Source: Synechococcus sp. AG-683-C23 (GTDB lineage: Bacteria > Cyanobacteriota > Cyanobacteriia > PCC-6307 > Cyanobiaceae). From it: a stretch of DNA of 64,000 nucleotides. Below are positions 1-64,000 of the stretch, in pieces. Position 1 is the first letter of the stretch, and each line of letters begins with the position of its first letter. The notes under the pieces are model-generated. The model was not told the origin of the DNA and did no database searches. It saw only the letters and a program-made list of their open reading frames with translations. The translations under genes and the position numbers were made by a program. Location: NCBI GenBank assembly GCA_003208835.1, contig QCVD01000001.1, positions 1 through 64,000 of the forward strand, read 5' to 3'.

Positions 1-41
1 GATGAACCGCTTCGATCAACTGCTGCGGTGAACTAGCGCGA

Positions 42-395
42 TCAATTGTCGCGATCATCAACGTCAGCTCCGGAGCCCACATCCGCATCAAGTTTCTGCC
101 CAGGACGCCAACCACTGGACCAAATCTCACGGCATTTCGTATTAAGACCGATGCGATCCAATCCCCAACAGGCCATCACTTTGCCTAGGTCTTGCTTGAT
201 ATCTTCCGCACCGGGGAAATCGCTGTAGCGCATCAGCAATCGTCCAGCCGTCGTTAGATGCTCTGGCCCTGGATCACCCTCGTGCCCCAAGAGAGCATCA
301 ACTTCATCGCGATCTGTGGTGTACAGAGGATGGGTTTGCAGTGAGTCGTCGCTCATCCCAATCAGCTTCGTAAGTCTAGAGACATCGCCAACCAC
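42..395 (-). CDS. DUF3288 family protein
   Basis: A 117-residue soluble protein whose central part fits the cyanobacterial DUF3288 family: HPLYTTDRDEVDALL near residues 22-36, then LLMRYSDFPGA and a DLGKVMACWGLD segment. The function of the family is unknown. No signal peptide or membrane segment is visible. The C-terminal tail is rich in Asp and Gly. The ATG at 395 gives the first plausible start; an alternative is the Met at residue 14, just before the conserved part. Genes around it are small and poorly characterised, so context gives no functional hint. Family assignment is from recalled motif pattern. Confidence 0.8.
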   Translation of the reverse strand: MVGDVSRLTKLIGMSDDSLQTHPLYTTDRDEVDALLGHEGDPGPEHLTTAGRLLMRYSDFPGAEDIKQDLGKVMACWGLDRIGLNTKCREIWSSGWRPGQKLDADVGSGADVDDRDN

Positions 396-644
396 CTTGA
401 AACTTTATATATCGAACAATCAAGGTATAAGCATCATTGGATGCGCCACATAAAAAAGAATGGGGTAACGAGTTCATCAGACCGCAAAAATATGAACTCA
501 AGGGAAGACAAGATCATTCCATTGATGCTGCACACAAGCATTCACGACGATGCTCCATGCCTGTGCATCTACTGACAAAACCTGAGGCGACTGATTGAGC
601 AAAACGCTCGTGCTCAACCTCCACGTCCCAACGCGGCCTGCTCG

Positions 645-809
645 TTATGGACGCTGGCTAACACAACGTTCTCTTCCGCGCCTGTTTTTCAAGGCAAGCC
701 AATAGCCGCGTTCAAGAGATGTCAACTTGGGATTGGTTTCGTTCATAACTTCGTGGGCGCGCTGCTTAGCCGCATCCATGAATCGTTCTGTCTTGTCGCG
801 CGATTCCAT
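645..809 (-). CDS. small hypothetical protein (54 aa)
   Basis: A short ORF of 54 residues, basic and hydrophilic, beginning MESRDKTERF and containing LERGYWLALKNRRG. It sits in an otherwise empty stretch. The composition (charged, few rare codons, no runs) looks protein-like, but no family is recognised. The evidence is only the intact frame and amino-acid composition, so it may be spurious. Confidence 0.35.
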   Translation of the reverse strand: MESRDKTERFMDAAKQRAHEVMNETNPKLTSLERGYWLALKNRRGRERCVSQRP

Positions 810-928
810 ACCTAGAGACCACGTAGTGATTTAAAAGTTAGTAATGGCACTGCGATATGCCAACCGATAACCGGAATCCCTCACCTCACCAACGCCATCG
901 ATCGCAACACGAGCGTGACGCCACTGGG

Positions 929-1018
929 CTATTGGCCATCGTCCATTCCGCGACGCACCAGAACTTGAGTCAGCCAAAGAAGCCCGATAAAACCCGCCAC
1001 CACCCAAATCAGACTCAT
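929..1018 (-). CDS. possible 29-aa single-span membrane peptide
   Basis: A very short frame of 29 residues in which residues 3-21 are hydrophobic (IWVVAGFIGLLWLTQVL), followed by the basic RRG and an acidic end. This fits a one-span membrane micropeptide, of which picocyanobacteria have several. The ribosome binding site is weak. A longer minus-strand frame overlaps it, but its Ser/Gly/Arg-rich product looks like a shadow. Low certainty. Confidence 0.25.
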   Translation of the reverse strand: MSLIWVVAGFIGLLWLTQVLVRRGMDDGQ

Positions 1019-1147
1019 CCTGAAGAGCACGCCCGTTCAGACGAGCTTGATCTATTGAATTCATGCTGAGAGCCAATCAGGCCTTTAATACACAGGCAAC
1101 GCGTTGGATCATGTAGTTTTGTAACGCAAATCCATTCGTCGCGGCCC

Positions 1148-1345
1148 ATGACCATTGACAACCGCTGTCGCGAACAGCAAAAGGTTGCTGATCGAATGTT
1201 CATGGATTTCAAATACACCTCGCCCGGCTCGACTGAACAGCTGCAGGCCCTCAAAACGCTCAGCTTTCTCTTGGGGATGTGGGGCGATTTTCTTGGCCAT
1301 GAGGTGAAGCGCATGGATGCAGCGTCATCCCTCACTTCAGCCTGA
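1148..1345 (+). CDS. small hypothetical protein (65 aa)
   Basis: A 65-residue ORF with an ATG start. The product is mixed alpha-helical in character, with a KYTSPGSTEQLQALKTLSFL segment and a weakly hydrophobic FLLGMWGDFLG patch near residues 40-50 that is too short for a clear membrane span. No family is recognised. It ends about 70 bases upstream of the Nif11-like gene on the same strand. The frame on the opposite strand is longer but Arg/Ser/Cys-rich and looks like a shadow. Confidence 0.4.
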   Translation: MTIDNRCREQQKVADRMFMDFKYTSPGSTEQLQALKTLSFLLGMWGDFLGHEVKRMDAASSLTSA

Positions 1346-1415
1346 CCATGGCAAAACAGCTGAATTTTGGGGGAGAATAGGTAGCGCCATTGTCCCCATC
1401 CGTCATTAGCCCTGC

Positions 1416-1631
1416 ATGGCCCTAGATCAGCTGAAGTCCTTTCTCCTCAAGATGCAGAACGATGCGTCCCTGAAAAAATCAGTGCTTGCATCATCAACGG
1501 CAGATGATGTTGCAAAAATCGGCAATTCGATTGGATTTGAGTTCTCAGGCGATGAATTGCTCCGCTTTTCAGGAAAAAAAGTGGGGCGCGTGACCGTGTC
1601 GAAACAAGAAACACCAGGCGAATACAACTAA
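1416..1631 (+). CDS. Nif11-like leader-domain protein
   Basis: A 71-residue protein matching the Nif11 leader domain: it opens MALDQLKSFLLKMQNDASLK, continues with a helix around DDVAKIGNSIGFEFSGDELL and ends with a short hydrophilic tail without cysteines. In picocyanobacteria this domain forms the leader of lanthipeptide (prochlorosin) precursors, but it also occurs in short stand-alone proteins. Here there is no core peptide with Ser/Thr and Cys and no LanM-type synthetase in the window, so a stand-alone role is more likely. The start is the ATG at 1416; the body begins immediately with the conserved helix. A second, shorter Nif11-like ORF follows at 1720. Confidence 0.75.
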   Translation: MALDQLKSFLLKMQNDASLKKSVLASSTADDVAKIGNSIGFEFSGDELLRFSGKKVGRVTVSKQETPGEYN

Positions 1632-1719
1632 TTAAGTCAGCGAATCATCATCAAACCTTTTGTTAGCGAAACCATACAGATCGTCTGGCTAAGCCGGTAG
1701 GGCTCCATTCCTAGTCGTT

Positions 1720-1893
1720 ATGTCGATGAAGCAATTGGTGTCGTTCATGTCTCGAGTGCAAAGCAACGATTCCCTGCGCTCCGAAATTCAGCATTGCGGT
1801 GATGACAACAGCTGTGTGTTGAAGGTGGCCGCAAAACATGGCCACAAATTTTCTCCGGCGAGCTTGTCCCGCTGGCAGCGTGACCATCACTAA
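1720..1893 (+). CDS. short Nif11-like protein (57 aa)
   Basis: Manual translation gives a 57-residue frame that starts MSMKQLVSFMSRVQSNDSLR and continues with CVLKVAAKHGHKFSPASL, then ends RWQRDHH. The pattern of helix, acidic turn, Ala/Gly-rich helix and a SPASL-like end follows the Nif11 domain, and parallels the neighbour at 1416 (LKSFLLKMQNDASLK, then IGFEFSGDEL). It has two cysteines in the middle and none at the C-terminus, so it does not look like a lanthipeptide core. Start may also be the second ATG two codons in. Family membership is inferred from spacing and motif only. Confidence 0.6.
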   Translation: MSMKQLVSFMSRVQSNDSLRSEIQHCGDDNSCVLKVAAKHGHKFSPASLSRWQRDHH

Positions 1894-1905
1894 ACGAGGA
1901 GCGAG

Positions 1906-2169
1906 TCAATCCTTTTGAGGGATTGAATCCGATCCACTGGCCGCCCGTCGCCGAATCACTTCCGCCAGCAACTCAAGCTTGGCGTTTTCAGATTCGGTGG
2001 CGCGGCTGGCCATCCAGGCACTCGCAGCTTTTTGCTGAGCGACTTGCTGAACCAAAGCCAAGGCCAGCTCACGCAATTGCTCAAGATCCTGGCACTCGTT
2101 GATGAGCCTCGTGAGCTTTTCCGCTTCAAAGCTGTGCTCAAGCGGTCGTTCGACGGGGTCAATGCTCAT
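1906..2169 (-). CDS. small conserved-looking helical protein
   Basis: An 87-residue, mostly helical, acidic protein. The middle (EAEKLTRLINECQDLEQLRE, then LALALVQQVAQQKAA) has heptad-like leucines that could form a coiled coil. No catalytic motif is visible and the family is not recognised. Its ATG at 2169 overlaps the last 11 bases of the nagB-like gene upstream on the same strand, so the two are probably translated from one message. Confidence 0.6.
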   Translation of the reverse strand: MSIDPVERPLEHSFEAEKLTRLINECQDLEQLRELALALVQQVAQQKAASAWMASRATESENAKLELLAEVIRRRAASGSDSIPQKD

Positions 2170-2974
2170 TTCGATCCTCGGCGGTGTCCGAGGCTAAGGA
2201 GCGATCCATGGCATCGGCGTCAGCCCACAGCCACACGCAGGGGTGATTCAACAACCAGCTCGCGGGTAACCCTGGCTGAGGCGCTGGCAACGTCAACAGT
2301 CGTTTGAGGATGTCAGCTTTGACACCTCCCGTCACCACGAGGTGAATTTCGTCCGCCGCCAAAATTTCTTGCAGGCCAAGGGTGATCGCCTGGGAAGGCA
2401 CCGCCGCGGGATCTCCTCCAAACAGCCCTGAGTTCTGCCGCCGAGTGGCCTCAGAGAGATCTACTACATGACAGGCCTGATCCGCCGCAGTGGGGGGCTC
2501 ATTGAAGCCCACATGGCCGTTGTTTCCCAAGCCCAAAAGCTGAACCCCCACACCACCGCGTGCATCCAACGCAGCGGCATAAGACTGCGCAGCGGCATCA
2601 CCATCGGCGGCGCTTCCATTGGGCAAATGCAGCGTCTCAGACCGCAACTGCAATGGCTCGGCGAGATGACGACTCATGTACATGCTGTAACTGCATTGAT
2701 CTCCAGCCTGCACACCCAAATACTCGTCCAAATTGAAGCTGCACCATCGCCGACGCAGCTCGACCAGATCATGAGCAGACCAAAGCATCAGGCGCCGCAC
2801 AAGGGCTGCATAGAGAGGCTCCATGGTTCGTCCGGTTGCCAACCCCAACGGCCGTCTCAGCGCGAGAGGCATCAGGAGCCATCGACGCAAATGGTTCTCA
2901 AGCCGCTCAGCTAATCGATCACAACAATCTGCAGCGCTGTCATACCGCTGTAGCTGGCGGGGAAACCGCAACAC
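2159..2974 (-). CDS. nagB: glucosamine-6-phosphate deaminase/isomerase family protein
   Basis: 271 residues, the usual length for NagB/6-phosphogluconolactonase superfamily enzymes. Diagnostic motifs are FNLDEYLG at about residues 80-87 and LGLGNNGHVGFNEP at about 147-160, which in NagB carry the catalytic Asp and the His of the active site. The second motif with GHVGFNEP favours glucosamine-6-phosphate deaminase over phosphogluconolactonase, which has a different version. The reaction would convert glucosamine 6-phosphate to fructose 6-phosphate and ammonia in the cytosol. The substrate is inferred. The 3' end overlaps the small downstream gene by 11 bases. Confidence 0.8.
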   Translation of the reverse strand: MLRFPRQLQRYDSAADCCDRLAERLENHLRRWLLMPLALRRPLGLATGRTMEPLYAALVRRLMLWSAHDLVELRRRWCSFNLDEYLGVQAGDQCSYSMYMSRHLAEPLQLRSETLHLPNGSAADGDAAAQSYAAALDARGGVGVQLLGLGNNGHVGFNEPPTAADQACHVVDLSEATRRQNSGLFGGDPAAVPSQAITLGLQEILAADEIHLVVTGGVKADILKRLLTLPAPQPGLPASWLLNHPCVWLWADADAMDRSLASDTAEDRNEH

Positions 2975-2989
2975 GGAAGCATCCGATGG

Positions 2990-4453
2990 TCAACCCCACC
3001 AGCCTGACGCTAGACGGGGCAGCCAAGCAAGGGCAGGGTCGTAGTGCGGTTGGAAGGGGAGCACATCCGCTCCTCGGTAGTAGTGGCGCAAGATTGTGCG
3101 GAAATCGGCTCCCTGCCCCGCCAGCCCATGGGCACCCCATTGGCTCATCCCAACTCCGTGGCCATACCCCTGACCACGCACTAAAAGTTGCAATCCACCC
3201 ACCGCTGGGACACGACGGTCTTTGGAACGGGTCGCTCGGAATCGGAAGGATCGGGAGCGCATCGGACGCGACAGAAGCGGCGGCGGTGGTGCCACCAACA
3301 ACGCAGCTGATGGGAGGGAAGCGGTTGGTGCCGAGCTCACGATTGATGCAGTAATGCGATCAATACGGGATCTCGATCCACTCGTCGCAGTCGTACGACG
3401 GGCCAAAACGGTGGACGGCTGGGGAGGCTGAGCCGTCGCAGCAGAGACCATCTCAAAGTTCACCAGCGTGCTTTTCAGATCCAAGCGCTGGCGCAACTCA
3501 CGACCGGTCAGCACGAGGGATCCTCGGGGTCCCTCCAGCCTGGCCTGTCGCACACGACCACTCGCACTTCGACTCGTAACATCCACCCGGCTCACGCCAC
3601 CGGTCTCTGGGAGGCGTTGGCGCAAGCCCTGAGAACCAAAGCGTTCCTGCCACCGATGCACCGGACTGTGTTGGTCATGGTCTGGGACGCTCACGAGATA
3701 CGGCAGCTGCCTGCTCCAGACCATCCCGCTGGATTCCGTGACGCCACCAGAACTGCTGTGAAACACCGCATTGATCAATTTGCCCCCATGGACCAGCACC
3801 AACGAACGGGTATCAGCAACCGCCTGGCGAGTGCTGGCGGTTTCAGCCTCAACACCGCGGTACACCTGACTCGCCACAGTGGCCTTCACATCCCATCCAC
3901 CTCCGCGACTGCGCTGACGCAGGGCATAGGTCCGAGCGGCAACGGCCTGGGCCTTCAAGGCGGCTAAGGGCCAATGATGGGGCATTTCACTCCCCACAAC
4001 GCTGGTGAGATAGGTCTCAATACCAAGCGCGTTCACAACCCGTAAACGACCGCCACGACAGCTGATCTGGAATTCACCCCGATAGCGCCGAGAGTCCAAC
4101 CAGATCCCCCGAGGATCATCGTTTTGCACCGTCAAAACGGTGGTTGAGGACAAACGGAGGCGTCTGCCATCCAAAACGGCCACAACGCTGCCACCGGATT
4201 GCTCCAACTGCAACCGTCGGAGCCTTCGCACTCCTGCACCCAAGCCACGCAACTGCATCCAATGCTCTTTGTCCGCCCGAAGCAGCAGCTTTGGTCCCTC
4301 ATGCAACAGAACCCGCATCTGAGGCTCCCGTTCCATCGGCATCGCGTGCTCAGCGGAGCCCAACAGAGCCGCTGTCGCCAATCCCGCCAGTACGACTGAA
4401 GCGATCCGCACCGTGCGCAACCAAAGGCGATTCAGTGTGCCGTGTCCAGCCAT
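2990..4453 (-). CDS. SpoIID/LytB domain protein
   Basis: 487 residues with an N-terminal signal anchor (hydrophobic around residues 14-32). The SpoIID/LytB domain spans roughly 90-300, including the stretch [20 protein letters not shown] followed by [14 protein letters not shown], and a second piece [19 protein letters not shown] at the C-terminal end. SpoIID enzymes are lytic transglycosylases acting on peptidoglycan; in non-sporulating cyanobacteria the role is unknown but is probably cell-wall remodelling. A low-complexity Ser/Pro/Arg-rich insert of about 90 residues (near 335-425) splits the domain. The 5' end is divergent from rnz, with only about 18 bases between likely starts. Confidence 0.85.
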
Positions 4454-4471
4454 GTCGAGCCAGATGGCAGC

Positions 4472-5455
4472 ATGATCAACAGAGGATCCACGACCTTGAA
4501 GGTCACCTTTCTGGGTACAAGTTCAGGCGTTCCCACCCGGGCCCGCAACGTATCGGCTGTAGCGCTGCGGCTGCCACAGCGATCGGAGATGTGGTTGTTC
4601 GACTGCGGCGAGGGAACGCAGCATCAGTTTCTGCGCAGCGAACTCCGGCTCTCACAGCTCAGACGGGTCTTTGTGACCCATATGCACGGCGATCACGTGT
4701 TCGGCCTCCCAGGCCTGCTGGCCAGCCTTGGCCTGGCTGGCAATAGCAACGAAGGCGTCGACCTCTACGGCCCTGATCCCCTCGAGAGCTATCTCAGCGG
4801 TGTGCTGCGGACGAGCTCCACCCGGATCGGCTACCCACTCAAAGTGCACCGCATCCACGACTGCGCCAAGAACGGAACACTGGTTTATGAAGACGACGAT
4901 CTGATGGTGCGCTGCACACCACTCACCCATCGCGTTCCTGCCTATGCCTATCGGGTGGACCAAAAACCTTTGGCGGGACGATTCGATATTGCCAAGGCGA
5001 AGGAGCTAAAGATCCCTCCTGGCCCCATCTACGCCCAACTCAAGCGTGGAGACACCGTCAGCCTTGAAGACGGACGGATCATCGACGGAAGAACCCTTTG
5101 CGGCCCAGAGAGACCTGGAGTGAGTGTTGTGTATTGCACCGACACGGTGTTCTCTGAAGCAGCGATCGAGCTTGCCCAGGGCGCTGATTTGTTGATTCAT
5201 GAATCGACCTTTGCTCACCAGGAATCGGAGATGGCTTATCAGAAACAGCACTCCACCAGCACGATGGCCGCCCAAACTGCGGCGGAAGCCAACGTTGGGC
5301 AACTCGTCCTCACACACTTGAGCCCGCGCTATGCCCCTGGCAATGCCGTGACGCCAGAAGACCTTTTAAAGGAAGCGCAAGCCATCTTCCCAAACACCTG
5401 TCTGGCAAAGGATTTCCTCACTTTGGAGGTAAAACCGCGCTGCAACAGTTTGTGA
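4472..5455 (+). CDS. rnz: ribonuclease Z
   Basis: A metallo-beta-lactamase fold tRNA 3'-processing endonuclease, about 327 residues from the ATG at 4472. The zinc-binding HMHGDH is at residues 70-75, preceded by [13 protein letters not shown], and later motifs include HESTFA and LTHLSPRY. RNase Z removes 3' trailers from pre-tRNAs. The frame is open to a GTG at 4442 that would overlap the divergent SpoIID-like gene; the ATG at 4472, or a TTG at 4496 that would give [14 protein letters not shown] as in most relatives, is more likely. Confidence 0.93.
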
Positions 5456-5529
5456 TCCGGCCTCAGGGAGCCTCGGCCCCGTGATACAAGAGCTGGGTGC
5501 GGTGAATCCGTCAGTCCCCGGCAACCTTC

Positions 5530-6042
5530 ATGGTCTCTGTTTTCTCCTCTTTGCGACGGTCCCTTAAAGGCCTCCTCCTTCTTGTACCGGTGTTGATCGG
5601 CTTGGTATTCATCTCCCCTGCTGAAGCAGTGCAATGGGATGCCGAGACACTCACGGTTCCAGTGAATCCCGACGGAGCAGAGGTGACCTTCACAGACCGC
5701 GAGATCAATGCAGGACGCAAGGTGTTCAACACCAGCTGCGGCACCTGCCATGCCGGCGGGATCACCAAAACCAACCAAAACGTTGGCCTCGACCCAGAAA
5801 CCCTGGCGTTGGCCACACCAGCCCGCGACAACGTCGATGCGCTGGTTGATTACATGAAGGATCCCACCTCATACGACGGTGAGTACAGCATTTCCGACGT
5901 CCACCCCAGCATGCGTAGTGCTGAGCTGTACCCGGCAATGCGCGATCTCGATGACGAAGATCTGCGACTCATGGCTGGTTACATCCTCGTGTCCCCGAAA
6001 GTCCAAGGATCGTCTTGGGGTGGCGGCAAGATTTACTTCTAA
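5530..6042 (+). CDS. psbV: photosystem II cytochrome c-550
   Basis: Extrinsic lumenal subunit of photosystem II that stabilises the oxygen-evolving cluster. 170 residues: a signal peptide with hydrophobic core at 14-28 and an AEA cleavage site near residue 33, haem-binding CGTCH at 70-74, and the distal His ligand in SDVHPS at about 125. The C-terminus ends GGGKIYF as in the family. The gene stands alone on the plus strand and is followed by a strong intrinsic terminator at 6099, so it is probably monocistronic. Confidence 0.97.
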   Translation: MVSVFSSLRRSLKGLLLLVPVLIGLVFISPAEAVQWDAETLTVPVNPDGAEVTFTDREINAGRKVFNTSCGTCHAGGITKTNQNVGLDPETLALATPARDNVDALVDYMKDPTSYDGEYSISDVHPSMRSAELYPAMRDLDDEDLRLMAGYILVSPKVQGSSWGGGKIYF

Positions 6043-6098
6043 GAAACAATTCACTCAATTCACTCAATTTAGATTATTAATAACGATTGAATTCAACC

Positions 6099-6128
6099 AA
6101 AAAAGCCGGGTTAAAACCGGCTTTTTTT
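6099..6128 (+). terminator. intrinsic terminator after psbV
   Basis: An A-rich left arm with AGCCGG, a short GTTAAAA loop, the matching CCGGCT and a run of seven T. It lies about 55 bases after the psbV stop codon. The A-tract on the left would let it act weakly in the other direction as well. Confidence 0.85.
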
Positions 6129-6759
6129 ATATCTGTTTCCAACCACGGCCTGACGCCTTGCTTATTCGTTACATCGGCACGTTGCACAGACGCACATCAA
6201 CAAAACCAACTACCGAAAAAGACTCAAGCAGTCAAACAGCAGCTCGGTAATTCCTACGAATCTTTCACTTGCAAATGAATAATTCAAGGACACTTTGGAT
6301 CCAATGCAATAACGGTAGGGTTTTAAATTAACGCTCTACATTTCAATTTTAGGTTCAATATTGCCTGGCTCCATAGAGCGTGGGTGACGGCTGTACCACC
6401 ACTCCTGCAATTCAGAAACCAAGCGCACAGAAAACAGCGTCAATACCGTTGCAGTCGGTCTTGATCCAGGTTGCAGCAACTCCACAGAATATGACGGGCA
6501 TCGGCGCGCAGCCAGATCTGGAACAAAACGTCGGCCCACTCGCCGCCAGCTTGGCTCTTTACTCCTCCAAGCCAAACGACAGCACGGCCATGGAAGCTCT
6601 TCTCGATCGAACAATCGGCAGCACGGACCGATCACCCGAAAGCTGTACTGGCCGCCGGGACTGGTGTGGATGCTGCCAGGAGCCAGCAAATCATGAACAT
6701 CTGAACGGCTCACGACGGCTTAAAACAAAGAAAACTAGCCATACAAAGCGGCCAACAAC
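6129..6759. other. intergenic stretch without a convincing gene
   Basis: About 630 bases between the psbV terminator and the ferredoxin terminator. Frames of 125-135 residues exist on both strands around 6336-6787, but their products are Arg/Ser/Pro/Cys-rich, have no recognisable motif and one runs through the petF terminator. I see no RNA gene. The 5' part (6250-6360) is AT-rich. Confidence 0.5.
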
Positions 6760-6787
6760 AAAAAACCACCCCCGGAGGAGTGGTTGA
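6760..6787 (-). terminator. intrinsic terminator after petF
   Basis: On the minus strand AACCAC plus two Cs pairs with GGGGTGGTT across a short loop and is followed by a T-tract. It starts about 30 bases after the ferredoxin stop codon. Confidence 0.8.
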
Positions 6788-6815
6788 ACCAACGTTCAAT
6801 GAACGAAGTGAAGGC

Positions 6816-7115
6816 TCAATAGAGCTCTTCTTCAGCGTGGGTCTTGATGGTGCAGTCGGAAGTGGGGTAAGCCACGCATGTGAGCACGAAGCCGGCTTCG
6901 ATTTGATCATCGTCCAGAAAGCTCTGGTCGGATTGATCAACGGTGCCAGCGGTGAGTTTGCCGGCGCAAGTCGAGCAAGCGCCAGCGCGGCAGGAGTAAG
7001 GCAGGTCGATGCCTTGCTCTTCTGCTGCGTCGAGGATGTACTGATCATCAGGGACTTCGATGGTCTTGTTAAGACCTTCGCTCTCGCTGACCAGGGTGAC
7101 CTTGTAGGAAGCCAT
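6816..7115 (-). CDS. petF: plant-type [2Fe-2S] ferredoxin
   Basis: Soluble electron carrier that accepts electrons from photosystem I and passes them to FNR, ferredoxin-thioredoxin reductase and nitrogen-assimilation enzymes. 99 residues, the standard length. The four cluster cysteines are visible at 42, 47, 50 and 80 ([10 protein letters not shown] and [12 protein letters not shown]), and the C-terminus is EEELY. The frame is open to 7166 upstream, but the start MASYKVTLV at 7115 matches the family exactly. Flanked by its own terminator, so probably monocistronic. Confidence 0.96.
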
Positions 7116-7269
7116 GGAGTGGTGAATACGACAGGTTCCGGACAGTCCGGACCTGCAGAACTGCACCTATCTACTGCAAATGAGGGGCGAACCAGAGGGT
7201 TTGAGCCTCTCAGGGAGGCAGGACCAATCTGAGCAGGAGGTCCGATAAGCCTGGCTTATGGGAAACAGC

Positions 7270-8160
7270 TCATGTGTGTCGAATCTCCAACAACCCCCAA
7301 CGCCCCTGCGCCAACTCCTGAGTAACCCGCCAACCCTGTGTTTCAAGCACCTCTTTGAGCCTCGGTGCTTGATCCACCAACAGTCCACTGAGCAGTGCTC
7401 GCCCGTTTGGAGCAATCAGGCTCTCAAAACCGGGGGAGAGCGCCTCAATCACAGGGGCCAAGATATTGCAGAGCAACAGATCAGCTCGGCGGCCAGCCAA
7501 GAGTGCTTGCATGATCTCCACGGAGCCCAGATCAACCTTCAACCGCTGCTCGGAACAATCGTTCAACGTGCGATTCCCTTCAGTGGCGCTCACAGCCAAC
7601 GAATCGGTGTCAGCAGCCAACACGGCATCAGCTCCCAGGAGCAGGGATGCCAGCCCCAGGACACCGCTACCACAACCTAGATCAGCCACGAGCAAACCCT
7701 GCGGTGGAGCCGCCTCCAGGGCCTCCAGACAAAGACGCGTGGTTGGATGGCTACCCGTACCAAAAGCGCTGCCTGGATCCATCCGAATCACGAGGCGATC
7801 GGCATGCTCCATTGGCACCTCTAACCAGGCTGGAAGTATCAACAGCTTTTGTCCCACTGGATCGGGCTGCCAGTGCTGCTTCCAGCTCAAGCTCCAGTCT
7901 TCATCGGCCACCTCATCCCAAACCCCCGCAGGGAAAGCCAAACCAAAGGGCTGCGATAAGGGCTCAAGACTGGCCAACAATTGCTCTCGCTCAGCAAGGG
8001 GCCACTCCGGTTGGGGCAACCAGACCAACAACGTTTTCTGGTGAGGAGTCTCTGGGGAATGCTGCACGGCAAACCGGTGCAGCCCCAAATCGTTCAGTTT
8101 CCAAGCCAGCGACTCCTCGAGATCAGGAGGGCAAGGCATCGACAGTCGCCACCACATCAA
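7270..8160 (-). CDS. prmA: ribosomal protein L11 methyltransferase
   Basis: SAM-dependent methyltransferase that trimethylates ribosomal protein L11. 296 residues. GSAFGTGSHPTT at about 130-141 is a PrmA signature, followed by the SAM-binding DLGCGSGVLGL at about 160 and the LLCNILAP motif in place of the usual NPPY. The start overlaps the serA stop by four bases (ATG at 8160 or 8157), suggesting translational coupling with serA upstream on the same strand. Confidence 0.92.
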   Translation of the reverse strand: MMWWRLSMPCPPDLEESLAWKLNDLGLHRFAVQHSPETPHQKTLLVWLPQPEWPLAEREQLLASLEPLSQPFGLAFPAGVWDEVADEDWSLSWKQHWQPDPVGQKLLILPAWLEVPMEHADRLVIRMDPGSAFGTGSHPTTRLCLEALEAAPPQGLLVADLGCGSGVLGLASLLLGADAVLAADTDSLAVSATEGNRTLNDCSEQRLKVDLGSVEIMQALLAGRRADLLLCNILAPVIEALSPGFESLIAPNGRALLSGLLVDQAPRLKEVLETQGWRVTQELAQGRWGLLEIRHT

Positions 8161-9743
8161 AGAGTGACGGGGTGGGCTTCCTGAATGCCATCGATTGCTG
8201 TGATTTTCTGGAGCAATTCAGCAGGAATCGGGTCATCGATGCTGAGCACCATCACAGCATCACCGCGCACAATTTTCCGCCCCACTTGCATGGACGCGAT
8301 GTTCACGTTGTGCTCCCCCATCATTGATCCCAAATGGCCAATGATTCCCGGCATATCGCGATGACGGGTAAACAGCATGTGCCTGCTGGGAGACACATTC
8401 ACGGGGAACTCATCAATGCTCGTGATTCGCAGTTCACCATCGGCAAAAACGGCGCCAGTGACACAACGATCACCCTGATCACCACGCGTCGTGATTTGTA
8501 GGGACCCTCCTGCAAAATCGCGGCTCGTTTCATCTTTCACTTCCAAGACATTGATGCCGCGTGCTTTGGCTTCCAAGGAAGCATTCACGAAATTGATGCT
8601 GTCGCCAAGGGCTGCACTCAGAAGACCTTTCAACGCGGCGATCACCAGAGGTTGAGAGGGATGACTGGCGAACTCTCCTTGCAGTCGAAGCTCCATTTCC
8701 TTGACGTGCCCTCCTGCAAGTTGGCTCACGAGTAAACCAACGGTTTCAGCAAGCTGTAGGTGTGGTTTCAGCCGCTCCATAATTTCAGCGCTGAGACCGG
8801 GAATATTCACGGCGCTGCGGGCCGGCAAGCCCAGCAACACATCTCTAATTTGCTCGGCCACATCGACCGCCACATTTTCTTGGGCTTCTTCAGTGGATGC
8901 ACCCAGGTGAGGCGTCAACACCAGACCCCGTTCAACGGCACGCAACGGCGAATCTTCCGCCAAAGGCTCAGTGGCATACACGTCGAGGCCAGCGCCGGCG
9001 ATTACACCCTGGTTAATCGCTTCTGAGATGGCAGCTTCATCGACAACGCCACCACGGGCGCAATTCACGATGCGTGCTGTGGGCTTCATCGTGCGCAGCA
9101 AATCAGCATTCACCAAATTTTCCGTATCCTTGGTCCGAGGAATGTGCAGCGTCACGTAGTCAGCCGTGCGAAACAGTTCATCAAGCTCGATGAGCCTCAC
9201 CTGCATTTGCTTGGCGCGATCGGCGGCGATAAAGGGGTCATACGCGATGACATCCATCCCCATCGCTTGGGCCACCTTGGCCACATGGGAGCCAATTTTG
9301 CCAAGACCGACCACCCCAAGGGTCTTCTTATAAAGCTCATTGCCAACATATTTTTTGCGGTCCCACTTCCCTGCACGCATTCCGGCATTCGCCTGGGGCA
9401 CATGGCGGGACAGCGAAAGCATCATCGCCAAGGCATGCTCTGCCGCCGCAATGGTGTTGCCCTCAGGAGAGTTCACCACAAGAACACCCCGCTGCGTGGC
9501 AGCGGGCACATCCACGTTGTCCACACCAACGCCGGCACGGCCAATGATCTTGAGTCGGCTAGCGGCGGCAATCACCTTCGCCGTCACCTGAGTTCCAGAA
9601 CGGATCATCAATCCGTCGTACTCACCAATAATTTCCACCAGCTCGTCTTCGCACAAACCGATCTGCTGATCGACTTGCGCCACCTGGTTGAGGATGTCCA
9701 AGCCCGCCTGATCAATTGGATCGGAAACCAGAACTTTCGTCAT
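8157..9743 (-). CDS. serA: D-3-phosphoglycerate dehydrogenase
   Basis: First enzyme of serine synthesis, oxidising 3-phosphoglycerate with NAD. From MTKVLVSDPI at 9743 it is 528 residues, the long form with an intervening ASB domain and a C-terminal ACT domain. Visible motifs are the Rossmann VGLGKIGSHVA near 146, CARGGVVDE with the catalytic Arg region, and PHLGAST with the catalytic His. The last 80 residues (RHRDMPGIIGHLGSMMGEH and on) are the ACT domain, consistent with feedback by serine. The upstream in-frame ATG at 9755 would add four residues. prmA follows with overlap. Confidence 0.95.
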   Translation of the reverse strand: MTKVLVSDPIDQAGLDILNQVAQVDQQIGLCEDELVEIIGEYDGLMIRSGTQVTAKVIAAASRLKIIGRAGVGVDNVDVPAATQRGVLVVNSPEGNTIAAAEHALAMMLSLSRHVPQANAGMRAGKWDRKKYVGNELYKKTLGVVGLGKIGSHVAKVAQAMGMDVIAYDPFIAADRAKQMQVRLIELDELFRTADYVTLHIPRTKDTENLVNADLLRTMKPTARIVNCARGGVVDEAAISEAINQGVIAGAGLDVYATEPLAEDSPLRAVERGLVLTPHLGASTEEAQENVAVDVAEQIRDVLLGLPARSAVNIPGLSAEIMERLKPHLQLAETVGLLVSQLAGGHVKEMELRLQGEFASHPSQPLVIAALKGLLSAALGDSINFVNASLEAKARGINVLEVKDETSRDFAGGSLQITTRGDQGDRCVTGAVFADGELRITSIDEFPVNVSPSRHMLFTRHRDMPGIIGHLGSMMGEHNVNIASMQVGRKIVRGDAVMVLSIDDPIPAELLQKITAIDGIQEAHPVTL

Positions 9744-9846
9744 GAACGGGCGCAAAACTGCCTGAACGAACTGTAGAGATCAACACCCACCTACCCCCCA
9801 ATAACTAACGACAGGGTTCAGAATTCAGCTAATAAAATGTGAGCGA

Positions 9847-10347
9847 ATGCCCGTCTGCGTGGTGGTGCTGTCCGATCAAAGGGCAGCAAAAGGGCTAAGT
9901 CAGCAGCTTCAGGAGACAAAACTCCCCTTGACGAGATGTATCACGCTGCCACCAGAGGGCGATGCCATCGATCAAGTGGAATTGCTCAGCCCCAACCTCA
10001 CCCGCGCCCGAAGGCAGAAAGCAATGGCGCGCTGGTTGATGCCCTTTGGATTTTTGGCGGGGGTCACGTTTACTCAGATCACCAACCTCACCACGTTTGC
10101 AAGCTTCGGGCCCTGGGGTGAAATGTTGATCGGCGGTCTGATGGGGATGGGCTCCGGCTTAATGGGCAGTTATGCCGCGGCCGCCAGCGTGAATTCGGAT
10201 AACGACGATGGTGTGCGCATCCTGCGCAACCGTCGTGAGGAAGGGAACTGGCTTGTGCTTCTCGAAACACCGAATGGCATCGAACCCCCATGGCAGGTGG
10301 TGCAACGCAGTAACCCGCAACAGGTGGTTCGCCTCAACGACCTATGA
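9847..10347 (+). CDS. conserved cyanobacterial membrane protein
   Basis: 166 residues with a soluble N-terminal part (1-58), two hydrophobic segments around 62-80 and 90-112 (the second Gly/Met-rich: GLMGMGSGLMG), and a soluble C-terminal part that ends with a WLVLLETPNG segment. This layout resembles a conserved cyanobacterial protein of unknown function; no enzyme motif is seen. Its stop overlaps the start of the downstream S4-domain gene by four bases, so the two are likely cotranscribed. Confidence 0.75.
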   Translation: MPVCVVVLSDQRAAKGLSQQLQETKLPLTRCITLPPEGDAIDQVELLSPNLTRARRQKAMARWLMPFGFLAGVTFTQITNLTTFASFGPWGEMLIGGLMGMGSGLMGSYAAAASVNSDNDDGVRILRNRREEGNWLVLLETPNGIEPPWQVVQRSNPQQVVRLNDL

Positions 10348-11123
10348 CCGTATTGCAGGACGAGCTACTCATCGGGGCAGAAGATCCCGAGGGGCTTAGG
10401 CCACTGGTCCATCTGGCTGATCAAGTCCTACGGACCTGGCAACCGGCTTGGAGCCCATTCCTGGGGGCTCGACTTATGGAAGAAGCACTGACCCGTTTGA
10501 ACAAATTGAGTGAAATTGGCTGGCACCGTGATGGGGGCTACCCGGGGGCCGAACGATGCAGGCTCCTTTGCCACCGAGGAGACAACGTTGAGACCCCATC
10601 AGCGCCCATTCAAGGCCTTCTAATTGAGGGAAATTTTTTATTCGATCCCCTCAGTCCAGAAGACATTCGCAACGCTTTGCGAGACATGGGGGCCGCACCG
10701 GATCAAATCGGAGACCTTTGGGTCCGAGGGGACCGCGGAGGGCAAGGGCTCTGCTCCCCAGACAGCGCCGCAATCCTCCATGAACAGCGCGGTCGCGTCC
10801 GCGATGTCGAAATCCGGTGTGAAGTCCTGCCGATCGAAGCGCTCCATCTACCAACCCGACGGATCCCTCGAACCTTGCAAACCGTGGAGGCCTCCTGTCG
10901 GATCGATGCGATTGCCTCCGCAGGGTTTGGCCTTTCGAGAGCCAAGATTCTGAGCCACATCAAAGCTGGACGACTGCGCATGAACTGGCATGACGTGCGT
11001 CAAGCCAGTCGAGAAGTAGGGGTCGGTGACCGCCTTCAGCTCCAAGACCGTGGAACCCTCGAGGTACTCTCACTCACGCGGACAAAACGTGAGCGGTGGC
11101 GCGTCGAACTCAGACGGACTTAA
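10344..11123 (+). CDS. photosystem II S4 domain protein (YlmH-like)
   Basis: 259 residues. The C-terminal 80 residues form an S4 RNA-binding domain (RIDAIASAGFGLSRAKILSH, then IKAGRLRMNWHDVRQASREV), and the N-terminal part has the YlmH-type LCHRGDN and RDMGAAPDQIGDLWV segments. Cyanobacterial and plant members are annotated as photosystem II S4 proteins because of a reported link to PSII assembly or repair; Gram-positive YlmH acts on stalled ribosomes. Which role applies here is not shown by the sequence. ATG overlaps the end of the upstream membrane protein gene. Confidence 0.85.
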   Translation: MTVLQDELLIGAEDPEGLRPLVHLADQVLRTWQPAWSPFLGARLMEEALTRLNKLSEIGWHRDGGYPGAERCRLLCHRGDNVETPSAPIQGLLIEGNFLFDPLSPEDIRNALRDMGAAPDQIGDLWVRGDRGGQGLCSPDSAAILHEQRGRVRDVEIRCEVLPIEALHLPTRRIPRTLQTVEASCRIDAIASAGFGLSRAKILSHIKAGRLRMNWHDVRQASREVGVGDRLQLQDRGTLEVLSLTRTKRERWRVELRRT

Positions 11124-11192
11124 GCCGCACTCTGGCTGCTAATCTCCACTGCGATCAACGCCAACCAATCGTGGTTTGATGTTGGTTGATGG

Positions 11193-11264
11193 GGGCGATT
11201 AGCTCAGGGGTAGAGCGCTACATTGACATTGTAGAAGTCACTGGTTCAAATCCAGTATCGCCCA
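11193..11264 (+). tRNA. trnV: tRNA-Val (anticodon GAC)
   Basis: A full cloverleaf can be drawn: acceptor GGGCGAT pairing with ATCGCCC, D-arm GCTC...GAGC, anticodon stem CTACA/TGTAG around TTGACAT with anticodon GAC, and T-arm ACTGG/CCAGT around TTCAAAT, with discriminator A. 72 bases, no encoded CCA. It reads GUC and GUU codons. Confidence 0.96.
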
Positions 11265-11290
11265 TTTCCCTTTAGGGGACTAAAGCTTCG

Positions 11291-12679
11291 ATGCCATTAA
11301 CGATCGTCGTTGGTCTCGGACGATCCGGACTCGGAGCTGCACGTCTCTTACATCATCAAGGCGAAACAGTTGTTGTTTTAGAGAGCGGCACGGGTCCCGA
11401 TCAAATCTCTTGTGCGGCAACACTTCAAGCGGAAGGCATCCAGGTTGAGTTGGGAATTCCTCTCGAAATCAACAGCTTTGAACCTTGGCGTTCTGATCTG
11501 ACCGCTGTGGTGGTTGGGCCAGGCATTCCATGGGATCACCCAACCCTTGACAGCCTGCGCCACGAGGGAGTTCAAATACGCGGGGAGATCGAGCTGGCCT
11601 GGGAGGCCCTCGACGACATTCCATGGGTGGGAATCACGGGAACCAATGGAAAAACCACGGTCACCCACCTTCTAAGTCATGTGTTGGGCCATGCCGGAAT
11701 CCTTGCCCCCATGGGAGGGAACATGGGCGTTTCAGCGGCGGACATAGCGCTGAAAATCAAAACGGGGGAGATGCCAAAACCAGATTGGCTTGTGATGGAA
11801 CTCAGTAGTTACCAAATCGAATCAGCCCCGGCTTTGGCCCCAAGTATCGGCATTTGGACCACACTCACCCCGGACCATCTCGAACGCCACGGAACACTCG
11901 AGGCATACAGGGCCATTAAACGCGGCTTAATGCAGCGCTCCAGCCTGGCCATCTTCAATGGGGATGATTCAGATCTGAAGGCCCATCGCCCATCCCTCAA
12001 GGAAGGGCTTTGGGTGAAGGCAGCCGCCCCTTGCGCGGATGAAGAGCCTGCAGATTTTTGGATTGATGCCGCTGGAACGGTCCAATCAAAAGAAAGCGGT
12101 GGCATGTTTCCAGCCGAGGTTTTGGCGATGCCAGGCGCCCACAATCGCCAGAACCTGTTGTTGGTGACAGCTGCCGCAACAGAGATCGGCCTGAATGCTC
12201 AGCAGATTGTCCAAGGTCTTCGGCAGTTCCCTGGCGTCCCGCATCGCCTCGAGCGACTCGGATCAATGGCCTTTGCAGAGGTTTTTAATGACAGCAAGGC
12301 CACTAACTACGACGCGGCTGCGGTCGGCCTACAAGCCATGGCCGGCAGCGTGGTGGTTCTGGCGGGGGGACAGCCCAAACGCGGCGACGCCACTGTTTGG
12401 CTGTCCGAACTTAAAACGAAGGCTTGCGCTGTCGTGTTGTTCGGCACTGGTGCAGAGGAATTGGACGCCCTCATACGCCAGTCCAACTACCAAGGACAAG
12501 TGCATCGGTGCACCGATCTGGCATCAGCAGTTCCGATTGCCGTTCGGGCAACGTCCGAGCTAATGGCGTCCAGCCTGCTGTTATCTCCGGCCTGCGCCAG
12601 TTTCGATCAATACCAAAACTTTGAAGTTCGAGGCGATCATTTCCGCGAGTTAATTCAGGCTCACATTCGAATGGGGTGA
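11291..12679 (+). CDS. murD: UDP-N-acetylmuramoylalanine--D-glutamate ligase
   Basis: Cytoplasmic ATP-dependent ligase adding D-Glu to UDP-MurNAc-L-Ala in peptidoglycan synthesis. 462 residues. The N-terminal Rossmann part begins IVVGLGRSGLGAARLL, the ATP loop GITGTNGKTTVTHL is at about 117, and later motifs include PHRLE with FNDSKATN and LLSPACASFDQY, all typical of MurD rather than MurC/E/F. Starts 26 bases after the tRNA gene, which suggests they may share a transcript. Confidence 0.96.
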   Translation: MPLTIVVGLGRSGLGAARLLHHQGETVVVLESGTGPDQISCAATLQAEGIQVELGIPLEINSFEPWRSDLTAVVVGPGIPWDHPTLDSLRHEGVQIRGEIELAWEALDDIPWVGITGTNGKTTVTHLLSHVLGHAGILAPMGGNMGVSAADIALKIKTGEMPKPDWLVMELSSYQIESAPALAPSIGIWTTLTPDHLERHGTLEAYRAIKRGLMQRSSLAIFNGDDSDLKAHRPSLKEGLWVKAAAPCADEEPADFWIDAAGTVQSKESGGMFPAEVLAMPGAHNRQNLLLVTAAATEIGLNAQQIVQGLRQFPGVPHRLERLGSMAFAEVFNDSKATNYDAAAVGLQAMAGSVVVLAGGQPKRGDATVWLSELKTKACAVVLFGTGAEELDALIRQSNYQGQVHRCTDLASAVPIAVRATSELMASSLLLSPACASFDQYQNFEVRGDHFRELIQAHIRMG

Positions 12680-12748
12680 AACAAATCGAACATCTTTTCT
12701 GGCAGCCCCCCAAAGAGAACTCAAAATGAAACCACTTGGAAGTGATTT

Positions 12749-13210
12749 GTGGCCTTTTGGCTAATGAAAAGCGAACCCGATGCCTATGGCATCGATGACC
12801 TACGCCGAGAGCGATCAACCCTCTGGGATGGAATCCGCAATTATCAGGCCCGAAACTTCATGCGGATCATGAATGAGGGTGACCAAGCTTTTTTTTATCA
12901 CTCCAATTGCAAACCACCAGGAATCATTGGCTTAATGGAAGTGGTGGAGACAAATCTGGTAGACCCCACCCAATTTGATTCCACCGCCAAGTATTTCGAC
13001 CCGAAGTCCAATCCGGATCAACCGCGATGGGACTGTGCTCGGCTTCGTTTCATCGGCCAATTTGGCGAGCTTCTGAGCCTGGATCAGTTGCGCGCTGCCT
13101 ACACCGAAGAGCAGTTACCTGTCATCAAGCGGGGCAACCGACTCTCGATTTTGCCCATTCCGACCACGACTGCAGAAGACCTGCTGGATCGGCTCGGCCC
13201 TCTCCACTGA
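12749..13210 (+). CDS. EVE domain protein
   Basis: 153 residues covering one EVE domain: MAFWLMKSEPDAYGIDDL at the N-terminus, WDGIRNYQARNFMR, then GDQAFFYHSNCKPPGIIGL. The domain is related to PUA and YTH folds and is thought to bind modified bases in nucleic acid; the cellular role in bacteria is unsettled. A GTG at 12749 fits the family N-terminus; the next ATG (12764, LMKSEPD) would remove part of the first strand. Confidence 0.9.
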   Translation: MAFWLMKSEPDAYGIDDLRRERSTLWDGIRNYQARNFMRIMNEGDQAFFYHSNCKPPGIIGLMEVVETNLVDPTQFDSTAKYFDPKSNPDQPRWDCARLRFIGQFGELLSLDQLRAAYTEEQLPVIKRGNRLSILPIPTTTAEDLLDRLGPLH

Positions 13211-13280
13211 ACTTCCACTGATCACGCTGCTTCCACGAGCCTGGATCGGGTTTGGCAAAGCTCCGTGGCGCTGCATTGGA

Positions 13281-13643
13281 TTGGCGGCGCTGATCTTAAT
13301 TAGTGCCATCGGCCCCGCCGTCGTGGTTCAAGACCTTCGGATGATCTCGGCACCATGGCTTGCCCAACTGGGAAACATCGCTGTGCTGATCAGCCTTGGG
13401 CTTCCAAGGATTCCCTTACTGGGGTTACTGCGGTTAGCCGATCAGCTCTTGCCAGACACGCTGGAAGCACGGCTACCCCAACGACTCTCAAACCTGTTGA
13501 GCCAATCCTTGTTTTTGGTGGTCTTCGAGGTATTACTGCTGATTGCTGGGTTGGGACTGATTCAGTTTTTGAGTTGGGCCGTCGGGAACGTCAGCACAAC
13601 CCTGGCAGGCATCATCGTGCTCCTCGGCGCTTCTGATCCTTAG
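13281..13643 (+). CDS. membrane protein, possibly truncated by frameshift
   Basis: 120 residues with three hydrophobic stretches (about 3-18, 28-52, 75-116). No family recognised. The frame is open upstream of the TTG at 13281, so the start is uncertain and no ATG is available. The C-terminus stops abruptly after GIIVLLGASDP, whereas other forward frames continue with strongly hydrophobic translation (LLILRAGLFTQVLSVPLL from about 13630, then NALGLLGATLGLLLSLP near 13790). This suggests a longer multi-span gene that has lost its frame, or a sequencing error. Confidence 0.5.
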   Translation: MAALILISAIGPAVVVQDLRMISAPWLAQLGNIAVLISLGLPRIPLLGLLRLADQLLPDTLEARLPQRLSNLLSQSLFLVVFEVLLLIAGLGLIQFLSWAVGNVSTTLAGIIVLLGASDP

Positions 13644-13873
13644 GGCCGGTCTCTTCACCCAGGTGCTGTCCGTACCACTTTTGGTTTGTCACCGCTGCAG
13701 AGCTCTTCAAGCCATGGCCCGCAGTCGGCGCCTTGTTCAAAACAACAGCTTGAAGATGCTCGCAGTCTTGGGTTTGCTCCTGGTATCAACGCGCTTGGGC
13801 TGCTGGGAGCGACCCTTGGTCTCTTGCTGAGCTTGCCCTTCAGCGCCCTTGTCCTGATGGCTTGGTGGAGGCC

Positions 13874-14125
13874 TCAAACACCGTGGAGAAGAGATTCACG
13901 TCGAAACATATTGCCCACGTAAACCCGGGTGATTTCGCGGGATTCAATCCCGTTTTGCACTAAAAATCCAGCCAGTGCCGCTTGAACTAGGCGATATTGA
14001 TCCCAATTGGGGTGCAGCTCAATAAACTGAACCATGGCCTGCTGCAGAGCCAGGGGCAGCTCCGACTGAAAACTCACCACGCTGTCTCCACCTTCGCCTG
14101 CCTGATCCAAACCCGACTGCATCAA
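13874..14125 (-). CDS. DUF2811 family protein
   Basis: 83 residues matching the cyanobacterial DUF2811 pattern: SFQSELPLALQQAMVQFIEL, then HPNWDQYRLVQAALAGFLVQ, NG, and a final RVYVGNMFRR. The family is of unknown function and limited to cyanobacteria and plastids as far as I recall. The start may be either of the two ATGs at the N-terminus. Stands alone on the minus strand; nothing in the neighbourhood indicates a function. Confidence 0.8.
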   Translation of the reverse strand: MMQSGLDQAGEGGDSVVSFQSELPLALQQAMVQFIELHPNWDQYRLVQAALAGFLVQNGIESREITRVYVGNMFRRESLLHGV

Positions 14126-14444
14126 AAAAGCGCTTACAGAACACTAGTTCTCCACAAGAATCGGAACCCGTCAAGCAGACTCACATCACACAAGTCTCGC
14201 GAGACTCCTGCTGAGACCATTGTGCTCACAGCGTTGCAGGGCTCCTGATCGTTGACAGCGCAAGATCCCTATCAACTCCCTCGCAAACGTCAACAAATAG
14301 AGCTCAAAGTTTCCGCTTTCCACAGAGCTTTGTTACGACGGCGGTCCGTGCGAAAGGCCTGTGGAAAAACTGTGCAAAGACAAGGCCTCGATTGGGGAGA
14401 TATCAATCACTCGCTATTGATGAGACCAGCTAATCAATGGTCAA
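14126..14444. other. gene-free stretch with DnaA-box-like sites
   Basis: About 320 bases with no convincing gene; a 69-residue plus frame from a TTG at 14252 is basic and unlike any family I know. It contains a perfect cyanobacterial-type DnaA box on the minus strand (TTTTCCACA, 14360-14368) and two near matches on the plus strand (TTCTCCACA at 14148-14156 and CTTTCCACA at 14316-14324). Confidence 0.4.
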
Positions 14445-14804
14445 TCATTCCCATGTTCTGACCGCAGCGACCACGGCCGCCGCCGCAGACGCTGGCCAAA
14501 ACCCCTCCACTCCACGCCCCTCCCTTGGCGTGAGCACAAGCGCAAGGCTCCAGCTCTGGCAATCACCGGCCAAACAACCCCACCAAACGCCTCGATCCAG
14601 TTCGAGTTCGATGGCTTCCTCAGCCATGAGTTGATCCCTCAGCTCAGAGTGCTGCGTCTCGAGGGTCGCAAGAAGATGTACTAAATCTTTCCATTCAGGT
14701 TCTGTGAGCTCGAAGGCCCAGCCTTGACCTCCCACCAGGATGCTGAACTCTCCCCTTGAAGGGTCCCGGGCCAAACGCCATCCGGTCCCTTCCTGCACAA
14801 TCAC
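14445..14804 (-). CDS. DUF1818 family protein
   Basis: 119 residues that fit the cyanobacterial DUF1818 family: EGTGWRLARDPSRGEFSILV, GWAFELTEPEWKDLVHLL, then WWGCLAGDCQSWSLALVL and a C-terminal helix. Function unknown. It lies six bases downstream of rpoZ on the same strand, so it is probably in one transcription unit with the RNA polymerase omega subunit. The C-terminal AAAAVVAAVRTWE end completes the domain. Confidence 0.85.
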   Translation of the reverse strand: MIVQEGTGWRLARDPSRGEFSILVGGQGWAFELTEPEWKDLVHLLATLETQHSELRDQLMAEEAIELELDRGVWWGCLAGDCQSWSLALVLTPREGRGVEGFWPASAAAAVVAAVRTWE

Positions 14805-14810
14805 GTCGAA

Positions 14811-15038
14811 TTAGCCGGGCAACAGATCAGGCTGATCTTGCTCGTCGCTTAGCTCAACGATAGCCCGTTGCACTGGCTTCACACTCGACTCCTCTAACAG
14901 TCCATCGAAGTCGTCGAAACGTCTCTGCTTCGCCCGAAACGCGATACGTACTGTGGTGAGATAGCGATTACTGGAATGCCGGATCAGACTCTCTCCACGC
15001 TTGGCTAGATCACTCGAATCAACCCCTGCCGAAATCAC
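14811..15038 (-). CDS. rpoZ: RNA polymerase omega subunit
   Basis: 75 residues, the short cyanobacterial omega subunit, which assists assembly of the beta' subunit into RNA polymerase. The segment [20 protein letters not shown] corresponds to the conserved omega core, followed by the typical [13 protein letters not shown] and ending [11 protein letters not shown] at 15038. DUF1818 follows closely on the same strand. The gene is divergent from the Hsp70-like gene with about 125 bases between them. Confidence 0.88.
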
Positions 15039-15165
15039 AAGCCAACTTCGTGTAATTAGTTATCTTAATCGTTGGTCTCAACCATTCAATTCAAGCGATC
15101 CATCACCACCAATCCCGTTAACCTCATCCTGAGTTCAACGTACCTCCATCGCGGCGGGTCACAGC

Positions 15166-16740
15166 GTGGGAGACGACAAGCTTCAACATTCAGCCGGCCG
15201 TGGCGGAACCCTGGCCATTGATTTGGGAAGCACCACGACAGTGGTGGCCTTTCAATCACCCGACACTTCGACAGCACAGCTGGTGGAGCTCTCTCCCATA
15301 AGCCGCCGTCCAGGAGAAGTGCCAAGTCTGGTCTGGCGCAGCGGTGACCAGCTATTGATTGGCCGTCAGGTGATCGAGGCAGGACTCGACGACTCCAACG
15401 ATCCAAGGCTTCATCGGGATTTCAAACGTTTAATCGGGCCACAGGACACCCCGGAACACAGCCGCGCCTGCTGGGCAGGACAACAGTTATTGCAGGAGGT
15501 ATGGCACAGGCTCCCCCCCGAACTCAACATCGAGCGGCTTGTGCTTTCTGCTCCGGTGGAGAGCTATCGCACATACCGCAGCTGGCTGGTAGAAGCGAGT
15601 GCCGCCCTTCCTGTCAAAGAAATTGCCCTGGTTGATGAGCCCACAGCCGCCGCCTTGGGAGCTGGGTTGCCGCCAGGATCGCGGATGCTGGTCGTGGATC
15701 TTGGTGGAAGCACCCTCGACCTAGCCCTGGTATCTCTAGAAGGAGGCGAAGGAAAAGCAGCTCCGATCGCGCAGCTGTTGCGACTTGGTGGCAGAAGCCT
15801 TGGAGGTGGAAGCGGCCAAAAACTACGCACAGCCAAGGTGCTCGGCAAGGCGGGTATGCAGCTTGGTGGTCGTGATATCGATCGCTGGATCGTTGATGCC
15901 TGCTGCCCTAATCAGCCAGTGACTTCAACGTTGCTGAACGCTGCAGAACGTTTGAAGTGTCGCCTCAGTAGCAGTGACGTCTCCGATCGAGATGAGCTGC
16001 TGGAGATCGCAGCGGATGAACAACAACACAACCTTCGCCTATCTCGCCGAAAGCTCGACCAACTCCTCGATCAGCACGGCTTCGATCGAGCCCTCGCGGA
16101 ACTGATGGAAACCACCTTGGCCGGAGGACGACGAAACAACTGCCACCTCGAGGATCTGGAAGGTGTCGTCGCCGTGGGTGGCGGAGCACAACTGCCTTGG
16201 CTACGCCGCTGGCTTGCCGGGAACACCGCTCCAGCCCACTTACTTACCCCCCCACCGGTTGATGCCGTAGCACTGGGTGCTCTCAAGCTGACCCCGGGCG
16301 TGGCGATTCGAGATGTCTTGAAAAATGGTGTGTCGGTTCGAACCTTGGATCAACGCACCAACCGACATCGCTGGCATCCCCTTTTTGTCGCTGGCCAGCC
16401 CTGGCCCAGCACGAGCCCCCTCGACCTTGTCCTCGCCGCCAGTTGGACGGGTCAGCGCAGTATTGAACTGGTCTTGGCCGAACCCTTAACCCAAGGCAGA
16501 CACAGTGTTGTCTTCGTGAATGGCTTGCCGACTGTGCAAGACATCGAGACCCGTGAAAACGACCATCAGCCCTGGCCGAGCAAACCCCTTGTTTTGCCCC
16601 TATCTACACCTGGCGAGGTCGGACAAGACTGCCTTCATTTGCAATGGTCGATCGATGCCGATGCACGGCTTCAGCTCAGCGTCCGCGATCTTCGATCTCA
16701 AGAAGAACAACCCACCGTGATCCTGGGCACGGTCCGATAA
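15166..16740 (+). CDS. Hsp70-family ATPase (DnaK-like)
   Basis: 524 residues with the actin-like ATPase fold of Hsp70: phosphate-1 loop AIDLGSTTTVVAF at about 17-29, VDEPTAAALGAG at about 160, phosphate-2 loop VVDLGGSTLDLALV at about 175-190, and adenosine loop VAVGGGAQLPWL at about 333. The C-terminal part is short (about 150 residues) and lacks a clear canonical DnaK lid, so it is a divergent paralog rather than the main DnaK. Substrate and co-chaperone unknown. GTG start at 15166; no nearer ATG upstream. Confidence 0.85.
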   Translation: MGDDKLQHSAGRGGTLAIDLGSTTTVVAFQSPDTSTAQLVELSPISRRPGEVPSLVWRSGDQLLIGRQVIEAGLDDSNDPRLHRDFKRLIGPQDTPEHSRACWAGQQLLQEVWHRLPPELNIERLVLSAPVESYRTYRSWLVEASAALPVKEIALVDEPTAAALGAGLPPGSRMLVVDLGGSTLDLALVSLEGGEGKAAPIAQLLRLGGRSLGGGSGQKLRTAKVLGKAGMQLGGRDIDRWIVDACCPNQPVTSTLLNAAERLKCRLSSSDVSDRDELLEIAADEQQHNLRLSRRKLDQLLDQHGFDRALAELMETTLAGGRRNNCHLEDLEGVVAVGGGAQLPWLRRWLAGNTAPAHLLTPPPVDAVALGALKLTPGVAIRDVLKNGVSVRTLDQRTNRHRWHPLFVAGQPWPSTSPLDLVLAASWTGQRSIELVLAEPLTQGRHSVVFVNGLPTVQDIETRENDHQPWPSKPLVLPLSTPGEVGQDCLHLQWSIDADARLQLSVRDLRSQEEQPTVILGTVR

Positions 16741-16814
16741 GACGTCCGTCCACAGATCTTGGGTGGACAAGGCAAGTCTTCATAGAACACATCTACTGAT
16801 CTCGAGAGATTGCC

Positions 16815-17657
16815 TTGGCGGTGCAACGCCACCTGCTTCAGCTTTGGGTCCTGGCCACCTTGAGCATGGTGCTCGCCATTGCGGGGGGTGCTTTTTGGTG
16901 GGAAAAACAGCTGCCAGCACAACTCCGCCACGCCATTGCAAACCAGGATTACGAGGGATGCATTCGCGCGACTAATCAGTTGGCCTCCCTGCAGTGGCTT
17001 GGACAAAGAGCGCCAGCCGAGCTGGCACTTTGTCGTCAACGCCATGCTGAACAGCTATGGGCGCAAGGGGCCACGAGCCAAGCCCTCGAACTTCAATACA
17101 AACTCGTGGTGTCTGAACAGGGCGATCTCGACCAAAATCGAGCCACGCTCCACAAATGGCAGCAGACGATCCAAGAACGGGCGATCAGCTTGTTTCGCCA
17201 AGGACAGTTGGAACCATCGCTCGCGCTCCTCAAACCACTGGAATTACAACAGCGAAACCCCATCCGAAATCTTCGCAAAACATTTCAAGAGATCTGGAAC
17301 CGCAACAGCGTTGAACACATGCGCCTCCGACGCCTGGTCCAACAAGAACGCTGGTGGGAAGCACTCGACAGCTTCAATCGGCTCGATCACCCCTGGTGGA
17401 AAGCCAAAGCAGAGGTGCAGAAGCAGCGCATCGAAACCGGTCTCGCAAGTTTTGACCGTGGGATCGAACACAACCAACACGCTGCCCAGCCTGTCGATGT
17501 GATTTCCGGTCAACAGCTCGAACAGGCGGTCCAACGTCAATTAAGGCAAGGAGTCGAAGCTTGGGATGCCTTCCAAGCCGGATGCCAAAGCCTGGGTGGG
17601 CACGTCAAAGAAGACGGACCGGAAAGCTTTTGCCAACGGCCAGCAACAGGACCATGA
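16815..17657 (+). CDS. membrane-anchored helical protein
   Basis: 280 residues with a single N-terminal membrane anchor (hydrophobic 9-27) and then a long, Gln/Leu/Arg-rich helical region with repeated two-helix units (ALELQYKLVVSEQGDLDQN, AISLFRQGQLEPSLALLKPL), suggestive of TPR-like packing. No enzyme motif; the family is not recognised. Start is a TTG at 16815 or GTG at 16821, since no ATG precedes the anchor. It follows the Hsp70-like gene at 75 bases on the same strand, so a shared role is possible but not shown. Confidence 0.65.
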   Translation: MAVQRHLLQLWVLATLSMVLAIAGGAFWWEKQLPAQLRHAIANQDYEGCIRATNQLASLQWLGQRAPAELALCRQRHAEQLWAQGATSQALELQYKLVVSEQGDLDQNRATLHKWQQTIQERAISLFRQGQLEPSLALLKPLELQQRNPIRNLRKTFQEIWNRNSVEHMRLRRLVQQERWWEALDSFNRLDHPWWKAKAEVQKQRIETGLASFDRGIEHNQHAAQPVDVISGQQLEQAVQRQLRQGVEAWDAFQAGCQSLGGHVKEDGPESFCQRPATGP

Positions 17658-17686
17658 CAAAATGATTCAACGAATGGTTTGATGCG

Positions 17687-17908
17687 ATGCAGACGGGTGA
17701 CAAGGTGCAGGTAAACACATCTGTTGTTGTGTACAACCACCCCGAGCATCGCGGCGAAGCTTTCGACATGCAGGGACAAACCGGTGAAATCGTGACCGTT
17801 TTGAATGACTGGAAAGGCCGCTCGATTAGCCCCACACTTCCGGTCATCGTTGCGTTTGGTCGTTACAAGGCCCATTTCCACACTGAAGAGCTCACGTCGG
17901 GGGAATAG
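17687..17908 (+). CDS. ftrV: ferredoxin-thioredoxin reductase variable subunit
   Basis: 73 residues forming the small beta-barrel variable chain of FTR. Recognisable segments are GDKVQVNTSVVVYNHPEH, GQTGEIVTVL and PVIVAFGRYKAHFHTEEL. With the catalytic FtrB/FtrC subunit (not in this window) it transfers electrons from ferredoxin to thioredoxins in light regulation of carbon metabolism. Its 3' end overlaps the 3' end of the convergent pyrR by 17 bases. Confidence 0.92.
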   Translation: MQTGDKVQVNTSVVVYNHPEHRGEAFDMQGQTGEIVTVLNDWKGRSISPTLPVIVAFGRYKAHFHTEELTSGE

Positions 17909-18443
17909 AGCGCTTCAAGAAGACTCCCTCTTCTCCATCAACATCCCGTAAGCGCAGTTCGATCATTTCACTGCGCCGCGAGGGAACGGTCCGGCCGCAA
18001 AAGTCCGGCTGAATCGGCAACTCACGGTGGCCACGGTCCACCATCACGAGCAACATCACGCGCTGGGCACGACCCCAGCCATGGAGCGCCTCCATGGCTG
18101 CGCGCACCGTACGACCTGTAAAAATCACATCGTCAACCAACAACACCTGCCGGTCTTCCAAGTTGCAGGGGAGCGTGGTCGTTTGCGCCAAGCGTGTACC
18201 GATCCGCTCGAGATCATCGCGATGGAAGGTCGGATCAATTGATCCTTGAGCGATGGGGTGACCACTGAGTCGCTCCAATTCACGGGCTAAAACACGAGAC
18301 AACTCCACACCTCGTGTCGGAATACCCAGCAACATCAAGCGACGACTGTCCTCCACTTGCTCCAACACCTGCGTGGCAAGACGAACCAAGGTCCGAACCA
18401 GCTCCCTGTCGGAGAGAATTTCAACCCGGTCTTGGTCAAACAT
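17892..18443 (-). CDS. pyrR: PyrR uracil phosphoribosyltransferase/regulator
   Basis: 183 residues. The PRPP-binding loop VLLVDDVIFTGRTVRAAMEA at about 99-118 and the segment IPTRGVELSRVLA identify PyrR. In Gram-positive bacteria PyrR is an RNA-binding attenuator of pyr operons with uracil phosphoribosyltransferase activity; in cyanobacteria the regulatory part is not established. No pyr biosynthetic gene is near, so the salvage function (uracil plus PRPP to UMP) is the safer reading. Confidence 0.9.
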   Translation of the reverse strand: MFDQDRVEILSDRELVRTLVRLATQVLEQVEDSRRLMLLGIPTRGVELSRVLARELERLSGHPIAQGSIDPTFHRDDLERIGTRLAQTTTLPCNLEDRQVLLVDDVIFTGRTVRAAMEALHGWGRAQRVMLLVMVDRGHRELPIQPDFCGRTVPSRRSEMIELRLRDVDGEEGVFLKRSIPPT

Positions 18444-18541
18444 AGAAGCAAAAAATGTGGTGTTCTGTTGAAATGACTAATTGTGGACAGTCAGAGAGTT
18501 AGGTTGAATTTCGAAAAGTCCTTCAGAAGTGACGGTCGCGG

Positions 18542-20182
18542 GTGAACGTGGGCAGCAGCACTTCCAACGGTTCAGCACGCACCGGATCAATCGCTCCGGT
18601 GGTTCTCACCATTCTTGACGGCTGGGGGCATCGAGACGAAGAAGAAAACAATGCCATTCGGCAGGGAGATACTCCTGTGATGGAGGCCCTGTGGCATGCC
18701 TATCCCCATACTTTGATCCAAGCCAGTGGATCCCATGTGGGTCTTCCGGATCAACAAATGGGCAATTCGGAGGTTGGTCACCTCACAATCGGCGCTGGAC
18801 GCATTATTCGTCAGGAACTAGTTCGCATCGGCGAGACGGTGCACAACGACAAGCTCAAAAGCACCCCAGAACTGCAGAAGCTTGCGGAACGGGTCAAAGC
18901 GGCGGGGAACACCCTGCACCTACTCGGTTTGTGTTCCGATGGCGGAGTCCACAGCCATGTCGACCACCTCTGTGGTGTCATTCGCTGGGCAGCTGAAGCC
19001 GGCATTACCAAGGTCGCGGTTCATGTGATTACAGATGGACGAGACACTCCAACCCAGAGTGCGCCGGGCTACGTCAAAGCTGTCCAAGAGAGCATTCAAT
19101 CCACTGGAGTTGGCGCCATCGCCAGCCTTTGCGGTCGTTATTGGGCGATGGATCGGGACCAACGCTGGGAACGCACGGACAAGGCCTACATGCTGTACAC
19201 CGACCCCGGCATGGACGTGGATGAGCGCGAACCTGAAGACATCCTCACCGCCAGCTACAGAGATGGAATTACAGATGAATTTCTTGAACCAGCACGTCTT
19301 CAACACACCGTGATGCAGGACGGTGATGCCCTCCTGATCTTCAATTTCCGACCCGATCGGGCCCGACAAATTGTTCAGGCACTGTGTTTAGACGAATTTG
19401 ACGGCTTTCATCGTGAACACACTCCGAACCTCGATGTGCTCACCTTCACGCAGCTGGAACAAAACCTGCCGGTCTCCGTGGCCTTTCCCCCAGAACCTCT
19501 CAACAATCTTTTGGGGCAGATCGTATCTGAAGCGGGATTACTGCAATACAGAACCGCAGAAACAGAGAAATATCCTCATGTCACATACTTCATGAACGGA
19601 GGGATTGAACAACCCTTAAAGGGAGAGGAACGTCATCTCGTTCCTTCGCCGAGGGTCGCAACCTACGACTTGTCTCCTGCCATGTCGGCAGATGAACTCA
19701 CCGCAAGCTGCATCAAGGCAATCGAAACCAGAAAGTACGCATTAATCGTGATCAACTACGCCAATCCCGACATGGTGGGACATACGGGGATAATGGACGC
19801 AGCCAAAGAAGCGATCCAGACCGTCGATGATTGCATTGGTCGTTTACTCAATGCAATCGGCCGAGAAGGAGGAACCATGTTGATCACAGCCGATCACGGC
19901 AACGCGGAATTGATGCAAGGGGCCGACGGACAAGCCTGGACTGCCCACACCACGAACCCGGTGCCGGTCATACTGATCGAGGGAGAACAACGCAAAATCC
20001 CCGGCTACGGAAATGCGATTACGCTTCGCGATGATGGAGGCCTTGCAGATATTGCCCCGACGCTTCTGCAGATTCTCAACCTGCCCCAACCGAGTGCAAT
20101 GACAGGTAACAGCTTGATTGCTGCAGTGTCGAATGTCGATCCGTCTCCACTATCTGCCCGCCTTCCCCAAACCGTCTTATAG
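18542..20182 (+). CDS. gpmI: 2,3-bisphosphoglycerate-independent phosphoglycerate mutase
   Basis: Glycolytic enzyme interconverting 3- and 2-phosphoglycerate using two Mn ions; alkaline phosphatase superfamily. 546 residues. Motifs: [16 protein letters not shown], the nucleophile Ser in [42 protein letters not shown], and the second metal site ITADHGNAE with HTTNPVP. GTG start at 18542; the first 18 residues before [10 protein letters not shown] are variable. The stop codon region touches the secG start, so gpmI and secG appear coupled. Confidence 0.97.
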
Positions 20183-20412
20183 TGCTTACTTCAATCTTGT
20201 CTTGGACATGGATCGGCAGCGGTTTGCTGCTCATCGTTTTCGTTCTCCTCCACAGTCCAAAGGGAGATGGCATGGGAGGGCTCGCCGCCAGTGGAAGTTC
20301 CATGTTCAGCAGCGCAAGTAGTGCAGAAGCCACACTGAACAGATTCACCTGGACCTGCTTAGCTATCTTTTTGAGTCTGGCGGTGATCTTGAGCGCGGGT
20401 TGGTTGAATTAA
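20182..20412 (+). CDS. secG: preprotein translocase subunit SecG
   Basis: 76 residues with two membrane spans (about 4-22 and 52-72) separated by a Gly/Ser-rich loop GDGMGGLAASGSSMFSSAS, the hallmark of SecG. It assists the SecYE channel. The first codon, GTG at 20182, overlaps the last base of gpmI. The following gene is on the opposite strand and differs in base composition, marking the edge of the 20.4-23.9 kb island. Confidence 0.9.
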   Translation: MLTSILSWTWIGSGLLLIVFVLLHSPKGDGMGGLAASGSSMFSSASSAEATLNRFTWTCLAIFLSLAVILSAGWLN

Positions 20413-20432
20413 TCCTGGCCTTAGATCATGGG

Positions 20433-21545
20433 CTAAGTACTGATAATTTCAGCACGAGAAGAATTCATAAATGCATTCTCAGACATGAGTAGAAAATCAT
20501 CGATGTCCTTTTGGTTGCGATGCTTTGCCGTCTCCTGCGCCACTTGGACCAAATCATTCAATCTAAGAAGAGGATCTAGAACACTCTCAGGCTCAAAACA
20601 AGACTTATCAACAGACATGAGACGACAATACTCTAAATTAGCAGGATAATTACGTCGATCTAGATATTGAACAATAGATCCACAGAATTCGTTTAAGAAC
20701 ACACTATCTTCAGCTGGCAGCTTCACACTGGCATGATCCAAACGATTGCAAACACGAAATAACCAACGGTTACCCTCATGAGGTCCTGGAAAACAACTTT
20801 TACTAGAGCCGAGCGAACTGAAATGCGAAGAAAGAGCATGAACAACAGCAGGGTGAAAGGAAACATTTTTGCGAACATCAAATACTGAGAGATCATCCTC
20901 ATAATCAAAACCAGACAACTGGAAAAAATCCTCAAGAAGCAAATAGGGACGCTGCTTGGTAGGAATATGGTTGGAAGCTATTGTTATCTGAGACGACAAG
21001 GCATAACTTCCGGCCGTAAGTTTTTTATAATTGGCATGCCAACTGCGATCCTTGCCAGTAAGGGTCATTGCCAAAAGACTACGCTCAAGTGCTGAAAACT
21101 TGCGCCAGGGCAAATCATGATCCTTAACAACAGCAATATCATTGCGAAGCTTCTTACGGTCGCGAAAAAACCATTGCTTAAAGGCAGAGATGTGATAACT
21201 CGATTGAAGCCTCGTATAACCAACAACAACGACATGCTCAAAGCCATGATGCTTCAAGGCCCGGCAAGCGATAGCTTGAACTAATGCCGGACGGTTGCCT
21301 AACATTTCATGACTTAGAACTGAGAAATCACTCTTCAATTCCGACAGAATTTGATCGATATACTGAAAAGGTGATTCTATTTTATGCGTCAATGCATTCG
21401 ACATAGAACGCAACTGAGCAGGATTCAAACAGACAAAAGAGAAGCTTTTGTTGTTGCAAGAATTCTGAAAAAGCCGAAGGGATGCCTGTAAAGAAGAAGA
21501 CGCACACTTCTGAGCACCAATATGGATTGCTAACCGTTGCGCCAC
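20433..21545 (-). CDS. sulfotransferase-like P-loop protein
   Basis: 370 residues that open with a PAPS/P-loop-like motif (AIHIGAQKCASSSLQASLRL, residues 6-25) seen in a large, loosely defined group of sulfotransferase-like proteins often found in surface-polysaccharide regions. The rest is not recognised; a VVVGYTRLQSSYHISAFKQW segment near 105 resembles the second conserved block of that group, where the chain may contact the nucleotide. GTG start at 21545. Base composition is clearly AT-richer than flanking genes. It is divergent from the related gene at 21684. Substrate unknown. Confidence 0.6.
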   Translation of the reverse strand: MAQRLAIHIGAQKCASSSLQASLRLFQNSCNNKSFSFVCLNPAQLRSMSNALTHKIESPFQYIDQILSELKSDFSVLSHEMLGNRPALVQAIACRALKHHGFEHVVVVGYTRLQSSYHISAFKQWFFRDRKKLRNDIAVVKDHDLPWRKFSALERSLLAMTLTGKDRSWHANYKKLTAGSYALSSQITIASNHIPTKQRPYLLLEDFFQLSGFDYEDDLSVFDVRKNVSFHPAVVHALSSHFSSLGSSKSCFPGPHEGNRWLFRVCNRLDHASVKLPAEDSVFLNEFCGSIVQYLDRRNYPANLEYCRLMSVDKSCFEPESVLDPLLRLNDLVQVAQETAKHRNQKDIDDFLLMSENAFMNSSRAEIIST

Positions 21546-21683
21546 TCAACCCTCCCATTACACGCGCACGATATGAACATCATACAAGAACTAAACCCAA
21601 ACAACAAAAGAACAAGCAGACGAACAGTGCCATGCAGAGATATCAGTCAACAATGCTAAAATAAATGAAAGTCGAAGAGTACG

Positions 21684-22844
21684 TTGACAAAACCCCAGTT
21701 TTATTTACATATAGGACACGGCAAGACAGGGACATCCGCCATACAGTCAGCGTTTGCGATTGCACAGGAAGATTTACTAAAAAATGGGATTGAATACCCC
21801 ATACAAAATACTGATCGAGAAAAAGCCTCCCAGTTCGCAATCACATCGGGAAATTGGAATCATAATCCAAAAGAAACTCTCGCTCAGGAACTCATTAGGC
21901 GCTCACGAGAGCGAAATAATAACAACAGTATCTTGCTGAGTTCGGAGTCTCTTTTCTGGCGACTTGATGACCTTTTCGAAGATGGTATGCAGGAATTAAA
22001 GGATCTCAACCTGCATGTTCTGCTGGCCGTACGAGAGATTGAAGAAATGCTCTCCTCAGAATATCAACAACGTGTCAAAAGACATGGAGAGAAACGTCCT
22101 TTTGAACAATTCCTGCGAAGCCGGCACTTTATTTCATCACATCACAAAAGGGCGTCAGAGATAATCACCCTTCTAAAGCAAAATAAAATAAAAACTACAA
22201 TCATTAACTACTCAAAGCATAAAAATAATATTATTGAACTTATTTTCGAAACACTGCATGCCGAAGAAGCCTATCCACGGGATACCGTGAATGGGGTTGT
22301 AGTCAACCGAGGCCTGAGCCATAAGGAGCTCGCAATAATAACCCTCATCAATGCACTCTTTCATACTAAATTTCCCTGGATAAGTACTCGTTTATCTGAT
22401 GCCCTGGTAAAGGAGCTGCCAACCGTGCAATCTCAGAAATGTCGACTGTCAGAAGACAGTAAGCTAAAACTTTATGAAGTCAACAACGATTACATTAGAG
22501 ATATCAATGACAGCCTTGATCCAAATGAACACTTGTTGGATAAATCTACAATGAATTCTGACAGTGCTCCAATTGATCGAAGTGTTTTCCAACAGATTAG
22601 AGAAGAAGAGCAATTATCAATTAACGTTATTAGTTCTACCCTATTAACCGCAATACAAAATGAATCAGAACATATTCGCCTGTCGAACCTAACAATCGAC
22701 CAGCTCATCAAAGTGAGCCAAGCTGAGGATACAAATCCACAAACCAAACTCGAATTGCTTGAACTAGCCGTTGCTAACCGACCTCAAGGGAAACGTCTTG
22801 TCAAATTGCTCGAGCAAGCTCAGACAGAAATCAATCATAGTTAG
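21684..22844 (+). CDS. sulfotransferase-like P-loop protein
   Basis: 386 residues starting with LHIGHGKTGTSAIQSAFAIA (8-27), a textbook P-loop of sulfotransferase-like proteins, followed by ILLSSESLFWRLDDL and a HVLLAVREIEEMLSSEYQQR block near 120 where these proteins have a conserved Arg. The C-terminal third is helical and acidic and ends with a small repeat-like region (NPQTKLELLELAVANRPQGK). The start is TTG at 21684; the ATG 20 bases upstream is out of frame. AT-rich composition matches its two neighbours. It converges with the broken paralog downstream; the two 3' ends overlap by four bases. Confidence 0.62.
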   Translation: MTKPQFYLHIGHGKTGTSAIQSAFAIAQEDLLKNGIEYPIQNTDREKASQFAITSGNWNHNPKETLAQELIRRSRERNNNNSILLSSESLFWRLDDLFEDGMQELKDLNLHVLLAVREIEEMLSSEYQQRVKRHGEKRPFEQFLRSRHFISSHHKRASEIITLLKQNKIKTTIINYSKHKNNIIELIFETLHAEEAYPRDTVNGVVVNRGLSHKELAIITLINALFHTKFPWISTRLSDALVKELPTVQSQKCRLSEDSKLKLYEVNNDYIRDINDSLDPNEHLLDKSTMNSDSAPIDRSVFQQIREEEQLSINVISSTLLTAIQNESEHIRLSNLTIDQLIKVSQAEDTNPQTKLELLELAVANRPQGKRLVKLLEQAQTEINHS

Positions 22845-23839
22845 CGATTTATTTTCGCTAAACCTGTCATGAAATCCAGTACATCTTGCGAAGTTAGCTC
22901 TTCAATAGCTTCAGTTTTAGCCTTCACAAATTGATCTCCTAACAAATCTATCATGTTAATATTAGCAGCATCAATTTGACTCTGAAGCAATGAAATTTCT
23001 GAGCGTGTTAATCGAAATTTACCCGAACTCATATAATGATCTGGCAACTGGATATAGTCTCGATTAAGTTGTTTCTTACGATCAAATCTTGGCCAACGAG
23101 CATTGAGTTGATTTTGATAACGAACCCAAAGATTGCTTTTTGACTCTTGTGTTTGCTTAAATGAATAGCTGCGTATGCTTTTGCAACCACAGAACTCTTC
23201 AAGGAGGTAGGCAACAGGTCCCATCGGATGCTGGCAAGCTTGATAAAATGGAATCAACCTAATCGTTCCACCAAAAACTGATAAAAGCTTTGAAATCTCG
23301 CGGCAACCATCAGGAATGGCCAGGCGAGTCATATTCATTGGATAACGTAAATCACCAAATCCAACAACATCAAGATATTGACCACCTCGGACCTCGGATT
23401 AACTGCTGGACAATGGAATGTGCGTAATCCAAAGGAGCGCCCACAAGTGCAATGGCTTGTATTGCAAAACCATTGCAGCAATTAGACGCTCAAGCGCAAG
23501 TTCCGGCAAGAGTGAGATACCCTCTCCACTAAGAATAATAGAAGAATCGGAATCCAAAACTTGATCCCACTGCATTTGGTATAGATAATTAGTCAGCTCT
23601 ATATCCTTAATTTTCCAACGTCTATTAATATGATATTTAGAGGGTTTGTGATCGTACAACGATCTCAAGGGAACCGAATGATTATTAATTTTTAATCTCG
23701 CTGGATTAGCCGTAGTACAAGAGAAAATTGGATAATGCAGATGCTCTTGCGACAAGTGCTTAATATTGTCTGCACAGGTTTGTTGAAACGACGATGAGGC
23801 CGTTTTATGCAAGCCAATATGCAAATAGCATGTCTTCAT
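22841..23839 (-). pseudogene. broken sulfotransferase-like gene
   Basis: The 5' part (23839 to 23399) encodes 146 residues beginning MKTCYLHIGLHKTASSSFQQ, the P-loop of the same group as the two neighbours, with a SIILSGEGISLLPELALERL block. It ends in a TAA at 23399, and the same frame reopens directly after it and runs to 22841 (DVVGFGDLRYPMNMTRLAIP and on, 165 residues from 23338). Between about 23457 and 23391 a different frame carries the expected continuation (AIALVGAPLDYAHSIVQQLI). The pattern fits a one-base loss near 23457 and a 7-bp tandem duplication ACCTCGG at 23384-23397; removing one copy rejoins the middle and last parts in frame. Confidence 0.7.
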
Positions 23840-23915
23840 ATTTCAACTTAATTCCATCCAACTTAACAGGACGGCGAGGTGTCATCAAGCCAGTGGTTGA
23901 TTTCAAGACAACTGC

Positions 23916-23946
23916 ATAAAAAAGGAGCACCAAAGTGCTCCAAAAA
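23916..23946 (-). terminator. intrinsic terminator downstream of groL
   Basis: On the minus strand GGAGCAC, loop TTTG, GTGCTCC and a run of six T. The A/T tracts on both sides would let it also act on plus-strand transcripts. It lies about 60 bases beyond the groL stop. Confidence 0.75.
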
Positions 23947-23970
23947 CGCAAGAAGTACAAGACTGATAAT

Positions 23971-24000
23971 TGATTGGGAGGGTTGAATCCCTCCCAATCA
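23971..24000. repeat. perfect 12-bp inverted repeat after groL
   Basis: TGATTGGGAGGG and its exact complement separated by six bases, ending four bases before the groL stop codon on the minus strand. There is no T-run immediately after it, so it may stabilise the mRNA 3' end or act together with the terminator at 23916. Confidence 0.7.
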
Positions 24001-24004
24001 ATTA

Positions 24005-25648
<1,644 letters not shown>

Positions 25649-25708
25649 CTAAGAAAGTGTTTAAAACAATTGAATGGTTCAAGACCTCAACGGGTCGCGA
25701 ACAAAAAT

Positions 25709-26020
25709 TCAGTTGACGATCGCGAGGATGTCTTTTTCAGACAACAACACGTACTCATCGCTGCCGAGTTTGATGTCGGTACCGGCGTACTTGCTGTAGA
25801 GAACTTTGTCGCCGACACCAACTTCTGGAGCCTGACGGCTGCCGTCTTCGTTGGGCTTGCCTGGTCCGACTTGAACGACTTCACCGACTTGAGGCTTTTC
25901 CTTGGCGGTGTCAGGCAGAAGGATGCCACCAGCGGTTTTTTCTTCTGATTCAGAAACCTTGACGAAAACGCGATCGCCGAGTGGTTTGACGGTAGAGACG
26001 CTGAGGGTGACAGCAGCCAT
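25709..26020 (-). CDS. groS: co-chaperonin GroES
   Basis: 103 residues from the ATG at 26020 ([20 protein letters not shown]), the 10-kDa lid of the chaperonin. Mobile loop [19 protein letters not shown] at about 26-44 and the end [10 protein letters not shown] match the family. The frame is open eight codons further upstream to 26044, but that extension has no counterpart in GroES. It heads the groSL operon and is divergent from atpD, with 242 bases between starts. Confidence 0.97.
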
Positions 26021-26217
26021 GGGTTGATGCAAAAGCAGGGACAAAGCACCGAGAGCCTCGCAAAATCACGAGTTGGCGCTCAGAGCCGTTGATTGCCAAC
26101 GTATGCAATCCACCCCCCTGTGCACCACAAGACGACTGTGCGGGTGACCGAACAGAACGGGGATTTGTCTTGAGGAGAAACAATCGGCTTAGCGGTGGTA
26201 AGGTTGCGCCGCTCTGA

Positions 26218-27726
<1,509 letters not shown>

Positions 27727-27799
27727 TTCACGATCGGGGATGTGACTCACATCCCCACTGATTTGTCCGTTCTCCTTTCTTCCCTACGAACCAAGGTTC

Positions 27800-28216
27800 A
27801 TGTCCCTCACCCTCCGCGTGCTGGCACCAGACCAGAACGTGTTTGATGGCAGCGCCGATGAGGTGATTCTGCCCAGCACTACAGGTCAGCTCGGTATTTT
27901 GACCGGCCATATTTCAATGCTCACAGCCATTGATGTGGGGGTCTTGCGTGTCCGTGCGAACGGCTCCTGGAATTCCATCGCCCTGATGGGTGGCTTTGCT
28001 GAGGTGGATTCCGACGAAGTCACAGTTTTAGTGAATAAGGCTGAGCTGGGTAGCTCCATCGATCGCAATGCTGCAGAGGCTGACTTTCAAAAGGCAACGA
28101 CAACAGTCGCTGGCATGGAAGGTCAACCTGCATCAGCCGAAAAGATGAAGGCTCAACAGCAGCTCAATGAGGCCCGCGCCAGGATGCAAGCCAGCAAGGC
28201 TGCTTCTGGCGACTGA
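27800..28216 (+). CDS. atpC: ATP synthase F1 epsilon subunit
   Basis: 138 residues: an N-terminal beta-sandwich (SLTLRVLAPDQNVFDGSADE and PSTTGQLGILTGH) and a C-terminal pair of helices (KMKAQQQLNEARARMQAS). It couples the rotor to F1 and limits ATP hydrolysis. Cotranscribed with atpD, with a strong terminator 52 bases after its stop. Confidence 0.96.
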   Translation: MSLTLRVLAPDQNVFDGSADEVILPSTTGQLGILTGHISMLTAIDVGVLRVRANGSWNSIALMGGFAEVDSDEVTVLVNKAELGSSIDRNAAEADFQKATTTVAGMEGQPASAEKMKAQQQLNEARARMQASKAASGD

Positions 28217-28267
28217 TCAAGAGAGACTGCTTTTCTTGAAACCATCCAAAATGATGGTTATGAATTC

Positions 28268-28294
28268 GCCGGGAGCTAGCTTCCCGGCTTTTTA
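28268..28294 (+). terminator. intrinsic terminator after atpDC
   Basis: GCCGGGA and TCCCGGC form a 7-bp GC-rich stem around a GCTAGCT loop, followed directly by TTTTT. Confidence 0.88.
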
Positions 28295-28338
28295 ATGCTT
28301 GTTTTGTGGCACAAGCAAAGTCATGCAGCAGAGAGACA

Positions 28339-28365
28339 ATAAAAAATGACCTGCTAACGCAGGCC
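28339..28365 (-). terminator. intrinsic terminator after the PSRP-3 gene
   Basis: On the minus strand CCTGC, GTTA loop, GCAGG, then TCATTTTTTATT. A short stem; it lies about 35 bases after the stop codon. Confidence 0.6.
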
Positions 28366-28398
28366 CGTTGATTCAGCGCACAAAACGATCGATGAAAA

Positions 28399-28998
<600 letters not shown>

Positions 28999-29039
28999 TC
29001 AAAGAACTAGCCTACCAGCCGCTTTATTCAGCTTGAACC

Positions 29040-29771
29040 CTGGGATCAGCTTCCATTCTTCTGTTCGATATCGATGGGGTCATCCGAGATGTGGCCGGAA
29101 GCTATCGAAAGGCGCTCCAAGACACCGTGGAGCACTACAGCGGCTGGCGGCCATCAGCCGAGCAGATCGACGCGTTAAAGGGGGAAGGGCTGTGGAACAA
29201 CGACTGGGATGCAAGCCTCGAATTACTACGGCGCCGTGGGGAACAACCACCAGCGCGCATTGATCTGATTTCGGTTTTTAGTGATTTTTACTTTGGTGGT
29301 GATCCCAACGGTGACCCCAGCCAATGGAAGGGCTTGATCGGAAATGAGCCCTTACTCGTGGACTCGGATTTTTTCGCCAGTCTCAGCAGCCAAGGCTGGC
29401 GCTGGGGCTTTGTTAGTGGTGCGGAGCCGCCCTCCGCGCGCTACGTGCTCCAAGAACGCCTCGGATTGATCGACCCACCGTTGATCGCGATGGGAGATGC
29501 ACCAGACAAGCCGGATCCAACCGGCTTGATCCGCTTAGCCAAGCAACTCGCTGCCGGTGATGCCCCCCAACGCATCATCTACATCGGCGACACGGTCGCT
29601 GACGTGACCACGGTGATCAATGCCCGGACAGTCCGACCCGACCTCCCTTGGCAAAGCCTGGCCGTTAGCCCTCCCCATGTGGAGAACGTGGGGGCTTATC
29701 AGCAAACGCTGCGGGCAGCAGGCGCCGATCGGGTCCTCGAAAGCACCCTAGATCTCCTCAACATCCTCTAA
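29040..29771 (+). CDS. HAD-superfamily phosphatase (IA-hyp1 type)
   Basis: HAD hydrolase with motif I LLFDIDGVIRD, motif II-like FVSGAEPPSARY and motif III/IV DKPDPTGLIRLA followed by IYIGDTVADV. The standard gene start, a GTG at 29091, would fall after motif I and remove both catalytic aspartates (DID at 29067-29075), so translation must begin upstream. The frame is open only from 29037, where possible starts are CTG 29040, ATT 29055 or CTG 29061; none is ATG, GTG or TTG. The member type resembles a HAD-IA subgroup known from cyanobacteria and archaea; substrate unknown. Confidence 0.75.
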   Translation: MGSASILLFDIDGVIRDVAGSYRKALQDTVEHYSGWRPSAEQIDALKGEGLWNNDWDASLELLRRRGEQPPARIDLISVFSDFYFGGDPNGDPSQWKGLIGNEPLLVDSDFFASLSSQGWRWGFVSGAEPPSARYVLQERLGLIDPPLIAMGDAPDKPDPTGLIRLAKQLAAGDAPQRIIYIGDTVADVTTVINARTVRPDLPWQSLAVSPPHVENVGAYQQTLRAAGADRVLESTLDLLNIL

Positions 29772-31093
29772 CGCTCCATCGCCGCGACACTCTTCTGGGC
29801 GATATGGGTCAACACCTCATGGCCCTGCTCGGTGACGGCAACATCGTCTTCAATGCGAATGCCAATCCCTTTCCAACGGTCGTCAATCTCGGGCTGCCCT
29901 TCTGGAACAGCCAACCGGTCGCTGATGTACAACCCAGGCTCCACAGTGAGCACGAAGCCAGTTTCTAATTCAGCCGGCCGTTCACCCAGGCGGTAAGCCC
30001 CCACGTCATGCACATCCAACCCCAACCAATGTCCGGTGCGGTGCATGTAGAGATGGCGGTAATCACCTCGTTCAATCAGTCCATCGGGATCTCCAACCAG
30101 AAGGCCCAAATCAATGAGGCCTTCAACCAATGTGCGTAACGCTGTGTTGTGCACATCTTCCGCTGTACCGCCGGGTCGCACCATCGCAATCGCTGATTCC
30201 TGGGCCGCTAAAACCAGGCTGTAGAGCTCCCGTTGCTCTGCACTGAAGCGCCCATTAATGGGGAACGTGCGAGTGATGTCGCCGTTGTAGTAGTCCTCGA
30301 CGGAACATCCGGCGTCAATCAGTAGGAGGTCTCCGTCCTGCAGGGGGGCCGTATTGGCGGTGTAGTGGAGAACGCAGGCGTTATCTCCGCCAGCAACGAT
30401 GGATCCATAGGCCGGGCCCCGAGCTCCACTAGCCCGGAAATGGGCCTCAATCGCCGCCTGCACTTCCGACTCCCGCATCCCAGGGCGAGTCATCTCCCGT
30501 GCGATTTCATGGGCTTCCGCGGAGATTCGACAGGCATCACGCAAACGCGCCAGCTCATGCGGGTCCTTGCGAAGGCGCAAACGATGCAAGATCGGCGTCG
30601 GCGCCACCAAACCAAACGCTGCTTCTCCAGTGCGTGAGTAGGTATCCAGCTGACGCCCCCAGGCGGAAAGCACCATCGGCTCTACCGCCGGGTGACGACC
30701 AATCCGGAACGCAATGGCTTCAACTCCATTGAGATAGCCAGGCAATTTCTCCTGGAGTAGCTCAAGGGGGTAGGCGACGTCGGCTCCGTAGCGCTCCACG
30801 GCCCCCTCCGTTCCCCAACGGAATCCTGTCCAAACCTCCGCCGCTGGATCCTTCGATTGGACAAAAAGCACAAAGCGCTCGCCCTCGGGTCGGTGGGGCA
30901 ACAACAGAGCGACCGCATCGGGCTCATCGAAGCCCGTGAGATAGAAAAAATCACTGTCTTGGCGAAACGGCCACTCGCAGTCAGCGTGATGCGTCGTCAG
31001 AGCTGCAGCGGGAATGACTGCAGCAGCAGCCCCCAACTGCTCAATGAAACGCTCGCGTCTGAGCGCATAGATACCGAGATCAAATGCGGTCAA
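29768..31093 (-). CDS. pepP: Xaa-Pro aminopeptidase (aminopeptidase P family)
   Basis: 441 residues of the M24 pita-bread fold. The N-terminal creatinase domain (FRQDSDFFYLTGFDEPDAVA) precedes the metal-binding catalytic domain: LIDAGCSVEDYYNGDITRTF holds two Asp ligands, HRTGHWLGLDVHDVG the His ligand, and TVEPGLYI plus GIRIEDDV the two Glu ligands. It removes N-terminal residues preceding proline. The 3' end overlaps the convergent HAD gene by four bases. Confidence 0.93.
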   Translation of the reverse strand: MTAFDLGIYALRRERFIEQLGAAAAVIPAAALTTHHADCEWPFRQDSDFFYLTGFDEPDAVALLLPHRPEGERFVLFVQSKDPAAEVWTGFRWGTEGAVERYGADVAYPLELLQEKLPGYLNGVEAIAFRIGRHPAVEPMVLSAWGRQLDTYSRTGEAAFGLVAPTPILHRLRLRKDPHELARLRDACRISAEAHEIAREMTRPGMRESEVQAAIEAHFRASGARGPAYGSIVAGGDNACVLHYTANTAPLQDGDLLLIDAGCSVEDYYNGDITRTFPINGRFSAEQRELYSLVLAAQESAIAMVRPGGTAEDVHNTALRTLVEGLIDLGLLVGDPDGLIERGDYRHLYMHRTGHWLGLDVHDVGAYRLGERPAELETGFVLTVEPGLYISDRLAVPEGQPEIDDRWKGIGIRIEDDVAVTEQGHEVLTHIAQKSVAAMER

Positions 31094-31179
31094 ATCTGCG
31101 AGAGCAACAGCTGATCAGGATGGCAGTTCACAAGCCTTCCTGAGTAGTACCGATACGATGGACTGAGTGTTGGTCAGCA

Positions 31180-32175
31180 ATGAGCTCCGATCTTCTTTTG
31201 CTGATCGTGCTTGTGTTGGTAGTTCTGCTTGGTTCTGCCCTGTGCTCGGGGGTGGAAGCTGCTCTGCTGACGGTGAATCCGATCCGAGTCCAGGAACTGG
31301 CCGCCCGCGATCGTCCTGTGGCTGGGGCACTGCGGCTGGCGAAGTTGCGCAAACACCTCGGCAGAACGCTGTCTGCACTGGTGATTACCAACAACGGCTT
31401 CAATATTTTTGGCAGCTTGATGCTGGGTGGTTATGCCGCCTGGGTCATTGAGCAACGCGGTGTAAACAGTGCGGCACTGCCGCTGTTTTCGGTTGGGCTC
31501 ACGATTCTCGTCATTCTGCTTGGGGAAATTCTTCCCAAGGCTTTGGGCAGCCGTCTGGCCCTACCGGTCGCCCTCTCAAGTGCGCCGTTTCTGCATTGGC
31601 TAGGGATTCTGCTGCGCCCACTTGTCGTGCTTCTGGAGCGAATCTTGCCTGCCCTGACCGCGGAGGCCGAAATCAGCACCAACGAAGACGAAATCCGGCT
31701 CCTGGCTCGACTTGGTTCTCAGAAAGGAGAAATCGAAGCAGATGAGGCCGCAATGATCGGCAAGGTGTTTCAACTCAACGACCTCACGGCCAGGGATTTG
31801 ATGACGCCACGGGTTGCTGCTCCAACCCTTAAAGCCAGCTTGAGCATTGAGTCGCAACGGACTCGGCTGATGGAGAACAATTCCCCTTGGTGGGTTGTCT
31901 TAGGCGACCAAGTGGACAAGGTGTTGGGCGTTGCAAGCCGAGAACGTCTTCTCACAGCGTTGCTTGAAAACCGAGGCCTGCTCACCCCTGTCGACCTCTG
32001 CGAGCAGGTGGATTATGTGCCTGAAATGATTCGAGCCGATCGACTGCTGACCGGCTTCAGAAAAGACAGCAGCGGCGTGCGAGTCGTGGTCGATGAATTC
32101 GGCGGTTTTGTTGGCGTGATTGGTGCTGAAGCTGTCCTGGCGGTTTTGGCGGGATGGTGGAGAAAACCCACCTAA
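31180..32175 (+). CDS. CNNM/HlyC-CorC family membrane protein
   Basis: 331 residues. An N-terminal CNNM (DUF21) membrane domain with spans at about 3-27, 60-80, 88-110 and 120-148, including GSALCSGVEAALLTVNP, then a CBS-pair-like region from about 190 (NDLTARDLMTPRVAAPTLK, DEFGGFVGVIGAEAVLA). The usual C-terminal CorC domain is absent, so it is a short form. Related proteins act in Mg/Co efflux; the older label is hemolysin. It stands between the divergent pepP and a run of small minus-strand genes. Confidence 0.85.
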   Translation: MSSDLLLLIVLVLVVLLGSALCSGVEAALLTVNPIRVQELAARDRPVAGALRLAKLRKHLGRTLSALVITNNGFNIFGSLMLGGYAAWVIEQRGVNSAALPLFSVGLTILVILLGEILPKALGSRLALPVALSSAPFLHWLGILLRPLVVLLERILPALTAEAEISTNEDEIRLLARLGSQKGEIEADEAAMIGKVFQLNDLTARDLMTPRVAAPTLKASLSIESQRTRLMENNSPWWVVLGDQVDKVLGVASRERLLTALLENRGLLTPVDLCEQVDYVPEMIRADRLLTGFRKDSSGVRVVVDEFGGFVGVIGAEAVLAVLAGWWRKPT

Positions 32176-32218
32176 ACGATTGACCGCAGACCGCAACAAC
32201 AACTCCTCTCGACTCAGC

Positions 32219-32395
32219 TCAACAGTCGTATTCGACCTCAGAAAGACGTTGACGACGCTGAACATCGTTGTCTTTCATTTGTGATTCGTCGTAGTTGAGG
32301 CCATTGATAGGACAAGCAACAGCACGAAAGGGCTTGTGGCTGCCTTCTTTGACAAGGGTCCCAATACTCTTAGAACCGAGAAAGTCGAGAATCAC
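32219..32395 (-). CDS. small hypothetical protein (58 aa)
   Basis: The open frame extends far upstream, but only the last 58 residues have a natural composition: from GTG at 32395, ILDFLGSKSIGTLVKEGSHK, then PFRAVACPINGLNYDESQMK and an acidic/basic end. No family recognised. It begins 17 bases after the small gene at 32413, on the same strand, so the two may form a unit. Confidence 0.5.
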   Translation of the reverse strand: MILDFLGSKSIGTLVKEGSHKPFRAVACPINGLNYDESQMKDNDVQRRQRLSEVEYDC

Positions 32396-32412
32396 TGATT
32401 GGGAAACAGGGT

Positions 32413-32640
32413 TTAGGCGTGAACCAAAGCTTTGCCTTTGACTTCCAAGTCGGCATTCACCCACATCACACCTTTCGATGTGATCAGAGACAACATCACT
32501 CGGTCGTCGCGAAGAAGTCGGTAGGTGGACAACTCCTGTCCAATCAACTCTTTGGCGTGAGTTGTTGCGCAATGAAGATCCGAATGGTTGGAATCGTGCT
32601 CCCAACCGTTCGACGTGAGTTTTTCTAGTCGGACGGTCAT
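32413..32640 (-). CDS. small hypothetical protein (75 aa)
   Basis: 75 residues starting MTVRLEKLTSNGWEHD, with a beta-rich look (STYRLLRDDRVMLSLITSKG, then VMWVNADLEVKGKAL). No membrane segment or known motif. ATG start at 32640. The amino-acid profile is natural, while competing longer frames on both strands are not. Function unknown. Confidence 0.6.
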   Translation of the reverse strand: MTVRLEKLTSNGWEHDSNHSDLHCATTHAKELIGQELSTYRLLRDDRVMLSLITSKGVMWVNADLEVKGKALVHA

Positions 32641-32915
32641 GGTTGTTTTTTACGTGTCCGTACAAACCAGGATTGGCACAAAAAACAACGGCCGCAAGAA
32701 AAAAATGGAAACGAATACCGAAATATCGGAATCGCTTCGGGATCACATCTCTACAAAACCAGAAAATTCAGCTCAAACCGGGACGTCCGTCATGAACCCC
32801 AACAACCGTTATTCCTTTGCGAGCACTGGACTCCTAGAGAGATCGCAGATCAGACCGCGTGAATCTTTGGCATGAGTGATGACCATTTGCGCCAGCTCAG
32901 CATCGAAACAATCTT

Positions 32916-33083
32916 TCAGCGGGGTGACTGGTGATCTGCCGGCTCATCGACAATCACATCAACATCAACGACAGCGGCGTCAGCACTGACCTCCTGTGGT
33001 GCAGCGGTTGCATCAGCAAAGATCTTTTTGATTTGTCGGATCGTGAAAACAATAATTATCGAAAAAAGAAGAATGCGAATCAC
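32916..33083 (-). CDS. small single-span membrane protein (55 aa)
   Basis: Manual reading gives 55 residues: a GTG start after a good AGGGGAG ribosome binding site, a hydrophobic segment (IRILLFSIIIVFTI, residues 2-15), a short basic stretch RQIKK, then an Ala/Val/Asp-rich acidic tail (VSADAAVVDVDVIVDEP). The design is that of a small membrane-anchored protein with an acidic cytoplasmic or lumenal tail. No family recognised. Confidence 0.5.
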   Translation of the reverse strand: MIRILLFSIIIVFTIRQIKKIFADATAAPQEVSADAAVVDVDVIVDEPADHQSPR

Positions 33084-33281
33084 GAATTCTCCCCTGGCTG
33101 ACTGGCCTGTTTAAACATCAGCGTAGCGGTACAAAGACTCCAAACAACACGCTCACTAGTCGGAATTTGTCGGACAAGGTCCACCCAATCACTCCATCGT
33201 CGATGGCTGCCGTCGTGCCGCATGCCAAGACCCATGCTTGAGCAGCGCTCCATTGGTCTCTTGCGTGGCCTTTAACCTGAT

Positions 33282-34679
33282 GTGATGGATCAGGGTCGAT
33301 TCCAGATCACAGCAAGCCAGGCTGTACCGGCGCGCACCGGCGGCCTTACAGCAAGCAGCGTCGACCCGAAGACAGCAGGCTCAGATCCACCTCCTCCCAC
33401 AGCTCCACCTCCCACAGTTGTTCGCTGCCGCGAACTCCTGAATCAATGGCGACAGCGCCTGAGCTTGTCCCAGAGGGAACTGGGACGTCTGGGGGGGGAA
33501 CTTGTCCAGCTCGATCGACAATTGCAACGGCTGCAACAGCACAGCTTGCGAATCGCGGTGTTTGGCAGGGTTGGCGTTGGCAAGTCGAGCCTGATCAATG
33601 CCCTGATTGGTGAACCCCTACTCGCCACCGATGTGGCCCATGGCAGTACGCGGCGCCAGCGGGGTGTGGTTTGGCCCATCTCCATCGACGACCTCAACCG
33701 GGTTGAGTTGGTCGACACACCCGGGATCGATGAAATCAATGCGGCTGGCAGAGCGCGATTGGCATCCCGGGTGGCCATGGGTGCTGATTTGGTTCTGCTG
33801 GTGGTCGACAGCGACCTCACCCGTACGGATCGCGACGCACTGCAAACACTGCTGAGCAGCGGTAAGCCCTTACACGTCGTGCTCAACCGCAGTGACCGAT
33901 GGCCAGAACAGGAGCTCTCGGCACTCTTAAACAGCATTCGTTCCCGCCTTCCCCGAGACCTGCCACTCACCGCAATCGCCGCAGCGCCGAGGCAGGCCAA
34001 GCTCCAGCCAGATGGCAGCATTCGCAGTAAACGCATCCCAGCCCAGGTTGAGGCCCTTGAACAACGGTTGCGAAGCCAACTGAACAATGAAGGGGTGATG
34101 CTCCTGGCGCTTCAGGCCTTACGACAGGCAGACAGGTTCCAGCGCAGCTGCCAACAGCTGCGGCTGCAGCAACACCGACGCAGCGCCCAGGGCCTGATCG
34201 GTCGGTACGCCGCGGCCAAAGCGACGGGGGTAGCCATCAACCCTGTACTGGCCTTTGACCTGGCCGGGGGCATGGCCTGCGACACCGCCTTGGTCGTGCA
34301 ACTCAGTCGCCTGTATGGCCTTCACCTCACCCCAAAAGCAGCACGACAACTGCTAACCCAACTATCAGGAAACAACGCTCTGCTGGGGGGCGTTCAACTC
34401 GGACTGAGCGCACTCAAGCAAATATTGTTGTTGTTGATTCCGATCAGTGGCGGCACCAGCCTGGCTCCTGCGGCACCTGTGGCGTTCGCCCAGGCTGCAC
34501 TGGCGGTGCACGCAAGCCGTCGCACAGGGCAATTGGTGGCCCAACACCTGCTCCACCCAACGGGTGGCCAACCCGGAGCGCTGCTCGAACGACTGGCGCG
34601 ACGGGATCCCGTGGTGCGTCACTGGCTCCACCGCTGGCCATTGCGAACAGAACAGGACCTGCGTCCCCTGCTTCCTTGA
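33282..34679 (+). CDS. Era-like GTPase with DUF697 domain
   Basis: 465 residues. G1 GRVGVGKSSL at about 95-104, G3 VDTPGID at about 145-151, and G4 NRSDRW at about 205-210 define a TRAFAC GTPase; the C-terminal half (from about 330) is a hydrophobic helical DUF697 domain (LAFDLAGGMACDTALVVQLS, ILLLLIPISGG) with an envelope-associated look. The first 60 residues are Pro/Ser-rich and poorly conserved in type. GTG start at 33282, uncertain. It is immediately followed by nadD, whose ATG lies one base after its stop, so the genes are cotranscribed; cellular role unknown. Confidence 0.88.
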   Translation: MMDQGRFQITASQAVPARTGGLTASSVDPKTAGSDPPPPTAPPPTVVRCRELLNQWRQRLSLSQRELGRLGGELVQLDRQLQRLQQHSLRIAVFGRVGVGKSSLINALIGEPLLATDVAHGSTRRQRGVVWPISIDDLNRVELVDTPGIDEINAAGRARLASRVAMGADLVLLVVDSDLTRTDRDALQTLLSSGKPLHVVLNRSDRWPEQELSALLNSIRSRLPRDLPLTAIAAAPRQAKLQPDGSIRSKRIPAQVEALEQRLRSQLNNEGVMLLALQALRQADRFQRSCQQLRLQQHRRSAQGLIGRYAAAKATGVAINPVLAFDLAGGMACDTALVVQLSRLYGLHLTPKAARQLLTQLSGNNALLGGVQLGLSALKQILLLLIPISGGTSLAPAAPVAFAQAALAVHASRRTGQLVAQHLLHPTGGQPGALLERLARRDPVVRHWLHRWPLRTEQDLRPLLP

Positions 34680-34680
34680 C

Positions 34681-35262
34681 ATGGTGCAACAGCGGATTGC
34701 CCTGTTGGGAACCAGTGCCGACCCTCCGACCCGAGGCCACCAGGCCCTACTGGAGCAGCTGCTGCATCGCTACGACCGAGTGGCGACGTGGGCAAGCGAC
34801 AACCCAATGAAGCAACACGGAGCGCCGCTGTTCGTGCGGGCCATGCTGCTGAAGGCGTTGGTGGGGCAACTCAACAGCCCGCACCTGGACCTAGCTCAAG
34901 ACCTCAGCAGCCCATTCACCATGGTGACGTTGAACCGCGCCCATCAACGCTGGCCTCAACACAGCCTGGTGTTTGTCGTGGGCAGCGATCTGGCAGCTCA
35001 AATCCCACACTGGAAAAAGGCTGATCAGTGGCTGGGCCATTGCCAGATGGCGATTGCACCTCGCCAGGGTTGGCCTCTCACCCCTACGGCCTTAGCCGAT
35101 TTGACCCGATGCGGAGCTTCTGTGGACGTGTTGGATGTGGAGATCCCGGCTAGCGCCAGCTCTGAACAGCGTCGTGCCCCACAGCAACAGCAGGTTCCCA
35201 GTGCCGTGTGGCCCCTGCTGCTCGAGCACAATCTTTATGGACTGCAACCCAACCGCTGCTGA
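34681..35262 (+). CDS. nadD: nicotinate-nucleotide adenylyltransferase family protein
   Basis: 193 residues with the nucleotidyltransferase signature: ALLGTSADPPTRGHQALLEQ carries the T/HxGH motif (here TRGH), and FVVGSDLAAQIPHW corresponds to the NadD substrate loop. SSPFTMVT near 78 stands in for the usual SxTxxT motif. It adenylates nicotinate mononucleotide in NAD synthesis. Start is the ATG at 34681, one base after the GTPase stop codon; its own stop TGA overlaps the nadE ATG (TGATG), so the NAD genes are coupled. Confidence 0.88.
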   Translation: MVQQRIALLGTSADPPTRGHQALLEQLLHRYDRVATWASDNPMKQHGAPLFVRAMLLKALVGQLNSPHLDLAQDLSSPFTMVTLNRAHQRWPQHSLVFVVGSDLAAQIPHWKKADQWLGHCQMAIAPRQGWPLTPTALADLTRCGASVDVLDVEIPASASSEQRRAPQQQQVPSAVWPLLLEHNLYGLQPNRC

Positions 35263-36938
35263 TGCGCCTTGCCCTCGCCCAAATCAATCCATTGGTGGGT
35301 GATCTGCAGGGCAATGCAGAGCGCATTCTTGCGGCAGCCAGCAAAGCCCATAACCAAGGTGCCGATGTGTTGCTGACGCCTGAGCTTTCGCTTTGGGGTT
35401 ATCCACCACGAGACCTGCTGCTCCAGCCAGACCGCATCGCTGCTCAAGCAGAGCTGCTCCAGTGGATGAGCCAGCAGTTGGACAGTGAACTCATGCTGCT
35501 GGTGGGTGTTGCCCTACCCACGGACGACAACCGCGCCCCCGGGCTCACCAACAGCATCACCCTCGTCGACCGGCGGGGATGGCGCGCCGTTGCCCACAAA
35601 CAACTGCTGCCCAGTTACGACGTTTTTGATGAGCGGCGCTACTTCCGTCCAGGGACGGGTCCAAACCTGCTGCAACTCCCCAATGGCCAACGACTGGGGC
35701 TCACCATCTGCGAAGACCTTTGGGTGGACGACACCCTGCAGCGGGAACGGCTGGAAGGCCCCGACCCAATCGGACAATTGATCCCAGAGCGGCCGGATGT
35801 GGTGATCAACCTTGCTGCCTCTCCCTTCGATGCTGACAAGCCATTGCTGCGACAAAAGCTGGCCGCTACGGCAGCTCGTCGCTTGAACTGTCCCGTGGTG
35901 TATCTCAATCAAGTCGGGGGTAACGACGAATTGGTGTTCGATGGCAGCAGTTTTGTGGTGTCTGCCTCAGGAGAGCTGTTACGGGAACTCCCATGCTGCA
36001 GCGATCAAGTCAGCCTTTGGGACAGCGAGGCGGAGACCACCAGACCACATCACAGCGAAAGAGACCCGCTGGATCGACTGTTCCGTGCCCTCGTGCTGGG
36101 CGTTCGCGACTACGCCCGCAAGTGCGGTTTTGACAAAGCACTGTTAGGCCTGAGTGGTGGGATCGATTCAGGGCTCGTTGCAGTGATCGCCACCGCGGCC
36201 CTCGGCGCCGATCAAGTATCAACACTGCTGATGCCTTCGCCCTGGAGTTCAACAGGATCGATCGATGATGCAGTTGCGCTGGCGGAACGGCTAAGGCTCA
36301 AGACCACCACCCTGCCGATCGGCTCGTTGATGGATGGCTTTGACACAACCCTGAACCCTGCACTTGGTGCGGACCCAAACGGGGTGACCGCAGAAAACCT
36401 GCAATCCCGCATTCGCGGCACCTTGCTGATGGCGGTGGCGAATCAGCAGGGCCAATTGCTGTTGACCACCGGCAATAAATCTGAATTGGCCGTGGGGTAC
36501 TGCACCCTGTATGGGGATATGAATGGGGGTTTAGCCGTGATCGGCGACCTCTACAAAACCAGCGTGTTCGCCCTATGTAACTGGCTCGACAGCCCAGCCT
36601 CCCAGCACTGCCGTGAGGACTATCACCTGCCCGAACAGGGAGAGTTGGTGGGCGAAGCCATCCGCAGAAAACCCCCGAGCGCTGAACTTCGACCTGATCA
36701 AAAAGACAGCGACTCGCTGCCGGACTACAGCGTTCTGGACGCTCTGCTGAAGGATCTGATCCAAGAACGACGTCACGGGGAAGACTTGATTGCTGCTGGC
36801 CATGAGCCTGCATTGGTGGAGCGCGTGCAACAGCTGCTGAAACGGGCAGAGTTCAAACGCCGACAGGCGGCGCCCCTTCTCAAAATGAGTCCTCAGGCCT
36901 TTGGCAGTGGCTGGCGGCTACCGATTGCCTGCGGCTAA
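35262..36938 (+). CDS. nadE: glutamine-dependent NAD+ synthetase
   Basis: 558 residues from the ATG at 35262 (MRLALAQINPLVGDLQGNAE). The N-terminal half is a nitrilase-type glutaminase domain with Glu (TPELSLWGYPPRDL), Lys (KQLLPSYDVFDERRYF) and Cys (LTICEDLW) of the triad; the C-terminal half is the synthetase with P-loop LLGLSGGIDSGLVAVI at about 295 and TTGNKSELAVGYCTLYGDMN. It performs the last NAD synthesis step from deamido-NAD. The open frame upstream to 35208 overlaps nadD and is not needed. Confidence 0.95.
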   Translation: MRLALAQINPLVGDLQGNAERILAAASKAHNQGADVLLTPELSLWGYPPRDLLLQPDRIAAQAELLQWMSQQLDSELMLLVGVALPTDDNRAPGLTNSITLVDRRGWRAVAHKQLLPSYDVFDERRYFRPGTGPNLLQLPNGQRLGLTICEDLWVDDTLQRERLEGPDPIGQLIPERPDVVINLAASPFDADKPLLRQKLAATAARRLNCPVVYLNQVGGNDELVFDGSSFVVSASGELLRELPCCSDQVSLWDSEAETTRPHHSERDPLDRLFRALVLGVRDYARKCGFDKALLGLSGGIDSGLVAVIATAALGADQVSTLLMPSPWSSTGSIDDAVALAERLRLKTTTLPIGSLMDGFDTTLNPALGADPNGVTAENLQSRIRGTLLMAVANQQGQLLLTTGNKSELAVGYCTLYGDMNGGLAVIGDLYKTSVFALCNWLDSPASQHCREDYHLPEQGELVGEAIRRKPPSAELRPDQKDSDSLPDYSVLDALLKDLIQERRHGEDLIAAGHEPALVERVQQLLKRAEFKRRQAAPLLKMSPQAFGSGWRLPIACG

Positions 36939-37004
36939 ACCCGAGCCATCCACAACAGGCACGATATATAAACCAAACTGTATATATTTCGCATCAATAT
37001 CGTT

Positions 37005-37418
37005 CTAATCGGCGTTTATGTTGAGGGCCTTGATGTAGAGCCAATCGCCATCCCTGCATCCACCACGCCGTTGAAAGAACGACAGTTCCCGCAAAAGACC
37101 CTCTCGATGGCGGGCTTCAAAAGCAACCGTTCCCTCCAGATCACCCACCCCTCCATCCGTGCAGGAGAGGATGCTCAGCCCCATCCAGCGCGTGGCCCGA
37201 CAACTGCGGCGCAGCTGTTGACGTCGCTCCGCCTCAGGCACATCCGCTTCCGGATGTGTAGTCAGCAGATACTCCAACTCACCCTTCGCAAAAGCCGCAT
37301 ACCGCGACCGCATCAGCTGTTCTGCTGTGCTGGCCCGTTGCTCTCCCCGATGCCGCGGAGCGCAGCAGCTTTGATAAGAGCCTCCACCACAGGGGCAGGG
37401 GCCTTCATCCGTCGACAT
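37005..37418 (-). CDS. YchJ/UPF0225-like SEC-C motif protein
   Basis: 137 residues: CPCGGGSYQSCC at about 7-18 is a SEC-C zinc-binding motif, followed by the YchJ domain (AEQLMRSRYAAFAKGELEYL, then LLTTHPEADV and EGTVAFEARHREGLLRELSF). Function unknown. The longer frame to 37778 overlaps DUF3326 and is a shadow. The ATG at 37418 has an AAAGGG site upstream; an alternative ATG at 37442 would overlap the DUF3326 stop (TAATG), so the two genes are in one unit either way. Confidence 0.8.
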   Translation of the reverse strand: MSTDEGPCPCGGGSYQSCCAPRHRGEQRASTAEQLMRSRYAAFAKGELEYLLTTHPEADVPEAERRQQLRRSCRATRWMGLSILSCTDGGVGDLEGTVAFEARHREGLLRELSFFQRRGGCRDGDWLYIKALNINAD

Positions 37419-37441
37419 TGCAAACCCTTTGCATTTAGCCA

Positions 37442-38497
37442 TTACTGGATCTCCTGCAACGGTGGCAACGGCCTCCCGAGAGCAGCCGGGCTGATCCCCT
37501 CTCGCAGCGCCACAATCAACCCAGCAGCCTCGCCGTAACTGCTGGCCTGAAACACCCCAGACGTCAGTCCTAAAACCTCGGACGTCACGGACAACAGCGA
37601 GGGATTCGCCACGCTGATCACAGGAATTCCGCGCTCCACACACGCCAACACCGCCTCTCCTCCGAGGGCGCCTGCGGGCACCACTGCGGCTCCGATCTGG
37701 GATGCATGAACATCGCCAGGGAGGGCCGCGTTTGTATTGATCAAGCCCGGCGCACGGCTCAAACCCACCAACACGCAAGCGAGAAATGTGTAGCCAAGCT
37801 CCTCCGCCGCCGCTCGAGGGTCGAGCTGGGGATCCAACGGCAGGGGAGCAAGGGCGGGAGCATGGGCACAGGGAATCTGCAGCTGACGCACCAAAAGATG
37901 GCTGATCACGGCCTCAGCCCCCGCTAGCGCATCGACACCGCTGCCCTGGCGATAGGACGTGAGCGCATCACTGCCGGGTTCCTCTGGAAAACGGGCCACC
38001 ACAGCAATCGCTGTTGCTCCGGCATCACGCAATCGCTCCCCCGCACGCAACAGCGCATCGGGCCGTTCCAAACTCCCCCAACTGGCGCCACTCGGTCCGC
38101 TATGCAGCGACACCCCTAGGGGCTGATCCGAACGCAGTACGGGTCCAACATCCAAACCCAGGGTGGCGCGACAAGCCTCTGCTACCTGAATTTGACGCTG
38201 AGACAAGTCGGGCTCGATACCGGCATCCAAGAGCAGTCCAATGCGCTGGCTTCGCACGGGCCTCAGGCACCAAGTGCCGGCAGCAAAACGATCCAGGCCA
38301 TACCCCTCCACGTAGTGAATGCGGGGATCACTCCAATACAACGCCGCCCCATTCATCACGTTGGGATGGGTGATGAGGAAATCACTGGCAGCCGCCAGTA
38401 GGCGGGCACTGGGCAAAGCATCACCGGCATACCCCCCGACGGCACAACCGATGCCAGTGGGCACAACCATCAAGGTGGGCAATGGTGCCGCGCTCAT
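37442..38497 (-). CDS. DUF3326 family protein
   Basis: 351 residues from the ATG at 38497 (MSAAPLPTLMVVPTGIGCAV). Recognisable conserved blocks of the DUF3326 family are VPTGIGCAVGGYAGDALP, LITHPNVMNGAALYW, and PAGALGGEAVLACVERGIPV near 285. The enzymatic role is unknown to me. Moderate hydrophobicity but no clear membrane span. It overlaps the small gene upstream (38494-38685) by four bases and precedes the YchJ-like gene; ferredoxin is further upstream in the same orientation. Confidence 0.85.
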   Translation of the reverse strand: MSAAPLPTLMVVPTGIGCAVGGYAGDALPSARLLAAASDFLITHPNVMNGAALYWSDPRIHYVEGYGLDRFAAGTWCLRPVRSQRIGLLLDAGIEPDLSQRQIQVAEACRATLGLDVGPVLRSDQPLGVSLHSGPSGASWGSLERPDALLRAGERLRDAGATAIAVVARFPEEPGSDALTSYRQGSGVDALAGAEAVISHLLVRQLQIPCAHAPALAPLPLDPQLDPRAAAEELGYTFLACVLVGLSRAPGLINTNAALPGDVHASQIGAAVVPAGALGGEAVLACVERGIPVISVANPSLLSVTSEVLGLTSGVFQASSYGEAAGLIVALREGISPAALGRPLPPLQEIQ

Positions 38498-38685
38498 CCT
38501 AGGCGAACCCCCTCCACCTGGAGGCAACGGACTCCGTCTGCCGATGTTGTCAGGCCGGTAATGGCCCAGCGCAACAACTCAACGTCGGGATCACTAGCGA
38601 GTTCAGCGCGGACCCATGCGCGCAGCTCAATGATGGAAACATGCTCTGGCCAGATCAGCTGACGCTGCAGGCGAAGCAGCTTCAC
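38494..38685 (-). CDS. small hypothetical protein (63 aa)
   Basis: 63 residues of natural composition (MKLLRLQRQLIWPEHVSIIE, then LRAWVRAELASDPDVELLRW). Both ends overlap neighbours by four bases: its start overlaps the end of the ferredoxin gene and its end overlaps DUF3326, which is typical of a real operon gene. No family recognised. Confidence 0.7.
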   Translation of the reverse strand: MKLLRLQRQLIWPEHVSIIELRAWVRAELASDPDVELLRWAITGLTTSADGVRCLQVEGVRLG

Positions 38686-39023
38686 TTTTGAAACTGACCA
38701 AACTGAGCTTCGTATAAAGCATCTTCTTGACCCGTTTTGAGAGTGAGGTCAGCACGGGGATAGGACACACACAACAGGGCATAGCCATGGGCCTGAAGGT
38801 CGGAGCGAAGACCCATGGCATCGGGCTGATCCACACTGCCCGCCTTAATCACGGCCGCACAGGTGGTGCAGACACCAGTACAGCAAGAACTAGGAAGGCT
38901 GATATTCGCGGCCTCGGCTCCGTTCAACACCGTTTGATCCGCTCGACAGGGGAATTGATGGACTTCACCCTCAATTTCAGCAGACACGGAATAGGTGGCC
39001 ACGACTGCTGATGTGTCAGACAT
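38682..39023 (-). CDS. [2Fe-2S] ferredoxin
   Basis: 113 residues from the ATG at 39023 (MSDTSAVVATYSVSAEIEGE). Cluster motif SSCCTGVCTTC with a fourth Cys in ALLCVSYPRADL. Compared with petF it has a longer N-terminus and a C-terminal tail EAQFGQFQK, and two adjacent Cys in the first motif, so it is a distinct paralog, possibly serving a special reductase. The frame extends to 39128 but the upstream part has no ferredoxin similarity. It begins the small operon running to 37005. Confidence 0.9.
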   Translation of the reverse strand: MSDTSAVVATYSVSAEIEGEVHQFPCRADQTVLNGAEAANISLPSSCCTGVCTTCAAVIKAGSVDQPDAMGLRSDLQAHGYALLCVSYPRADLTLKTGQEDALYEAQFGQFQK

Positions 39024-39055
39024 CCCGTCAAAAGTTACCTCTGTAGGTGATTCTC

Positions 39056-39766
39056 TCAGGCAGAGGGTGGATTTTGCTGGGCCCACGCGTTGGGATGCGG
39101 AGCCAAGTATTCCGGTGGATCGTCGCAATCTGGAGCCGTGAGCACGAAATCAAAACTGATCGAGCAGCGCAACGCCTCAGGATCGGTGTTGGGCAAAACG
39201 CTGTGGTCCAAACGGGACGGAAACAGCACCAACAAACCAGATTGCGGAGCCAGGTCCCAGTGATCGGCATTGAGCGGATGCCCTTCAGCAATGGGACCTC
39301 CATGGCCAACAGCAAGTCCGGGGACAAGTTCGTTGATTCGATGGGGCGCCTGAAGGCGCAGACACCCCTCCTCACCCACACCGCTACCGGTGAGGTAGAG
39401 CACCGCACTGAGATGGGCATTGGGATGGTGATGACGACCGACCACCTGATCCCAATCGCTCAACACGGGCCAACATCGCTGAAGGTGCAGAGCCACTTGA
39501 GAACGCTCAAAGCCCACCGCCTCGAGATAATTCCATGCCTGATCCGCCACCTGCTGTGTTAAGTCCACGAAATCTGGGTGCTGATGCAACTGCCAGGCGC
39601 CATGGAGATCGCCAGTCCAGGCACATCCTTCTGTGGGATTTCCGGTCGCATCCCCCCGCAAGCCAAACAGCACCTGAAGCTGTCCTGCCACATCCAAAGG
39701 ATCCAAGGCCAGCTGCACCGTTGCAATGGCAGTGGGAAAAAGCTGATGAAGCTGCATCGTCACCAC
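39056..39766 (-). CDS. putative 2OG-Fe(II) oxygenase (TIGR02466-like)
   Basis: 236 residues. WDQVVGRHHHPNAHLSAVLY and LLVLFPSRLDHSVLPNTD carry the HxD/H pattern of the double-stranded beta-helix oxygenases, followed by RCSISFDFVL; the start MQLHQLFPTAI also fits the TIGR02466 group (putative 2-oxoglutarate/Fe(II) oxygenases common in cyanobacteria and their phages). Substrate unknown. The start may be MQLHQ four codons in. It lies just downstream of the atp operon terminator, on the same strand. Confidence 0.8.
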   Translation of the reverse strand: MVTMQLHQLFPTAIATVQLALDPLDVAGQLQVLFGLRGDATGNPTEGCAWTGDLHGAWQLHQHPDFVDLTQQVADQAWNYLEAVGFERSQVALHLQRCWPVLSDWDQVVGRHHHPNAHLSAVLYLTGSGVGEEGCLRLQAPHRINELVPGLAVGHGGPIAEGHPLNADHWDLAPQSGLLVLFPSRLDHSVLPNTDPEALRCSISFDFVLTAPDCDDPPEYLAPHPNAWAQQNPPSA

Positions 39767-39772
39767 ACCACT

Positions 39773-39800
39773 AAAAAAGCCAGCCCCCGAAGGAACCGGC
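39773..39800 (-). terminator. intrinsic terminator of the main atp operon
   Basis: On the minus strand a nine-base stem (GCCGGTTCC with GGGGCTGGC, some G-T pairs) capped by a TTCG loop and followed by six T. Directly after atpC-gamma and before the oxygenase gene. Confidence 0.8.
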
Positions 39801-39824
39801 CATCAACACAATCCATTGGAACGA

Positions 39825-40778
39825 TTAACCGCCGGCAGCAGCGGAACCGCCCACCACTTCAAGGATTTCCTGGGTAATCGCGGCTTGACGCGCCTTGTTG
39901 TAGTCAAGGGTCAGCGTCTTCGCCAATTCCTTGGCGTTATCGCTGGCGTTGTTCATGGCCGTCATACGACTCGCCAATTCCGACGCAGCTGATTCCTGCA
40001 AACAGCGCAAAAGCTGATTTTGCAAGTACAACGGCAATAAAGCATTGAGCAGCTGGTCAGGGCTTTGCTCAAAAACGATGTCCGAAGGGATTTTTGGAGC
40101 GGAGTTAGCAGTGCTACCACCAGGCTCTACCGTCAAACGACCCTGATTGGTGGTGAGATTGAAGATCTCATCCTCGGGATCAGCGATGTCTTGAGGATCG
40201 AGGGGAAGCAGCGTTTGCAGAACAGGCTTACAGCTCACCAAATTGATGAACTTGGTGAACACCATCTCCACCCGGTCAGTCCCGGCTGCCATGAATTCAG
40301 CCAACAGGTCGGTTGCGATCGTGTTGGCCTCATCGGCGGTTGGGACCTGTTCCAAGCCAGTGATTTTGGCCTGGATTGGGTAATCCCGATTGGTGAAATA
40401 ACTGATCGCTTTGCTGCCGATCACCACCAGCTTCACGTTGAAGCCCTTGCCCTTCAGCTCAGCAAACCGTTGTTCGGTGCGCTTGATGATGTTGGCGTTG
40501 TAACCACCGCAAAGGCCGCGGTCGCCAGTGATGGCAACAAGCGTGATCGTTTCAACGGTGCGCTGTTCCATAAGTGGAGCCTCAGCCTCCTCAAAGCGCA
40601 TCCTGGATTGAAGATTTTCGAGGATGCGAGAAAGGCGATCAGCGAAGGGCCGGCTCTTAAGAACCTGCTCCTGGGCACGCCGAACCTTGGCCGCTGCCAC
40701 GAGGCGCATGGCCTCAGTGATCTTGCGGGTGTTCTTGACTGATTTGATCCGATCTCGGATGTCTTTGAGATTTGCCAT
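39825..40778 (-). CDS. atpG: ATP synthase F1 gamma subunit
   Basis: 317 residues. N-terminal [20 protein letters not shown] and C-terminal [20 protein letters not shown] are the family-wide rotor helices. Residues about 195-230 hold the cyanobacterial/chloroplast-type insert ([20 protein letters not shown]), without the pair of cysteines that makes the plant enzyme thiol-regulated. Last gene of the main operon. Naming follows the Escherichia coli scheme; in cyanobacteria it is often called atpC. Confidence 0.97.
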
Positions 40779-40791
40779 GTCGGCTGCTCCG

Positions 40792-42369
<1,578 letters not shown>

Positions 42370-42918
42370 TCAGCTCGCCTTGGCGAGTGCCAGACCGAGA
42401 CGTCGAACCTGACCAGCCAAGCTGGCATCGATCACTTGAGAGCCAAGACTCACAACAAAACCGCCAATCAAGGCAGGGTCGACGCTGAGGTCGATATCAA
42501 CCTTGGAGGTGCCGGCCATGGCCTGCACTTTCTGCGAAAGGGAAGCCTGCTGAGCTTCGGAGAGTGGCTTCGCAGAACGAACGTGGGCCAAGGTGATGCC
42601 CTGCTGTTCGCGATACAACTCAAGGAAACGGTTCATCACCGCTTCAAAAGCCTGTAAGCGCTGACGATCAGCCAGAACCTTCAAAAGATTCATCAACGAA
42701 GGCGTCACTTGCTCAGCCAAAAGGCTTTGAAGAGCCTTCTTCTTGGAGGAGGGCTCGAGAACAGGCGACACCATGGCGTCGCGAAATTCAGCCGAGCTGT
42801 CCCAAACATCCAAGAGCTGCTTGCACTGCTCGGACACTATTTGAGATTCACCGCGAGCTTCAGTTACCTGAAGTAAGGCTTCGGCGTAAGGCGTCGCAAG
42901 AGAGTTAAGGAGAGGCAT
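42370..42918 (-). CDS. atpH: ATP synthase F1 delta subunit
   Basis: 182 residues, the OSCP/delta family: MPLLNSLATPYAEALLQVTE at the N-terminus and PALIGGFVVSLGSQVIDASL near 150, a hallmark. Connects F1 to the peripheral stalk. Its start shares bases with the atpF stop (42918), giving translational coupling. Confidence 0.96.
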   Translation of the reverse strand: MPLLNSLATPYAEALLQVTEARGESQIVSEQCKQLLDVWDSSAEFRDAMVSPVLEPSSKKKALQSLLAEQVTPSLMNLLKVLADRQRLQAFEAVMNRFLELYREQQGITLAHVRSAKPLSEAQQASLSQKVQAMAGTSKVDIDLSVDPALIGGFVVSLGSQVIDASLAGQVRRLGLALAKAS

Positions 42919-43400
42919 CAGGCGTTCTCCAGATTGCGAATGGAGGAATCGATCAACCGGGACTGCGCTGCATCATCGAGACGGCCTGGCAGGTCGGTCA
43001 GCACCTTGTCGATCGCGGCCATGGCAGCTTCACGACGCAGAGCATCTTTGATCCGGGAAGCTTCGGCGTCAGCATCGGCGGAAGCACCTTGCTTGATGGA
43101 AGCCATCACGGAAATGGTGCGTTTCTCGCCTTCCGCTCGGATCGCAGCAGCACGCTTTTGGCCATCAACCCTAATTTGCTCTGCTTTTTGCTGAGCGGCA
43201 GCAAGCTCGGATTGAGCCTTAGTGAGCTCTTCAGTTGCCGTTTTTAAACGTGCCTCAGCATCCTGAAGGTCCTGAAGAATTGCTGAGCGACGACGCTCAA
43301 GAATGCCACCAAGGAAACCTCGAAGGAACCAAAACAGCACACCGATAACGATGGCCAGGTTGACCAGATTGGTCTCGAGGAGATTGAAATTGAGGTTCAT
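42918..43400 (-). CDS. atpF: ATP synthase Fo b subunit
   Basis: 160 residues: a membrane anchor at about 12-32 (LVNLAIVIGVLFWFLRGFLG) then a long charged coiled coil (LKTATEELTKAQSELAAAQQ). Forms the peripheral stalk with b'. The start overlaps the stop of the b' gene by one base and its end overlaps atpH by one base. Confidence 0.96.
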   Translation of the reverse strand: MNLNFNLLETNLVNLAIVIGVLFWFLRGFLGGILERRRSAILQDLQDAEARLKTATEELTKAQSELAAAQQKAEQIRVDGQKRAAAIRAEGEKRTISVMASIKQGASADADAEASRIKDALRREAAMAAIDKVLTDLPGRLDDAAQSRLIDSSIRNLENA

Positions 43401-43864
43401 CAGGCAGCCAGCAATCGGTCGATGATCGTGGAGCTGAGCTGATCCACCTTGCCCTTGAGTTGAGCTCGTGCAGATTCACGCTCGGCTTCAATACCGCGGC
43501 GACTCTCTTCCTTGGTGCGGTTTGCTTCAGCTTCGGCCTGAGCGAGCGCTTCGCGATAGAGGCCATCGACCTCCTTTTCCGCATCGACGATCACCGACTG
43601 AACGGCCTGTCGAGCAGCCTTCAGCTGTTCAGCCAAATCAGCTTCCAGATGTTCAACCTGGGCGAGCTTTTGCTTGGCATCAGCACGACTGGTGGAAATA
43701 AAGCCCTCTCGATCTTCCACGACCTTGCCGACCGGACGGAAGAAGAGAGCATTGAGAAGGAAGGTGAGGAGAACCACCTGAACCGCCATAAGCGGAAGGG
43801 TGGCATCGAGGTCAAAAAGACCTCCCTCCGGAACACCTGCTTCAGCGAGCAGAAGCCAGGTCAT
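43400..43864 (-). CDS. atpG': ATP synthase Fo b' subunit
   Basis: 154 residues with one membrane span near 26-46 ([20 protein letters not shown]), the [15 protein letters not shown] motif and a coiled-coil tail. The duplicated b/b' pair is characteristic of photosynthetic bacteria. The gene lies between atpE and atpF. Confidence 0.95.
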
Positions 43865-43934
43865 GGAAGGGTGCGCTGGGAAGGAATCGAAACGTGGATG
43901 TCAGTCAAGGGGACGTCATGTCCCCCCGGTCTGA

Positions 43935-44294
<360 letters not shown>

Positions 44295-44349
44295 CTACGC
44301 GCGGAGTTTTTAGCAGATCGCCGGGTAAAAGCGAAAGGGGTTGGTACCG

Positions 44350-45075
44350 CTAATGGGCCTCGTGGAGACCTTCACCGATGTAGAAGGCAGCCAAGGTCGC
44401 GAAAATCAGTGCCTGAATGGCACTGGTAAACAGACCGAGAAGCATGACTGGCAGGGGCACGATCAAGGGGACCAAATAAACCAGCACTCCCACTGCCAAT
44501 TCGTCGGCAAGGATGTTTCCAAACAAACGGAAGGAGAGGGAGAGGGGCTTCGTGAATTCCTCGATGATCTTGAACGGGAGCATGATTGGAGTCGGCTCCA
44601 CATACAGCTCGAAGAATCGCAATCCCTTACGGCTCAGACCCGCGTAGAAGTAGGCCAACGTCACCAACAGGGCCATCGCCACTGTGGTGTTGATGTCTGC
44701 GGTTGGAGCACCAAGCTCACCTTCAGGTAGCTCGATGATTTTCCAAGGAATCAGCGCTCCGCCCCAGTTGCTCACGAAGATGAACAGGAACAGAGTGCCA
44801 ATAAACGGAAGCCAGTCGCGGTAGTACTTCTCGCCGATTTGATCCCGAGCCAGGTCTCGGATGAAGTCCCAAAGGAACTCCATAAGGTTCTGCAGACCTA
44901 TCGGGTCACGCTTCATGCCACGCGTGCCGACAAGCACGAAGGCGAGAAGAATGGCGATCAAGATCCAGGAGCTCAGAAACACCTGGCCGTGCAGATACAG
45001 ATCACCGATCTGCCAGTACAGGTGGTGGCCCACTTCCAGTTTGGCAAACGGGAGTGAGAGGGGCATCAAAGCCAT
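44350..45075 (-). CDS. atpB: ATP synthase Fo a subunit
   Basis: 241 residues with five to six membrane spans. [20 protein letters not shown] near 180 contains the essential Arg that faces the c ring, and the end [10 protein letters not shown] is typical of cyanobacterial a subunits. Second gene of the operon after atp1. Sometimes named atpI in plastid-type nomenclature. Confidence 0.97.
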
Positions 45076-45099
45076 GGGTGCAGAAAAAAGTGCTCAGCC

Positions 45100-45468
45100 T
45101 CAGCTGTCGAAGACGTGCTGAAGAATCAGGGCGGGCTTGTATAGAAGGAATCCCAGGAAGGCAGGCAGCAGATCGAGCTGGGGCAACTTGGCCGCTCCAA
45201 CCACAAGCAGGATTGGAACGAGGAGTTGAAAACGCCCCAGTCCACGGGACTGGTCACTGAGCCTGGCCACACTGCGGGCGAGCAAACGCACGTACAAAAG
45301 TCCGGCGCATGCACCCACAAGAACACTGCTAGCCACAAAAAGATTCATAGTGAAAGCCACGATCGGAACCGTGACAAGCGACACCAGAACGGTGGCTATC
45401 AGCAGACGGCGCTGAAGACGGTAAAAATCCTCCAGACGACACCTGAAATGGCGCGCGGAATCTATCAC
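45100..45468 (-). CDS. atp1: ATP synthase-associated protein I (gene 1)
   Basis: 122 residues with about four hydrophobic stretches (25-45, 47-70, 90-103, 103-118). Position at the head of the operon directly before atpB, and its small polytopic character, match the atp1/AtpI family, thought to help assemble the c ring or act in Mg transport. Sequence is poorly conserved, so the identification rests mostly on context. Confidence 0.85.
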   Translation of the reverse strand: MIDSARHFRCRLEDFYRLQRRLLIATVLVSLVTVPIVAFTMNLFVASSVLVGACAGLLYVRLLARSVARLSDQSRGLGRFQLLVPILLVVGAAKLPQLDLLPAFLGFLLYKPALILQHVFDS

Positions 45469-45481
45469 GCGTCTTTCGCCT

Positions 45482-46651
45482 TTATTGCCTCAGCAAAAGA
45501 ATCTGACGATCGACAAGGTCTCTCAATAGGTCCGCGGAGCCCATCGAACCCAGGGCTGCATCGGGCTGAGCATCGACGCAGCGGAGCAACTCTTTCGCCG
45601 CATCGCTGAGCTGGATTGGTTCCATATTGCGGCCAAGGATGGGGTCGGGCTCCCCCCATAAACAAGGCTGTCGCAGCCCTCTCGCCGCCGCTAGATCAGC
45701 ATCGGTTCGAACGCTGGTGACCACGGGGGCCTCAGACAGGAAAAACTCGAAATGGCTGATATCTGGATCGAGTTGCTCGATCAACGCCCACTGCTGAACG
45801 GTGGGCAAAGCTTGGGCCCTCTCCAAAAGCTCACCCTGCAGCAGACGGGCTGGATCCCACACTTCTGGATTCGAGAAACCAGCGAACTGCAGGCCAGCAG
45901 TTTTGATGAATGCGAACAATCGTTCGAGGTTGTAACTGGTCTCCTGTGGGTGCAGATACATATCCGCAAAGTTGGCATCGGGAGCGCAGTCCACAGTCCA
46001 GCGTTGCTCATGGTGACGACGCAACCGATTGGATTCAGGCAAGGTTTCGAACAACTCCCGACCGAGACGCAGGCCATCCCCACCGGTACCGGCCTGAAGC
46101 AATGTCAGTGCTTTTTGGGTGCGATGGATTTCCCAGCGCCCTGCATCGGCATAGAGAAAGAGATGCAGCAGTCCCTGGGGAGCCAGAAGATTGGCAAGAG
46201 CAGCAAGCCCGGCTTCCGGCTCCCGAAGGTGGTGAAGCACGCCAACGGAATTGATGTAGTCGAAGGGGGGTTCATCACCCAGATCCAAAAGACTGCGCTG
46301 CTCTTGCCGTAACGACCGAACGGCCTGACGCGCTCCGGATCGTTTCAAACGTTCCTGTGCCACCGCCAAGGCTCCATCGCTGATATCCACGCCGACAACA
46401 TCGGCACCAGGATTGAGATGACATAAGTAGTCCGTGCTGACGCCAGTGCCACAACCCGCGTCAAGGATGCGCGGCTGCTCCTGTCCCGTTGGAATCACGC
46501 CATGCACGGAGGCCAGCACGCTGCGATGGCACCAACGCCAGTTGTATCCAGGCGGCGGGCCATCCTGCAGTGGATCTCCAGGGAATGGGAAGCGGTCATA
46601 AAACGCACTCACTACCGGGGTGGCGGCATCACTAGGACGGGCCTGTGCCAT
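45482..46651 (-). CDS. class I SAM-dependent methyltransferase
   Basis: About 389 residues from MAQARPSDAATPVVSAFYDR at 46651. The Rossmann SAM-binding motif ILDAGCGTGVSTDYLC is at about 62-77, with VVGVDISDGALAVA and SVGVLHHL following. The C-terminal 200 residues (LFETLPESNRLRRHHEQRWT and onward) form an extra domain common in cyanobacterial proteins of this type. Substrate unknown. The open frame extends to 46747 (other Mets at 46684 and 46729). Divergent from apcE; its start region contains the apcE promoter. Confidence 0.82.
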   Translation of the reverse strand: MAQARPSDAATPVVSAFYDRFPFPGDPLQDGPPPGYNWRWCHRSVLASVHGVIPTGQEQPRILDAGCGTGVSTDYLCHLNPGADVVGVDISDGALAVAQERLKRSGARQAVRSLRQEQRSLLDLGDEPPFDYINSVGVLHHLREPEAGLAALANLLAPQGLLHLFLYADAGRWEIHRTQKALTLLQAGTGGDGLRLGRELFETLPESNRLRRHHEQRWTVDCAPDANFADMYLHPQETSYNLERLFAFIKTAGLQFAGFSNPEVWDPARLLQGELLERAQALPTVQQWALIEQLDPDISHFEFFLSEAPVVTSVRTDADLAAARGLRQPCLWGEPDPILGRNMEPIQLSDAAKELLRCVDAQPDAALGSMGSADLLRDLVDRQILLLRQ

Positions 46652-46797
46652 TAAGCTTTTGATCGATGCTGCCGAGCATTTCATGGCGAAGCCTGTCGCC
46701 ATCGCAAGCACCGCAGGGCCTGCAAACATTTGTTCATAGGGAGGCAAACCGACAAGGGATGAGCCGTAACGTGGCTAGATCTGGTTTGCTTCCGTCG

Positions 46798-49728
46798 ATG
46801 ACAGTGACCGCCAGCAGCGGCAGCCCGCGCGTGTCTCCCCAGCTGTTCGACACCCTGCCAGTTGCCAGTGTTCGTCAGGCCGAACAGCAGGACCGCTTCC
46901 CTGACTCAGTCGAGCTCGCCACGCTCGTTACCTTTTTCCGAAGTGGCCAAGACCGCATTGAAGCGGCAAGGATCATGGCGGCCAATGCCGAAGCGATTGT
47001 GGCTCGCGCGGCCAATCGCATTTTTGTTGGGGGCACACCGCTGTCCTTCTTGGAGTCGCCTCTCACCACCGGTGAAGCCACCCGAGCCACCAGTGCCACC
47101 GATGCCACCCCGCTTGCCTCGGACCAAGCCGCCTTCCAAGACTCAATCCGCACCTTTACGGGCGATAGCGACAGCACGAAAACTGGGAATTTCTTCAGCC
47201 GCTTACTCGATGTCGGCGGCGGAGATGCGGATGTACGGGTCGTCTTGCCCACCGGCTTCAACGCCATCAGCGTTGCTAAGTATGGTCCCGCGTTCATGCG
47301 CAAATCCGTGCGGGACATGGGTTGGTTCCTCCGCTACGTGGGTTATGCCCTTGTTGCTGGAGATCCCAGCATCCTTGCGGTTAACACCCGTGGCCTGCGC
47401 GACATCCTGCAGGCGAATTGCTCGTTGGCTGCCACCAACGTTGCACTACAAGAGATGCGTGCTGCATCAGCGCTTCTTTTAAAAGACAGACCAGAAGCGC
47501 GCCAGTTGGCGATCGACTGCTTCAACGTGTTGTTGAAGGAACTGGCAGTGGCCACCCCCAGCACCCGGCAACGCCAAGGCAGCAAAGTGCAGCAGGGTTT
47601 ACAGCTGCCTGCCATCTATGCACTGGCCTCCGGAAGTAGCCAGCGTTTTGAGATGCGTCCTGGCTTATCCGGGGCAGAGAAGGCGGAAATTATCCGTGCT
47701 GCCTACCGCCAGGTGTTTGAACGGGACATCGCGAAGGGGTATTCACAAAACCCTTGCTCTGTGGAAGCCAGCCAGGTTGCCCAGGGACAAATCTCGATGC
47801 GCGAGTTCGTGCGTGCCCTAGGCCGCAGCAAGGAATATCGACAACAATTTCACGATCGTTTTGTCAACAGCCGTGTGGTGGAACTGGCCTATCGCCATTT
47901 CCTGGGTCGTGGGGTTAGCTCGATCGAAGAATTCAGAAAATCCTTTGCGATTGTGAGTGCCCAGGGCCTCAACGGCCTCGTGGATGTCTTGGTGAATTCC
48001 GCCGAGTACGCCCAAAACTTTGGCGAAGAAACCGTTCCTTACCTGCGGGATCTGGGCGAAGAAGCTCAAGAAAGCGCTGGTTGGGGCTCCAACCGCAAAT
48101 TGTTCAACTTCAGTGCACCGTTTGAAGGGGCCCCGCAGTACATCACCCTGTACGCGTCATACCGCCAACCCTTCGCCGATCAGCACGTCTATGGAGGCAG
48201 CAACGATCCCGTTGGCAATCAGTACGGCGCCATTTTCCCAAGTGGGACCGAGTCGGTCAGCACAAGGCCAGCGCCCTACGGCTACGACAGCCGTCGCCTA
48301 CTGGTGAGTAACGGCATGGCCTCTCCCGGCCAGATGAATAGCACCCAGTTCCGCAATAGCCGGCCTCGCAAGGTTGGCCCCCGGGTGATGCGACTTCAGC
48401 AAATTGCCACTGGTGGTTCCGTCAACCCAAAACGTGGCGGGCAGCCCAGTGTGCGCAACACCGAGTCCAGCACCCAAGCTGTGATCAACGCGGTTTATGT
48501 GCAAGTTCTCGGAAATGCTGGTTATGCCGGCGAACGGCTGACCTCGGCAGAAGCACGCCTCGAGAACGGTGACATTTGCCTCCGCGAGTTTGTACGAAGC
48601 ATCGCCCGCTCTGATGCGTTCCGGCGCCGTTACTGGAGCGGCTTGTACATCATCAAAGCGATTGAGGTGATGCATCGACGGCTCCTCGGACGTCCAACCT
48701 TTGGACGCTGGGAAATTGATGCCTTGTTTGATACGGCCGCACGCCATGGCTTCTATGGCGTGGTCGATGCTCTCGTCAACGGCGAGGAATACAACGATTG
48801 CTTCGGGGAAGACACCGTTCCATACGAACGGTTCATCACACCAAAAGACTTGAATGTGAGAAGGACAGCCACCCTCAATCGGGAGGTGACGCAATACGGC
48901 TACGACAGCTCGTCGTTTGTGCTGGGAAGTCGCCCCGATGCCAGCACAACACAGGTGTTCCGAGGAAGCGGTGACGTCACACGTCGCAATTTGGCTAGCG
49001 CAGCAAAAAGTTCCAGAACAGATTGGGCCAGCTTGGCCCGTAACTTCAGCCAAGGGGAAGACCTGCAGTCCAGCCTTCGCTTGATTCGCCTCGGTGAACC
49101 GCTTGGACGTGGCAAATCAACGCGGGGGCCTGGACTCTCGCCGGCGAGATCAACATCCACACCACCACCGCTCACCCCGATGACTCGGGCTCTGTCGATT
49201 GGAATCACTGGTGCAAATGGCTACCGGCTGCGCTCAAGCTTGCCAACAACCTTGCGATTAACTCGGCCTTGCTCCGAAAGTGATTTGCAATCGATCATTA
49301 ATGCCACTTACAAGCAAATTCTCAATCGAGTTCCACTGCAAGATGAACGCCTGACTGCGGCCGAATCACGACTCCGCAATGAAGACACATCGCTGAACCA
49401 ATTTGTTGAAGAAATCGCCATGGGTGAAGCCTTCCAGACAAGGCTTTTCAACATGGCCCCTTTAAGAGCGGCGTCAGCGGCAACAATGGCTCTGCTGGGT
49501 CGAGCCGCTGCACCATCGGAAGTGAGCCGTTTTTTAACCATCCGTGCTCAAGAGGGTCAGCCCGCAGCCATTCAGGAGTTGCTCGACAAGCGACCTGAGA
49601 TGGACACAGTTCCACGTATGGATGGCATGAATACGCGTGCTGGCGTTAGCCAAGCGACCCAGCAGCGGACCGCTGCGCTGTATCGCGGTAACGCCGCCAT
49701 CAATCCGCCGTCTGGGGACGCGATCTAA
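46798..49728 (+). CDS. apcE: phycobilisome core-membrane linker (ApcE, L-CM)
   Basis: 976 residues from the ATG at 46798 (MTVTASSGSPRVSPQLFDTL). The N-terminal phycobilin domain (about 20-250) has an inserted loop (77-155) and the bilin Cys in ILQANCSLAAT at about 198. Three PBS-linker repeats follow (about 278-420, 555-690, 820-940), each with the pattern AAYRQVFERD or equivalent, then EFVRALGRS and FGEETVPY. Three repeats suggest a tricylindrical core. It anchors the phycobilisome to thylakoids and is the terminal emitter. The open frame upstream to 46666 is not part of the protein. Confidence 0.97.
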   Translation: MTVTASSGSPRVSPQLFDTLPVASVRQAEQQDRFPDSVELATLVTFFRSGQDRIEAARIMAANAEAIVARAANRIFVGGTPLSFLESPLTTGEATRATSATDATPLASDQAAFQDSIRTFTGDSDSTKTGNFFSRLLDVGGGDADVRVVLPTGFNAISVAKYGPAFMRKSVRDMGWFLRYVGYALVAGDPSILAVNTRGLRDILQANCSLAATNVALQEMRAASALLLKDRPEARQLAIDCFNVLLKELAVATPSTRQRQGSKVQQGLQLPAIYALASGSSQRFEMRPGLSGAEKAEIIRAAYRQVFERDIAKGYSQNPCSVEASQVAQGQISMREFVRALGRSKEYRQQFHDRFVNSRVVELAYRHFLGRGVSSIEEFRKSFAIVSAQGLNGLVDVLVNSAEYAQNFGEETVPYLRDLGEEAQESAGWGSNRKLFNFSAPFEGAPQYITLYASYRQPFADQHVYGGSNDPVGNQYGAIFPSGTESVSTRPAPYGYDSRRLLVSNGMASPGQMNSTQFRNSRPRKVGPRVMRLQQIATGGSVNPKRGGQPSVRNTESSTQAVINAVYVQVLGNAGYAGERLTSAEARLENGDICLREFVRSIARSDAFRRRYWSGLYIIKAIEVMHRRLLGRPTFGRWEIDALFDTAARHGFYGVVDALVNGEEYNDCFGEDTVPYERFITPKDLNVRRTATLNREVTQYGYDSSSFVLGSRPDASTTQVFRGSGDVTRRNLASAAKSSRTDWASLARNFSQGEDLQSSLRLIRLGEPLGRGKSTRGPGLSPARSTSTPPPLTPMTRALSIGITGANGYRLRSSLPTTLRLTRPCSESDLQSIINATYKQILNRVPLQDERLTAAESRLRNEDTSLNQFVEEIAMGEAFQTRLFNMAPLRAASAATMALLGRAAAPSEVSRFLTIRAQEGQPAAIQELLDKRPEMDTVPRMDGMNTRAGVSQATQQRTAALYRGNAAINPPSGDAI

Positions 49729-49755
49729 GGCGAAGCAGGCGAAGCAGGCGAAACA
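49729..49755 (+). repeat. 9-bp tandem repeat after apcE stop
   Basis: Three copies of GGCGAAGCA (the last with one change) directly after the apcE stop codon. If the stop were read through they would encode Gly-Glu-Ala repeats. A small slippage product; no function is evident. Confidence 0.7.
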
Positions 49756-50148
49756 ACGCCTCAACAACCAAGCGTCATAGCTGCACAAAAGTTGTGAATA
49801 AAACGTTCCGATGAGACCTTTCATCGGGACTTTTTATTGTTGGAAATTTAAAAGAATGAAATACAGGTGAACCATTGCGCCCCAATGGATCTCACAAACG
49901 GGGCGCGGCCATGAAGAACTGTTACCCAAGCCCAAAGCAACGGGCCAGCTCAGAGCAGAATGCCTCAGCCGACACGTTGAGCTCGAGGCCCACACCGATC
50001 CGTGTTGATCGTTGTGAACATCCTCGCTGCAAAACGCTTCGACACCCTGTCTCAGCCTTTACTCTGAGACTTGATCCCTCGGGATCTCCCCCTTATTCAC
50101 CGGATATCGGTCTCCTACGGGCGGCCGCTTGCTTCGAGGCAGAACTGC
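49756..50148. promoter_or_regulatory. apcE-apcA intergenic region
   Basis: About 390 bases between apcE and apcA. It has a terminator-like hairpin at 49806-49837 and, after it, an AT-rich patch (49838-49865) fit for the apcABC promoter. Two plus-strand frames in it are Pro/Ser/Arg-rich and look like shadows. Strong transcription of apcABC from here is expected from known cyanobacterial operons, but no promoter element was identified with certainty. Confidence 0.5.
49806..49837 (+). terminator. terminator-like hairpin after apcE
   Basis: CCGATGA and TCATCGG form a 7-bp stem with a six-base loop, followed after three bases by TTTTTATT. It would separate apcE from apcABC or attenuate read-through. 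Confidence 0.7.
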
Positions 50149-50634
50149 ATGAGCATCGTCTCCAACTCGATCATCAACGCGGACGCCGAAGCCCGCTATC
50201 TAAGCCCTGGCGAACTCGACCAGATCAAGGCTTTCGTAACTGGCGGTCAGCGCCGTTTACGGGTAGCTCAGGTTCTGTGCGAAAGCCGTGAGCGCATTGT
50301 TAAGCAGGCCGGCGGCCAGCTTTTCCAGAAGCGTCCTGATGTCATTTCTCCCGGCGGAAACGCCTACGGCGAAGAGATGACGGCCACATGCCTGCGCGAC
50401 ATGGATTACTACCTGCGCCTGGTGACCTACGGCATCGTTGCTGGCGACGTCACACCGATCGAAGAGATCGGTGTGATTGGCGCCAAGGAGCTTTACCGCT
50501 CTTTGGGCACGCCATTAGAAGCGATGGCAGAGGCCGTGCGTGAAATGAAGAATGTCGCCATGGGTCTTCTGACCGGCTCTGACGCCGATGAAGCAGGTAC
50601 CTACTTCGACTACGTGGTGGGCGCCCTCGCCTGA
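50149..50634 (+). CDS. apcA: allophycocyanin alpha subunit
   Basis: 161 residues ([20 protein letters not shown] at the start), with the bilin-binding Cys at 81 in [19 protein letters not shown]. Alpha chain of the phycobilisome core pigment. The upstream in-frame ATG at 50071 adds 26 residues without similarity. Followed by apcB at 39 bases. Confidence 0.98.
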
Positions 50635-50673
50635 ACACGCCGCTGATTTTCCTTCACGCCTTCCCACGCATCC

Positions 50674-51162
50674 ATGCAAGACGCCATCACCAACGTCATC
50701 AATAAGTCCGACGTCCAAGGCTTGTACTTGGACACGACATCGATGACCAATCTCGAGTCCTATTTCGCCAGCGGTGAGCTGCGGGTTCGGGCTGCTGCCA
50801 CCATCAGCGCCAACGCTTCCGCGATTATTCGCGACGCTGTCGCCAAAGCGCTGCTGTACTCAGACATCACCCGTCCGGGTGGAAACATGTACACCACCCG
50901 TCGCTATGCAGCTTGCATTCGCGATTTGGACTACTACCTCCGCTATTCCACCTACGCCATGTTGGCCGGTGACACCTCCATCCTTGATGAGCGTGTTTTG
51001 AATGGCCTCAAAGAGACCTACAACTCTCTTGGCGTTCCCATTGGTGCCACCGTTCAAGCCATTCAGGCCATGAAAGAGGTCACCGCAGGTCTGGTCGGAC
51101 CCGATGCCGGCAAGGAAATGGGCGTTTACTTCGACTACATCTGTTCCGGCCTCGGCAACTGA
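50674..51162 (+). CDS. apcB: allophycocyanin beta subunit
   Basis: 162 residues, bilin Cys at 81 in [19 protein letters not shown] and the methylated Asn site in PGGNMY just before it. Pairs with ApcA. apcC follows at five bases, so the three genes form an operon. Confidence 0.98.
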
Positions 51163-51167
51163 AATCC

Positions 51168-51368
51168 ATGCGGTTGTTCAAAGTCACCGCTTGCATCCCC
51201 AGCCCTGAAAAGGTTCGGGCGCAGCGAGAACTACAAAACACCTTCTTTACCAAGTGGGTCCCCTACGACAGCTGGTTCGCTGAACAACAGCGCATCCAAA
51301 AGCAAGGTGGGCGCATCATCAAGGTGGAACTCTGCACCGGAGGCCGACAAGTCAACGTCGGCAATTAA
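51168..51368 (+). CDS. apcC: phycobilisome core small linker (L-C 7.8)
   Basis: 66 residues, MRLFKVTACIPSPEKVRAQR with the CpcD-like linker fold, ending GRIIKVELCTGGRQVNVGN. Caps the ends of the allophycocyanin cylinders. Last gene of the apcABC unit, followed by a strong terminator. Confidence 0.97.
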   Translation: MRLFKVTACIPSPEKVRAQRELQNTFFTKWVPYDSWFAEQQRIQKQGGRIIKVELCTGGRQVNVGN

Positions 51369-51390
51369 TCACTCACGTTGCGTGATTCAA

Positions 51391-51417
51391 AAGCCCGGCC
51401 ACAAGGCTGGGCTTTTT
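51391..51417 (+). terminator. intrinsic terminator after apcABC
   Basis: A ten-base near-perfect stem (AAGCCCGGCC with GGCTGGGCTT), loop ACAA, then TTTTTG. A smaller hairpin (AATCAC with GTGATT) precedes it at 51366-51387. Confidence 0.9.
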
Positions 51418-51457
51418 GTTTGGCCCAAACTCAGCTCTGCAGGACTCATTGAACTGC

Positions 51458-52273
51458 TTACTTAACCCCTGACTGAACCGTTGCGTTCACCAGCCCCTGG
51501 AGATCAAATCCAAGTTCGGTGCGGTTAGCTCCCAGCCAGAGCACATATTCATGGTTACCAGCCGGACCCGTAATCGGTGATGCCACAAGGCCTTGTGCGT
51601 GCCAATCAAGCGCTTCAGCCGCGGAGATCACCATCTCAATCGCATCGCAATGGGCCGCGGGATCACGCACCACTCCACCGCGCCCCACCCGATCACGGCC
51701 CACCTCAAATTGAGGCTTCACCAGCACGAGCGCTTCTGCTTCAGACCCTTGAAGCAAACGACGCAACGCCGGCAGGATCAAACGCAGCGAAATAAACGAC
51801 ACATCCGTCACCGCCAGGGTGGGCCAAGGATCTGCCTCGCCATACAACCCCTCCGGCTGTAGGTGACGCAGGTTGGTCCGCTCTCGCAAGACCACCCGAT
51901 CGTCGGTGCGCAAACTCCAAGCCGTTTGTCCATATCCCACATCCACGCCATACACCCGTTTGGCACCGTGCTGCAGCAAACAGTCGGTGAAACCACCCGT
52001 GGAGATGCCGCCATCAAGGCAAATGCGCTCCTTCACCGAAATCGGAAAGGCGTCCAATCCCGCCAACAATTTCTCCCCACCCCGCGACACAAACCGCGGT
52101 GGATGCTCCACCTGAAGCTGCAGAGAGTCCTTCACATCGTGACCGGGCTTGTCCAGCACAGTCCCGGCTCCATCGCGCACCTTGCCAGCACGGATCAGCT
52201 GCTGCGCTTGCTGCCGGGAGGCCACAAGACCGCGGGCCACGAGTTCTAAATCAAGACGCTGTTTTGACGCCAT
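51458..52273 (-). CDS. tlyA: TlyA family rRNA 2'-O-methyltransferase
   Basis: 271 residues from the ATG at 52273 (MASKQRLDLELVARGLVASR). An N-terminal S4 RNA-binding domain (about 1-65) is followed by an FtsJ-like methyltransferase: FVSRGGEKLLAGLDAF, then CLDGGISTGGFTDCLLQHGA and VTDVSFISLRLILPAL. Relatives methylate 16S and/or 23S rRNA; the hemolysin name is historical. The extension to 52315 is unlikely. Confidence 0.92.
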   Translation of the reverse strand: MASKQRLDLELVARGLVASRQQAQQLIRAGKVRDGAGTVLDKPGHDVKDSLQLQVEHPPRFVSRGGEKLLAGLDAFPISVKERICLDGGISTGGFTDCLLQHGAKRVYGVDVGYGQTAWSLRTDDRVVLRERTNLRHLQPEGLYGEADPWPTLAVTDVSFISLRLILPALRRLLQGSEAEALVLVKPQFEVGRDRVGRGGVVRDPAAHCDAIEMVISAAEALDWHAQGLVASPITGPAGNHEYVLWLGANRTELGFDLQGLVNATVQSGVK

Positions 52274-52370
52274 TCCATCATAAAAGCAGAACCGATCCCA
52301 AAGAAAACAGGACATCTAGGGCTCGAATCGAATTCCGACGGGAGGATCTCCCTCAATCGGACTTCACGAC

Positions 52371-52571
52371 GTGTCCAACCACCCAATCAAACTTGCCCAG
52401 GTGGTTCCTCTGCTTCGGCCAGGAACATTCGTGACGCTGGAGAATCAACCGGCTGATCTGCCGCCCTTCCAAGTGCTGCATTGCCGTGGGGGACGGTGTT
52501 GGGTGAGGCAACAGGCTTGGGGACGTCATATTCAGTGGGAAGTGGACCATTTGCGCTTAAACGCCGCCTAA
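52371..52571 (+). CDS. small hypothetical protein (66 aa)
   Basis: 66 residues from GTG at 52371 (SNHPIKLAQVVPLLRPGTFV), with a beta-rich part FQVLHCRGGRCWVRQQAWG and a WEVDHLRLNAA end. The profile is protein-like and resembles short conserved picocyanobacterial proteins, but no family name is known to me. Confidence 0.65.
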   Translation: MSNHPIKLAQVVPLLRPGTFVTLENQPADLPPFQVLHCRGGRCWVRQQAWGRHIQWEVDHLRLNAA

Positions 52572-52689
52572 AGACGCTCGCCTCGACCGCCCAAAAACCC
52601 ATAACTCAGCTGTTGTTTATTACCAACAACGCCTTGGCAAAACAGCGAGATCGCGGCTCAATAGGACAACGTCCAAAACTGCCAACCCG

Positions 52690-53898
52690 TTGCTGAACGC
52701 TTCCGCCTCACGTCGTCGTTCTGTATCGCGCCAACGGGTGAAGCAAGAACAGGTTGGACTCTTTCAACGCTTGATGCCGCTTCCCTGGCAACTGTGGCCC
52801 GCAGAAGCTCGGCTGCTTGTTGGGCTAGCAGCATTTTGGAGTGTGGCCGGCTTGGTGGTGTTGGCATCAGCCAGCTGGTGGGTGGCGCTGCGGGAAATGG
52901 GTGATGGTGCCTTCTACGTGAAACGCCAAACGATCTGGCTGCTAGCCAGCTGGAGCCTGCTGGGCCTCACGGTGAGCATCGATCTGCGACGACTGCTCAA
53001 GTGGGCGGGTCCTGGGCTGTGGATGGGCTGCATCCTGATCGCCGCCACTTTGGTGATGGGCACCACAGTGAATGGAGCCAGCCGCTGGCTGGTGGTGGGC
53101 CCGCTGCAGATTCAGCCCTCCGAATTGGTGAAACCCTTTGTGGTGCTGCAGGCCGCCAACCTGTTTGCCCCATGGACACGGATGAACATCGATCAGAAGT
53201 TGCTCTGGCTGGCCAGCTTCGGGGGGTTGCTGTTGCTGATCTTGAAACAGCCCAACCTGTCCACCGCTGCATTGATGGGCTTAACCCTTTGGATGGTGGC
53301 TCTTGCGGCTGGGCTGCGTTGGCGCAGCCTGCTGGGAACGGCCTTTGCCGGCGGAGCACTCGGCACGGCCAGCATCTTGATTAATGAGTACCAACGGCTG
53401 CGGGTGGTGTCGTTCCTCGACCCCTGGAAAGACCCGATGGGCGATGGCTATCAATTGGTGCAAAGCCTTTTGGCGATTGGTTCCGGCGGGGTGATGGGCC
53501 AGGGCTACGGCCTCTCCACCCAAAAACTGCAATACCTACCAATTCAAAGCACTGATTTCATTTATGCGGTTTTTGCCGAAGAATTTGGCTTCGTGGGATC
53601 GCTGATGATGCTGCTGTTCCTGATGCTGGTGGCCTGGGTGGGCCTGCGAGTGGCCTTGCGCTGCCGCAGCAATCAGGCGCGATTGGTGGCCATCGGCTGC
53701 TGCACGATCCTGGTGGGGCAATCGATTCTCAACATCGCCGTGGCCTCTGGGGCGATGCCCACCACTGGCCTACCGCTACCGATGATTAGCTACGGCGGCA
53801 ATTCGCTGATGTCCAGCCTGGTCATCATGGGGCTGCTAATCCGCTGTTCCTTGGAATCAACCGGGATCCTGGGTGGGAGAGCCAGCGGGATGCACTGA
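52690..53898 (+). CDS. ftsW: FtsW/RodA/SpoVE family glycosyltransferase
   Basis: 402 residues with about nine to ten membrane spans. Signature motifs are GASRWLVVGPLQIQPSELVK at about 137-156 and the C-terminal block GLPLPMISYGGNSLMSSLVI near 359-378. The FtsW/RodA family polymerises peptidoglycan glycan strands at the septum or side wall; assigning FtsW rather than RodA is a family-level guess. TTG at 52690 is the likely start, giving a basic cytoplasmic N-terminus of about 40 residues. Confidence 0.9.
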   Translation: MLNASASRRRSVSRQRVKQEQVGLFQRLMPLPWQLWPAEARLLVGLAAFWSVAGLVVLASASWWVALREMGDGAFYVKRQTIWLLASWSLLGLTVSIDLRRLLKWAGPGLWMGCILIAATLVMGTTVNGASRWLVVGPLQIQPSELVKPFVVLQAANLFAPWTRMNIDQKLLWLASFGGLLLLILKQPNLSTAALMGLTLWMVALAAGLRWRSLLGTAFAGGALGTASILINEYQRLRVVSFLDPWKDPMGDGYQLVQSLLAIGSGGVMGQGYGLSTQKLQYLPIQSTDFIYAVFAEEFGFVGSLMMLLFLMLVAWVGLRVALRCRSNQARLVAIGCCTILVGQSILNIAVASGAMPTTGLPLPMISYGGNSLMSSLVIMGLLIRCSLESTGILGGRASGMH

Positions 53899-54004
53899 AG
53901 CGACAGATCAATGCCTGTTTATGCGGATCTTGACTCAGGACGATCTTGTGGTGGATCTTTTGATCAGCCGTTGCCATAACAGCAAGACAGCCTGAGGACT
54001 CCAT

Positions 54005-54454
54005 TTGACCCAGAACCCGCAGGCACTCGTATCCCCTAGTTGTCGCCAACGGCGGCCCAAAAAGCGTGCGCTGTACTGTCCGGCGCACCCAGACCAACAG
54101 ATTCAGGGGAACGGGAAGAAGTACTACCTGCATTTGCTTCAACCGGAGCAACTAGTGCTTCGGGGCATTCCTGCCAAGAAAGCTCGGCTGATCATTGATG
54201 CCTTCCCAGTGTTTGTGCTGAGCCAAGAGTGGCTGGAATCTTTGTTTTGCCCCAAATGTGGCCAAAGCCATTGGTGCTACGTGATCAAACACGACCGAGT
54301 ACAACACACCGTGCAATGGGCGCCCAGGGACCTATGGGAGCAGGTGGCTCATGTGGACCCCAGTTCCGCAAACCCGACGGTAAGTGATTACACCCGACGA
54401 CAAGCACGGCGTCATCAACAAAAACGAATCGATGGGAAGCGTTTTTACGAGTAG
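54005..54454 (+). CDS. hypothetical zinc-ribbon-like protein
   Basis: 149 residues, basic, with two Cys pairs: a single Cys in KRALYCPAHPDQQIQGNGKK and SLFCPKCGQSHWCYVIKHDR, the second looking like half of a zinc ribbon. TTG start at 54005 is uncertain. No family name recognised. It precedes the toxin-antitoxin patch. Confidence 0.65.
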   Translation: MTQNPQALVSPSCRQRRPKKRALYCPAHPDQQIQGNGKKYYLHLLQPEQLVLRGIPAKKARLIIDAFPVFVLSQEWLESLFCPKCGQSHWCYVIKHDRVQHTVQWAPRDLWEQVAHVDPSSANPTVSDYTRRQARRHQQKRIDGKRFYE

Positions 54455-54549
54455 TGGCTGATTGTCGCCGATTGGTTACCGATCAACGAGCTGAAGCGAG
54501 TTACGGGCCTGAATCGAGAACCTAATGTGTACGAGATGCACTGGCTTCC

Positions 54550-54978
54550 ATGGCAGACGCCGATGTGCGCTTGTTGCAGCGTTTAGAAAATTACGAACGG
54601 GCACTTGCCACTCTCGAGAGGGCGCTCACCCTTGCGGCAAGCCGTCCACTCAGTGAGCTCGAGCAACTGGGGCTAATCCAAGCATTTGAATTCACCCATG
54701 AGCTCAGCTGGCTTCTGCTCAAAGACTTTTTGGTCGATCAAGGCGTCAGTGGCATCAGTGGCTCAAGAGATGCAGTGCGAGAAGCCGTGGTGAGAGAGCT
54801 TCTGCCCGCCAGCACAGAAAACACCTGGATGGCGATGATCCGCAGCCGCAACCTCACAAGCCACACCTTCAACCCCGCCCTTGCAGAAGAGATCGCGCAA
54901 CTCATTGCTAATCAATACGGCAAAGAACTGCAAGGCCTGCAGCAAGTGCTGCGCCGCCGGGCCAAGCAAAGCCGATGA
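54550..54978 (+). CDS. HEPN-domain partner of MNT nucleotidyltransferase
   Basis: 142 residues of the HI0074/TIGR01987 nucleotidyltransferase-substrate-binding type: DVRLLQRLENYERALATLER, then EQLGLIQAFEFTHELSWLLL and MIRSRNLTSHTFNPALAEEI. The RNLTSHTF sequence matches the RxxxxH region of HEPN toxins. Such proteins are toxins neutralised by a partner MNT nucleotidyltransferase. Here the partner gene follows with an ATGA overlap but is broken (54975-55151), so this HEPN protein may be orphaned. GTG 10 bases upstream is out of frame; the ATG at 54550 starts the conserved part. Confidence 0.85.
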   Translation: MADADVRLLQRLENYERALATLERALTLAASRPLSELEQLGLIQAFEFTHELSWLLLKDFLVDQGVSGISGSRDAVREAVVRELLPASTENTWMAMIRSRNLTSHTFNPALAEEIAQLIANQYGKELQGLQQVLRRRAKQSR

Positions 54979-55151
54979 TCCCCTGCATTCCCCAAGCAGA
55001 TAGCCAACGGCTACTGGAGCTGATCCGCAGCCATCCCCATATTCAAAAAGTTGTGCTCTATGGCTCGCGAGCGCTGGGCCGTCAGCGAGCATGCGATCGA
55101 ATGGATCGCGATGGGCCTGGGAATAGGCGCCCGCACGTAGAGCATGACTAA
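54975..55151 (+). pseudogene. truncated MNT nucleotidyltransferase
   Basis: 58 residues. The 5' part is a normal MNT antitoxin start: SQRLLELIRSHPHIQKVVLY followed by GSRALGRQRA, the first half of the nucleotidyltransferase motif. The catalytic GSDIDL part is missing, and after about 55090 the sequence is that of a PIN-domain (VapC) gene on the opposite strand. The ATG overlaps the HEPN stop (ATGA), so the original module was HEPN-MNT. The break is a recombination junction rather than a point change. Confidence 0.8.
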
Positions 55152-55230
55152 TGGCGATCGAGAGGAGCTGAAATCGATCAGCACGGAGCAGGGACGGCAA
55201 ATCAGTGATCGCATGCCCAGATAACCACAG
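55083..55230 (-). pseudogene. VapC-like PIN toxin remnant
   Basis: The minus frame here encodes NELWLSG, DLPSLLRADRFQLLSIAISH, then ALRAGAYSQAHRDPFDRMLA; the last part is the diagnostic C-terminal half motif of VapC PIN toxins (HAL...HRDPFDRMLIAQA). The N-terminus with the first acidic residues is absent, and the 3' end is cut at the MNT fragment junction near 55083. Non-functional. Confidence 0.75.
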
Positions 55231-55234
55231 TTCG

Positions 55235-55576
55235 TTATTGCGTCCGAGTCCAGAGACAGCGCCCTACCCGCTGCACGTGAGAAAGAAGATCAGGCGGCAG
55301 CTCATGGCGTAAGGCCAAATCCACCGTCCAGGGCAACAGCAAATCATCAATGGCGGCCATCAAGCGCAGCCGGTCGGCATGGCTGAGACGAGCAGCATCG
55401 ATGCACAAATCGATATCCGATCCAGGACGTTCTCGGCCCATCGCCCGCGATCCGAACAACCAGATGGCATCGAGATCTGGATGTTGGATCAACAGATCCA
55501 ACAAGCGCCGTTGCTGAGGCCCGGGGATTCCCGGAATATCTACGGTTTGCCCCTTCTCGCGGCTCGTAGCATCCAT
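55235..55576 (-). CDS. MNT-type nucleotidyltransferase antitoxin
   Basis: 113 residues from the ATG at 55576. The catalytic motif WLFGSRAMGRERPGSDIDLC is intact at about 36-55, with a later Asp in LPWTVDLALRHELP completing the metal triad. MNT proteins neutralise HEPN toxins by adenylylating them; the partner HEPN gene lies directly upstream with a TGATG overlap. An alternative ATG at 55582 would add two residues. The longer frame to 55732 overlaps the HEPN gene and is not needed. Confidence 0.88.
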   Translation of the reverse strand: MDATSREKGQTVDIPGIPGPQQRRLLDLLIQHPDLDAIWLFGSRAMGRERPGSDIDLCIDAARLSHADRLRLMAAIDDLLLPWTVDLALRHELPPDLLSHVQRVGRCLWTRTQ

Positions 55577-55989
55577 CAGCATTTGTCTTGCTCTAGACGG
55601 ATCTGCAGGCGAGTGCGCATGCTTTGAAAGCATCCGAGATAGTGGTTCTGAATATTGGCGGCGATCGCATCTGCGGTTGCGCGGTTGTAGGTATGGCTGG
55701 TGAGATTGCGGTCTTGGATCATCAACATCCAAGACTCACCGTCTTGAATTAGCTCAAGGCGGAATGCTTCTCGCAACGTGTCTCGGGATCCAAGCAAGCT
55801 TTCGTTGCCTTGACTACGCAGCAGATCACGAAGCGTGTTCCAGGCCAATTCAAAGGTGTACTCAAATGCCTTGATCAGACCTTGCTGCTCCCGCTCGTTC
55901 AGCGCAGGCGGCTCAAAAAAACGCTCCAGCTGTTCCAATGCTCTTGTGTAATTCACAAAGCGCTGCTGCCAGCGAATATCAGCTGCCAA
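55576..55989 (-). CDS. HEPN-domain toxin partner of MNT
   Basis: About 137 residues, HI0074/TIGR01987 type: RWQQRFVNYTRALEQLERFF, LIKAFEYTFELAWNTLRDLL and MIQDRNLTSHTYNRATADAI. It is a paralog of the protein at 54550 (NYTRALEQLE against NYERALATLE; RNLTSHTY against RNLTSHTF). The frame is open to an ATG at 56043, but bases beyond 55995 belong to a PIN remnant on the other strand, so a TTG near 55989 (LAADIRWQQRF) is the better start. Together with the following MNT it is an apparently intact toxin-antitoxin pair. Confidence 0.82.
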   Translation of the reverse strand: MAADIRWQQRFVNYTRALEQLERFFEPPALNEREQQGLIKAFEYTFELAWNTLRDLLRSQGNESLLGSRDTLREAFRLELIQDGESWMLMIQDRNLTSHTYNRATADAIAANIQNHYLGCFQSMRTRLQIRLEQDKC

Positions 55990-56002
55990 ATCACTAGAGC
56001 AC

Positions 56003-56164
56003 CTCTTTAAACAGTATCGGCATCCACTGATGCGTGAGGGCACTATCTCAGCCTGCCTTCACACCGCCGCTTACCTTGCAGCGCTGGCCATCAGCAAGGG
56101 TTGGCGCCTTGTGAACTTTGACCACGACTTCGAGCATTTCGGCGCTGGGCAACGACTCACACTC
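56003..56164 (+). pseudogene. C-terminal VapC-like PIN remnant
   Basis: The plus frame reads FKQYRHP, then HTAAYLAALAISKGWRLVNF followed by DHDFEHFG, matching the C-terminal third of VapC PIN toxins (DAYLAALAxxHG...LVTFDRDFxxF). The N-terminal two thirds are missing and the 3' side runs into the antisense of another PIN pseudogene near 56183. Confidence 0.75.
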
Positions 56165-56182
56165 AGCTCAGATGGGTCGTCA

Positions 56183-56469
56183 GGCCAACCAACTCTGATC
56201 CAACTCAGTAATGGCCTCAAATTCCGGATCCTTATGCAGCAACGTTGCCCGGCTCTGGAAAGCGGATGGGTCGCCTTAATCCGAGAGGCCTCCAGTAGCA
56301 GGGGTTCTGTCTGGTCAACCCATTGGATTGGCAAAGATTGCAACTGTTCATAAGCAAGACGCCCACTCCTCTCCCCCTCGTCTTTCCAAACCCGGTAGAG
56401 CACCTCCATGCGCGTGACGAAACTGACGATCGCTAGCGCCAACAGCAGCAAAGTAACCAGGGCGGTCAA
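56183..56469 (-). pseudogene. PIN toxin pseudogene, copy of the 58324 gene
   Basis: Bases 56183-56415 match 58327-58593 with about nine mismatches by eye and a net loss of 34 bases. The shared translation is RMEVLYRVWKDEGERSGRLA, then YEQLQSLPIQWVDQTEP; the loss removes the catalytic region (ADAWIAATALL in the 58324 gene) and shifts the frame. Upstream of 56415 the N-terminal part with the first acidic residues is replaced by unrelated hydrophobic sequence. Clearly a dead partial duplicate. Confidence 0.85.
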
Positions 56470-56587
56470 GACGGCCTCACTGATATCGGCACCATCAACA
56501 CGGCTTCAGCATTGGACATTGAGCTGCTGGCTGAGGCAAGCAGAGCAGGGAGGCTTGATCAAGGAATCAATGCCTATCCGCAGCACA

Positions 56588-57037
56588 TCAGCCTGGATCA
56601 ATCAACTGCAGAGCCTGTGCTCCTCCACAGACGGATCGAGAGCTCAAACGCCTATCAAAGCTGACAAGTACTCCTCGGTGATGAACTGCCAACGCAAGCA
56701 GGTAGGTGTCCGTGATCTGCCCGTGGTGAAGAAGTGCTTCTGCCTCAAAGACTCAAGTGGCCTCCCAGGACAAAACATCAGGCCAAAACACATGAGACGG
56801 ATGATTAAGCATTTCTTGAAGTAACGGCATCACAACGACAGGCCCGCCAGGGCTGTTGGGGTAACGCGGATTCCCGAGAATCCGCAACAGCGCGTTCTGA
56901 GTGAGGGGGCACGTCGCCCAGCCATGGCCGCCATGGGCCTGGAACCAGCGGTGGGATGGCTCATGGTGCACGTGCTGAGGGTCCAGCAAAGCGACCAGCA
57001 CGTTGATATCAAGCAGGGCAATCGGTTCAGCCATCAA
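56588..57037 (-). pseudogene. vapC-like PIN toxin gene with in-frame stop
   Basis: The frame runs 150 codons with one TGA at 56753-56755. Before it: LLDINVLVALLDPQHVHHEP, WATCPLTQNALLRILGNPRY and FWPDVLSWEAT; after it: HGQITDTYLLALAVHHRG followed by VLVSFDRRLS, the C-terminal acidic motif of the same PIN family. Removing the stop gives a full VapC. The upstream vapB antitoxin is intact. The stop makes a 94-residue product without the last catalytic residues; a sequencing error or a very recent inactivation are the options. Confidence 0.82.
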
Positions 57038-57040
57038 GCA

Positions 57041-57286
57041 TCAAGCCTCTTCATCGCGCAACCGATTCACACACTCCAGATCAACAACCCCACCAGAAGC
57101 CTTCAGCGGCAATTGCGGCAATCCAGAGCGTTGCTCCAAAACGCTCTGCGACCCCCCGTTAACCGCCCCGGACAGGGCTTGTCTGGCCAAGTCGCTAATC
57201 ACATCACCAACAGAACGGCGACGCTGGCGAGCTAATAAACGCGCTGCGGCAAGGACATCATCATCGAGCCGCAACGTCGTACGCAT
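57041..57286 (-). CDS. vapB: VapB-like ribbon-helix-helix antitoxin
   Basis: 81 residues from the ATG at 57286: MRTTLRLDDDVLAAARLLAR followed by QRRRSVGDVISDLARQAL is an N-terminal ribbon-helix-helix DNA-binding domain. The C-terminal 35 residues are the toxin-binding part. The frame extends upstream to 57319 but the RHH begins at 57286. The stop is three bases before the ATG of the interrupted vapC. Confidence 0.83.
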   Translation of the reverse strand: MRTTLRLDDDVLAAARLLARQRRRSVGDVISDLARQALSGAVNGGSQSVLEQRSGLPQLPLKASGGVVDLECVNRLRDEEA

Positions 57287-57321
57287 CACGCATTTTTGAT
57301 CAGTTTTAACGGAAATCAATA

Positions 57322-57650
57322 GCGGCTACCAAGCCCGATAAACCAGGCACCCAGCAGCTCTCGAATTGCACGGGAACTGCTGTCGAGGGCGGCCTGGACC
57401 AGAGCCTGATCTGACGTAATCAGCTCAAGGTTGTGGCTCTGAGCCATGGCTAGGTGCAACGCATCGGCGCCAGCAAACAGGTAGCGAGATAAAAACTCTT
57501 CCCAGTCATCAGAATCTGATGATCAACGTCTTTCAACTCGCAAACCCGTTCCGCCGCAAAAGCTTCAGCAAAGGCCTCACTGGCTTGCAAACCGCGGAAG
57601 CGCTGCATCCAAATAAGGCGGAAAACTGAGGCATCGCTTAAGCCCAACAC
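57322..57650 (-). pseudogene. PIN toxin remnant fused to a DUF218 gene tail
   Basis: From 57650 the frame encodes FRGLQASEAFAEAFAAERVC and EL; a frameshift near 57480 is needed to continue into LFAGADALHLAMAQSHNLEL and ITSDQALVQAA, the C-terminal half of a PIN domain. Right after it the translation SSSRAIRELLGAW matches SSRALRELLG at the C-terminus of the DUF218 protein at 59050, and the DNA at about 57325-57390 resembles 59050-59116. The N-terminus of the toxin is missing. It is a chimera of two decayed pieces. Confidence 0.75.
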
Positions 57651-57696
57651 ACCTGACCGCTAAACTGTTAAACAAATCGTTCAACACCTTCTTGTT

Positions 57697-57924
57697 ATGG
57701 CGATTGGGATACGGCTAGAGCCAGAGCTCGAACAGCAGCTTGAACGCCTGGCTCAAAGCCTGGGCAAAACGCGCAGCGCTTGCGTAAGGGAGGCCATTGC
57801 CAATTATCTATCCCGCTTTGATGGAGACGAGGAGGCAAAGCGCCAATCCAGCTTGATCGCAGCCAGCAGCAGCACTCAGCAGTGGAGCGAGCCACTCCCC
57901 GACTGGGACGACTGGACAGCATGA
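57697..57924 (+). CDS. CopG-type ribbon-helix-helix antitoxin
   Basis: 75 residues: MAIGIRLEPELEQQLERLAQ followed by SLGKTRSACVREAIANYL is a ribbon-helix-helix domain that binds the operator of its own operon; the acidic tail SEPLPDWDDWTA would bind the toxin. It precedes and overlaps the MazF-like toxin gene (ATGA), the standard antitoxin-first order. Confidence 0.85.
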   Translation: MAIGIRLEPELEQQLERLAQSLGKTRSACVREAIANYLSRFDGDEEAKRQSSLIAASSSTQQWSEPLPDWDDWTA

Positions 57925-58265
57925 GTTCTCTCCAAATCCAAAGAGGTGAGGTCATCACGGTGGCCAGCCCTGGTGCGTACTCCGGCAAACCCAGACCAGC
58001 TGTTGTCGTACAGGCGAATCGTTGGCTAGAAGCTCATCCCAGCATCACGCTGTGTCCACTCACCAGCACCCTGATCGAGGCACCTTTGGTGCGAATCATT
58101 GTTGAGCCCAGCGCCATGAATGGACTACGCAAACGATCCCAGCTGATGGTCGACAAGCTCTTCACGGTTCCAATCGGCGACATCGGCAGCTCGATTGGCT
58201 GTCTTGAAACAACCGTGATGGCAGAACTTGATCTGGCGCTCAGAGACTGGCTTGCCCTCCATTAA
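57921..58265 (+). CDS. MazF/PemK-like endoribonuclease toxin
   Basis: 114 residues: QRGEVITVASPGAYSGKPRP then AVVVQANRWLEAHPSITLCP and KRSQLMVDKLFTVPIGDIGS follow the MazF/PemK fold, an mRNA-cleaving toxin. Here the usual first Arg is present in KPRPAVVVQ. The ATG overlaps the antitoxin stop, so the pair is coupled. No damage is visible, so this module may be active. Confidence 0.85.
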   Translation: MSSLQIQRGEVITVASPGAYSGKPRPAVVVQANRWLEAHPSITLCPLTSTLIEAPLVRIIVEPSAMNGLRKRSQLMVDKLFTVPIGDIGSSIGCLETTVMAELDLALRDWLALH

Positions 58266-58323
58266 GGGCGCTCGCACTGCATAAACGCGTCGCCTACACC
58301 TGCGGCACCAGCTAATCAGGCAG

Positions 58324-58713
58324 TTAGGCCACCAAACTCTGATCCAACTCAGCAATGGCCTCAAATTCCGGATCCTTATGCAGCAACGTTGCCCGGCTCA
58401 AGAGAGCCGTCGCGGCGATCCAGGCATCAGCAACGGAAAGCGGATGGGTCGACTTAATCCGAGAGGCCTCCAGTAGCAAGGGTTCTGTCTGGTCAACCCA
58501 TTGGATTGGCAGAGATTGCAACTGTTCATAAGCAAGACGCCCACTCCTCTCCTCCTCGTCTTTCCAAACCCGGCAAAGCACCTCCATGCGCGTAATAAAA
58601 CAGGCGAGACAGGGATCCGGCCCTTCCCGCAACATGGCGACGCGCTCGGCACCGGGCTCGTCGTCTCGCAACGTCAGGATTGCTGAGGTATCGAGGCAAA
58701 AAGCGGGCATCAC
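58324..58713 (-). CDS. vapC: PIN-domain toxin (VapC family)
   Basis: 129 residues with the four acidic positions of a PIN ribonuclease in place: CLDTSAILTL (first Asp), ITRMEVLCRVW (Glu), HPLSVADAWIAATALL (Asp) and HKDPEFEAI (last Asp). Preceded by and overlapping the AbrB/MazE-like antitoxin gene. A partial, 34-base-shorter duplicate lies at 56183-56469, so this copy is the parent. Confidence 0.88.
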   Translation of the reverse strand: MMPAFCLDTSAILTLRDDEPGAERVAMLREGPDPCLACFITRMEVLCRVWKDEEERSGRLAYEQLQSLPIQWVDQTEPLLLEASRIKSTHPLSVADAWIAATALLSRATLLHKDPEFEAIAELDQSLVA

Positions 58714-58949
58714 AGTTCAGCGTTTCGATCGAGCTCCCGATCCGTCAAGAGCCTCGCTGTTGCTCCACCACGACGGCCCTGACCGCGAAAGGCCTGCACG
58801 GGAGATGCCACCACAGGCACCACTCGAATCGAACCGTCATCGTCCACAAACCACTCCAAACGTTGAGACGGTCCCAAGGCAAAGCGCTCGCGAATCGCAG
58901 CCGGGATCACGGTATGGCCACGCGAGGTAATCGTGCTTCTCAAAGCCAA
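58710..58949 (-). CDS. AbrB/MazE-type antitoxin
   Basis: 79 residues: MALRSTITSRGHTVIPAAIR followed by ERFALGPSQRLEWFVDD is a swapped-hairpin AbrB/SpoVT DNA-binding domain. The basic Gly/Arg-rich middle (GQGRRGGATARLL) and acidic end would contact the toxin. Its stop overlaps the start of the PIN toxin by four bases. Confidence 0.87.
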   Translation of the reverse strand: MALRSTITSRGHTVIPAAIRERFALGPSQRLEWFVDDDGSIRVVPVVASPVQAFRGQGRRGGATARLLTDRELDRNAEL

Positions 58950-59049
58950 ACCAGTGAATTACTAAAAATATGATGTTTGTAATTCGCTAACCCAGGTTCG
59001 AGCCAACCTGATGGCTGCAAGCCAAAGGACCGAACCCTGAAGCCAAGAG

Positions 59050-59823
59050 CTACCAAGCCCGATAGATCAAGCGACCCAGCAGCTCACGCAAGGCGCGGGA
59101 ACTGCCATCGAGGGCTGCAGCAGATGGAAACCACTGGGTGGGATCACGCCAAAGAGGGCCAGCCCAAGCCCCACGGGCCTGAAAATCAACCGGGAACGGT
59201 TCCACCTCAAACCCCTGCAGCTCAAACAGGCGTTGAGCACGGCGCATATGAAACGCACTGGTAACCAGCAAAATCCTGGCGGGCGGCTCCGATGCAGTCT
59301 TGAGCGCTTCCAGCAAACGACGAATCGCAACCGCTTCTTCTGCTGTGTTCACAACAGTGGGGGTGCTGGCCATGACACCAGCGGGGATTCCGAGCCGTTG
59401 CGCCTCCGTTAGGTAGCGCTGCCCCTCAGGAAGCTGGCCGGGCCGAAAAGGACTCGTTCCACCGGTAAACAACAAACGCGGGGCTTTACCGGCTCGAAAG
59501 AGATCCAGGCCCGCCAGAAAGCGATCGGGGTCATGCCACTCGCTCACCCTTGCCGCACCGGGGGCTGGATGGCGACCGCCACTGAGCACAACGATCGCCT
59601 TGGCGGAAGGAGCTGCAGCCGCGGTTGAGCGTTGCCAAGGCGCTTCCAGCAAGCGCCACAGGGTTTGGCTCACCAGACCCAGGGAGCAAACCCAGAGCAG
59701 CACAACGGCGGTGATCACGGGCCAACGCCAACGGCCGATCAACCCCACAAGCAAAAGGATCAACGAGAAGCCAAGGGGCAAGAAGGCCAGGGGAAGAAGC
59801 TTGCTAAGCAGGTACAACATCAC
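59050..59823 (-). CDS. DUF218/YdcF-ElyC family membrane protein
   Basis: 257 residues: two N-terminal membrane spans (about 6-28 and 33-55), then a DUF218 domain in the periplasm (AIVVLSGGRHPAPG at about 75, LLFTGGTSPFRPG at about 115, VNTAEEAVAIRRLL and LLVTSAFHMRRAQRLFELQG). ElyC-type members act in envelope maintenance through lipid carrier use; the exact role in cyanobacteria is unknown. The last part of this gene has a partial copy at about 57325-57390. Confidence 0.88.
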   Translation of the reverse strand: MMLYLLSKLLPLAFLPLGFSLILLLVGLIGRWRWPVITAVVLLWVCSLGLVSQTLWRLLEAPWQRSTAAAAPSAKAIVVLSGGRHPAPGAARVSEWHDPDRFLAGLDLFRAGKAPRLLFTGGTSPFRPGQLPEGQRYLTEAQRLGIPAGVMASTPTVVNTAEEAVAIRRLLEALKTASEPPARILLVTSAFHMRRAQRLFELQGFEVEPFPVDFQARGAWAGPLWRDPTQWFPSAAALDGSSRALRELLGRLIYRAW

Positions 59824-60025
59824 GGAGATGACGCCAAAGCCAGTCTCTCACTGGCTGCACTTGGAACAGACAGACAGCAGGCAACGCATGGGACATGGCC
59901 AGATCCACGGAGCATGGAAAGAACTTCTGATTAATGGACAAGGCCCTTCAGGCTGAAAGTGCCCTGAAGAGATGACAACTCAATCCGCCTAATAACTCAA
60001 ACAACTGGATAGGCTCGCCATCTAT

Positions 60026-60751
60026 TTGGTGGTGCTCGTGGATCTTCTGCTGCTCTCCGATCTAGCCCAGCGCAGTGAAGAGCTGCTGAACAGCGCCCTC
60101 GCCAATCCAGGTCCGCTCACCCTGGCGTTGGTGTTTGGCGGAGGAGCCTTAACAAGCCTTGGCCCCTGCTCTCTGTCACTACTACCCGTCACCCTGGCCT
60201 ATTTAGCGGGTTTCGAAGATGGCAGACCGCCTTGGCAACGCAGTTTGGCCTTCTGTGGGGGAATTGTTGGAGCCCTGGTCATCCTTGGCAGCCTCAGTGG
60301 TCTGGTCGGTCGGATCTACGGGCAGGTGCCTGCTCTGATCCCAAGCCTGGTGGCAGTCCTAGCGATCGTGATGGGGCTGAATCTGTTGGGGGTGCTGCGC
60401 ATCCCCTTACCAGCAGGACCAGATCCAGAGCATTGGCGCAGCAAAGTGCCGACTCCGCTTGCACCTGTGGCCGCAGGCCTGGCCTTTGGGGTGGCAGCCT
60501 CGCCTTGCACCACACCAGTGCTGGCTGTGTTGCTGGGCTGGATCGCCCAAAGCGGACGCCCGCTTGTGGGAATGGCACTTCTAACAAGCTTCGGAATCGG
60601 TCAAGTGGTGCCTCTTCTGATCGCAGGAACCTTCGCGGCCGCAGTCCCCAAACTCCTCGCTTTGCGATCGGTGGGTCGCTGGGTACCACCAATTAGTGGT
60701 GTTGTTTTGTTGTCAACAGGATTGCTGACCTTGATCGCTCGCTGGATCTGA
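60026..60751 (+). CDS. ccdA: CcdA-like thiol-disulfide carrier
   Basis: 241 residues with six membrane spans. The paired redox cysteines are in LTSLGPCSLSLLPVTLAYLA near 48 and FGVAASPCTTPVLAVLLGWI near 160, both with the Pro that marks the CcdA/DsbD core. It moves reducing power across the thylakoid membrane for cytochrome c and other lumenal thiol proteins; PsbV maturation is a plausible client. GTG or ATG choice at the start is uncertain. The usual next gene for the Ccs1/ResB partner is not in this window. Confidence 0.9.
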   Translation: MVVLVDLLLLSDLAQRSEELLNSALANPGPLTLALVFGGGALTSLGPCSLSLLPVTLAYLAGFEDGRPPWQRSLAFCGGIVGALVILGSLSGLVGRIYGQVPALIPSLVAVLAIVMGLNLLGVLRIPLPAGPDPEHWRSKVPTPLAPVAAGLAFGVAASPCTTPVLAVLLGWIAQSGRPLVGMALLTSFGIGQVVPLLIAGTFAAAVPKLLALRSVGRWVPPISGVVLLSTGLLTLIARWI

Positions 60752-61096
60752 AGTGGGGCAGACGGCCGCTTGCGACGCTCAGAATCGACAGTTGAGTTCC
60801 TGCAAAAGCTTAAGATCGTCGTTGTACTAGACAACTAACGCGTGGAAATTATCATTAAGCCCATCGCCCATGCTGCTTACACTGACAAAATAGGTGACTA
60901 CAAGATCTTTATTAGTACTATCGATTCCGTCGCAAGGATCCGCACCTGGTATCGAATAAACACGACTAGCTCTTAAAGCCTATTTGAACCCATAGACGAC
61001 AAAAGCAATCGTGATATCAACCCATTGGAGACCAAACCAAGCAAAACAATTCCATCAAGTCTTATCAAAGCTAAATATCAAAGGAGAATATTTTTG
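60752..61096. other. intergenic stretch between ccdA and the polysaccharide locus
   Basis: 345 bases, AT-richer towards 61000-61090. The two flanking genes converge here. I see no gene, RNA or clear T-tract terminator; it marks the change from core genes to the surface-polysaccharide region. Confidence 0.5.
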
Positions 61097-63022
61097 TTAG
61101 ATGTTTTTAGTACAACTTTCCCACTCGGGAACAAGTTCTGACAATATATTAAGCGTTTTTATTTGGTCATAAAGTACTAAAGCTTTTTCAAGCTCATCTA
61201 ACCGCGGCCAAAGGTTTTCAGGAGGAATTGAATGCTCAGTCGCTCGATAAATCAAAGGATGTTTCGTGGACTGAGATTCAGCTTCGATTAATAGCTCCTC
61301 AAATAACTTCTCCCCGGGCCTAAGACCAGTACAAACAATTTCAATATCACCATTAGGACTACAAGCATCTCGCAAGGAAAGTCCGCTGAGGCGCACCATC
61401 TGTTCGGCGAGGTCCTTGATGCGAACCGGTTCGCCCATATCGAGCAGAAACAGGTCACCGGCCCCAGCAAGGGTGGCGGCCTGGAGTACCAGTTGGGCTG
61501 CCTCTGGGATCGTCATGAAATACCGGATCATCTCAGGGTGGGTCAGGGTGATCGGTCCACCAGCAGCAATCTGTTTGCGGAAAAGGGGCACCACGGATCC
61601 CGAGGAGCCCAGCACATTTCCGAAGCGCACCATCGCAAAACGTGTGCAGGGCTCACCAACACGATCAGCGCTCTGCAACGCCTCAAGAGCTGAAGCCTGA
61701 ACCACCAGCTCGGCCAGACGCTTGCTAGCGCCCATCACATTGGTGGGGCGCACGGCCTTGTCGGAGGAGATCAGCACCAATTCGCTGACGCCCGCAGCAA
61801 TGGCGGCCTTACAGACAACCCGAGTTGAACCCACATTGTTGGAGAGGCCCGCCAGCGGATTCGCTTCCACCAGAGGCACGTGCTTATAGGCAGCGGAGTG
61901 AAACACGGTCTGTACGCCATAGCCTGCAAACAAGCGCTGCACAAGAGCTGGATCGGTAGCGCTTCCCAGCACAGGCAGCAACTTGACCGAAGCAGGCACC
62001 TGCTGGCGCAGCTCCTGTTCCAGGGCATAGAGCGAGGGTTCGCTGCGCTCGAGCAGGATCAACGTCCTGGGGAACAGCTGCAGGATTTGTCGGCAAAGCT
62101 CCGAACCAATCGAACCACCGGCGCCAGTGACGCACACCACCGCATCGCGCAGGCCAGGGCCGAGCAGCTCAGGAACAGGCGGCACAGGATCACGACCGAG
62201 CAGGTCTTCAATGGCGACGGGGCGGAGCGCATCGATGCGTGCCCGGCCGGATGTGAGATCATCGACCGAGGGGATCTGCAAAACCGGGATTGCCTGGCGT
62301 TGCAATTCGGCCACGATGCGACGGCGTTCGCTGCGGGGCAGCGAGGGTATCGCTAACAACACCTGATCAAGCTGGTCCTGAATCTCACTCAGTACCTGGG
62401 GATTCTGGATCGGAATATCATTAATCGTGCGCTGCCATAGAGACGGCGCATCATCGAGAAAGGTGACGATCTGATGGTTGCCTGCTAGACGCAGTGCAGC
62501 GGCGAGCTGGACACCGGCCTCACCGGCGCCATATATGGCGACACATACCGTCTGCTTGTGCGCAACTGAACGAAGCGAGAGGAGCAAATCACGCAGTGCA
62601 AAGCGCACCGATCCGGTGAAGCCGGTAAGCAACAACCAGAGCAGGATCCAGCTGCTGCGAGGCGGCATCGGCAGGCGCAGCATTACGCCGGTGGCGGCTA
62701 ATAGCAGTACAAACAGTCCATTCCGGCCGGCAAGGCGGTAGAGAGAACGACTGCCGACGTAACGCGTCAAACCTTTGTATTGCCCTGTGAAGGCATAGAG
62801 CGGGAGGCCGAGTAGTAAAACCGCTGGCAACAACCACAGACTGGCAGCTTGAAAATTTGGATGAAGCGGATGGGCTAGCCGCAACCAAAAACTGAGCCAC
62901 ACCGCCAAAGGCAGCAAGAGGGCGTCTATGCCGATCATCAGCAGCCTGCGGACTCGAGGGGGAAAGCTGAAAACTTGTTCGGCAACTCCTATGGACCAAT
63001 AACGATATTTCTTAAATTTCAT
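61097..63022 (-). CDS. CapD/FlaA1-type nucleotide-sugar 4,6-dehydratase
   Basis: 641 residues: four membrane spans near the N-terminus (about 25-50, 58-78, 95-118, 120-140), a Rossmann-like CoA-binding-type domain (VAIYGAGEAGVQLAAAL at about 160), and the catalytic SDR domain with GxxGxxG in VCVTGAGGSIGSELCRQI at about 297 and the active site around LVLISSDKAVRPTNVMGASK (SDK in place of the usual S-x-Y-x-x-x-K pattern is typical of this group). Such enzymes dehydrate UDP-GlcNAc-type sugars for O-antigen or capsule. Adjacent transferase gene supports that role. Confidence 0.93.
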   Translation of the reverse strand: MKFKKYRYWSIGVAEQVFSFPPRVRRLLMIGIDALLLPLAVWLSFWLRLAHPLHPNFQAASLWLLPAVLLLGLPLYAFTGQYKGLTRYVGSRSLYRLAGRNGLFVLLLAATGVMLRLPMPPRSSWILLWLLLTGFTGSVRFALRDLLLSLRSVAHKQTVCVAIYGAGEAGVQLAAALRLAGNHQIVTFLDDAPSLWQRTINDIPIQNPQVLSEIQDQLDQVLLAIPSLPRSERRRIVAELQRQAIPVLQIPSVDDLTSGRARIDALRPVAIEDLLGRDPVPPVPELLGPGLRDAVVCVTGAGGSIGSELCRQILQLFPRTLILLERSEPSLYALEQELRQQVPASVKLLPVLGSATDPALVQRLFAGYGVQTVFHSAAYKHVPLVEANPLAGLSNNVGSTRVVCKAAIAAGVSELVLISSDKAVRPTNVMGASKRLAELVVQASALEALQSADRVGEPCTRFAMVRFGNVLGSSGSVVPLFRKQIAAGGPITLTHPEMIRYFMTIPEAAQLVLQAATLAGAGDLFLLDMGEPVRIKDLAEQMVRLSGLSLRDACSPNGDIEIVCTGLRPGEKLFEELLIEAESQSTKHPLIYRATEHSIPPENLWPRLDELEKALVLYDQIKTLNILSELVPEWESCTKNI

Positions 63023-63996
63023 TTACTGGATAACTCCACAAAGGGAACCGCAACTCGCTGATCTAACCAGAAGCCAATGAACACTTCAAGAACAGCAAGA
63101 GAGATCACCCAAGGCAAGCCACCCAAGAGAAGAGCAATCGAAAGCACGGCTGTGGCAAAGATGTAGAGACTTGAGACACGGGCATGAGACCAGCCGGCCT
63201 GATGCAGGCGCTGAAAGAGGTGTAGACGATGAGCCTCAAAAACACATTGACCAGTAAAAAATCGACGTAGGACACACAAACAAGCGTCACCCAAAAGTGG
63301 AGCGGCAACCAACAACAAAGCAAGCGAATCAGACCAAGTGGTCGCCTGGAGAACAAGCAAAGCAAACACAGCACCGAGAAAAGTGCTTCCTACATCTCCC
63401 ATAAAAATTTTTGCAGGACTCCAATTCCAGACAAGAAAACCGAACAAAGCACCTACCAAGGACCAGACAGGCAAGGAGATGGTGAGAAAATGTGAAGCAG
63501 AAATGATCGCTGTAACCATACAACTGGCCACCAAGCCATCGAGACCATCCGTAAAATTAATGAAATTAATAACAGCGGTCACGGCAACTATCAATAACAA
63601 ACAAAGTGGCAATTGATAAAGGGACGTGGTAAACAACGGGCTTACCAGGATCACAACCAGGGCTGTGACGATCTGGGCTGCGTAGCGCCAACTTGCGGGG
63701 AGATTATAAAAATCATCGAGAAAGCCAACAAGCGCAAGAGGCAACGCAATCAAAGGGGCAAGAATTAATGCAGGCGCCACAGAGGCCGAGCCGATTATGC
63801 CAATCGAAGCAAGAGCACTAACAGTGGAAGCGACCAACACAAACGAGACTCCACCTCCACGGGGTGTGGGCTGGCAGTGAGAACTACGTGCATTGGGCAG
63901 ATCCAACAGGCGGCCTCTAAGAAAAGGAATCATGACCCAAAGAAGCAGCCAATTAGTGCATGCCGAAAGAATAAAAAGCAAAAGAGCCAAAATCAA
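63019..63996 (-). CDS. MraY/WecA-family glycosyl-1-phosphate transferase
   Basis: 325 residues, about ten membrane spans. Signature blocks are LPNARSSHCQPTPRGGGVSF, FLDDFYNLPASWRYAAQIVT and INFTDGLDGLVASCMVTAII, which contain the metal-binding Asp and substrate sites. WecA-type enzymes put the first sugar phosphate on undecaprenyl phosphate; substrate here unknown. The ATG at 63996 is only four bases from the window edge, so a longer start upstream cannot be excluded. The stop overlaps the dehydratase start by four bases. Confidence 0.9.
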   Translation of the reverse strand: MILALLLFILSACTNWLLLWVMIPFLRGRLLDLPNARSSHCQPTPRGGGVSFVLVASTVSALASIGIIGSASVAPALILAPLIALPLALVGFLDDFYNLPASWRYAAQIVTALVVILVSPLFTTSLYQLPLCLLLIVAVTAVINFINFTDGLDGLVASCMVTAIISASHFLTISLPVWSLVGALFGFLVWNWSPAKIFMGDVGSTFLGAVFALLVLQATTWSDSLALLLVAAPLLGDACLCVLRRFFTGQCVFEAHRLHLFQRLHQAGWSHARVSSLYIFATAVLSIALLLGGLPWVISLAVLEVFIGFWLDQRVAVPFVELSSK

Positions 63997-64000
63997 GAAA

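Follow-up and report, generated by a model that had tools for sequence, protein, structure and literature searches.

Background

Replacement flexible genomic islands have been described by Lopez-Perez et al. (2014, PMC4033161), and that article proposes homologous recombination in conserved flanks. For the islands of marine Synechococcus, Dufresne et al. (2008, PMC2441476) propose a role in the avoidance of phages and grazers; the words groEL and sulfotransferase are absent from its main text. A text search of the literature, limited to the starts of abstracts and without most subscription papers and all supplements, found no paper on the site between secG and groL.

In the present study, we analyzed this site in Synechococcus sp. 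AG-683-C23, in a window of 64,000 nucleotides (the whole stretch presented above), together with 33 relatives. On balance, we favor the explanation that the site is a small island of the replacement type, where sets of PAPS-dependent sulfotransferases are gained, swapped and lost by marine Synechococcus lineages.

The interval between secG and groL

As stated in a preliminary description of this DNA, the genes lie between secG, which ends at 20412, and groL, which starts at 24005. The AT-rich interval (20413-24004) holds genes A, B and C.

18542..20182, + strand: gpmI (phosphoglycerate mutase), an open reading frame that adjoins the site in relatives; left outer flank
20182..20412, + strand: secG, 76 aa, with homologues; left border
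20433..21545, - strand: gene A, 370 aa, sulfotransferase-like; P-loop HIGAQKCASS, S78-x-E80, R112-x7-S120
21684..22844, + strand: gene B, 386 aa, TTG start, sulfotransferase-like; P-loop HIGHGKTGTS, S86-x-E88, R117-x7-S125
22841..23839, - strand: gene C, sulfotransferase-like, broken here (about 335 aa when complete); P-loop HIGLHKTASS
23390..23475, - strand: out-of-frame stretch of C spanning R-x7-S, from alignment with three relatives
24005..25639, - strand: groL, convergent to secG; right border

The open reading frame at 18542..20182 is presumably gpmI. The three P-loop starts given in the preliminary description were confirmed, as was the alternating orientation (-,+,-). Its count of three genes holds for A and B, which are intact, whereas the third consists of two open reading frames of a broken gene, 23399-23839 (146 aa, the only piece with the P-loop) and 22841-23338 (165 aa). 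Compared with three relatives, C has lost 10 nt near 23471 and gained 7 nt in tandem (CCGAGGT twice) near 23392-23403, and it lacks the R-x7-S motif. In all five relatives where C was seen, it is open.

The interval is indeed AT-richer than its neighbors: 500-base windows have a GC content of 0.38-0.45 inside it and of 0.50-0.62 on either side (15000-20499 and 24000-29999). GC at third codon positions in the four island reading frames (0.32-0.43) ranks 1, 2, 3 and 5 from the lowest among the 50 open reading frames of the window; the other 46 have a mean of 0.613 (sd 0.060, minimum 0.411). No transposase family was found in the Pfam results for the open reading frames of the window, in agreement with the preliminary description, nor did the Rfam models, that for tRNA among them, match anywhere in 20100-24200. 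The integrase and tRNA target of an integrative element were both absent from the interval. Among the relatives, integrase-like genes occur at the site only in G014 and G015, and no tRNA was found in the intervals of six relatives, these two included.

A conserved bracket with variable content

In other genera of the family, gpmI-secG facing groL was syntenic in 83 of the 96 genomes in which both genes were found (five genus rows left out), and all 83 were convergent. Within the genus, the distance between gpmI and groL ranges from 1.08 to 14.4 kb in the 25 relatives whose gpmI and groL share a contig, and is 3.8 kb here. The site was read in 27 genomes, G010 as two contigs and G009 and G011 with a partial groL; in seven of the 33 relatives (G017, G018, G019, G025, G026, G031, G032), gpmI and groL were not found on one contig and the site was not read. 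Genes of the A-D types or sulfotransferases of Pfam type occupy the slot in 22 of the 27, one is marginal (G016) and four are nearly empty. The order A-B-C recurs in six of the 27, and all 15 strong matches to B in the 34 genomes lie at this site, the copy of G001 being 78% identical. Comparison of the relatives, as the preliminary description had suggested, thus did not find the same three genes in all of them: the interior varies within the genus. The slot of G005, G012, G015 and G020 contains members of Pfam sulfotransferase families above the cut-off, and other cargo includes GT2, GT92, GT61 and methyltransferases. At the secG stop, the homology with G003, which carries other cargo, breaks off.

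All 39 A-D genes tested (three genes of G010 left out) have a GC content at least 0.108 lower than their own gpmI, and so do 30 of the 34 other cargo reading frames of at least 200 aa by at least 0.10. The AT-richness is not universal, since in G007 the sulfotransferase gene lies just 0.03 under gpmI.

Decayed copies occur also in relatives. A remnant of A lies after secG in G014, and G022 has a broken Sulfotransfer_2-like gene in the slot. Short A-like stretches after secG were seen by eye in the nearly empty genomes G027 and G028. The homology of G021 with these two genomes does not stop with secG but runs on for 80-100 bases, reaching the end of A.

Predicted products

We defined a motif set (P-loop, S-x-E, R-x7-S) within this analysis. 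A P-loop with Lys near the N-terminus is present in all 42 A, B and intact C/D proteins, and the full set in 41 of them, versus 128 of 4200 shuffled tails; the sole miss, B of G012, has an unread residue at the Arg position. The Arg-x7-Ser, the 3'-phosphate motif, is invariant or nearly so across the A, B and C/D alignments. No family of Pfam or NCBIfam reached the cut-off for A, B and the two C pieces, and PF00685, PF03567, PF13469 and PF17784 (Sulfotransfer_1, _2, _3 and _4) were listed neither for these nor for 15 intact C/D proteins, which gave one DUF4363 match in Pfam (E 0.0067) and none in NCBIfam. PADLOC and PHROGs gave no family at the cut-off for A, B and one intact C. A, B and C/D therefore appear to be sulfotransferase-like families without a model in Pfam and NCBIfam.

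For B, the sulfotransferase prediction is supported by motifs, profile alignment and the fold of the model. Neither phmmer with B nor the narrow profiles of B, A and C/D found a sulfotransferase in the PDB. With a wider profile (B and relatives), sulfotransferases made up 14 of the 16 PDB sequences matched at E<=10, the lowest E being 0.0024, and the alignment placed the Arg and Ser on the RNPRDVLVSGY motif of animal sulfotransferases. The B model (pLDDT 86.8) matches 3-OST-3 with Z 13.0 (4.2 A over 219 residues); all 50 VIA rows listed are sulfotransferase-type (Z 8.7-13.0), and heparan sulfate sulfotransferases rank first among the structure matches. Foldseek with this model gave no PDB match at E<=0.001 (best E 3e-3).

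The case for A is weaker, and from its motifs and a low-confidence model we regard it as likely sulfotransferase-like. The model has a pLDDT of 68 overall and below 50 at 111-128, where R-x7-S lies. It matches NDST1 (Z 10.8) and a designed P-loop protein (Z 11.5), with sulfotransferases mixed among P-loop kinases and designs, adenylate kinases and GPN GTPases included; Foldseek found no PDB match at E<=0.001. For C, the sulfotransferase-like reading is supported by homology: hhalign matched the profile of B to that of C/D along 142 columns (probability 96.9, E 1.5e-10). The preliminary description had called all three products sulfotransferase-like, a view that we thus hold with different strength for each, and had stated that they share little beyond the P-loop. 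The latter is too strong, since S-x-E and R-x7-S are common to all the families and the profiles of B and C/D align well beyond the P-loop. A is less alike: it aligns with B over only 52 columns at the P-loop (probability 81.8) and hardly with C/D (probability 12.7). For gene F, no credible Pfam or PDB relative was found.

APS kinase, for the supply of PAPS, is encoded here, and 28 of the 34 genomes have it. Phage records contain no match to B, and no relative of A was found in viral contigs; one viral contig (L151) carries a B-like gene and a galactose-3-O-sulfotransferase-like gene.

Trees, divergence and selection

In the tree of the two flanking genes at the site, gpmI and groL, the genomes G000, G001 and G003 form one clade (support 100/99). 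B of G003 falls in the other B clade, and grouping by flank clade was rejected (AU p 5e-5); B of G022 and G033 also leaves its flank clade (AU p 3e-7). A second B tree was made without B of G029, which has a long branch. The A tree, made without G009 and G024, shows no conflict with the flank tree. The type of B predicts its partner: F accompanies B in 7/7 of one B clade and C in 6/7 of the other, and the two were never crossed.

Intact cargo genes are under purifying selection, with dN/dS of 0.06-0.25 in nine intact pairs of A, B, C, D and F (dS above 1 in six of the nine). In each of the 11 rows compared, the cargo has a larger synonymous distance than gpmI and groL, a difference to which codon bias may contribute; for B of G002 and G023 it is 0.37, versus 0.12 and 0.11 for gpmI and groL.

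Across 13 pairs, no divergence peak recurred consistently at the borders, which gives no sign of recombination in the flanks; the comparison windows span 82-99.8%, a distance beyond the reach of the published test. Border identity is low for G021-G028 (91.0 and 91.5%), but likewise for the pair of empty slots G027-G028 (92.8 and 94.2%).

Discussion

Our preferred explanation, exchange and loss of sulfotransferase sets, rests on the conserved bracket, its variable content, the conflict of the B tree, the decay of some copies, purifying selection and the fold of the B model. Two converging transcription units would form the bracket, in which A and B are probably active here and C is decayed. A and B would bind PAPS, with the P-loop on the 5'-phosphosulfate and R-x7-S on the 3'-phosphate, and move the sulfate to an acceptor; the Glu of S-x-E is a candidate catalytic base. 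The acceptor is probably a cell-surface glycan, in line with the surface polysaccharide proposed in the preliminary description, so that a changed gene set would alter the sulfate pattern met by phages and grazers. Since relatives have other such genes or a nearly empty slot, the site may change this surface pattern. Recombination between homologous copies of the conserved flanks, rather than a mobile element, would most likely bring about the exchange, and the A-like stretches in nearly empty genomes point to loss besides exchange.

No polymerase or exporter was recognized in the slot of this genome, and its content thus does not name the acceptor. An alternative, though an unlikely one, is that the enzymes act on a small molecule or a protein. 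The PDB matches of the wider B profile are small-molecule SULT enzymes, but the closest structures to the B model are those acting on heparan sulfate, and the glycosyltransferases and methyltransferases among the other cargo also argue for a glycan. Moreover, among four distant relatives with partly scanned neighbors, L131 has two GT2 neighbors and L130 a GT1 match just below the cut-off. We also mention, as a speculation that we would not expect to hold, a sulfation code swapped between lineages under phage pressure: B would be the frequent member, and C or F, inherited along with it, would determine which acceptor or position is sulfated, so that one surface glycan would carry a different pattern with every set.

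The cluster might instead be ancient and AT-rich, passed on vertically and lost from some lineages, without any exchange among them. The A tree, the remnant in G014, the A-like stretches in G027 and G028 and the other broken copies (C here, the gene of G022) would fit it. However, grouping of B by flank clade was rejected twice and the synonymous distances of the cargo are the larger ones, codon bias perhaps adding to them, and we consider this explanation rather improbable. It is quite improbable that the products are P-loop proteins with another, kinase-like activity: the weak Foldseek scores and the kinase-like matches of the A model would allow it, but R-x7-S of B aligns with the sulfotransferase motif and the rows listed for its model are uniformly sulfotransferase-type. 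Finally, the slot might be an island in the strict sense, one foreign AT-rich block that this genome acquired recently. Its GC and third codon positions do stand out from the flanks, but we dropped this explanation as hardly credible, since the A-D genes are AT-rich in every genome tested, A-B-C recurs in six genomes, the strong B matches all lie at the same site and the G001 copy of B is 78% identical. Of the preliminary proposal of an acquired or shuffled cargo, shuffling is thus what remains, given the variable interior of the conserved bracket and the B and flank trees.

Comparison with known systems

Predicted sulfotransferases are apparently gained, exchanged and lost at one small locus, which keeps its position in the complete as well as the draft genomes of a single marine Synechococcus genus, and they go unrecognized by the Pfam and NCBIfam libraries. 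Surface sulfation of picocyanobacteria, and its part in recognition by phages and grazers, thereby becomes testable at one locus.

With the replacement flexible genomic islands, as presented in PMC4033161, the site shares the placement of different genes of similar function at the same core-gene site, the theme of glycan decoration and conflicting gene trees. Unlike them, the slot is of about 1-14 kb and holds decoration-type enzymes rather than a whole biosynthesis cluster, its genes are apparently swapped one at a time or two together (B with C or F), and no consistent border peak was observed in our comparison of one genome per species instead of strains. The B model (residues 1-293) resembles heparan sulfate 3-O-sulfotransferases and the NDST sulfotransferase domain (Z 11.5-13.0, ranks 1-14), which also share the P-loop and R-x7-S; however, the identity is 10-14%, B is about 95 residues longer at the C-terminus, and it matches no Pfam Sulfotransfer model. 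Pfam sulfotransferase families occupy the same slot in relatives, yet their models are absent for A, B and C/D. Like the marine Synechococcus islands of Dufresne et al. (PMC2441476), the site has a proposed part in avoiding phages and grazers, and it combines deviant composition with glycan genes.

Layout and composition of the secG-groL interval

In the window, the slot between secG and groL was described in the preliminary description as an AT-rich island of three sulfotransferase-like genes, perhaps acquired or shuffled cargo. Its features are as follows:

20412, end of the secG stop codon (left border)
20433-21545, minus strand, gene A, sulfotransferase-like
21684-22844, plus strand, gene B, sulfotransferase-like, TTG start
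22841-23839, minus strand, gene C, broken
24005, stop side of groL (right border)

The AT-richness was borne out. In a scan of the window, GC was 0.38-0.45 in the slot and 0.50-0.62 in its flanks, and among 50 window ORFs the four slot ORFs ranked 1st, 2nd, 3rd and 5th from the lowest in GC3 (low values were also seen in ORFs 32219-32746, 0.41, and 63019-63996, 0.46). Across the genus, A, B, C and D genes (D being a plus-strand relative of C, with 10 copies in 7 genomes) were 0.108-0.251 lower in GC than the gpmI gene (outer left flank) of the same genome in 39 of 39 cases tested. Among other cargo ORFs of at least 200 aa, 30 of 34 were at least 0.10 below gpmI, and a sulfotransferase gene of G007 was just 0.03 below.

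By alignment to relatives, ORFs 23399-23839 and 22841-23338 are two halves of one gene, C, whose reading frame is intact in five relatives (333, 339, 339, 345 and 361 aa). Compared with three relatives, window C has 10 bases missing and 7 extra, a second CCGAGGT, and its R-x7-S motif sits out of frame between the loss and the gain. The source genome being a draft (1.91 Mb, 81 contigs, 77% complete), the break could be an assembly fault, although a homopolymer slip explains neither change. Other slots show decay too: a broken Sulfotransfer_2-like gene in G022 and a remnant of A directly after secG in G014.

Contents of the slot in the genus and family

Slot contents were read in 26 of 33 relatives, giving 27 genomes with the window. 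The gpmI-groL gap was 1.08 to 14.4 kb (25 relatives with both genes on one contig), and the distance from secG stop to groL stop was 0.84 to 14.2 kb (25 genomes including the window, both ends located). A sulfotransferase-like gene was present in 22 of the 27 slots; G016, with a sulfotransferase match below cut-off, was marginal, and G004, G013, G027 and G028 were nearly empty. A occurred in 12 slots (the G009 and G024 copies merely 27-28% identical), B in 15, C in 6 counting the broken window copy, and F, another partner gene of 462-484 aa, in 7; six slots had the order A-B-C. A search of 34 genomes gave 15 strong matches of B (E 1.5e-74 or better), every one in the slot, and 7 weaker ones elsewhere. 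Among 300 genomes of the wider family, 12 yielded A, not always at the slot, and 10 of these 12 belong to the genus. Pfam sulfotransferases occupied the slots of G005 (with homologues in G006 and G007), G012, G015 and G020, and in the part of the cargo ORFs scanned, GT2, GT92, GT61 or methyltransferase genes were found in G005, G009, G015, G020 and G024.

F (L091 2403-3842 and six homologues) has a mean column identity of 75%, is linked to one B type, and gave no known relative. In 15 of 27 genomes a small gene of about 125 aa (RPGAFAANF; L108 6993-7385 and homologues) separates the cargo from groL; it was not found in the other 12, the window among them, and has no clear family. Similar starts were seen in L170 and L176 from another genus. 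The longest intervals, those of G014 and G015 (12.4 and 14.4 kb), carry, at L105 6357-7610 and 5552-6214 (G014) and L112 8394-9731 (G015), tyrosine-integrase-like genes (the G015 match just below cut-off) and a resolvase.

In a family sample of 121 genomes, 116 were outside the genus, and both genes were found in 96 of these at the thresholds used. gpmI and groL were syntenic in 83 of the 96, convergent in all 83, with 356 to 13335 bases between them; in 12 they lay on different contigs and in one far apart. The interior appears different in other genera (29 stretches read), where single proteins scanned matched N6/N4 DNA methylase, ammonium transporter and DegT-type aminotransferase. In four other genera (L165, L166, L174, L175) a slot gene of 711-751 aa has a similar start; that of L165, the one scanned, matched N6_N4 DNA methylase.

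Predicted fold of the slot proteins

The slot's sulfotransferase-like families are absent from the libraries scanned: no window slot protein reached the cut-off of a Pfam or NCBIfam model, PADLOC and PHROGs scans of A and B listed no family, and the six PF00685 matches of the source genome are all outside the slot. Three motifs recur in A, B and C/D: H-x-G-x-x-K-(T/C)-(G/A)-(S/T)-(S/T), S-x-E and R-x7-S, with an E-to-R spacing constant per family (A 32, B 29, C/D 31). The set was present in 41 of 42 proteins, the single miss being an unread residue at R, and in 128 of 4200 shuffled tails. By hhalign, B and C/D are related (96.9), A and B align in the P-loop region only (81.8), and A and C/D are hardly related (12.7).

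The predicted model of B (pLDDT 86.8) shows a sulfotransferase fold, matching heparan sulfate 3-O-sulfotransferase-3 with Z 13.0 (4.2 A, 219 residues, 10% identity). The 50 structural matches listed are all of the sulfotransferase type, Teg12, Teg14 and retinol dehydratase included although their titles do not name it; Foldseek on the B model alone was weak (best 3e-3). A wide B profile, of B and 21 relatives mostly from Synechococcus and Rhodobacterales, had 16 matches among PDB sequences at E<=10, of which 14 are sulfotransferases (best E 0.0024), with R and S falling on the motif RNPRDVLVSGY; a narrow B profile found no sulfotransferase in PDB. The low-confidence A model (pLDDT 68, below 50 around R-x7-S) matched NDST1 with Z 10.8, next to P-loop designs and kinases.

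B-like proteins also occur at 15 loci (L123-L137), mostly of Rhodobacterales, with 26-58% identity over the matched part; that of L123, the one scanned, had no Pfam match at E 0.01. L119, a contig labelled proteobacterium MAG, has A and B as a pair, its B sharing 50% identity with window B, and is probably a misplaced Synechococcus contig. The viral contig L151 (IMGVR_UViG_3300047359_001403) has sulfotransferase-like genes at 2453-3526 and 6029-6682, one B-like (28%, E 1e-21) and a second matching PHROG 3347, galactose-3-O-sulfotransferase (E 4e-5), adjoined by a pyrimidine-dimer glycosylase-like gene.

Probable exchange, loss and constraint

The contents of the slot vary and decay, and B conflicts with the flank tree, which was built from gpmI and groL of 27 genomes and thus represents two genes at the site, not the whole genome. 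In that tree G000 (the window genome), G001 and G003 form one clade (100/99), and G022 and G033 fall inside a 13-genome clade with G008, G002, G021 and others (100/100). For B, grouping G000, G001 and G003 was rejected (AU p 5e-5), as was a tree that keeps G022 and G033 among the other B genes from their flank clade (AU p 3e-7); the groups were drawn from the flank tree, but tested after a B tree had been seen. F accompanies one B clade (7/7) and never the other (0/7), which C accompanies (6/7, and 0/7 for the F-type clade); the single B of G029 belongs to neither clade. The A tree showed no conflict with the flank tree.

Between G033 and the nearly empty G013 and G004, homology is lost almost at the secG stop, a few bases away at most, and resumes in the small pre-groL gene, and between G000 and G003 it switches at the secG and groL stop codons. 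Between G021 and G027 or G028 it continues for 80-100 bases beyond the stop of secG and reaches the end of A, a stretch we interpret as the vestige of a lost A gene. In each of the 11 comparisons, synonymous distance was greater in cargo than in gpmI and groL. There was no consistent divergence peak at the borders in 13 pairs, and neither integrase nor tRNA was found at the window site, so that recombination in the flanks is a putative route of exchange.

The bracket formed by gpmI-secG and groL persists and the cargo is under purifying constraint. dN/dS was 0.06-0.25 in nine intact cargo pairs, rough values since dS exceeds 1 in six, and 0.31 and 0.18 for the halves of window C. We read this as retention of the cargo genes for function.

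Possible function of the island

APS kinase, which produces PAPS, is present in the source genome and in 28 of 34 genomes. Proteins of the A, B and C/D types may perform PAPS-dependent sulfate transfer, with the S-x-E glutamate as putative catalytic base. The acceptor may be a surface glycan, as the preliminary description proposed; this is suggested by the nearest folds of B, by glycan enzymes that share the slot and by the neighbours of distant relatives (four loci, one to three neighbours scanned each; two GT2 genes at L131, a GT1 match just below cut-off at L130). The slot genes might then take part in phage or grazer recognition; for glycan genes of islands, avoidance of phages and grazers is proposed by Dufresne et al. 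(2008, PMC2441476). The hot spot is real and orderly: its sulfotransferase-like genes form a small island of the replacement type, comparable to the replacement islands described by Lopez-Perez et al. (2014, PMC4033161).
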